Positions 1 through 33,027 of a DNA stretch of 33,027 bases are shown piece by piece. Origin of the DNA: Ignavibacteria bacterium (GTDB taxonomy: Bacteria > Bacteroidota > Ignavibacteria > Kapaibacteriales > Kapaibacteriaceae); assembly GCA_947495975.1 (NCBI GenBank), contig CANMBE010000021.1, forward strand, positions 1 to 33,027, read 5' to 3'. Every line of letters begins with the position of its first letter. Position 1 is the first letter of the stretch. Both the position numbers and the translations under genes were made by a program. A model generated the notes under the pieces. It saw nothing but the letters and a program-made list of their open reading frames with translations, searched no databases and was not told the DNA's origin.

Positions 1-45
1 GGCTGATGCTAGATTGCAGTTGAGTCTTCGTTGGCGTGCAGTTTT

Positions 46-115
46 GAGTAGTCACTTTGACGCGTAATCCAGTGGTCACTTTGCGCGGAATTTCCACCGT
101 AGATCGGAATTCTTG
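46..115 (+). repeat. Tandem IS21-like end repeats (solo element end)
   Basis: Two adjacent copies of a roughly 25-base unit are visible at 46-70 and 70-95. Both contain GTCACTTTG followed by a GCG-rich spacer and a (C)GGAAT- or GTAAT-like end. A weaker third copy, ending in CGGAATT, lies near 96-115. Repeated TGGTCA...CGGAAT units are typical of the multiple transposase-binding repeats at the ends of IS21-family elements. No istA or istB is present in the window beside it, so this would be a solo or window-cut element end. The family assignment is inference from memory of such ends. Confidence 0.4.
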
Positions 116-236
116 GCGCTCTTGATTCCAAAACTTTGATTCAACTGAAACTCCAGTTCCGAGCCTAAATCGTTGTCCCACCTGTACGGCGTCAAAGCAT
201 TTCGAACACATTTTGTTCACCTAACTATTTACTACT

Positions 237-1031
237 ATGCGTGATATTCTACTGTTAAGCTGCCCGATCGCAGGCAAAATTCTGCAAAGCATATATCTGT
301 TTGCGACGATAGCGGTTATTTCAGTTGTCTTAAACGTGCAGGCGGCAATGGCTCAAGATCCTTGCCAATGTGACGAGCCGTGCCCAACTAAATACAACTA
401 CACGAACTCCACGTCTAATTTTCTTTACAATAGAGTAATAACCGGCGAGACTGTTTATATCCCGACTCTAGGCAAAGATGTTAGTGTTGAAGTTCAAGTT
501 TGTTGCAGGATTCGGGTCGCTGCCTATAGTACCAAATATGTTAGTCCCACTATTTCAGCGTCATGCGAGACTGCAATTCGCTGCATCCGAGTTGCTAAGG
601 ATGAACTCCTTGATCAAGCCGAACCCGGATATCCTGTTAATAGCGCCCTTATTCGCAAAGAATTAATTCAAGCAGTTCTCGCTCTTGTTATGTGCAAGAA
701 TAGATGTGAACACGACCTGCCTGGAGTTGGTGCTTACCCAATCGAGTGGGTGTTCTCAATACCTAAATGTCTGGATTGGACCAAGACGTCAACCTCTTCA
801 CTTTTTTGGTGCCTAAAAGCTTGCGAAGATTCCCATACGTATTGTGTGTACGCTTATAAAATGATGAAGGGTGCAGGTGGATTGCCGAAGCCAATAGAAC
901 GAGTAGTTACAACGTGGACGCAGCCTAATGAGAGTACAACATGTCCAAGCGGCGAAACCTGTGTTACGCAGCCATGTGACACAGACTTTAGGGATTGTGG
1001 AAACTGGGATTTAAGTGCTAGGACATGGTGA
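237..1031 (+). CDS. Cysteine-rich secreted protein, function unknown
   Basis: I do not recognise a named family. The 264-residue product starts with a long hydrophobic N-terminal segment (about residues 12-38) ending in AAMA before QDPC, which fits a signal peptide cut near residue 39. The mature part carries 17 cysteines, many in close pairs (CQC, VCC, CETAIRC, CKNRC), suggesting a disulfide-stabilised extracytoplasmic protein. No sorting tail or membrane anchor is visible at the C-terminus. It sits just upstream of, and slightly overlaps or abuts, a large propeller-like T9SS protein, so the two are probably co-transcribed. The minus-strand gene at 5637-6299 has the same size class, cysteine richness and cysteine spacing in its middle and end, and lies next to a similar large partner, so I infer a paralogous pair of cassettes. 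No catalytic motif is seen. Coding status is well supported by length and signal peptide; function is open. Confidence 0.75.
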   Translation: MRDILLLSCPIAGKILQSIYLFATIAVISVVLNVQAAMAQDPCQCDEPCPTKYNYTNSTSNFLYNRVITGETVYIPTLGKDVSVEVQVCCRIRVAAYSTKYVSPTISASCETAIRCIRVAKDELLDQAEPGYPVNSALIRKELIQAVLALVMCKNRCEHDLPGVGAYPIEWVFSIPKCLDWTKTSTSSLFWCLKACEDSHTYCVYAYKMMKGAGGLPKPIERVVTTWTQPNESTTCPSGETCVTQPCDTDFRDCGNWDLSARTW

Positions 1032-1036
1032 TCGTC

Positions 1037-3271
1037 ATGAAGAAAAACCTCCAACGCGCTTCTATTATCATCTGTTGTCTAACCTACTTTTGTGTGGATT
1101 GCAGAACCCAACAGAGTATAGCATTGCCAACTAGCTATAAGTTCATCGCGAAGAATAATGCTTCTGTTTGTCTGGCAACTGATGTGACAATTTGCATTGG
1201 TTCAACTCTACTTGAAGAACTTAGCAACATACCTCTTCCGCAATTAAATTTCGGTAGTAGCCAGTGGTCGATTACTGGTATTGCTCTTTCAAAGAATGGC
1301 CGGTACGTGTATGTCGCTGCCTATGGTACTGATGGGCTATATCGCTATGATAAGATCGAAAAAGTATGGCGCACGATAACACCGCCGGATGCTGGGTCAG
1401 ATGTATCAGCGCTTCATGTTGACGAGAATAATGTACTAACAATTGGCACAGGTGGATACCCGGCCAGCCATGAATCAGATGCTCGGGGACTTTTCCAATC
1501 ACTCAGCAACGGCGAGGGATGGACTAAATATCAGTTTAAGGATTCTTCAGCTCGTTCGACTCCAGGCGTCACAGAAATTCAGTTGTGTGATGATGCCCGT
1601 TTAGCGATATCGTGTGTTCAGAAATCTGGCACTGCGGAATCAGGTATTTATATTGAGGGGCAAAACGGCGTTTGGAAGAGGTTGTCTAGCAGAACTGGAC
1701 AGATTCTTGCCTCGGGTAATTATCTCTATAGCTCGAATCCCACGGGTAGCTTGTCGATCATTGACTTGAACAATGAATCTGCGCCTCCAAAACAAGCGGA
1801 CGCACCAGCAACCATATTAGCTAAGTGGAAAGGGGACACAATCGCAGCGTTTTACGACGGGCTGGACGATGGAAGACCTGCAAGATTGAATTTACTGATT
1901 GGTAAATCTGTAGTGAGAGTTTTACCACTACCAAACACGCCAGACACGCCGGAAAAACTCAAGTTTGGTGCAATATTGACTGAAGATAATGCCACACAAT
2001 TTTTGTTACTAGGTGGCGGCAAGAATCGTCTGCTTGGTAATAGTGCTGAACTCATTTCCGAGGTTGTTAATTCGCGCCCACTGCCAAGTGCCGTAGGCAT
2101 CTTCGAAACTCCAAACTGGAGCGTTGCAAAGATAGATGGTCACGGTTGGTTTAGAATTATTGATGTTTCCAATTGGGTACAAGATTCATCAATGTTTCGC
2201 TTTCTTCCATTCTCTTCTTTGGATTTGCGCGCCGAAAATGATGGGTTGCTCGTAACGAAGCAAAGGAGCGTTGTATATGTAGGAGCGCTCACCACATCAG
2301 AAATTCTTTCACTCGAAGGCGATACTACGTTACTTAGTGCAGTACGTATTGATGATGATGCATTATTATGCTCTACGCACGAATTTGGACTCTTGTCATT
2401 CGATCTTGACACAAAGCAGTGGAGCCAGTTTCCAAGTGACGGATTGCCCGTAGTTACTGAAAGTGGGGGATCAAAGAGGCCAGCCAAAGCAAGAGCTGTT
2501 TTTCTTGTTGATAAAGAGATTTATGCATGGTATGATTTTGGCGAAGTAGCGTCAATAGAAGATGCGGGTCTCTATCGATTTTCAAGTTCTTGGTCAAGAA
2601 TAAATTCAATTGATTTGCCAGCAGGATGTGAATTACAGAAAATTCGTACATCCTCAAATAGAGCAATACTTACCCTTGCCCGGTATGAAAATTCTAGACT
2701 TGCGGGCTCATATGTGTTGCGCCTTCAGGTTATGGAACCAAAACAGATTGTTGTCAGTGACAGCCTATCAACTATTCCAGATGTGACAGATGCTTTAGGT
2801 AATGTTGACCAGTCAATGTGGATCACATCATACGGAGATGTTTGGACTGCAAAGCAGGGCTCGCTCAACAGAACAAAAGTCCTTGAAGGGTTGAACTCGG
2901 TTATTGGTTTGCTCAATGACAAGGGCTTAGTAGGAACAAGAGATAGGGGCCTTATTGTACTCGATGCTCCGTCATCGGTTCGAGAAAATAGTCTTGTCAA
3001 CAACAGAGACCCAATAAGTGTATGGCCTCTACCAGTTCAATCTGGTTCTATCCTTAACATCAGCGTTGAGGGTGAAGTCAACTGCATCAATAACATTGAT
3101 ATTTACAATCTTATTGGGGAAAGACTCAAAGCGCCCTCATTTACATTGAACAAAGATGAGTCAACGTGCACTGTTTCGATTCGTACGAATGGACTTGTGG
3201 GTTCGTATTTCATTGTAATGCAAAGTCCAACGGGATCAAGAGCCATTCCTATTATTGTAGAGGCCAACTGA
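1037..3271 (+). CDS. Secreted propeller-like protein with T9SS sorting domain
   Basis: The product is a 744-residue exported protein. The start at 1037 gives a normal signal peptide (MKKNLQRASIIICCLTYF) and has GGTGA five bases upstream; an in-frame ATG at 1025 would add only four residues and overlap the upstream stop. The body is rich in short beta-strand repeats such as ALSKNGRYVYVAAYGTDGLY and WRTITPPDAGSDVSALHVDE, in the style of two-component-regulator or Kelch-like propellers, but no exact family was assigned. From about residue 655 the sequence WPLPVQSGSILNISV, then IDIYNLIGERL, then LVGSYFIVM, matches the layout of a type A T9SS C-terminal sorting domain, so the protein is probably released to or anchored on the cell surface. 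It follows the cysteine-rich gene at 237-1031 without a gap, suggesting a two-gene operon. Ligand and role are unknown. Confidence 0.8.
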   Translation: MKKNLQRASIIICCLTYFCVDCRTQQSIALPTSYKFIAKNNASVCLATDVTICIGSTLLEELSNIPLPQLNFGSSQWSITGIALSKNGRYVYVAAYGTDGLYRYDKIEKVWRTITPPDAGSDVSALHVDENNVLTIGTGGYPASHESDARGLFQSLSNGEGWTKYQFKDSSARSTPGVTEIQLCDDARLAISCVQKSGTAESGIYIEGQNGVWKRLSSRTGQILASGNYLYSSNPTGSLSIIDLNNESAPPKQADAPATILAKWKGDTIAAFYDGLDDGRPARLNLLIGKSVVRVLPLPNTPDTPEKLKFGAILTEDNATQFLLLGGGKNRLLGNSAELISEVVNSRPLPSAVGIFETPNWSVAKIDGHGWFRIIDVSNWVQDSSMFRFLPFSSLDLRAENDGLLVTKQRSVVYVGALTTSEILSLEGDTTLLSAVRIDDDALLCSTHEFGLLSFDLDTKQWSQFPSDGLPVVTESGGSKRPAKARAVFLVDKEIYAWYDFGEVASIEDAGLYRFSSSWSRINSIDLPAGCELQKIRTSSNRAILTLARYENSRLAGSYVLRLQVMEPKQIVVSDSLSTIPDVTDALGNVDQSMWITSYGDVWTAKQGSLNRTKVLEGLNSVIGLLNDKGLVGTRDRGLIVLDAPSSVRENSLVNNRDPISVWPLPVQSGSILNISVEGEVNCINNIDIYNLIGERLKAPSFTLNKDESTCTVSIRTNGLVGSYFIVMQSPTGSRAIPIIVEAN

Positions 3272-3304
3272 GACAATAAATGTCCAGCCTAAAGCGCTGT
3301 CCCA

Positions 3305-3360
3305 CCATGGCGATGTTGACCATGATAGGCGTCTGGTCAAACGCGAGCGGAATCTCCAGC
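3305..3360 (+). repeat. IS21-like end repeat units between convergent genes
   Basis: The short gap between the two convergent propeller genes contains a clear unit running from CTGGTCA near 3332 through CGAGCGGAAT to CTCCAG near 3358. It is almost the same as the second unit of the cluster at 8181-8256 (TGGTC, CGCCAGCGGAAT, TTCCAG) and lies in the same orientation. A weaker upstream unit (TTGACCATGATAGGCG) precedes it. I read it as a decayed end of an IS21-type element. No hairpin terminator for the convergent genes is evident here. Confidence 0.35.
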
Positions 3361-3363
3361 TCT

Positions 3364-5556
3364 CTATCTTGCCTTAACCCGACTGCTTCGAGAATTGGAG
3401 TATTCATGCACATACAATTGGCCGTCACGGGCCTTTGTAAGCAGGGCGACTAATTGCTCTTGTACCTTGACGGTTACAAACGATCCAATCGGAATTTGGT
3501 CAGTCGCATACCAATCATTAACTACACTACGAGCAATCATTCTACCATCATACGACCAATTGTCGATTGAGAACGAGACGTTTTGGCTACCGTTCAGAAC
3601 TTGAATGTCATTATCATCCAAAACAATCTTCAACGGCGCATTTTTACTCCAGTCAGTTTCAACACTTGTAATCGTGGGCAATGTTAATTGGTAAAGCCTA
3701 GGGGAATCTGCGTCGTTTGCTACCGCCCATATGCGTCCTCCGCGGGGTCGACTACACGCAAGAAATGGTTCTGCAAGTGAGGTTGTAGGTGAGTACAATA
3801 CAGACTGTTTTGATTGATTGTCGTAAATGAATATGCCCCAAGGAAAGGCACAACCCGTGACTGTGTCACGATAATAACTCTCGATATCAACGCCGGTGTT
3901 GACCTCAAATGTTTCATTCTCTTGAAAGGCGTTTTGAAGTAACTGACCTATCTTGAAACGCTGCCGAGGAGATGGCCCTTCGAAATAACGACCTGTCAAA
4001 ATGAGTGTAGTATCTAACGGAATACAGGCTACATATTGTGAAGCCATTGGCACCGGGATTTCCTTAGCAGACCCTTTGACGACAATACTGTGCTTACGAG
4101 TGGGTGGTGTGCCAGGCATGCTTTCAGAAACAATGACACCTTGTTCGCTAACTGAAATCGAGACCACAGCAAAACTTGAGGATTCCGTGCTGTAGATCTG
4201 TTGTGGTGGTTCTGAACTTCGGTTGGTTTGAAACAGCCCTCTAGGCGTTGAATAGTAAACAGTATCGTCGTGAATTGCAGCGGCAATAATCACATCATTG
4301 CTCTGGACAACCTCCTGAACGATATCACTGAATGCAAACACTCTTTTGCTCGTTGTGAAGCAAAGCACACTGGAATCTGATAGCGTTGTCGGCTGGTAGT
4401 ACTCATCTGGCGCAAGCGTGATGTAAAAGACATCCGATACTTGCATTCTATCGAGGTCAAAGTGAATAAATACAGCGACCTTCTCTGAAGAAACACCTAG
4501 TGTTGGCCCCGTTGCAACTCCCGCTACCCGTAGCTGATTTGAAGATACATTCACTATTGCTGTGACGTTGTGCTCATAGTGCTGATAATCCATGGACACA
4601 CGATATTGATCGTTTGCGATGTTGTAAACCACGAACCCCGAGGTTGAACCAATCGCAACAACTTCCGAACCGCTCCCTGGGGATTCCAGTTGAGGTGACT
4701 TCAATCTGAGCGTTCCCGAGTAAGCAATGGTACCGCTACTCAAAGTAATTGAATAGGAAGCCGTAGCTGCAGTAGAATCTTTTCCCAACACAAGTAATCT
4801 CTTACCATCGGTTACAGCTGAGTAAGCTGAGTGACGAAATGATAGAGCAATTGTGTCAACAACCACCTCACCTCTTGCGATGTACAAAGAGGAATCACTG
4901 ACAAAAAATACACTACTGTCATCCGCGGTCAACAATGTCGCACCTGAAATCGACGCGAAAGGTTGTTTAGAATGGGTTGTAATATCCAAACGCAGCACAC
5001 CTGATTGTGTTTCCACATAGGCAACATTGTCGAAGCACGACATTTGTTGAACATCAATAAGAAGAGTATCAAGTTCTGCCGGATTGTTTTCAGTATTGTA
5101 CTCAATAAGATTATTGTTCTGCAAGAACAATAATCGATTGTCCCAAGCATGCACTAGACTCTGAGGGATGAAAGTCAACTTTCCAACCGCCGAAACTAAG
5201 TCGTTCTTGACACGATAGACGGAATCATTCGATACGATGTAGGTGGTTTCGGAAAATGAATCAAACCTCGATTCACGGTGAGGGGGCACTACATTTGGAG
5301 TGAATTGAAAAGCGCCATTTGCGCCGTCATTCCTCCAGCGCCCGCCACTGGAAAGATGCACTGTTCTGAGTGTGGAAGATGAACGCCAATTGGTTGATGT
5401 AATATTAGCTTGCCATGGTAGAACAAGATGGCGCACGGCCGAATCGACTGTGTATGTTCCTATACTAATCTGAGCAACGAGAGTTACTGGTGTTAGCAAA
5501 GTGCAAACCAGCCAGAGTAGCGTGACAGAGAACAAGCAACACATAGATGCCTTCAT
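3364..5556 (-). CDS. Secreted propeller-like protein, function unknown
   Basis: This 730-residue exported protein has an N-terminal signal peptide: a hydrophobic core at about residues 6-27, with cleavage after TLVA before QISIG. GAGG lies about six bases before the ATG. The body consists of repeated short beta-strand units (examples: YIVSNDSVYRV, LFLQNNNLIEYN, VFFVSDSSLYIA, VYYSTPRGLFQT), consistent with a beta-propeller, but no named family was recognised. The last about 75 residues (SFSIDNWSYDGRMIARS, then IPIGSFVTVKV) resemble a divergent T9SS sorting domain, less convincingly than in the plus-strand counterpart. It is the last gene of a minus-strand set that begins at 6860, and it faces the similar gene at 1037-3271. 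Similar length, export and partner suggest the two propeller proteins are diverged counterparts; I could not show residue-level homology by eye. Confidence 0.78.
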   Translation of the reverse strand: MKASMCCLFSVTLLWLVCTLLTPVTLVAQISIGTYTVDSAVRHLVLPWQANITSTNWRSSSTLRTVHLSSGGRWRNDGANGAFQFTPNVVPPHRESRFDSFSETTYIVSNDSVYRVKNDLVSAVGKLTFIPQSLVHAWDNRLLFLQNNNLIEYNTENNPAELDTLLIDVQQMSCFDNVAYVETQSGVLRLDITTHSKQPFASISGATLLTADDSSVFFVSDSSLYIARGEVVVDTIALSFRHSAYSAVTDGKRLLVLGKDSTAATASYSITLSSGTIAYSGTLRLKSPQLESPGSGSEVVAIGSTSGFVVYNIANDQYRVSMDYQHYEHNVTAIVNVSSNQLRVAGVATGPTLGVSSEKVAVFIHFDLDRMQVSDVFYITLAPDEYYQPTTLSDSSVLCFTTSKRVFAFSDIVQEVVQSNDVIIAAAIHDDTVYYSTPRGLFQTNRSSEPPQQIYSTESSSFAVVSISVSEQGVIVSESMPGTPPTRKHSIVVKGSAKEIPVPMASQYVACIPLDTTLILTGRYFEGPSPRQRFKIGQLLQNAFQENETFEVNTGVDIESYYRDTVTGCAFPWGIFIYDNQSKQSVLYSPTTSLAEPFLACSRPRGGRIWAVANDADSPRLYQLTLPTITSVETDWSKNAPLKIVLDDNDIQVLNGSQNVSFSIDNWSYDGRMIARSVVNDWYATDQIPIGSFVTVKVQEQLVALLTKARDGQLYVHEYSNSRSSRVKAR

Positions 5557-5593
5557 TAGATGCCTCGATTGTAATCATTTTGCAAACGCGTGC

Positions 5594-5618
5594 GTGGTGC
5601 GCCCTGAGGACGCACCAC
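5594..5618 (-). other. Intercistronic hairpin
   Basis: In the 80-base gap between the minus-strand genes at 5637-6299 and 3364-5556, the RNA would read GTGGTGCGTCC, TCA, GGGCGCACCAC. This gives an 11-pair stem (one G-U) with a three-base loop. It is not followed by a T tract, so it is unlikely to be a simple intrinsic terminator. It could be a processing or stabilising structure that sets the ratio of the two products. Function is inferred. Confidence 0.45.
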
Positions 5619-5636
5619 ACATTCGTTTTTCTGAAT

Positions 5637-6299
5637 TTAGCCGGAACACACTGAATAGCACGTGCCGTTAGGTTGAGGTGGGGCAGGACATTCAGGAGTA
5701 CCGCTCGCTGCACCGGGGCCGGTTGGAGTCGCTATATATGCGCCAAATCGGTTACATACCTGCCATGGTCTGACACAGCAAACCTCACCACCACACGGCA
5801 CCCACCAGTAGGATTCTGGAATATGTGGCGCACCATCGTAGAAGGGGTAAATTCCCTGTATCCAGCAACCACCAGCTTGAGCTCGATATGTTGTTCGACA
5901 CTCGTCTGGATTAGGACCCGTGCCAGCACCCCAAAGTGGAGGATTCAATTGCAGCAATTGCTGGGTTACAGCTTGAATGACTTGCGTAGCATTCATACAA
6001 CTGCCACACGTCCATCCTGTAGTCCCAGCATCTACCCACCCAATGCTCAAATCGTAAAAGTTCGCTCCACCCACACATGCGATTCTAGCTTTAAACCACA
6101 CGGTAACAGGGCATGTGTTACCTCCACAAGTCAAGATCACTGTTCGTGACTGAAGTGCACCCCAAGGTTCCGTACAGCCTCCCGCCGGAATGGCGCACGG
6201 CGTGAAATCCGTAGGTGGTGACTTAGGCAGGCCTGCTTGTGCGCTAGTGTACGCTGTTCCTACACAAAACAGCAATAGCGCGATAAATAATGTACGCAT
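5637..6299 (-). CDS. Cysteine-rich secreted protein, function unknown
   Basis: The product has 220 residues, with a short clear signal peptide (MRTLFIALLLFCVGTAYTSA) cut before QAGLP. The start is supported by AGGAAAGG a few bases upstream. The mature part has 16 cysteines, among them CGSC, CGGEVCC and CNRF, and is rich in Gly, Pro and Trp, which suggests a compact disulfide-bonded extracellular protein. Its arrangement of features (a VTVWFKARIAC strand, a central CxxC, a C...GGCW segment, then a CC...C cluster) parallels the product of 237-1031 closely enough to suggest a common family. It lies between a small T9SS-tailed protein upstream (30-base gap) and a large propeller-like protein downstream (80-base gap containing a hairpin). 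No enzyme motif is visible; a structural or adhesive role with the propeller protein is only a guess. Confidence 0.75.
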   Translation of the reverse strand: MRTLFIALLLFCVGTAYTSAQAGLPKSPPTDFTPCAIPAGGCTEPWGALQSRTVILTCGGNTCPVTVWFKARIACVGGANFYDLSIGWVDAGTTGWTCGSCMNATQVIQAVTQQLLQLNPPLWGAGTGPNPDECRTTYRAQAGGCWIQGIYPFYDGAPHIPESYWWVPCGGEVCCVRPWQVCNRFGAYIATPTGPGAASGTPECPAPPQPNGTCYSVCSG

Positions 6300-6329
6300 T
6301 AAGCCTTTCCTTTGTTTGTTGATTCTTGT

Positions 6330-6860
6330 TTAGTTCGCGAGTTTGTGAATCAAGGTCGGCCTACCATTCGCACAAACACCCACAACAAGGAGTGTCGTTT
6401 GCAAATCAGTTGAAATGTCTGCGATGTACGCTGCAATCTGATGGGTGGACCATCCTGCTACAACAACTTCCTTGACAGGACGACCTAAAACATCCAAAAA
6501 TCGAATCATTTCGTAATCATTTGTCTGGAGTAGTTGTTTCGACATCTGCGCACTTTCGATACACGTACTGTTCACTTGATCCCTACTAGACGAAAACCCT
6601 ATCACTGGAAGTTGCGCAACTTGTGCACAATCGTTTGGGTTCGCAATCGTCCAGTCCTCAGCTGTTCTGACCCATATCCTGCCGGATGGCGAATAGTAGA
6701 CAGCTTGTCTCAATGAGTTGGTCGTTCTTGCGACGAGCGTAAGAGTCCTCCCGTCGTCTGATTTGTATACAGCGCCCATCTCATCAACGTAATACCCGGA
6801 TATCGGCACCGCTGTTGCGGCAAACGTTATCAGCGTGAGGCTGATTGTTGTCAAAAACAA
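6330..6860 (-). CDS. Small exported protein with T9SS-like tail; 5' end doubtful
   Basis: The frame gives up to 176 residues but begins at a TTG, which is unusual here. The N-terminus (LRLFLTTISLTLITFAATA) is a clear signal-peptide core. Upstream in frame there is only a short run back to a TAA. An ATG at 6871-6873 lies in a different frame and would join the signal peptide only by a one-base shift, so the original start may be lost. The middle reads like one or two propeller strands (AVYKSDDGRTLTLVART, AVYYSPSGRIWVRT). The end (IRFLDVLGRPVKEVVV, then LIHKLAN) matches a type A T9SS sorting tail. It heads the minus-strand set and lies 21 bases from a putative IS66 end at 6881. It may be a truncated relic of a larger propeller protein, still possibly translated. 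Confidence 0.55.
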   Translation of the reverse strand: MFLTTISLTLITFAATAVPISGYYVDEMGAVYKSDDGRTLTLVARTTNSLRQAVYYSPSGRIWVRTAEDWTIANPNDCAQVAQLPVIGFSSSRDQVNSTCIESAQMSKQLLQTNDYEMIRFLDVLGRPVKEVVVAGWSTHQIAAYIADISTDLQTTLLVVGVCANGRPTLIHKLAN

Positions 6861-6945
6861 TCGAAGACTCCATTAAAAATGTAAGAATGGGGCATACCCC
6901 CTTGACTGTTGCAAGGTCTGCCTACGCGCAAGAACATGACGCGAC

Positions 6946-7188
6946 TTATTCGAACAGTTCTGGGTTGATGTTGTGTGTTAACAGCAGGTTGTACTTCGCA
7001 GATGCCGTGGAGTCAATACGTGCGACCACGTACTTGAGCCAGCTATGCAGTAGGATGACGTTGAGCCCTCACGTGCTGTAGAACGCTTGAAACAAGGCGC
7101 TGTTCTCCGCGGCGTCATGTGAGCCTGCAAGAGACCAGTTGATAGGTGAATAGTTGTCATTATTCGCGTTACCCCTTCCTTCTCGAAC
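6946..7188 (-). pseudogene. Decayed C-terminus of an IS66-family transposase
   Basis: On the minus strand one frame reads AGSHDAAENSALFQAFYST, an in-frame TGA at 7069-7071, GLNVILLHSWLKYVVARI, and ends LLLTHNINPELFE before a stop at 6946-6948. The AGSHDAAEN block, followed by a stretch corresponding to the xNVxxxxWLxxVLxRI region and a terminal LLxHN, is the ordinary C-terminal signature of the large IS66 transposase (TnpC). Upstream in the same frame the reading stops after about 18 further residues at 7189-7191, so catalytic parts are missing. Downstream, GTAAG at 6881 could be the element terminus, since IS66 inverted repeats commonly begin GTAA. The relic is not functional. Family call is from the visible motif. 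Confidence 0.6.
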
Positions 7189-8180
7189 CTATCTTCGACT
7201 GTCGAAACTGACCATTACAATCAGCAACCTGTGGTTACATCCGTGTGCAATAGATCACATCTTGCCTGCGACCCCTCGATCGCCGACTACCCTCTCACCA
7301 GCCGAGCCGAACGCCTAACCAGATTGTTGCATTTGCTAGGAGTCTGTAAAACTACCTAGCCCCCTTACTCCGCAACAGACCCGTGCCCTGGAAAAAGGTT
7401 ACATTCTGGTGCTTTTTGTTACGCTATGGTGAGGTCTGAATGCGTGTGGGTCGTACGTCAGGACTCACAGCGTTCCGCTTGCTGCAAACTCTATGAGCTC
7501 AGCACTGACTGTTTCAGCAGTGATCAAATCGACTTCCTCTAGGCCATAGGCTTGAGCTTGTAGAAGCAACTCCCAACGGGCTTAACCCTCGTTTATCTCT
7601 ACCTCCCGATCAAGAACAGACTCAAAGACAATGCGAATACTTGGATCGAGCGTGTTGATGTGGCGCAGCCGAAGCATGGGATCAGTCCCTTTCATTGCCT
7701 GTTTCCGGAGGAGCTTCGACCGTTGGCATCAAGGAATCTCACCTTAGATTTTCCAGGCCAATACAAGGCATAGCAGGATCTCTTCAAGCAGCTCTCTCCA
7801 AACGAACCAGAGTATGAAATCCGAGCCCCAGGGATCGAGTTGGAGACCCTTTTGCATGGCGAGGGCATGTATCACCGACCCAGAGTGATTCCTCCGCTAC
7901 CCAGGGCTGTTCCGGACGTTACTTTGGGAACTCAATAACTTCATGCACGAGTACTGCATTGCTTTCGAACTCGGTAACGCGCACGAGCCACGCGAACGGC
8001 TGCAGGGTTGAACCCGAGATTCTCGATCATGTAGGACTTGTCCCTTGCCAGCGCTGTTGAAAATTCCGTCAGTCTTGAACATCTCAATCCGCATTGCCGT
8101 GACCACCTGAGACAGCACACCATCGCAATGACAACTGTGATCTAGCATTGGGTTTAACAAGTCAGCATGCCACTAGATGC
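7189..8180. other. Gene-free decayed region with broken reading frames
   Basis: No intact gene is seen in this 1 kb. Several protein-like frames are interrupted. A plus-strand frame runs from 7564 to 7936 with one in-frame TAG (it contains KNRLKDNANTWIERVDV and ETLLHGEGMYHRPRVIPP). A minus-strand frame from about 8029 to 7919 ends in FAWLVRVTEFESNAVLVHEV and a stop. Another minus-strand frame is listed separately at 7465-7728. I recognise no family in these. The stretch up to about 7460 shows nothing coding. The region looks like several decayed insertions or genes between the IS66 relic and the repeat cluster at 8181-8256. Confidence 0.55.
7465..7728 (-). pseudogene. Broken reading frame, possible gene remnant
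   Basis: A minus-strand frame stays open for 88 codons apart from one TAA near 7582-7584, and has no plausible start. It contains LRLRHINTLDPSIRIVFESV before the internal stop and RWELLLQAQAYGLEEVDLIT, then TVSAELIEFAASGTL, after it. The composition is protein-like, and the end vaguely recalls the C-terminus of small nucleotidyltransferase (MNT) proteins, but that is weak. An overlapping plus-strand frame also looks coding, so only one of them may be the true remnant. Confidence 0.25.
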
Positions 8181-8256
8181 AGTGGTCAGTTATGTGCGGA
8201 ATGAATTGGTCCACGCCAGCGGAATTTCCAGTTACTCTGCAGAGGAATTGATTGGT
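8181..8256 (+). repeat. Three IS21-like end repeat units
   Basis: Three successive units of about 25 bases are seen: AGTGGTCAGTTATGTGCGGAAT at about 8181-8202, a TGGTC...AGCGGAAT...TTCCAG unit at about 8207-8231, and a degenerate TTACTCTGCAGAGGAATT unit to about 8250. They share orientation and spacing with clusters at 46-115 and 3305-3360. The cluster marks the edge between decayed accessory DNA and the tRNA-Arg/rpsT housekeeping genes. Assignment to the IS21 family is by resemblance only. Confidence 0.4.
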
Positions 8257-8266
8257 TACCTAACGC

Positions 8267-8295
8267 AAAAAAGCCACATCAACGATGTGGCTTTC
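8267..8295 (-). terminator. Intrinsic terminator of tRNA-Arg
   Basis: The minus strand reads GCCACATC, GTT, GATGTGGC, then TTTTTT. This is a perfect 8-pair stem with a three-base loop, directly followed by six T residues, 13 bases downstream of the tRNA-Arg 3' end. The flanking A and T tracts make it usable in both directions. Confidence 0.85.
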
Positions 8296-8307
8296 TAGTT
8301 TCTGTTG

Positions 8308-8381
8308 TGGACCCGCAGGGATTCGAACCCCGAACCTTCTGATTCGTAGTCAGATGCTCTATCCAGTTGAGCTACGGGTCC
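8308..8381 (-). tRNA. tRNA-Arg (anticodon ACG)
   Basis: The minus strand folds as a complete 74-base cloverleaf: acceptor stem GGACCCG/CGGGTCC, D arm with GCTC/GAGC, anticodon arm TCTGA-CTACGAA-TCAGA with anticodon ACG, five-base variable region, T arm with TTCGAAT, and discriminator A. CCA is not encoded; the gene is followed by CAA. The ACG anticodon, read as ICG after deamination by TadA, decodes CGU, CGC and CGA. A hairpin terminator follows directly. Confidence 0.95.
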
Positions 8382-8481
8382 TCATGGGGGGGGCAGTAAT
8401 TGGGCTCAGGGCGTAGCAAAAAAGTAAAAAGGACGTGTTTCAAAAACAAATTCCTATGCCTTGTGCCTTACGCCGTTTCCC

Positions 8482-8745
8482 TTATGCACTAACTTCTAAT
8501 CTGCGAACTGCCATGCTCAGGCTGCTCTTCTTATTTGCAGCGTTGTTCTTCTTGATGATTCCACGCGCTGCAACACGGTCAAGAATGCTGAATGCTTTCT
8601 TGAGCGCTTCTTGTGCTACAACAAGTGAAGTGGCTGTGCGCACTTCCTTGATGATCTCACGAAGTTGCTTCTTGTTGCCGCGATTGTAAATCTTGCGCTT
8701 GCGTGTTTGGCGAATGCGCTTGATTGCTGACTTATGATGGGCCAT
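8482..8745 (-). CDS. rpsT: 30S ribosomal protein S20
   Basis: The 87-residue basic protein begins MAHHKSAIKRIRQTRKRKIY, the characteristic S20 N-terminus, and continues with helices rich in Lys and Arg (NRGNKKQLREIIKEVR, LDRVAARGIIKKNNAANKK). Length matches the family (about 85-90). S20 binds 16S rRNA early in assembly of the small ribosomal subunit. It is monocistronic on the minus strand, divergent from murQ, with about 108 bases between the start codons. No strong Shine-Dalgarno is seen before the ATG, as is common in this lineage. Downstream there is about 100 bases before the tRNA-Arg gene, including a run of eight G at 8386-8393. The gene is complete. Confidence 0.96.
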   Translation of the reverse strand: MAHHKSAIKRIRQTRKRKIYNRGNKKQLREIIKEVRTATSLVVAQEALKKAFSILDRVAARGIIKKNNAANKKSSLSMAVRRLEVSA

Positions 8746-8853
8746 AGACTGGTTTTACGTCGATATGATTGACAGGGCCACAAAGATAGGGAAAGTAAAG
8801 AACCTGACAAATGGCTGATCCAATTCGATGCTGGTTCTGGCTAGATTTGTAGG

Positions 8854-9780
8854 ATGATGCTGTTTGAACAACTCGCCAGCCTCCAAACGGAAGCGGTAAA
8901 TCCTAGTACCACGGAAATTGACCTAGCCAGCACAAAAGATGTTGTGGCCATGCTCCATGCGGAAGATTGCACGGTGGCCGATGCGGTAGGGCTGGTGCTC
9001 GATGAAATTGCTGCAGCTGTAGACATCGTAGTTGCGGGATTTCAAAGAGGGGGCCGACTCATATATATAGGAGCAGGCACGTCCGGGCGCCTGGGAGTGG
9101 TTGATGCCTCTGAAATGCCCCCTACATATGGAACGCAACCCGATATGGTACAAGCACTTATAGCGGGTGGACCCAACGCAGTGTTCCGATCAGTAGAGGG
9201 GGCAGAAGACTCGCCACAACTAGCAATCGAAGCCCTCAACTCTATTTCCCTACGCCCACTAGATGTAGTGTGTGGCATTACGGCCTCTGGCAGAACGCCA
9301 TTTGTCCTGGGCGCTTTACAACATGCGTCAACCATTGGCTGCCAAACCATCCTCATTAGCACAAATCCGGCAGAAGCCCCATTACGAGAAGCCCTTGCCC
9401 ACAAAGCACTTCAGCCCATCTTCATTTGCCCTATTGTGGGACCAGAGCCAATCACAGGCTCTACTCGCATGAAGTCTGGTACTGCTCAAAAAATGGTGCT
9501 TAATATGATCTCCACGGCATCCATGGTGCGCATGGGTAAAACATATGGCAATGTGATGGTGGACCTTCAGCTCACAAATGAAAAACTAAAAGAACGCGCG
9601 AAGAGAATTGTGATGAGTCTTGCTGGTGTAGATTACCCTGAGGCTCAACGTTTGCTTGAGGTATCTCATGGAAGTGTGAAAACGGCCGTTGTGATGTCGG
9701 CACTCAATTGTTCACAAGAAGCTGCAGATCAACGTTTGCACGCCGTTAACGGCTTTGTCCGCGCAGCACTAAATCCCTAG
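8854..9780 (+). CDS. murQ: N-acetylmuramic acid 6-phosphate etherase
   Basis: MurQ cleaves the lactyl ether of MurNAc-6-phosphate to give GlcNAc-6-phosphate and D-lactate, a cytoplasmic step in recycling peptidoglycan amino sugars. The 308-residue product has the family signature throughout: AGTSGRLGVVDASEMPP (about residues 73-89), GITASGRTPFVLGAL in the SIS sugar-isomerase fold, and STRMKSGTAQKMVLNMIST (about 208-226). The C-terminal helical part (LAGVDYPEAQRLL, HGSVKTAVVM) is also typical. Length agrees with about 300 in the family. Two ATG codons lie in tandem at 8854 and 8857; either could start. No PTS transporter (MurP), anhMurNAc kinase (AnmK) or other recycling gene lies beside it; the next gene is a DedA-family protein 16 bases downstream, probably in the same transcript. 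Confidence 0.96.
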   Translation: MMLFEQLASLQTEAVNPSTTEIDLASTKDVVAMLHAEDCTVADAVGLVLDEIAAAVDIVVAGFQRGGRLIYIGAGTSGRLGVVDASEMPPTYGTQPDMVQALIAGGPNAVFRSVEGAEDSPQLAIEALNSISLRPLDVVCGITASGRTPFVLGALQHASTIGCQTILISTNPAEAPLREALAHKALQPIFICPIVGPEPITGSTRMKSGTAQKMVLNMISTASMVRMGKTYGNVMVDLQLTNEKLKERAKRIVMSLAGVDYPEAQRLLEVSHGSVKTAVVMSALNCSQEAADQRLHAVNGFVRAALNP

Positions 9781-9796
9781 CTCTAGGCCCTAACGA

Positions 9797-10417
9797 ATGA
9801 TTGATTTCATCCTGCATATCGATGTGTATCTGGCTTCACTAACCGCCTCTTACGGTTTGTGGACGTATGCCATTTTGTTTCTCATTGTTTTTGCTGAAAC
9901 GGGGCTTATCGTAACACCGTTCTTGCCGGGCGACTCCTTACTCTTTGCTGCGGGTGCTTTGTGCACACTGGGTACCATTGAGCTGATGCCTCTAATGGGG
10001 CTTCTCATTGTTGCCGCTGTTGTGGGAGACGCTGTGAATTATGCCGTAGGAAGCACGGTTGGACATAAACTCTTTACAAGCTCAACGTCAAAGCTGCTAA
10101 AGAGAGAGCACCTCGATAGAACACACGCCTTTTACGAAAAACATGGTGGGCGGACGATTATCCTTGCGCGTTTTATCCCAATCATTCGCACGTTTGCACC
10201 ATTTGTGGCCGGTATTGGGTTAATGAGCTATAAGCAATTCGTAACGTACAATATCGTTGGTGCAGTTGCCTGGGTATCGTCCTTTCTTCTTCTGGGATAT
10301 TACTTTGGTAATCAGCCCTTTGTGAAGAGTAATTTTACCCTTGTGATAGGTGCGATTATCGTGATGAGTGCGATCCCAGGATTGATTGACGTAATCCGCA
10401 GTAAAAAGGAATTGTAA
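9797..10417 (+). CDS. DedA-family (SNARE-associated) inner-membrane protein
   Basis: The 206-residue membrane protein shows DedA-family hallmarks: E-T-G-L-I-V-x-P-F-L-P-G-D-S near residues 35-48, the motif [20 protein letters not shown] (about 117-136), and a C-terminal [14 protein letters not shown]. Hydrophobic segments are at about 15-40, 55-85, 135-160 and 175-200. DedA proteins are proton-coupled transporters or flippases; some members recycle undecaprenyl phosphate or phosphatidylethanolamine. The acidic residues and the arginine motif needed in characterised members are kept. It follows murQ by 16 bases, and a link to cell-wall carrier recycling would fit, but the specific substrate cannot be told from sequence. 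tRNA-Leu begins 11 bases after its stop. Confidence 0.92.
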
Positions 10418-10428
10418 ATTAGCCTCTT

Positions 10429-10514
10429 GCTTGGATGGCGAAACTGGCAGACGCACGAGACTTAAAATCTCGTGTCCCGTAAGGGACGTGCGGGTTCAAG
10501 CCCCGCTCCAAGCA
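10429..10514 (+). tRNA. tRNA-Leu (anticodon UAA)
   Basis: An 86-base class II tRNA: acceptor GCTTGGA/TCCAAGC, anticodon arm CGAGA-CTTAAAA-TCTCG with anticodon TAA, long variable arm TGTCCCGTAAGGGACG as required for leucine tRNAs, T arm GCGGG-TTCAAGC-CCCGC, and discriminator A. CCA is not encoded. It decodes UUA and UUG. It lies 33 bases before the start of the large FG-GAP gene. Confidence 0.95.
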
Positions 10515-10547
10515 CTTAATGCACTTTTTCGTGTTTGAATTTATACT

Positions 10548-13500
10548 ATGAAGCCCCACCCCAGATCTCTCCTGATTCTTGCTTTTCTTTTTGCAGTTGT
10601 GGCAGCAGATGCTCAGCCGCAGAAGCTTTTCACTCGTGTGCCATCGAGTGAAACGGGAATCAAGTACAGGCACGACTATAACAGCATTAAGATTTCGAAG
10701 GACTCGCTTGGGCTTGTTAATTCCATGGTCCCAGGTTGCGGCATTGCGATTGGTGATATTAACGGAGATTCAAAACCAGACTTGATATTCTCAAGTTTTG
10801 GTGGTCTTGGTTTTTATCGGAATGACGGCAATTGGAAGTTCACTGACATTACGGCCACAACTGGTTACCCTACGGACTCATTGCAATTCTCTACTGGAGT
10901 GAACCTGGTTGACATCGATGCAGATGGAGACCTTGATCTCTTCGTTACACGTTGGCAGAATACGTGCCGGTTGTTATTGAACGATGGAAAGGGCTCTTTT
11001 ACTGAGCACGCTGCAGAGTATGGGCTTAACTTTCAAGACGAGACTGTAAACAGCGCATTTTTTGACTACGATCGCGATGGACTTCTTGATTGTTATCTCG
11101 TAGTCTACTCAAACTATTATTCTTTAGTAACGAACAACAAACGTTCAGATAGTGTTGTAGGCGCAGAATCTGAAGCGCGTCAGCGCGCAGGCACGTCAAT
11201 GCCAAAGTTTGAGTCTTCATCTGGCTCGATGCGTGATGATCAGATTCAAAGGCTCCATGATATGTCGCCTAGCGAACTGAGACATGCTGGGCATCCAGAC
11301 AGACTGTACAAAAATCAAGGTAACGGCACATTCAGCAACGTAACCCATGCATCGTGGATTAAAGATGAAGGCATGGGGCTTTCTGCAACTGTAGCAGATA
11401 TTAACCTTGATGGTCTGCCTGATATCTATGTTGCGAATGACTTTAACTCAACCGATCTTATCTACCTCAATAATGGTGATGGTACATTCGCTGAAAGCAT
11501 GATGCGTATGACGCGCAGAGCGTCCATCTTTAGCATGGGAAGCGACGTAGCCGATCTTAATGGTGACGGCTTGCCAGACATTATTACAACGGACATGCTT
11601 CCCGATAATCATTTCCGTCGCATTCTGAATGCCGGCAACAATGGCGACATGTCTATCTATAATCCTACGTATGATTCAAACCAAGTTTCTAGGAACATGG
11701 TACAATTGAATCGCGGATACAATCAGTTCTCGGATGTGGGGTACATGACCGGCATGGCTGCAACCGATTGGAGTTGGGCCTGCCTGATTCAAGACTTTGA
11801 TCTTGATGGATTGGCTGACGTGTATATAGCCAACGGATATACGACTGACATCTCCAACCAAGACTACGTCTATAATGTAGATGCTCGTATCAAGGGGCTT
11901 CTTCCAGAGATGGGGTTTCTCACGCAACCTAACTTTATGTTCCGTCAACGTAGCTATCTCGATTTTGTTAGTGTTGGTGAGGAGTGGGGTGTTGCAGATA
12001 CTTCCACAACGTTTGGCGCTGCCTATGGAGATTTGGATGGTGATGGGGATTTAGATCTTGTAGCAACCAATATGGATACGGTGCCATTTTTGTATCGTAA
12101 CCACGCCGTTGAGCAAAAACGCGGTGCCTTTGTGTGTTTTACATTTACGGGTGCTGGCGGTAACACAGGTGGTCTTGGCGCTAAGGTTCGAGTAGTAGCT
12201 GGAAAGAAGACTTATTACCAAGAGCACTATCTGGTTCGAGGATATCAGTCTCGTATGGATGACAAACTCACGGTTGGTTTAGGACAAGCAACAATCGTAG
12301 ACTCAGTGATCGTGCAATGGCCTGATGGCCCAGTGCAAGTGTTGACAGATGTAACGGTGAACACTACCATTTCACTTGATCATGTAAATGCAACGCCTTC
12401 AACTACTTCAATATTTCAACCACAAGATTATAGCACCCCACTTTTTGTTGATGCAAGCAATACAAGTGGCCTGAATTTTACGTACGCAGAGAATGTGTTT
12501 GATGACTTCAAGCGATATCGTTTAATGCCTACCCGCATGTCATGGGGTGGTCCGGCAGTAGCCGTTGCAGATATTGATAATGACGGTTTCGATGACGTGA
12601 TGTTTGGTAGTTCCAAGGGCCAGAGCATCACAACCTTTCTTCAAAAGTCACCTGGTGTATTTGCAAAATCTGATGCTGGCCTTGCGGGTGTAGACACAAC
12701 GTTCGAATCTCAAGCAATGGTGTTAGTTGATGTAGATAACGATGGCGATCGCGATCTCCTTGTTGCCGGTGGTGGTGCAGAGTTTGCAGAAGAAGATGAT
12801 GAGCGCGGTGTACGCTTGTACCTCAACGATGGTAAGGGGCAGATGAAAAGGGTAACGGTCGGAGTGCCCATCATTAGCACCAACGCAACAACAATCAACG
12901 CGTGTGACTTTGATGGAGATGGAGATTTTGATGTTTTTATTGGCGGCGGAGTTCAAACCGACAGGTACCCATTTTCTGCCACGAGTTACCTGCTTGCAAA
13001 CAATGGAAAGGGTTCCTTTACGGATGTCACTGATCAGGTAATGCCGGGAATCCAATCGTTAGGTATCATTCGTTCTGCGTTATGGTCTGATATAGACAAT
13101 GATGGTCGGTTTGATCTGCTACTCAACGGTGAGTGGATGCCCCTTACCATTTTTCATAATGACGGATCAACTTTTTCAAACGTAACAGAAAAAGCAGGGC
13201 TCTCAGGAACAGTAGGCTGGTGGTATAGTTTGATGGGTGCAGACATAGACAACGATGGCGACATGGATTACGTTGCCGGCAACCTTGGATTGAATTCGAG
13301 ATACCAGGCTACACCAGAAAAGCCAATTGAAATTTATGCAGCCGATTTTGATGACAATGGAAGTATTGATCCGCTCATCACATGGTGGTTTGAAGGTAAA
13401 CGTCACCTTGTTCGAGATAGAGGCAAAATCTTCTCCCAGATGCCAACTCTGAATAGGAAGTTCAACGAATTTTTTGACTTCGCTATTGCGCCATTTGAAA

Positions 13501-14138
13501 AGATCGTGGACAAGCACATTCTTGATTCAAGCTATCATCGTGCAGCAACGATGATGGAGTCCGTGGTACTTATCAATGATGGACAGGGACATTTTACTGT
13601 AAAACCTCTGCCCGCAGAGGCACAGTTTTCTCCAATGCTTGGCATTGAGGCCATGGATGTTAATGGAGATCAGTGGATTGACCTTGTAACCGCAGGTAAT
13701 ATTTACGGTGCTGAAGATGATGTTGTTCGCTATGATGCAGGAAAAGGGCTTGTTCTTCTCGGTACAGGGAATTCTACGTTTCTGGCCACCTCAATCCCAG
13801 AATCGGGGTTCGTTTCACAGTTTGATGCTAGGGGGCTTGTCAGCATCCGTAACCCTGGGTCTGCGACAGTGCCGCTTGTACTGATATCAGCCGTAAACCA
13901 AGGCAGCACATTGACTTACCTCCCAATGATTCAAGGAATCCGCGTTCAAAAGGTGAACCCAATGAGGGTTACGTCAGCTCTTTTTGAGGTTCCTGGGGGT
14001 GCTCGTCGTACCGAGATCTATTGTGGATCTGGCTATAGGAGCCAAACAAGCTGCCATCTCTTGGTTCCACCCGGCGCAAACAGCGTCAGTACATTCCTTG
14101 GCAAGAAAAAAATAGCCACCCTTGCCATTAAGAATTAA
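10548..14138 (+). CDS. Secreted double FG-GAP/VCBS protein with ASPIC/UnbV domain
   Basis: The 1196-residue exported protein has a signal peptide cut after ADA before QPQ (about residue 22). It carries about fourteen calcium-binding-like DxDxDGxxD loops, for example DINGDSKPDL, DIDADGDLDL, DLNGDGLPDI and DLDGDGDLDL in the first half, and DIDNDGFDDV, DVDNDGDRDL and DFDGDGDFDV in the second. These mark two seven-bladed VCBS/FG-GAP propellers. Between them (about residues 545-615) lies an ASPIC/UnbV domain (VRVVAGKKTYYQEHYLVRGY, VDSVIVQWPDG). Such CRTAC1-like proteins are surface or exported proteins thought to bind calcium and glycans or proteins. The last 80 residues form a short beta domain that could act as a sorting tail but is not a clear T9SS domain. 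No Shine-Dalgarno precedes the ATG. The gene is complete. Confidence 0.9.
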   Translation: MKPHPRSLLILAFLFAVVAADAQPQKLFTRVPSSETGIKYRHDYNSIKISKDSLGLVNSMVPGCGIAIGDINGDSKPDLIFSSFGGLGFYRNDGNWKFTDITATTGYPTDSLQFSTGVNLVDIDADGDLDLFVTRWQNTCRLLLNDGKGSFTEHAAEYGLNFQDETVNSAFFDYDRDGLLDCYLVVYSNYYSLVTNNKRSDSVVGAESEARQRAGTSMPKFESSSGSMRDDQIQRLHDMSPSELRHAGHPDRLYKNQGNGTFSNVTHASWIKDEGMGLSATVADINLDGLPDIYVANDFNSTDLIYLNNGDGTFAESMMRMTRRASIFSMGSDVADLNGDGLPDIITTDMLPDNHFRRILNAGNNGDMSIYNPTYDSNQVSRNMVQLNRGYNQFSDVGYMTGMAATDWSWACLIQDFDLDGLADVYIANGYTTDISNQDYVYNVDARIKGLLPEMGFLTQPNFMFRQRSYLDFVSVGEEWGVADTSTTFGAAYGDLDGDGDLDLVATNMDTVPFLYRNHAVEQKRGAFVCFTFTGAGGNTGGLGAKVRVVAGKKTYYQEHYLVRGYQSRMDDKLTVGLGQATIVDSVIVQWPDGPVQVLTDVTVNTTISLDHVNATPSTTSIFQPQDYSTPLFVDASNTSGLNFTYAENVFDDFKRYRLMPTRMSWGGPAVAVADIDNDGFDDVMFGSSKGQSITTFLQKSPGVFAKSDAGLAGVDTTFESQAMVLVDVDNDGDRDLLVAGGGAEFAEEDDERGVRLYLNDGKGQMKRVTVGVPIISTNATTINACDFDGDGDFDVFIGGGVQTDRYPFSATSYLLANNGKGSFTDVTDQVMPGIQSLGIIRSALWSDIDNDGRFDLLLNGEWMPLTIFHNDGSTFSNVTEKAGLSGTVGWWYSLMGADIDNDGDMDYVAGNLGLNSRYQATPEKPIEIYAADFDDNGSIDPLITWWFEGKRHLVRDRGKIFSQMPTLNRKFNEFFDFAIAPFEKIVDKHILDSSYHRAATMMESVVLINDGQGHFTVKPLPAEAQFSPMLGIEAMDVNGDQWIDLVTAGNIYGAEDDVVRYDAGKGLVLLGTGNSTFLATSIPESGFVSQFDARGLVSIRNPGSATVPLVLISAVNQGSTLTYLPMIQGIRVQKVNPMRVTSALFEVPGGARRTEIYCGSGYRSQTSCHLLVPPGANSVSTFLGKKKIATLAIKN

Positions 14139-14289
14139 TAAAACTCACTTGCTCAGAATAGACATTGTGCATATTTTGGATATCACGGTAGCGTAACACC
14201 TACTGGTGCAGCTCTGTCTGCGCCAAATAATCGACATAAAAAAGAAACAAAAACTGTACGTACAATTCCAACTTATCAGTGGTATACCT

Positions 14290-17200
14290 ATGAAAAGGAT
14301 TTACTCCTTTGTATTGGGCTTAGTCTTTATCGTTGGCTTGATGAGCTTCTCAACAGAAGCACAAGCACAATATTGCAAGCCAGCACTCATGCCTGGATTC
14401 TGGGGTCAAGGCATTTCGTTCTTCCAGTTCGGCACGTTCTCACTTTATTCGCCCGCTGGTGATTATGCCAACCAGACTGGATACAGTCATTACACAGCAA
14501 CAACGTTGTCTGCTGCTCGGGCTACCCCGATTACTACGAAAATCCAAACAAATGCCTTTGGCCAAAAAGGCTATTCTATCTGGATTGACTTTGATCAGGA
14601 TGGAATTTTTACATCGGAAGAACGCGTGCTTTGCGTTGTTGACCCAGCCTTCGGTCCATACTTGTATAATACGACGGTTACGATACCCTGTTCTGCTCGA
14701 ACGGGTGTTACTCGTATGCGTGTGTTCTTCATGACAAATGCTGGTGTGTGCCCTCAGGACCCGTGTGTATTCCCGGGCTATGTTCAGGGTGAATGTGAAG
14801 ACTACAACCTTGACATTATTGGTGACTTTGTTGGATCATTCCCGGATGAAAGTCCTGAAAGCTCAGCAATTTTGCCACGCGGTAACATCTATGATGGTGC
14901 AACTCCTACACGTCCAGCGCCAAGTATGGCGCTTCGTGCTGGATCTGCAAGCCAGAACTTCACAATTAAGTATCGCATCTTTGGACCACTGCCTCTAACG
15001 GATACCGTTTACAAGGCTGATTGGACAGCAACTGGTCCATCAACAGGAACGTTCCCTCAGAGCTTTGTTTCTTCCCCAAGCTCAGCATCCGGAATTGGTG
15101 CTGGCCCTGGTGGTTCTCTGGTCACTGGCAACCTCATTGGTGGCGAATATTCACTTCTTGTTCAGTCGCTTGGCGGCGTTTCTAGCTGTAATAATGATTG
15201 GTCAAAAGCATTTACCATTGCTGTGAACCGAGATATGTCTACGCGTGGTATTCGGGGACCTCAATCAAATGTGCAACCACGGCGTTACAAGTATCCAAAC
15301 ACAACTCCAATCCCTGTTGAAGCCATCTTCCAGAACGTAGGACTGGATACGGTAAAAGCGTTCCGTGGTATTGCTCGTATTACTGGTCCCTATGGTAACA
15401 ACGTTTTTACAGATACGGTTACCCTCAATGAGACTATTATTCCGGGCGCTAGATTAACGCAAGCGTTTAATAGCTTCATAGCTACTGGTACGGGCCACCA
15501 AGTTGGTCTGTATAAGACAACCGTGTGCACAGATCTTATTGATCCAGCCCCAGATGAAAACACATTCAACGATTGTATTCCACGTCCAGGACAAGCAGAC
15601 TACTATTTTGAGGTGGGCTACAACGAAGAGCCTGCTGTTAGCTCTGTAACTGTTCCTAGCGCAACACAGGTGTTGTTCGCGAATCGCCCATTCCGTCCAG
15701 AAGCCGTGTTTGAGAACAACGGTATTCAGGATCTTTCAAATGTTCCTGTGCGGTTGATTATCACGCGGATCAGCGATAACCTGGTTGTATACAATCAGAC
15801 GGGAATTGTTCCGGACATTGCCGCCGGACAATTCAACAAGGCCATCTATACATTCCCTTCATTCACACCAGCAGTTGGTGGCGATTATCGCTTCTGCTTC
15901 CGTGTTGAATATCCTGGCGACCCAGTTCTGACAAATAATGAAATTTGTGTAGTCCGCACGATCCAGGCAAATCTGGCCGGCGTGTACACAATTGGAGTAA
16001 CAAAGCCAGGACCTCGGAACTACCTCTCTATTGATTTAGCACTCGCTGATCTCTACCTTAGGGGTCTTAGCGGTGCAATAACATTTGAGTTCACTGATGA
16101 GAGTTATACCCAGACAACCACGGGTATCAACACTCCTGCAATTGATCTCTCTTCGAAAATTATTGGTGCAAGTTCAACCAATACTATTACATTCAAAACA
16201 ACGGTTGAGCGTTCAATCAATAAGGCTGCCGTTACCATTAATATGGTAACAGAGTCAGGCATTGGTGTTTTGTTGGGTCAAAACATGAACCCATCAAACA
16301 TTAATGCAATCCAAAAGCAGACGTATTATGGTAACGCACAGAATGCCAACTCAGCTGGCTATATCACCTTTGATGGTGGTGCACAAAAGTCGCTGAAGTT
16401 TACAATGAAGAAGACAGTTGTTGCAGCATTTCCATCACCTCTTGTGTCCGTATTCTACCTCTCGTCTGGTTCTTCGAATATGTTGATCAAGAACCTTATC
16501 ATTGGTATGGCAGATGGTGTAACTCCTAGCTACGCTACATCGCTTCCACAAGTGCAATTCAATGCAGGATCTAATCAGTTCCGTTTTGAGGCAAATACAC
16601 GCAGCACCACTATCAGCTATACAGCGGGTATTACTCAGAGAGACACCATTAACTCAGACAACCTTGGTAACATTGACACACTCATCAATGCGAACAATAA
16701 GTTCGTTGGTAATGAGATCAGTGGATTCGGTTATGGTATTGTTTCGATGGGTATTGGTGCTCTTATCAAGGCCGGAATCAACGACTTCCGTTCTTACTAC
16801 AACACTGGTACGGAGATTACCAACAACACCATCTTTAACGTACGCCGCGCAGGAATTTTTCTTGGCTACGAAGATGGTGTGAAGGTCATGTCTAACCGCA
16901 TCTACAACGTTGGTTCGTCAACTGGCGGCACTGAGACTGACTGTGCGGGTATCATTGCTGGTGGTGAGGTTCGCTATAACAACATGAATCTCAAGATTGC
17001 ACAGAATGAAATCAGTGGTGTGCGCGGTACAATTTGGAGCCGTGGTATTGTTGTTGAACAAGCCAGAAATGACTTCCAATCTATCAATGGCGTAAACAAG
17101 GGTTTTGGCCCACGCACACAGGCTGGCGTAGTAAGCTTCCCCAATAAGGCAGAACATACCTACGTTACGAGCAATGCTGTATGGGGACTCACACGTGTCA

Positions 17201-19773
17201 ACACAACTGGGAACATCGTTGGTATCCATTTGACTACACGTCGTGCAACTGCGGCAGTGACTCTTGCAGCATTGATTACGCCGGCAATCACAACATATTT
17301 CAGTGTTGGTGATTCGGTTGTAAACAATACAATCATTATTGCGAATGACAATATTGCTGGAACGGGCGCTATCATTGGTGTGACTGCACTTAATGCAAAC
17401 GCTCCAGTTATCATGAACAATGCTATTGCGCTGCAAGGCAATGTAGGTGCGGCTGCGCTTGCGCATTCCGCAATCTTCTACGAAGGAACATTGTTCCGCA
17501 ACGGTCAGGTGAATACATGGTATCTGCCAAACACAGCACCTGGTGCACTGATCTCAAATCGTAACGCTTTTTGGACACCAAATGCCGGTATAGCGCGATT
17601 TGTTGAAATCTCACACACGAGCGAGCTCGTTTCATCGGGTAATCAAGCAGAATTCACGACAATTGCTCAATGGCGTAACTGGACAGGACAAGACATCAAC
17701 TCCGTTGTTGGTGACATTTCTGCAGAGCATAACTATCTGGGTGTTGCTCCTAATCAGAAGCTTCGTGTCCGTGTTACTCCACTTCCTCCGATCGGATCGA
17801 TTCTCAATAATCGTGGTGCACGGCTAGCGGGCACAACAGTTGATCTAGATGGTGAAATCCGCGGCCAAGCTGGTCTTGGATATGATATTGGTTCTGATGA
17901 ATTCAATGGCCGACTCTATGTTAGTGACCTGGAGGCGATTGACATTCTCAAGCCGGGAGCGTATCGTGATGCTCTTGGTACAGCAAGCGACGCAGAATAC
18001 ATTATGACAACGGCTCCAGTAGACGTTACAGCTCGTATTCAGAATAATGGTGCTCTCGCAACTACCAATTCGCCAATCCGTGTAAGAGTGTTTCTTGAGA
18101 CAGCAGCATCGAATAATACCGATGCAGTTACTCCAACATGGAATGGGACTGCAGTTGTTGATCGCATTGTTAATTCCCCGCTTGCATCGGGACAGTCGAA
18201 AGATATTGTTTTCAATATCCCGTCATGGACACCGCAAACCTATTATGGTATGCCTGGCTATGTAGCTCCTGCTCGGTTTGCATCAATGGAGATTAACGTA
18301 ACGCCGCGCTATCGCATTGAGGTATCAACGTCTTCTGATGAGTTTAATCCGAACAATACAACTTCTAAGGTTGTGCGGTTCTTCTTGCGCAAGTCAACAA
18401 ATAGAATCGTTGTAAGTGCCCGAGGCTCATCAACGAACGTTTTGGTTGGTACTCCTACACCGAATGAAATTGCAGGTAGGCTAAACGCAGATAGCCTTCA
18501 GAAGGCTTTGGCTGATCTTGGATATAACAATGATCCATCGAACAACAGGTTTGATTATGATGTGTTCGAACGCAGTGCGTGGGCATCGCGGTCAGTGAAC
18601 TACACTGCATATCAAACGATGTTCTGGTCGCATGACCAATCTTCACTTACTCGTACTGAGCGTGATGACATTCGTAACTACATCGCTGCAGGCATGCCAG
18701 GCAAAAAGAAGAACCTTGCTATCTCTGGGCAAGGCCTCCCGGCACAACATGCTGGTTCAACTGTTGTTAGTGACATCAACTTTGTTCAAACAGCATTGCG
18801 TTCGATCAACCAGGCGCCGGGATCACCGTTCTCTCCTAATTACAGTGGTCGCCGCGTAGGTGGTGAAGCTCTTGCACGTAACACAGCAGAGTTGATAAGC
18901 CGTACTGGTTTTCTTAATGATGGCGAACCAACGCCAGCGCTTGTTCGGATCTATTCTAACCCGACAACTGCGGGTATTGCCAACGTAGCATATACGTATC
19001 GCAAGGGTGATCGCAGCACAGCAGATTCAATCATGGGTACTGCAACAGCTGCTATCGCAACGAATGCCGTCTACCTAGGTGTTGACTGGCGTCACTTTGC
19101 TCGCACAGAAGTTCGGTCCGGAATCGAACGTGTTGTTCGTGGAATATTCGACTTCTTCGAATCAAACGGTGGCGGACTGGTTCCTGTGTCTCTCGTATCA
19201 TTTGATGCAAAAGCACGTGGAAACAATGTGGACGTTTTCTGGGCAACTGCCTCGGAGAAGAACACAGACCACTTCGTAGTTGATCGTGCATCTGTCCATA
19301 GTGCCAAAGCTGGTGATGTTTCTTCATCGTCTGACTTTGCAACAATTAGCACGGTGCCTGCAACTGGCAATTCAACAACACGTCGCGACTATGCAATTGT
19401 GGATGATAAGCTTGCCCCTGGCAGCTACACATATCGTTTGACAGCTATCGACATGGATGGTGCACGTTCATCTTCACGTGAAGTAGATGTTACTATCGAT
19501 GGCGAAGGTAATGGTCTCTTCCTAGCGGAAGTCACACCTAACCCAGTTAACCAATCAGCAAAGGTTTCGTTTACACTTGCAAGTGCAGGCGAAGTACAAA
19601 TGGTATTGGTTAATGTTGCTGGTCAAGAAGTGCTCTCAATACTTACTGGCTCTTATGCCGCGGGTACACACAGCGCATCTATAGACGCAGCTTCTCTTGC
19701 AACGGGCACGTACACACTTGTGCTTCGTAGCAGCGGAATGGTTGTATCAAAGAATGTGACGATAGCGAAGTAA
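14290..19773 (+). CDS. Giant T9SS-exported mosaic protein (GEVED, Ig-like, beta-helix)
   Basis: The start at 14290 gives a clean signal peptide (MKRIYSFVLGLVFIVGLMSF... ending AQA before QYC); an in-frame ATG at 14206 would add 28 unlikely residues. Length is 1827. Domains in order: GEVED-like (GYSIWIDFDQDGIF at about 98, closing in GECEDYNLDI near 167); Ig/CARDB-like beta domains to about 560; a right-handed beta-helix region opening with GVYTIGVTKPGPRNYLSI and containing NNTIFNVRRAGIFLG; another CARDB-like domain (ARIQNNGALATTNSPIRVRV); a Rossmann-like segment at about 1375-1610; a fibronectin-like domain from SLVSFDAKARG (about 1634); and a T9SS type A sorting domain from VTPNPVNQSAKVSF (about 1748) to the end. 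It should be a large cell-surface or released protein, perhaps an adhesin or polysaccharide-binding protein. No catalytic site was identified. Confidence 0.9.
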   Translation: MKRIYSFVLGLVFIVGLMSFSTEAQAQYCKPALMPGFWGQGISFFQFGTFSLYSPAGDYANQTGYSHYTATTLSAARATPITTKIQTNAFGQKGYSIWIDFDQDGIFTSEERVLCVVDPAFGPYLYNTTVTIPCSARTGVTRMRVFFMTNAGVCPQDPCVFPGYVQGECEDYNLDIIGDFVGSFPDESPESSAILPRGNIYDGATPTRPAPSMALRAGSASQNFTIKYRIFGPLPLTDTVYKADWTATGPSTGTFPQSFVSSPSSASGIGAGPGGSLVTGNLIGGEYSLLVQSLGGVSSCNNDWSKAFTIAVNRDMSTRGIRGPQSNVQPRRYKYPNTTPIPVEAIFQNVGLDTVKAFRGIARITGPYGNNVFTDTVTLNETIIPGARLTQAFNSFIATGTGHQVGLYKTTVCTDLIDPAPDENTFNDCIPRPGQADYYFEVGYNEEPAVSSVTVPSATQVLFANRPFRPEAVFENNGIQDLSNVPVRLIITRISDNLVVYNQTGIVPDIAAGQFNKAIYTFPSFTPAVGGDYRFCFRVEYPGDPVLTNNEICVVRTIQANLAGVYTIGVTKPGPRNYLSIDLALADLYLRGLSGAITFEFTDESYTQTTTGINTPAIDLSSKIIGASSTNTITFKTTVERSINKAAVTINMVTESGIGVLLGQNMNPSNINAIQKQTYYGNAQNANSAGYITFDGGAQKSLKFTMKKTVVAAFPSPLVSVFYLSSGSSNMLIKNLIIGMADGVTPSYATSLPQVQFNAGSNQFRFEANTRSTTISYTAGITQRDTINSDNLGNIDTLINANNKFVGNEISGFGYGIVSMGIGALIKAGINDFRSYYNTGTEITNNTIFNVRRAGIFLGYEDGVKVMSNRIYNVGSSTGGTETDCAGIIAGGEVRYNNMNLKIAQNEISGVRGTIWSRGIVVEQARNDFQSINGVNKGFGPRTQAGVVSFPNKAEHTYVTSNAVWGLTRVNTTGNIVGIHLTTRRATAAVTLAALITPAITTYFSVGDSVVNNTIIIANDNIAGTGAIIGVTALNANAPVIMNNAIALQGNVGAAALAHSAIFYEGTLFRNGQVNTWYLPNTAPGALISNRNAFWTPNAGIARFVEISHTSELVSSGNQAEFTTIAQWRNWTGQDINSVVGDISAEHNYLGVAPNQKLRVRVTPLPPIGSILNNRGARLAGTTVDLDGEIRGQAGLGYDIGSDEFNGRLYVSDLEAIDILKPGAYRDALGTASDAEYIMTTAPVDVTARIQNNGALATTNSPIRVRVFLETAASNNTDAVTPTWNGTAVVDRIVNSPLASGQSKDIVFNIPSWTPQTYYGMPGYVAPARFASMEINVTPRYRIEVSTSSDEFNPNNTTSKVVRFFLRKSTNRIVVSARGSSTNVLVGTPTPNEIAGRLNADSLQKALADLGYNNDPSNNRFDYDVFERSAWASRSVNYTAYQTMFWSHDQSSLTRTERDDIRNYIAAGMPGKKKNLAISGQGLPAQHAGSTVVSDINFVQTALRSINQAPGSPFSPNYSGRRVGGEALARNTAELISRTGFLNDGEPTPALVRIYSNPTTAGIANVAYTYRKGDRSTADSIMGTATAAIATNAVYLGVDWRHFARTEVRSGIERVVRGIFDFFESNGGGLVPVSLVSFDAKARGNNVDVFWATASEKNTDHFVVDRASVHSAKAGDVSSSSDFATISTVPATGNSTTRRDYAIVDDKLAPGSYTYRLTAIDMDGARSSSREVDVTIDGEGNGLFLAEVTPNPVNQSAKVSFTLASAGEVQMVLVNVAGQEVLSILTGSYAAGTHSASIDAASLATGTYTLVLRSSGMVVSKNVTIAK

Positions 19774-19797
19774 TCGCCCTCGTTATCAGTTAATCAC

Positions 19798-19842
19798 CGA
19801 ACCGCTCCTGTGCCTTATGGCGCAGGAGCGGTTCGTAGTTTT
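19798..19842 (+). terminator. Strong hairpin terminator
   Basis: Twenty-four bases after the giant gene, CGAACCGCTCCTGTGCC pairs with GGCGCAGGAGCGGTTCG around a TTAT loop. The 17-pair stem is perfect apart from one G-U, and is followed by TAGTTTT. The T tract is short but the stem is very stable. It lies just before the lnt start codon and separates the two transcription units. Its inverted symmetry would also serve the other strand. Confidence 0.8.
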
Positions 19843-19850
19843 GGACGTAC

Positions 19851-21509
19851 ATGTCTGTCCTCCATTCGTCACCACTCTTTCGGTCAATACTCAGTGGAGT
19901 CCTTCTCGGACTTGCATTCCCTCAGGTTTTAGGAGGAATTGCAGGTGTGATCGTCTTTGTAGCCTTTGTGCCGCTGTTGTTTGTTATCGCTGACAGTGGG
20001 ACAAAGCACACTCGCTGGAGGCTCATAGGGCAACTCTATATTACATTCGTGATCTTTCATGGACTTACCAATTGGTGGGTCTGTTCATGGCAAGAGCAAA
20101 CAGATCCGTATCTCTTTGCAAGTGGTTTTGCCTTGTGGTTTGGGCATCCTTTTTTTCTGATGCTGCCCTTCGTGGCATTGGCCTCTATTCGCAAAAGACT
20201 AGGCGTTGCCTGGATGCTCTTGTGCACGCCCCTTGCTATATCAGGCTTCGAATGGCTTCATGGTCAAACTGATGCCTCGTATCCATGGCTAACAACCGGC
20301 TACACGCTGGTACATACCCCATTTGCACAGATTGCTGACACGGTTGGCGTATACGGGCTTAGCTTCTTGATTAGTGTTGTTAATGCCATCATTGTTTACG
20401 TGCTCCTGAAAAAGAGGTCTGGAGATGTAGCTCGCAGACAAATTCTCATTGTTGCCGCACTCGTCCTCATGTGGGGATTGATGGGTCTGTACAAACAATT
20501 GACGCCTACGGGCTCCGGCGGTACGATCAATGTCATGCTCGTGCAGCCAAATGAAGACCCATGGGAAAAATGGGGCGATGCACATGAGCAGGTGGCAGCA
20601 CATCAAGAATTGGTTGACTCGGCGCGTAAGGCTGGCCACGCCGTAGATCTTGTTGTTTGGAGCGAAACGGCTATACCCTATACCATCAGAGAGCCTCAGT
20701 CTAAACCTGAATGGGAAGAACTTCGCAAGTGGACAGACACGTCGGAGATTTCGTTGATCACGGGATATGCTGACGTGATGGTCTACCCAATTGGTCAGGC
20801 ACCGCCATCATCGAGACAGTCCAAGGTTGATAGATCAATTCGCTTTGACATATTTAATGCAGTAATGATGATCAACCCGCATCAGAGCGATGTGAGTGTA
20901 CACCGCAAGTCGATGCTCACACCGTTTGCTGAACGCCTTCCATTTGCTGATCAACTAACATTCGCTATGTCGTGGATTGAATGGGGCGTTGGCATTTCTT
21001 CATGGGGAAAAGGGCAAACCCGAAACCCACTTCCTGTTGTTAAAGGGGCCGATACTATTGCTACCGTTGGAGCCATCATCTGTATTGAGTCCATCTATCC
21101 TGAAGTAGCAAGGGATCTTGTCAATAACGGGGCGGATGTATTGTGCATCATCACGAATGACGCCTGGTATAATAGAACGTGGGGTCCGGAGCAACACTAT
21201 GACATTGCTCGGATGCGCGCAATCGAACAGCGCAGATCAATAGTACGTTGTGCTAATTCCGGTATCACAGGTTTTATCCAACCAGATGGGACAGATTTGC
21301 CTCATCCAGCGATTGCCCCTCTTACAAAAGGAGTTGCGACCGATAGAGTACAAAGGGTGTTAACGCGTACGGTTTATTCCGTAGTTGGCGACCCAATTCC
21401 CATCTTTGGACTCATCTTCACTCTCGTGGCACTCATTGCTGCACGATTTCCACTCTTCCTTCGTAATCTACCCTTTCGTTTCACTTCGATCGAGAATAAG
21501 GTACTATGA
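19851..21509 (+). CDS. lnt: Apolipoprotein N-acyltransferase
   Basis: Lnt transfers an acyl chain from phospholipid to the N-terminal cysteine of apolipoproteins in the inner membrane, the last step of lipoprotein maturation after Lgt and LspA. The 552-residue product has hydrophobic segments across residues 10-215 and a carbon-nitrogen hydrolase domain from about 225 to 500. The catalytic Glu-Lys-Cys triad is present: E272 in VVWSETAIPY, K353 in HRKSMLTPFAERLPF and C411 in GAIICIESIYPE. The motifs TNDAWYNRTWGPEQHYDIAR and RSIVRCANSGITGFI are also typical. It begins shortly after a strong terminator, so a promoter must lie in or near the hairpin. Its stop overlaps the start of the M16 peptidase gene (ATGA), the first link in a four-gene operon. 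Confidence 0.95.
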   Translation: MSVLHSSPLFRSILSGVLLGLAFPQVLGGIAGVIVFVAFVPLLFVIADSGTKHTRWRLIGQLYITFVIFHGLTNWWVCSWQEQTDPYLFASGFALWFGHPFFLMLPFVALASIRKRLGVAWMLLCTPLAISGFEWLHGQTDASYPWLTTGYTLVHTPFAQIADTVGVYGLSFLISVVNAIIVYVLLKKRSGDVARRQILIVAALVLMWGLMGLYKQLTPTGSGGTINVMLVQPNEDPWEKWGDAHEQVAAHQELVDSARKAGHAVDLVVWSETAIPYTIREPQSKPEWEELRKWTDTSEISLITGYADVMVYPIGQAPPSSRQSKVDRSIRFDIFNAVMMINPHQSDVSVHRKSMLTPFAERLPFADQLTFAMSWIEWGVGISSWGKGQTRNPLPVVKGADTIATVGAIICIESIYPEVARDLVNNGADVLCIITNDAWYNRTWGPEQHYDIARMRAIEQRRSIVRCANSGITGFIQPDGTDLPHPAIAPLTKGVATDRVQRVLTRTVYSVVGDPIPIFGLIFTLVALIAARFPLFLRNLPFRFTSIENKVL

Positions 21510-22840
21510 ATCTACCGACCACTCGGATCGCAGCCATTGTTGTTGCAATCCTGGTTCTTGCATTGCAGGCTTCGGCGCAATACAAGCCCCTTACCTTTAC
21601 AGAGTATGACCTGCCAAATGGTTTACATGTGATCCTCCATGAAGATCACTCGGCACCGGTCATCGCAACCGTTGTGCACTACATGGTGGGCTCTCGTGAT
21701 GAAGATCCTGCTCGCACAGGATTCGCACACTTCTTTGAACACCTGATGTTTGAATCAACAGATGTGATTGAACGCGGTACGCTCGATAAAATGGTGAATG
21801 GAGCTGGCGGACAGCTCAATGCATTTACAAGTAATGATCAGACAGTGTATCACTTTGTGTTGCCTTCTAATCAAGTGCGCCTAGCATTGTGGATTGAGGC
21901 ACAACGCATGCGAAAACTACACGTGAATACCATTGGCGTAGAAACGCAGCGCGGTGTTGTAAAAGAAGAACGCAAAAATCGATATGACAATGCGCCATAT
22001 GGTGGATGGATTGAGAAATCTCAATCGGTGTTGTTTGCAGGCACGCCATATCAATGGTCGCCCATCGGATCTGCGCAACACATCGATAGCGCATCGATTC
22101 CAGAATTCAAAGCATTCTACGATGCATTCTATCAGCCGAATAATGCAGTGCTCGTTGTGAGTGGTGATTTTGATGAGACACTAGTTCGAGAAACCATCAA
22201 TGCCTATTTCGGTGGGTATCAAAAAGGACCAGAACCTCGTCGGCCAAATGTTGGCGAACTCATACCATTGAGCGGCGAAATCCGAGAGACCATCAACGAT
22301 ACAAAGGCACAACTGCCAGCGTTGTTTATCTCATATCGTGCAATGAACCAGACAGATCCGGACGCCTACGCTGCGGATCTGCTTACAACTATTTTGTCCA
22401 ACGGAGAATCTTCTCGTCTCTACCACTCACTCGTTGATAGTCAGCAAGTGGCAGTGCAAGCAAGCATCTCAATGTTTCCGCGCGAATTTGTTGGCATGGT
22501 GTATTGCGTTGGGATTGCAGCTCCTGGTAAGGGGCTTGCAGATGTAGAAAAAGGAATAGACAGCGAGCTTGCACTCATCATGCGAGATGGCATCTCAGAC
22601 GAAGAGCTCATCAAAGCAAAGAACATAACCGAAGTAGGTTTTATTGAAGGTAGAATGGGTGTGTATGAAAAAGCTCTTGCCCTATCGAACGCATATCGAT
22701 TTGATAAAGCAACATCTGCTGTTAACGACGAAATGACGAAGTATATGAAGGTCACGAAAGCTGATATACAGCGCGTGGCAAAGAGAATCTTTGGCACCAA
22801 TCAACGCGTTGTTCTCACCTATTTGCCTGTGAAGGGGTGA
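21506..22840 (+). CDS. M16 zinc metallopeptidase, active subunit
   Basis: This 444-residue exported protein (signal peptide ending ASA before QYKPL, about residue 24) belongs to the insulinase/pitrilysin family M16. The inverted zinc motif HxxEH is intact as H75-FFE-H79, with E78 as catalytic base, and the third zinc ligand is one of the glutamates at 154-155 in GVVKEERKNRYDN. Other M16 features are ENGxHVILHEDHSAP-like strand sequence near residue 40, and FYDAFYQPNNAVLVVSGDF in the second half of the first domain. It has the two-domain length of a bacterial M16B subunit, which normally works with a second, often inactive, subunit; that partner starts three bases downstream. The location is periplasmic. 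It should degrade peptides or unfolded small proteins; substrate is unknown. Confidence 0.93.
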   Translation: MNLPTTRIAAIVVAILVLALQASAQYKPLTFTEYDLPNGLHVILHEDHSAPVIATVVHYMVGSRDEDPARTGFAHFFEHLMFESTDVIERGTLDKMVNGAGGQLNAFTSNDQTVYHFVLPSNQVRLALWIEAQRMRKLHVNTIGVETQRGVVKEERKNRYDNAPYGGWIEKSQSVLFAGTPYQWSPIGSAQHIDSASIPEFKAFYDAFYQPNNAVLVVSGDFDETLVRETINAYFGGYQKGPEPRRPNVGELIPLSGEIRETINDTKAQLPALFISYRAMNQTDPDAYAADLLTTILSNGESSRLYHSLVDSQQVAVQASISMFPREFVGMVYCVGIAAPGKGLADVEKGIDSELALIMRDGISDEELIKAKNITEVGFIEGRMGVYEKALALSNAYRFDKATSAVNDEMTKYMKVTKADIQRVAKRIFGTNQRVVLTYLPVKG

Positions 22841-22843
22841 GCC

Positions 22844-25048
22844 ATGAACACTAATACCACATATATGCTTCTGCACCGCATAACATTGCTCTCAATCTGT
22901 TTGCTGGTTGCTTTTACATTTGATGTAGATGCACAAACGGCAAAGAAGAAGACATCAAAAAAGTCAAAGAAGCCAACATCGGTACAAGCCCCCATTACAA
23001 TTAAAGATGAGGCCGTGCCTGGTCAATCCGAAAGGCCAGATCTCAACACCAAGCCGGGTGCTCTTCCGAGCACCACCTTTGTATTCCCTAAGTACGAGGA
23101 GTTTACGCTTGCAAATGGTTTACACGTCTATCTTCTGGAAAACCACGAGCAACCAACGTTGACATTCAGCATGGCTATTCGAGGTGGCGATGCATATGAT
23201 CCCGTTGGCAAAGAAGGTACAGCAGCTATTGCAGGCGATATGCTTGGTAAGGGCACAAAGAATCGCACTGCAATTCAAATTGCAGAAGCATTGGATGGCG
23301 TAGGTGCAAGCATTAGCGTCTCCTCTGTTGGAGAGTCGATGAACATCAATGCGTCATTCATCAAGCGACACACAAATACGGTTCTGAGCATTCTTAGTGA
23401 TCAACTTCGCGAGCCCTCATTTAATGAAGAGGAACTCACGAAGCTCAAGACGCAGTATCAATCGAGTGTTACAAGTAGACGTGCGAGGCCGGCTGAAATA
23501 GGCCAGGCGCTCTCTCGCAAGGTGATCTATGGTATGGACCATCCACTTGCTCGTCGCACATCAGAAAAGACAATCGCCGCCGTTACACGCGAAGATGTTG
23601 TTGCGTTTCACAGCAACTACATTAGGCCAAACTCTTCCTCAATTGCAATTGTTGGTGATATCACGGAACGAGAAGCAAGAGAATTGCTCCAGAAATATTT
23701 CTTGCAATGGGAAAAGGGAACACGTCCAGAAACTGTTATTCCTCCGATGGCAACTGAGCCATCAGGCGTTTATTTTGTGCCAAGAAAAGGTGCTGTTCAG
23801 AGTATGGTTATTGTTTGCGCGGCAGGCCCGGCAGTGCGCGAACAGGATTATGCTGCAACGCAGGTGATGACCAGCTATGTTGGAAGCGGCTTTGGCAGTT
23901 TGCTTTTCAACACACTACGTGAGACGTATTCATACACCTATTCACCGTTCTCGCTGCTAACGCGTGGACGTAGGTACAATCGCATTGCAGCAGGCGCAGA
24001 AGTGCGCTCAGCAGTGACAGACTCGGCTATCACCGTTATCTACGGCGAGATACGCAAGCTTGCAAGTGAGGGCCCTGAAGATCAGATGCTTGCTCGCCGG
24101 ATTGCAACAGAAGTTGGTCAGTATCAACTTGCATTTGAACGTGCAAGCACGGTTGCCGGAGTGTTGCAGAATGCATGGCTCAATGATGTACCAATCCACG
24201 AAGTAGTGAACTATACTTCTCGAATTGAGTCGCTCGGATCTGGCGATATTCAAGAAGCTGCAGCGCAATACCTCGAAATGTTCAAAACTCGACTTGTAGT
24301 GGTTGGCAATCCTGAAGTACGCGCAAAGCTTGAAAAATTCGGCCCAATCAGAGACTTCACCCTTGATCTTGAGCCCGCCGTTGAGCCAGCATTTGAGCCT
24401 GTGAGTATGACTGCAGAGCAAGTGATTGCGAAATACGTGGAGGCCATCGGCGGCAGCGTTGCAATAGAGTCTGTGAAGAGCGTCTCGGTTACGGGCACCG
24501 CAACGATGACCATGCAGGGTAGAGATCTGGCTGGTACGTTTGAGCGAGTAATAGGAGCGCCAAACCAAGAAGTATCAAGGATTGACCTTGGCGTGATGAA
24601 GCAAACACAATGGGTAAATGGTTCTACAGCCTGGGTGTCAATGTCGAATGGACCTGCAGGCGAGCAAGACAAAGAAGAATCAGCCAAGCTTGCTCTTGAA
24701 GCGCGAATCTTCCCATTTGCATCCATCATTGCAGACGGTTACAAAGTGAACGTACAGGGGTTGCGCGGCGGCCTCATTGTGGTGGAAGCCACTAGCCCCT
24801 TTGGCAGATTTGATCGGTATTATCTCGATGAAAGGACAATGCTCCTTGTGCGCCTTGAAAAAGACGAACAAACACAGCAAGGACTCTTAACAACAACAGA
24901 AAAGTATGAAGACTATGTTGTTGTTGGGGGCGTCAAGTTCCCATCAGCCACTCGCATAAGTAACAGCATCTATTCTTTGACGATGAACTCAACGTACACG
25001 GTAAACCCACCGGTTTCCGACGCGCTGTTTACGCCGCCTTCAAAGTAA
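22844..25048 (+). CDS. Inactive M16 peptidase partner fused to LolA-like domain
   Basis: The 734-residue product has a signal peptide (residues 1-27, ending VDA before QTAKK), a Lys-rich linker (KKKTSKKSKKP), an M16 region (about 85-520) and a C-terminal domain (about 525-734). In the M16 part, the segment corresponding to HFFEH reads AIAGD (about 128-132), so both zinc histidines and the catalytic glutamate are lost. It still keeps the substrate-side features (FNTLRETYSYTYSPFSLLTRG), as in inactive M16B subunits. The C-terminal domain (VIAKYVEAIGGSVAIESV, YYLDERTMLLVRLEKDE, YEDYVVVGGVKFPS) matches the LolA/LppX-like outer-membrane lipoprotein-sorting fold. AAGGGGTGA precedes the start. It most likely forms a heterodimer with the preceding peptidase, with the LolA-like part binding a hydrophobic ligand or lipoprotein. 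Confidence 0.9.
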   Translation: MNTNTTYMLLHRITLLSICLLVAFTFDVDAQTAKKKTSKKSKKPTSVQAPITIKDEAVPGQSERPDLNTKPGALPSTTFVFPKYEEFTLANGLHVYLLENHEQPTLTFSMAIRGGDAYDPVGKEGTAAIAGDMLGKGTKNRTAIQIAEALDGVGASISVSSVGESMNINASFIKRHTNTVLSILSDQLREPSFNEEELTKLKTQYQSSVTSRRARPAEIGQALSRKVIYGMDHPLARRTSEKTIAAVTREDVVAFHSNYIRPNSSSIAIVGDITEREARELLQKYFLQWEKGTRPETVIPPMATEPSGVYFVPRKGAVQSMVIVCAAGPAVREQDYAATQVMTSYVGSGFGSLLFNTLRETYSYTYSPFSLLTRGRRYNRIAAGAEVRSAVTDSAITVIYGEIRKLASEGPEDQMLARRIATEVGQYQLAFERASTVAGVLQNAWLNDVPIHEVVNYTSRIESLGSGDIQEAAAQYLEMFKTRLVVVGNPEVRAKLEKFGPIRDFTLDLEPAVEPAFEPVSMTAEQVIAKYVEAIGGSVAIESVKSVSVTGTATMTMQGRDLAGTFERVIGAPNQEVSRIDLGVMKQTQWVNGSTAWVSMSNGPAGEQDKEESAKLALEARIFPFASIIADGYKVNVQGLRGGLIVVEATSPFGRFDRYYLDERTMLLVRLEKDEQTQQGLLTTTEKYEDYVVVGGVKFPSATRISNSIYSLTMNSTYTVNPPVSDALFTPPSK

Positions 25049-25065
25049 GGGGCACTGCACAGCAT

Positions 25066-25770
25066 ATGCGTTTGATTGCAGCAGGTAAAGCCATCTGGCA
25101 CGGCGCTGTGTTACCACAGCGAGTACAAGAAGCAACAACACAAGCGGCTACAGCAACATTTGCTGTAGCCGTCTTGCTGGTAGTAGTCGTTAGCGTATGG
25201 TCTGCAATGATCGAGAATGGAGATGCAACTCTTGCTGTTGAATCTCAGCTCCTCACCCAGACTACCGCCGTATTGCCCGCAGATACGACAGACCTTGATA
25301 TGTCATCCCCACAAAGGCAGTTCACCGCAATTCTTGGTGGTGCGCTAACTGTTACCATCGTCTCTACGGCAGCACTAGCTGGGTTCTTCCTCATTGTTAC
25401 TCGCTTTATGACCAACGCGCCGATAACGTACGGTATGGCCATCGTAGCGGTAGCGTCGTCGGCGTTGGTGCAGTGTCTAGATCTTTCTTTGTCATCCGCC
25501 GGACACATCATCTTTCACACAGCCAGAGCTGGTCTCCATGCCGGGGCATTCATTAGCCCCATTGAATCACCGATGCTCTTTACATGGCTTCAGCGTATCA
25601 GCCTCTTTTCATTGTGGCAATATGTGGCCATTGCCATAGCCCTCACAACCTGGGGCGGCCTGCATCAGCGGTTTGGACTCGTGGTTGGTTTTATCGTTTG
25701 GATAGTGACACGATTGATATTTGGCGCCCTCACGTTAGTGACTTGGGTAGTGTCACTCCAAAAAGTGTAA
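25066..25770 (+). CDS. Yip1-like integral membrane protein
   Basis: The 234-residue product has about five hydrophobic segments (near 27-47, 88-110, 120-137, 180-200 and 207-230) and a long extracytoplasmic-looking loop between the first two. The C-terminal block SLFSLWQYVAIAIALTTWGG, then RFGLVVGFIVWIV, matches the end of bacterial Yip1-domain proteins (LDLFxLWxxxLxxxG...). These are membrane proteins of poorly known function. The gene lies 17 bases after the M16/LolA fusion and is likely the last member of the lnt operon. I am fairly sure of the membrane topology class, less of the family name. A fragment of an ECF sigma factor gene starts 17 bases after the stop. Confidence 0.7.
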   Translation: MRLIAAGKAIWHGAVLPQRVQEATTQAATATFAVAVLLVVVVSVWSAMIENGDATLAVESQLLTQTTAVLPADTTDLDMSSPQRQFTAILGGALTVTIVSTAALAGFFLIVTRFMTNAPITYGMAIVAVASSALVQCLDLSLSSAGHIIFHTARAGLHAGAFISPIESPMLFTWLQRISLFSLWQYVAIAIALTTWGGLHQRFGLVVGFIVWIVTRLIFGALTLVTWVVSLQKV

Positions 25771-25787
25771 CACTCTTCGGCGTGGTG

Positions 25788-25916
25788 ATGGCGAATCCTT
25801 CCGCATCATACTTCCGCATCATATACGATATGTATAAAAGGTCTGTCTATCGGTTTTGCAGGCGCATGCTCACTGACGAGGCGGCCGCAAAAATGGTGAA
25901 AACGGGTTGGGAATAA
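25788..25916 (+). pseudogene. Truncated ECF sigma factor (region 2 fragment)
   Basis: A 42-codon frame starting at ATG 25788 contains FRIIYDMYKRSVYRFCRRM followed by LTDEAAAK. This is the opening of region 2 of an extracytoplasmic-function sigma-70 factor (consensus like F..LYD.Y...VYRFC.RML.DE..AED). It then diverges (MVKTGWE) and stops at TAA 25914-25916, exactly where the conserved DL.Q..F segment should follow. In another frame just beyond, EIWQAHRSSST loosely recalls the next part, so a deletion or frameshift is possible. Regions 3 and 4 are not found before the next gene at 26075, so it cannot be a working sigma factor. Confidence 0.6.
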
Positions 25917-25982
25917 TGAGATTTGGCAGGCTCACCGATCAAGTTCGACTTAAAAAGAGGATATCCCTGTCAATTGGGACCG

Positions 25983-26024
25983 TTGCTGGCATTCAAATCA
26001 CTCTATAATGGTTTCAAAACCATT
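25983..26024 (+). promoter_or_regulatory. Putative promoter with overlapping inverted repeat
   Basis: A perfect TATAAT lies at 26004-26009, with TTGCTG at 25983-25988 (15-base spacing, shorter than ideal). Overlapping the -10 is a perfect 8-base inverted repeat, AATGGTTT-CA-AAACCATT at 26007-26024, which could be an operator. It lies 50 bases upstream of the Asp-box gene start. Bacteroidota housekeeping promoters differ from the E. coli consensus, so the -35/-10 call is weak; the inverted repeat is directly visible. Confidence 0.35.
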
Positions 26025-26074
26025 GTATATTGCGCTACCAGTGCTGTAACGAAATTGTAAAAGAGGAACATCGA

Positions 26075-28087
26075 ATGAACCGTTTTGTGACGCGATTCCA
26101 TATGCTCAATGTTGCGCTCGGGCTAGTTCTAGCGTGCGTAGCATTGCCCGCCCAAACTGTACTTGGGACCCAACGTTTAACCATTCCGCGTGCCACAGAA
26201 TCCGTGAATTCGCCCGTACGCCAGTCAGTTGGTAAAGTTTCAACAAATGGCGGCGAGCCAGAACTCCGCGTAGCAATGAGCTCGCCCGTTCTTCGCGCAA
26301 CAATGCCAAAGCTCGTAGATGCGGTGCAAGCTGAGTTGCCAGGTATTGAGGTAGGCTTTACCTATTACGACTTTCAAACAAACTCCGCTATGTCTAATCG
26401 TCTTGTATATACAGCAGACGGTCCTGACAAATACGTGCAGATGGTGTGGATGGTATCGAAAGATTCTACCCGTGATATCACAACGCGTATCCCTGGATTT
26501 GCTGGGAACAAACGTGGAACACACTACACGTTCCTAGAGGTTGGTAATCCTGACCAGCCGGCGCTTGGAATCGAAGACTGGTCCAAGGTGGAAACCCTTC
26601 GCGCTGGATGGCCGTCAATTGTTCAATACAAAGATGGTCTGATCGGTACACCTTCACATACACCTGTCAGTTTCTATGGCAACTCTGGTGTTGGCGATCA
26701 GCCAATTCTCTACAAAAATGTAACGGCACCTGCAGACTCTGCTGTGTGGGCTCGTGCTGCTGTAGATGGTCAGGGAAACACGCACCTCATCTATAACCGC
26801 ACAATTACTGGGCAAGGAAATCAGCTTGCATATCGCAGGTCAACAGATGGTGGTTTTACGTGGGGCAGCGAAACGATCTTTACTGGAGCAAGTGCTCCTG
26901 AAGGGGCTCTTCCAAATGGAGCTGGCGGAGATACCTATGCTGTTACGGCTCGGGGGGATAAGGTTGTTATCCTTTATACCGATAACTCGGTGCGTATGCT
27001 TTCGCGGACGTCAACAGATGGCGGCGCAACGTGGCCTTCTACAGGTGCGCGTGTAATCTTTTCTCCGAATTATTCCGATATCGACTCATCAAGGAATGAA
27101 TTTGGAACATTCGAAGTGTTTTCTGACACTGTTCTAACACCCAACGCACATCTTGATGTGATCATAGACGGAGATGGAGTTTCGCATTACGTAGTTGGTG
27201 TAGTGCCATCGTACGTTATTCGCAAGGACACTCTTGGAACGCGTTCAGGATTGATCTACATTCTCAACACACGTCAGAATATGAGAACCCTCGGAATGCT
27301 CTACACTAGCGAGGGCGATTCGTTGCTGTATCGCATGGCTCCGCCGTGTGGATCTGCATGGGACGGAAACGGATACCCAATGAATCTTCGTGGATTTGAT
27401 GGCTCAAGCCGGTGGCCGCAGCTTGGCATCAATGCAGCGAATGATATTTACTGCGTGTACGGATCGTGGAAGAATGGCGACACCAAGAATATCTTCTCAG
27501 ATACTTCAGGTGGCAACCAACAAAATGAACCAGACACGTTGTCACAAGTAGACGCGTTGAATGGTCACGTTTGGGCAACCTACAAACCAGCAGGCGTAAA
27601 TATCTGGTCTGTCCCAACTGACGTTACGCCCGTTGGCGTTAACTGTCAATACGGAACATTGTGCGATGAAGTCATCAACGGCCGCATGTACCTGGGATAT
27701 AGCGCTAGCGTTAATCCAGGAGATGGTGTTACAAATGTTGAAATGCCTGCCGATGCCGCAAAAGTAATGATGTTAGCATTCGACGTTTCAAAACTTGCAG
27801 TGGTCAATAGTGTTAACGAGTCACAAACTCTAGATGCCGCTATCAGCATCATGCCAAACCCTGCACATGACGTTGCAACTATTCGCATTAAAACTGTAAC
27901 TGCTGGCCGAGTGACCGTGTCCATTCACTCAACGCTAGGAGAGACCGTAATGACATCGCAAAGCCCTGATCAATCTGGCACCTTTGACCTCGTTGTTGCT
28001 ACTCAAAATTTGAGTGCCGGAACGTATCACTGTATTGTTGAGCAACATGGTGCACGAACTGTAGTGCCCCTTGTAGTTGTTCGTTGA
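26075..28087 (+). CDS. Asp-box (BNR) secreted protein with T9SS sorting domain
   Basis: The start at 26075 has AAGAGG ten bases upstream and gives a signal peptide (MNRFVTRFHMLNVALGLVLA, cut after LPA before QTV); an in-frame ATG at 26030 would put 15 extra residues before it. The 670-residue product contains two Asp-box hairpins, STDGGFTW (about residue 258) and STDGGATW (about 312), which mark sialidase- or BNR-type propeller blades. The sialidase arginine triad and FRIP motif are not evident, so it is likely a non-enzymatic propeller. Residues 588-670 (ISIMPNPAHDVATIRIK, VSIHSTLGETVMTS, LSAGTYHCIVEQHG) form a T9SS type A sorting domain. It precedes a TonB-dependent receptor by 50 bases and is probably exported to the surface; it may work with the receptor, though this is inferred from position only. 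Confidence 0.85.
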   Translation: MNRFVTRFHMLNVALGLVLACVALPAQTVLGTQRLTIPRATESVNSPVRQSVGKVSTNGGEPELRVAMSSPVLRATMPKLVDAVQAELPGIEVGFTYYDFQTNSAMSNRLVYTADGPDKYVQMVWMVSKDSTRDITTRIPGFAGNKRGTHYTFLEVGNPDQPALGIEDWSKVETLRAGWPSIVQYKDGLIGTPSHTPVSFYGNSGVGDQPILYKNVTAPADSAVWARAAVDGQGNTHLIYNRTITGQGNQLAYRRSTDGGFTWGSETIFTGASAPEGALPNGAGGDTYAVTARGDKVVILYTDNSVRMLSRTSTDGGATWPSTGARVIFSPNYSDIDSSRNEFGTFEVFSDTVLTPNAHLDVIIDGDGVSHYVVGVVPSYVIRKDTLGTRSGLIYILNTRQNMRTLGMLYTSEGDSLLYRMAPPCGSAWDGNGYPMNLRGFDGSSRWPQLGINAANDIYCVYGSWKNGDTKNIFSDTSGGNQQNEPDTLSQVDALNGHVWATYKPAGVNIWSVPTDVTPVGVNCQYGTLCDEVINGRMYLGYSASVNPGDGVTNVEMPADAAKVMMLAFDVSKLAVVNSVNESQTLDAAISIMPNPAHDVATIRIKTVTAGRVTVSIHSTLGETVMTSQSPDQSGTFDLVVATQNLSAGTYHCIVEQHGARTVVPLVVVR

Positions 28088-28136
28088 TCCTCCCTAAATA
28101 AAGTAACTGTCCATCGAGTCCTTCAGGAGTAGATTC

Positions 28137-31100
28137 ATGGTACGTCAGTACCTCCTTGTTGCGATCCTACTAACAGCCACCTTCACGTCATCGTGGGCTG
28201 GGATCACCGGTATTCTTGCCGGGAAAGTCACAGATAAAGATGGCAAGCCAGTTCCGGGTGCCACCGTAAAGGTAATGGAGACCACTCGCGGTGGGATCAC
28301 AAAGTTGGATGGAAAGTATACGATTGTGAACATCACGGCAGGGTCCTATGATGTTCGCGTTACTTCAGTTGGCTTTGATACTGTTCTCCAGCGCGTGTCA
28401 ATCATTTCTGACCAAACATTGACCATGAACTTTACACTCGCTCAGGGTGGAGTCCTAAAGAGGGCTGTGATCGTTAATGCAGACAGAGAAATGATTAGAA
28501 AAACAGACGTTGGAACATCGCGCGTGATCAGTGGCGATGACGCAACGAAGGTTGCGCGTGATAACCTAGCATCTGTGCTCGGTCTAACGGCAAGTATTCG
28601 ACCGTCCGGTAACAACTTTGTTGTTCGTGGATCTCGCACTACTGAAACGCAAGTACTTGTTGATGGACTCACGGTAACAGATCAATTCACAGGTGGTCTG
28701 GGTAACTCTGGCTCTACTGTTTCAGCGGCAATGCCTAGCCCTTACGCTACGCAAGAAGTGCAAGCACAAACTGGTGGATTTGGTGCTGAATATGGGAACG
28801 CCATCGGTGGTATCGTAAACACCGTTGTGAAGACAGGAAAGACAGACAGATTTGACGGCCTCGTTCGCTGGCGGAAAGACGTGCCATTCATGTTTGGTAC
28901 AGCAGGAAATGGTGTGGACGCCGGTTATCCTCTAGAGGATGTGGTAGACGTTACCTTGGGTGGGCCATTGGGTTTTAACAAGTCAACGTTCTTCATTGCT
29001 GTTCGCAATACCTATCAAACACACCGGAATTTTGGATTGCAAGTACTAGACCCAGTTGGTAACAACCTTGGTATGCAACCGAACAACCGTACGTGGTCTC
29101 GGAATATCACAGGCCGCCTGAGGTTCCAACTTGATGATGACATTGCTCTTCTTGTTGGTGGTATGTATGGGCTTGTAAATGGTGAACGTAACGGTTGGGG
29201 CTGGTTGTATGCAAACGATCAGGGAATTATGACAGATCAATCTGGTAATCCTCTGCCGGGTGCTCAATCAAATGGTATTCCTGAGCGTAACGCCAAACAA
29301 ATTGTCGTTCAGGAGTTCAGTACGAATGCGTTCGCTCAAATCAACCATACCCTTGGCTCAAATACCGTCTACGAGATACGCGGTTCATACAACGGTAAAA
29401 CAACAGAGACAGGAAAACGCAAGACATTTGACACTGTAGACGGCAAGGTTGTTGGGGCAAGCCTCGCTCCTAACATCATCAATGGATTTGACATCTATTA
29501 CCCTGAAGATAGAATGTCGTTCAATGACTCTTCCTACATCAATGGTGAGTCAAACAAAATTCTTGATCAATACGACTATCTCCGTCAGACTGCCTACACA
29601 GAGGATGGATACGTAAAAATTGAGACCACAAAGCGTAATCCATTAACTGGATATGTAGAAGGCCCACCAGACTTTCAGTCAACAAATAATCCATACGGCT
29701 TGTACAGCTTCTTTGCTTCGCATGGCAATGAAGGTGGGGTTGAATTCCGGAATGCAACATTCTTCCAGTTGGATGGTAACATCACAAGCACAACTGAGTT
29801 TGGCGAAACACGTCACGTCTTCAAAGCAGGGTTTGAATTCCGGTCATTGAAACTAGCGCGCCACTCTAATGGCTCGCCGTGGGACGGATCGCCATTCTAC
29901 GACGTGTATGGTGATCTCTATGGTGGTAATCTCTATTTCGATACACAGAGTAGCGATCCGGCAGCGCTTGCCGCTAAGGCGGAATCTGAAAAGCCATACA
30001 CTCCTACGACTGGTGCTTTGTTCGTCCAAGATCAGATTATTTTTAAGGGGCTAGTTTTTACGCCTGGAGTTCGAGTAGACTACATTAATGCAGACGCACT
30101 GTATCGCACGAGTTACGATGCCTTTCGCCCCTTTGGCGATGCAACTGGATTTGCCAAGGTTGATGCAAAACTCTACATAAGTCCACGCATTTCTATCACC
30201 TTCCCGATGTCAGATCGCCAGAACTTTCAGCTTTCATATGGCATCTATTATCAAGCTCCGCCATGGTCTGACTTCTACGACTCTTTCAACGCATTCCAGC
30301 TCCGCGGAAGCCAAGTTCTTGGCAACCCCAATATGGAAATGCAGAGAACGAATCAATACCAAGTTGCATATAACCATCAACTCAATGATGAACTTGCCTT
30401 GACGGTTACTGGCTACTACAAGGACATTTACAATCAATCTGGGCTTGCCTACGTGCGCGTAGTTCCAATTCCATTCTTCCAAAGAGTCCTCGCAGATTAT
30501 GGAAGTTCGCGTGGTCTTGAGCTAACATTTCAAAGACGACTAACGGATAATTGGCAATTCAATATCAACTACACATTGAGCTCAGCACGAGGAACCGCTA
30601 ACTCGAACTCAACGGCTGTAGCGCTAGACCCATATACAAACGACCCAGCGTATCCAATTACAGACTTTCCACTTGATTTTGATATCCGCAATCGAGTGAA
30701 CGCGCAAGTCGGTTTTAATTGGGGTAATGATGAAGGCCCGTCTATTGGTGGAATAGCGTTTCTTGAGTATTTCACAATCAATGTCTCTGGGTCTTGGCAA
30801 TCAGGATTGCCATATACGCCAGTCAATCTCAGGGGGCAATCTGCAGGCGAAATCAATTCGGCAAGATTCCCTTCCACCTGGAATTCGGAAATGCGCATTA
30901 CTCGTACGATTCCGTTAGCCGATATTTTGGGTGGTAATACAGCAGTTGACATTTCCCTGGACGTAACAAACCTTTTCAACTTCACTGGGGCAATTGGATT
31001 CTATCCAACAACAGGTAGCCCAGATCTAGATGGAAATGCACTTGCACGCCAGCCTTCTGATTTTCCTGCTGTGACCTATTATAAAGACGCCGATCCGGGG

Positions 31101-31304
31101 AATAAGGCAACCATTTCTACTAATCAATACGATCGTGTTGGTAAGCGTCTGTATCAGCCGCTTGTCGATTTCAACTGTGACGGACGCGTTACTTCTGAAG
31201 AGACGTACATGGGTTATCTGCAATACAAGGACGACGTGATTGCTCGCCGTGGCAACTATCAATATCCGCGCACAGCGTATTTCGCTGTTGCATTCCGATT
31301 CTGA
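28137..31304 (+). CDS. TonB-dependent outer-membrane receptor
   Basis: The 1055-residue protein has a signal peptide cut after SWA (about residue 21), then a carboxypeptidase-regulatory-like domain (about 26-100: LAGKVTDKDGKPVPGATVKV, YDVRVTSVGFDTVL), a plug domain (about 118-225: FVVRGSRTTETQVLVDGLTV, GGFGAEYGNAIGGIVNTVVK) and a 22-strand-type barrel to the end, closing with RTAYFAVAFRF and a terminal Phe as needed for BAM recognition. AGGAG lies about nine bases before the ATG. Such receptors import large or scarce ligands using TonB energy; the ligand is unknown. No SusD partner is present, which argues against a standard glycan-utilisation locus. Near residue 1009 an EF-hand-like loop (DFNCDGRVTSEE) precedes the last strands. 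The next gene follows by 47 bases and is likely co-transcribed. Confidence 0.92.
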   Translation: MVRQYLLVAILLTATFTSSWAGITGILAGKVTDKDGKPVPGATVKVMETTRGGITKLDGKYTIVNITAGSYDVRVTSVGFDTVLQRVSIISDQTLTMNFTLAQGGVLKRAVIVNADREMIRKTDVGTSRVISGDDATKVARDNLASVLGLTASIRPSGNNFVVRGSRTTETQVLVDGLTVTDQFTGGLGNSGSTVSAAMPSPYATQEVQAQTGGFGAEYGNAIGGIVNTVVKTGKTDRFDGLVRWRKDVPFMFGTAGNGVDAGYPLEDVVDVTLGGPLGFNKSTFFIAVRNTYQTHRNFGLQVLDPVGNNLGMQPNNRTWSRNITGRLRFQLDDDIALLVGGMYGLVNGERNGWGWLYANDQGIMTDQSGNPLPGAQSNGIPERNAKQIVVQEFSTNAFAQINHTLGSNTVYEIRGSYNGKTTETGKRKTFDTVDGKVVGASLAPNIINGFDIYYPEDRMSFNDSSYINGESNKILDQYDYLRQTAYTEDGYVKIETTKRNPLTGYVEGPPDFQSTNNPYGLYSFFASHGNEGGVEFRNATFFQLDGNITSTTEFGETRHVFKAGFEFRSLKLARHSNGSPWDGSPFYDVYGDLYGGNLYFDTQSSDPAALAAKAESEKPYTPTTGALFVQDQIIFKGLVFTPGVRVDYINADALYRTSYDAFRPFGDATGFAKVDAKLYISPRISITFPMSDRQNFQLSYGIYYQAPPWSDFYDSFNAFQLRGSQVLGNPNMEMQRTNQYQVAYNHQLNDELALTVTGYYKDIYNQSGLAYVRVVPIPFFQRVLADYGSSRGLELTFQRRLTDNWQFNINYTLSSARGTANSNSTAVALDPYTNDPAYPITDFPLDFDIRNRVNAQVGFNWGNDEGPSIGGIAFLEYFTINVSGSWQSGLPYTPVNLRGQSAGEINSARFPSTWNSEMRITRTIPLADILGGNTAVDISLDVTNLFNFTGAIGFYPTTGSPDLDGNALARQPSDFPAVTYYKDADPGNKATISTNQYDRVGKRLYQPLVDFNCDGRVTSEETYMGYLQYKDDVIARRGNYQYPRTAYFAVAFRF

Positions 31305-31351
31305 TCCGCGGCCAACAATCAATAAAAACGAATTAGAACAATGGAGATGTC

Positions 31352-33027
31352 ATGACTCAACGATGGATACTGGGTACGACTGTTGCAGCCTTGCTTATCA
31401 TTGGAAACCTAGCCATTAGTGCTGGGACCAAGGGTACCGCCTCAAAGCCAACAGTAAAACGTGCAGACAAAAGTGGTGAAAGTGTACAACGTGCGCCGAG
31501 AGGAGTATTTGATCTGCAGCGCAATGTTGTATCAAACATTGACCTTCAAACAACGAACTATGGCATTGTTGGCTTTGACGTGCTCAACAATGTTGGGGGC
31601 ACATTCTGGCCTCGCGGACGCCGTAATCAATACATTTTTGCCGGCGGTGCGTGGTTTGGCACGCGTAAACGTCCACCTGGATCTGACTCTCTTCGTAAGC
31701 GAGTAATGATCACCTATAACCCAAACTCGGGCACATCGTGGATGGTACCAGGTACTATTGAAGACGGTGAAGCAGTGAATACTACTTCTGCGCTAGGAAT
31801 CAACAAGTATCGCACGTATTTCTCAACGGATTTTAGCTCAAACGAGGGCGTAGATTTTCAGAACCCAACTTTTCCCCGCTGGCCATTGTGGGATACATCC
31901 CCAACGGATACTATTCGCTATAATAATTATTACGGCGACTATGTTAGTGACCCTGCTGCGAGGTTTAAAGCAAACTACAACAAGGGGCCAGCCTTTATCT
32001 CTGAAGAAGATATTTTCTGCACCTATAAAGACACAGATCTAGACTACTATGAAGGCGGCATCGCGAAGCGCAAAGCCGAGGGATTCCCGCTTGGTATGCA
32101 GATTGAACAGATTATCTATTCTTGGGGTTTTGGAGACTATGCAGACTTCATGTTCTTGAAGTATCTGTTTATTCACCCTAAGAAGTACGGCGACACTCTT
32201 TTTGACTGTTGGATGGCCGCAGTTCAAGATGTTGATATTGCTCTTCAGACCAATTCTTCGGCAGGTGCACAGAATGACCGCGCAAGGTACTACGCGGAAG
32301 ACCCAGCGCTCAATCTTGCTGTGCAGTGGACAAACCCTGATCGTGGTGAAGCGGGTCAAGGATTCGGCTACCTTGGTTTCAACTTCCTCGAGTCTCCAGC
32401 AATTGACGCAGAAAAATATCTGCGCAAGGACAAGAAACAGTTCGCGTTAAATGAACAGCTTGGTCTGCAAACAATGCGAAACTGGCCGATTACGGAAGAT
32501 CCAATCGAGAATGAAGACCGATATAATTTTATCTCAAGGGGAAATAAGGACGAAGATAATGGCCCAGGCGACAGGCGATTGATGATGGCAACAGGTCCAT
32601 TTAATATGCGCCCGGGCGACTCAGCTCGCATTGTTGTTGGGATTATTCTTGCGGGAACAGTATCTGGAGGTGATGCCACCGGTACAACTGAGGACTTGGC
32701 TGAGCTCATCCGAAAAGTAAAGTTTGCCCAGTTTGTTTATGACAATCAGTTTAGAGCTCCTAAGCCGCCTGAGACATCAATAATCAAGGGCGCACCTAAA
32801 GGCTCGGCAAATGGCTACAACACCTTCCTCACAATTCCGCTTGAGGGATTTCTATCGCTAAACAATTCAATTGCTATTCAGTGGGATTCCACTTCTGAAT
32901 TGTCTATTGATACTTTGGAGCGTGGCCTCGACTTCATGGGGTATCGCATCTATCGTGCTAGGCGTACAGATCAAGATACCTTCGCAGTGGACTATCAGGC
33001 GAACGCACGGAAGGGACCGCTATCTTG
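31352..33027 (+). CDS. Secreted protein downstream of TonB receptor (partial, cut by window end)
   Basis: An open frame starts at ATG 31352 and runs without a stop to the window edge (558 codons seen). It begins with a signal peptide (MTQRWILGTTVAALLIIG, cut near ISA before GTK). The body contains GIVGFDVLNNVGGTFWPRG, YIFAGGAWFGTRKR, GFGYLGFNFLESPAID and FNMRPGDSARIVVGIILAG. It appears to enter a fibronectin-like region (IAIQWDSTSE, GLDFMGYRIYRARR) near the cut. Large exported proteins of this type are often found just after TonB-dependent receptors with carboxypeptidase-like domains in this lineage, but I do not know a named function. A T9SS sorting domain may lie beyond the window. ATGGAGATGTC just upstream contains GGAG at a good distance from the start. 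Confidence 0.85.
   Translation, partial: MTQRWILGTTVAALLIIGNLAISAGTKGTASKPTVKRADKSGESVQRAPRGVFDLQRNVVSNIDLQTTNYGIVGFDVLNNVGGTFWPRGRRNQYIFAGGAWFGTRKRPPGSDSLRKRVMITYNPNSGTSWMVPGTIEDGEAVNTTSALGINKYRTYFSTDFSSNEGVDFQNPTFPRWPLWDTSPTDTIRYNNYYGDYVSDPAARFKANYNKGPAFISEEDIFCTYKDTDLDYYEGGIAKRKAEGFPLGMQIEQIIYSWGFGDYADFMFLKYLFIHPKKYGDTLFDCWMAAVQDVDIALQTNSSAGAQNDRARYYAEDPALNLAVQWTNPDRGEAGQGFGYLGFNFLESPAIDAEKYLRKDKKQFALNEQLGLQTMRNWPITEDPIENEDRYNFISRGNKDEDNGPGDRRLMMATGPFNMRPGDSARIVVGIILAGTVSGGDATGTTEDLAELIRKVKFAQFVYDNQFRAPKPPETSIIKGAPKGSANGYNTFLTIPLEGFLSLNNSIAIQWDSTSELSIDTLERGLDFMGYRIYRARRTDQDTFAVDYQANARKGPLS

Follow-up and report, generated by a model that had tools for sequence, protein, structure and literature searches.

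Sequence comparison identifies a recurrent gene pair of an exported cysteine-rich protein and a usually propeller-type partner in Kapaibacteria-type bacteria

Comparison of gene order and protein sequence across genomes identifies a two-gene cassette that recurs among Kapaibacteria-type bacteria: the gene for a cysteine-rich exported protein is followed by that for a large exported protein, usually a beta-propeller. The window (the whole stretch of DNA analyzed, 33,027 nucleotides from an Ignavibacteria bacterium, contig CANMBE010000021.1) carries two divergent copies of this recurring cassette. The paired small and large proteins probably act jointly at the cell surface, and we consider it an even bet that the recurring cassette encodes a secreted cysteine-rich domain and a propeller acting as a surface complex.

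The two cassettes converge. Cassette A, on the + strand, consists of P0001 (positions 237–1031, 264 aa) and P0002 (1025–3271, 748 aa), whose ORFs overlap by 7 bp. Cassette B, on the - strand, consists of P0004 (5637–6299, 220 aa) and P0003 (3364–5556, 730 aa), spaced 80 bp apart. The ORF calls thus bear out the layout described in the first-pass annotation: convergent cassettes, each with a small cysteine-rich exported protein first and an exported protein of ~740 aa after it, with signal peptides called by eye and from hydrophobicity rather than by a dedicated predictor. P0001 has 18 cysteines and P0004 has 17, one of which sits in the hydrophobic leader in each case. P0002 is propeller-type and ends in a C-terminal tail resembling type A of the type IX secretion system (T9SS); P0003 has no recognizable T9SS tail, and its fold is unproven. 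The gap separating the convergent ORF ends is 92 bp, and its RNA fold is unremarkable (z -1.66). The right boundary set in the earlier annotation, 6860, includes a third small exported ORF, P0005 (6330–6860, - strand, 176 aa, TTG start), a possible third member of cassette B.

P0001 and P0004 are distant relatives, as judged by profile-profile comparison. Their families aligned in hhalign with a score of 41.0, against a maximum of 21.9 in 200 column shuffles, which supports the common cysteine layout proposed for the two small proteins and means that profile similarity between them is present. P0001 joins the P0004 family only as this remote relative. Neither protein matched a Pfam or NCBIfam family above cut-off, and P0004 had zero matches in these collections at E 1. 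Sub-threshold Pfam matches to Nodulin_late in P0001 (E 0.17) and to Somatomedin_B in 1 of 13 family members (E 0.035) were taken as chance. AlphaFold2 modeled mature P0004 with a pLDDT of 76.8 and a pTM of 0.78. With this model, Foldseek returned nothing at E 0.001 or better from the PDB or BFVD, the top VIA-align Z was 3.0, and the family profile found nothing better than E 0.5 among PDB sequences. The predicted structure is without a convincing solved-fold counterpart, and by these searches the cysteine-rich exported domain is an unrecognized sequence family.

Searched with its profile, on which P0004 scores E 5.7e-54 but of which it is also a row, the P0004 family turns up in 50 of the 123 genomes from the order, and all 15 positives in a phylum sample of 395 genomes belong to that order. 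The carrier bacteria are a little-known environmental group. Matches to the family are divergent and occur several to a genome, up to a maximum of 10; relatives of P0001 are present in genomes G013, G019, G020, and G027. Searches of plasmids with P0004 gave no match, and searches of viral contigs with queries A2 or A4 gave no relatives.

The evidence that the cassette recurs comes from the neighbors of the family genes. Downstream sequence can be read for 79 family ORFs, and an Asp-box propeller gene comes next after 57 of them, as opposed to 29 of 483 other genes under the same walking rule. The genome-wide search thus found further adjacent pairs in other genomes, and the recurrent pair is not limited to this one. 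When only the directly next gene is considered, the figures are 50/79 and 25/528, the latter background looking one gene ahead (Fisher P 8e-34, uncorrected for relatedness); when the walk may traverse a cysteine-rich gene, the background becomes 66/479. The 22 family ORFs without an Asp-box partner comprise 13 followed by another large ORF, 5 with an opposite-strand neighbor, and 4 with none by the rule. Behind these counts are genes called as greedy longest ORFs, signals tested by hydrophobicity, Asp-boxes found by a regular expression, and, once, tails found by a crude expression; near-identical copies (e.g., L165 and L169) are kept in them. The 90 surveyed regions were picked from search hits in a way that favored stronger ones, rather than covering all 138 profile matches, a total in which one gene can appear as several pieces.

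Each type of pair seen in the window recurs elsewhere, beyond what chance would give. A P0001-type gene is followed by a P0002-type gene in 5/5 places (the window, L044, L045, L046, and L047). For cassette B, the only P0003 relative besides itself in 123 genomes (L050, genome G008) likewise follows a P0004 relative, from which a single small ORF separates it. This intervening ORF (L050:7999-8565) is P0005-like (blastp 31.6 bits, E 2e-6, in a single comparison), and the genome search with P0005 across the 123 genomes returned its own copy only.

Partners in these cassettes are usually beta-propellers. Among partners of at least 340 aa, with tails removed, 47 of 58 fall in one homology cluster. 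Three partners were scanned for known domains: in Pfam, Sortilin-Vps10 and PSII_BNR score above cut-off in L187 and L190, and only below it in L056. An AlphaFold2 model of another partner, L126, came out at a pLDDT of 42.3, too low for its fold to be used. The first-pass annotation had called both large proteins of the window propeller-like, and this holds better for P0002. The P0002-family profile (nine rows) matches PDB propellers, best among them chain 4a2l (E 3.3e-4), and also 3ott (E 0.15) and SAKe6FR. An Asp-box lies at about residue 150–190 in eight of the nine members; P0002 has one degenerate Asp-box, and the regular expression finds none in P0003. For P0003, the case is a single sub-threshold match to the Pfam VPS11_N propeller (E 7e-4). 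Neither P0002 nor P0003 matched Sortilin-Vps10 in the Pfam scan. Profile comparison of the two proteins failed to reveal a common family: the P0002 family scored 28.6 when set against P0003 plus its relative, below the shuffled maximum of 30.2 (60 shuffles), and P0003 against the Asp-box cluster scored a weak 22.6 versus 18.4, with at least two shuffled inputs in this comparison contributing stale or zero scores. The proposal of a repeated module stands for the cassette, which recurs; the window's two large proteins are not recognizably one family.

We then considered how these proteins might reach the cell surface. P0002 matches a profile of the C-terminal sorting domain built in this analysis (E 3e-7); under curated cut-offs, its tail scores 14.7 of 27 bits in Pfam and 12.7 of 23 in NCBIfam. 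Five of nine P0002-family members match TIGR04183 with E values no higher than 0.1, the lowest being 6.7e-7. With the same tail profile, P0003 gives E 0.36, P0004 gives E 0.69, and P0001 is unreported at E 10. A T9SS tail is usual on partners and frequently missing from the small protein: of the 85 complete cysteine-rich ORFs, 34 have their own tail and 51 have no recognizable C-terminal sorting domain (CTD). The ORF extends 0–11 residues past the cysteine-rich domain in 44/85 and 97 or more in 36/85. Where a large neighbor is readable, it has a recognizable tail for 25 of 37 tail-less cysteine-rich ORFs and for 25 of 26 that have their own tail, though 17 tails served as seeds of the tail profile and so match by construction. 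The genome itself encodes SprA (TIGR04189, 917 bits with neighbors in frame; 0 of 14 control genomes) and PorZ (NF052228, G000:C15:30450-32684, 329.8 bits, the sole match above cut-off). The earlier placement of these proteins at the surface fits the partner tails and the SprA and PorZ genes, though in cassette B none of P0003, P0004, and P0005 has a recognizable T9SS tail.

Taken together, these features suggest a route to a surface complex. Both products would cross the inner membrane by Sec, and the oxidized cysteine-rich domain would fold in the periplasm. The C-terminal domain of the partner would take it through the T9SS to the cell surface, whereas the cysteine-rich protein would exit either by its own tail, in those copies that have one, or bound to the partner. 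Once there, the pair may bind ligands or act in adhesion as a complex: the propeller would supply the binding face, and the disulfide domain would stabilize, cap, or dock it. Anchoring or capping was also the role guessed at in the first-pass annotation. Several observations speak against such a complex: partners permuted within genomes show as much co-divergence as the real pairing does; P0002 relatives stand alone, with no cysteine-rich neighbor, in G008, G015, G023, and G024, as does a weaker relative in G010; 22 of the 79 family ORFs lack an Asp-box partner, and the background rises to 66/479 under the looser walk; cassette B has no recognizable T9SS tail; and no fusion to such a propeller was seen, as 0 of 22 long family ORFs (at least 340 aa) hold two or more Asp-boxes.

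The main competitor, which we rate as clearly the less likely but a serious one, is that the two genes encode independent T9SS or envelope cargo, kept together in an operon so as to be co-expressed, and that their products form no physical complex. The copies with their own tails and the solitary P0002 relatives fit this arrangement. The test for co-divergence of the partners also fits it: Spearman correlation was 0.26, with 13 of 2,000 full permutations at or above, yet 717 of 2,000 within-genome permutations of partners reached the real pairing, so there is no pair-specific signal. Independent cargo does not readily explain why the neighbor is so often of a single kind, an Asp-box propeller, at a rate far above background, and its tail-less copies would stay periplasmic while their neighbors reach the surface.

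An unlikely alternative is a secreted carbohydrate-active pair, in which the propeller would be a lectin or glycoside hydrolase with the cysteine-rich protein as its binding module. Asp-box propellers include GH33, GH58, and GH74 proteins, according to PMC2716378, and seven of nine P0002-family members weakly match the NCBIfam "F510_1955 family glycosylhydrolase" (best E 1e-5; P0002 itself 14.9 bits, cut-off 175). Against this, no glycoside hydrolase family scored above cut-off in the proteins scanned with Pfam and NCBIfam, and the same paper gives Asp-boxes a structural role and regards ligand binding by them as highly unlikely. Still less probable is an antagonism or self/non-self pair of exported effector and cognate protein. 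Several divergent matches per genome would suit it, as would a sub-threshold Tli3 immunity match in partner L190 (E 1.8e-4); but L190 is an Asp-box repeat protein, in which weak matches of this sort are expected, and a toxin domain was found in none of the proteins scanned against Pfam. Least credible of all is that P0002 or P0003 is a PorZ-like component of the T9SS machine rather than cargo: PorZ contains propellers and is of similar size, and one of nine P0002-family members matches it weakly (E 0.02). PorZ also keeps its CTD, according to PMC11285876. The genome's PorZ gene, however, lies on C15, and the window's contig has none of the 10 PorZ matches that the genome yields at E 0.1 or better. 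A PorZ identity for P0002 was rejected, being largely refuted by the above-cut-off match elsewhere.

Returning to the surface complex, we compared its parts with known systems. The matched sensor propellers 4a2l and 3ott belong to proteins named sensor histidine kinases, whereas P0002 ends in a T9SS-like tail. Asp-box repeats are shared with YCF48/HCF136-like (PSII_BNR) and BNR-repeat propellers, from which the proteins here differ in genomic partner and in the T9SS tail. T9SS type A cargo (Por secretion tail, PF18962/TIGR04183) shares a signal-peptide-like leader and C-terminal sorting domain with most partners and with the tailed cysteine-rich ORFs; the tail-less ORFs and cassette B depart from it. 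A similar design is that of Vps10p receptors such as sortilin, whose Vps10p domain combines a ten-bladed propeller with a 10CC cysteine-rich domain. These receptors likewise unite an Asp-box beta-propeller with a disulfide-rich module, in keeping with the Sortilin-Vps10 matches above. Here, by contrast, a gene of its own encodes the cysteine-rich part, the proteins are bacterial, and T9SS tails are present; Sortilin_C (10CC) gave no Pfam match at E 0.1 among 13 cysteine-rich family members, though their fold may still be of that kind. We suggest, only tentatively and as a possibility that we would sooner doubt than accept, that the new disulfide-rich family might join Asp-box propellers exported by the T9SS in dedicated surface complexes, in design a bacterial version of the Vps10p receptor domain split over two proteins, with tail-less members carried through the T9SS by the CTD-bearing partner. 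If so, this would be the sortilin design in an independent form, its disulfide module kept apart from the Asp-box propeller, and if tail-less members do ride on such a partner, T9SS export of preformed complexes becomes testable. The analysis defines a cysteine-rich family carried by 50 of the 123 genomes sampled from an order that has been little studied, and links it to a specific class of partner.

Finally, the transposon traces reported around the cassettes are weakly borne out, and no transposase gene came up in the analyses made here. Three exact copies of one 12-bp motif, a pattern picked after viewing the sequence, occur in the window against 0.00 expected, all listed on the + strand: GCGGAATTTCCA at 85–96, upstream of cassette A and possibly the remnant of an insertion-sequence end; GCGGAATCTCCA at 3347–3358, in the gap between the convergent cassettes; and GCGGAATTTCCA at 8219–8230, beyond cassette B and near a tRNA-Arg gene (8307–8381).

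The window holds two convergent cassettes, each with a gene for a cysteine-rich protein followed by one for a large protein, and the gene positions in the first-pass annotation were confirmed. On the + strand (cassette A), P0001 (264 aa, 18 Cys) shares 7 bp with the propeller-type gene P0002 (748 aa); on the - strand (cassette B), P0004 (220 aa, 17 Cys) lies 80 bp ahead of the large exported P0003 (730 aa). A gap of 92 bp separates the ends of the convergent ORFs, and all four proteins have an ATG start and, as judged by eye, a hydrophobic leader. P0005, a short ORF upstream of P0004 (TTG, 6330-6860, - strand), begins with a hydrophobic stretch. A weakly similar counterpart (blastp 31.6 bits) lies between P0004 and P0003 relatives in another genome (G008, L050:7999-8565), and given this counterpart cassette B may consist of three genes, P0005 included. 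Small exported proteins occur near the cysteine-rich gene in other genomes too (e.g., loci L058, L146, L147, L150, L167, and L183).

The two cysteine-rich proteins had been described as sharing a layout. An initial P0001-P0004 profile comparison, leaders included, gave a probability of 34%. With leaders removed, 84 P0004-family sequences (cysteine-rich exported proteins found with a P0004-based profile, P0004 included) aligned with five P0001-type sequences over 109 columns at 16% identity (probability 86.8%, E 4.3e-6, score 41.0). None of 200 column shuffles that kept the cysteine content reached this score (maximum 21.9), and a reversed profile gave 13.0. The alignment extends from a V-x-V strand with R-x-R through a helix and a segment round the second central cysteine to a C...C-V cluster, close to the layout first described. 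Judged from these profiles, P0001 and P0004 are remote homologs. A model of mature P0004 from 12 aligned sequences (pLDDT 76.8, pTM 0.78) predicts three long strands, a helical segment, and then more strands; against solved and viral predicted folds it had no convincing match, which is not proof of a new fold.

As a single query, P0004 found relatives in 19 of 123 genomes of the order, and a 13-row profile found them in 50 of the 123 and in 31 of 51 genera (138 matches, some of them pieces of one gene, with at most 10 per genome). Within a phylum sample the family was present in 15 of 395 genomes, 15/15 inside the order. Eleven loci from named records recovered with the family are titled Candidatus Kapaibacterium, Ignavibacteria, Ignavibacteriae, Bacteroidetes, and, once, Melioribacter roseus, and our own label "Kapaibacteria-type" follows these titles. 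P0001 matched 6 of the 123 genomes at E 0.01, its own counted, convincingly in G013, G019, G020, and G027 and marginally in G015 and at a second place in G013; a 3-row profile added a G019 fragment with two stops (E 2.2e-6) and, marginally, G018 and G100.

We collected 87 family ORFs from the window and 90 regions fetched from hits, stronger ones favored, and walked from each over small intervening genes to the next large gene. An Asp-box propeller came next for 57, directly so for 50; the remainder had another large ORF without Asp-boxes (13, window P0004 among them), an opposite-strand neighbor (5), no neighbor (4), or a contig end (8). The adjacency sought in other genomes was thus found again, for 57/79 family ORFs versus 29/483 other genes under the same rule with any cysteine-rich gene ending the walk (66/479 if such genes may be crossed), and for 50/79 versus 25/528 when the propeller is directly next. 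A cruder rule (same strand, gap of at most 200 bp, at least 380 aa, hydrophobic leader) gave a large exported neighbor for 51/80 family ORFs versus 82/565 other genes. With tails (C-terminal sorting domains, CTDs) removed, 47 of the 58 partners of at least 340 aa form one homology cluster. Three were scanned against Pfam: L187 and L190 exceeded the cut-offs for Sortilin-Vps10 (E 1.6e-12 and 3.4e-17, respectively) and PSII_BNR, and L056 fell below. Structure prediction of another partner (L126) gave no reliable model (pLDDT 42.3). Asp-box background is drawn from PMC2716378. A minority class of partners (711-743 aa; L043:4638-6773, L154:364-2595, L168:3797-5953, and L177:2862-5060) has a tail like those of the type IX secretion system (T9SS), lacks clear Asp-box repeats, and clusters separately once tails are removed.

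P0002 relatives are the next gene after all five P0001-type genes (window, G013, G019, G020, and G027). A P0002-family profile gave 10 long matches in the order, the window included, besides many short tail or Asp-box matches. Five long matches had no P0001 neighbor: one is cut by a contig end (G014), and four (G008, G015, G023, and G024) have no cysteine-rich neighbor, nor does the weaker G010 relative (43 bits). Hence the cysteine-rich gene, where seen, always accompanies a propeller gene, and not vice versa. Profile comparison suggests that the P0002 family shares some similarity with the Asp-box partner cluster (score 45.9, 107 columns, probability 51%; maximum of 60 shuffles 18.7). P0003 had no clear profile link to P0002 or to that cluster, and its one relative in 123 genomes (G008) likewise lies on the downstream side of a P0004 relative, a single small ORF separating the two. 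In four loci (L044:11951-12961, L045:15611-16636, L046:2981-4006, and L212:1464-2474) the P0002 relative is followed by a third gene, whose product (336-341 aa) contains Asp-boxes and lacks an obvious signal peptide; at this position L047 has a 103-aa ORF whose start is similar. This gene is absent from the window, where cassette B occupies its place.

A tail profile built from 17 tails of cysteine-rich and partner genes, whose seeds match by construction, assigned a T9SS-like tail to 34 of the 85 cysteine-rich ORFs that are complete. Among ORFs with a readable large neighbor, that neighbor was tailed for 25/37 tail-less and 25/26 tailed ones, counts that include seed tails and use a looser neighbor rule than the 57/79 count. 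In the window the profile matched P0002 (E 3e-7) and found no such tail in P0001, P0003, P0004, or P0005. According to PMC11285876, T9SS cargo requires the CTD, and some of it is anchored via PorU and PorZ. The genome encodes the T9SS genes SprA and PorZ. Large genes at 14206-19773 and 26030-28087 have, by eye, T9SS-cargo-like ends; two adjacent genes at 21506-25048 are, we presume from motifs, M16-type peptidase-like.

The family, the remote homology, the cassette, the frequent tails, and the T9SS genes are all established here. The proteins might undergo oxidized folding in the periplasm, would then be exported through the T9SS, and could form a complex at the cell surface that binds a ligand. 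Several observations count against a complex. First, no pair-specific co-divergence was detected in 46 pairs from 30 genomes. Second, some P0002 relatives are solitary. Third, none of 22 long family ORFs is fused to an Asp-box propeller; most have extra cysteine-rich sequence ahead of the domain, and one (L038) has DUF7948 and SBBP repeats. Among the papers listed from the T9SS, Kapabacteria, Ignavibacteria, sortilin, and Asp-box literature (15 of 233 for the Asp-box set), a collection short of most subscription papers, none describes a cysteine-rich/propeller pair in its title or abstract opening.

Three exact same-strand copies of GCGGAATNTCCA lie before cassette A (85-96), between the cassettes (3347-3358), and beyond cassette B (8219-8230), versus 0.00 expected for a pattern picked after the sequence was seen; once re-fetched window copies are set aside, a single further copy occurs across the remaining fetched loci (1.56 Mb, counting overlaps). 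We take the copies to resemble insertion-sequence end repeats, as candidates with no transposase gene identified. Elsewhere, some cysteine-rich genes are preceded by what look by eye like ECF sigma, anti-sigma, and lipoprotein genes (L055:502-2765, L123:5359-7580, and L059:560-2821), the anti-sigma-like protein having a barrel-like C-terminus and the lipoprotein 150-160 aa.
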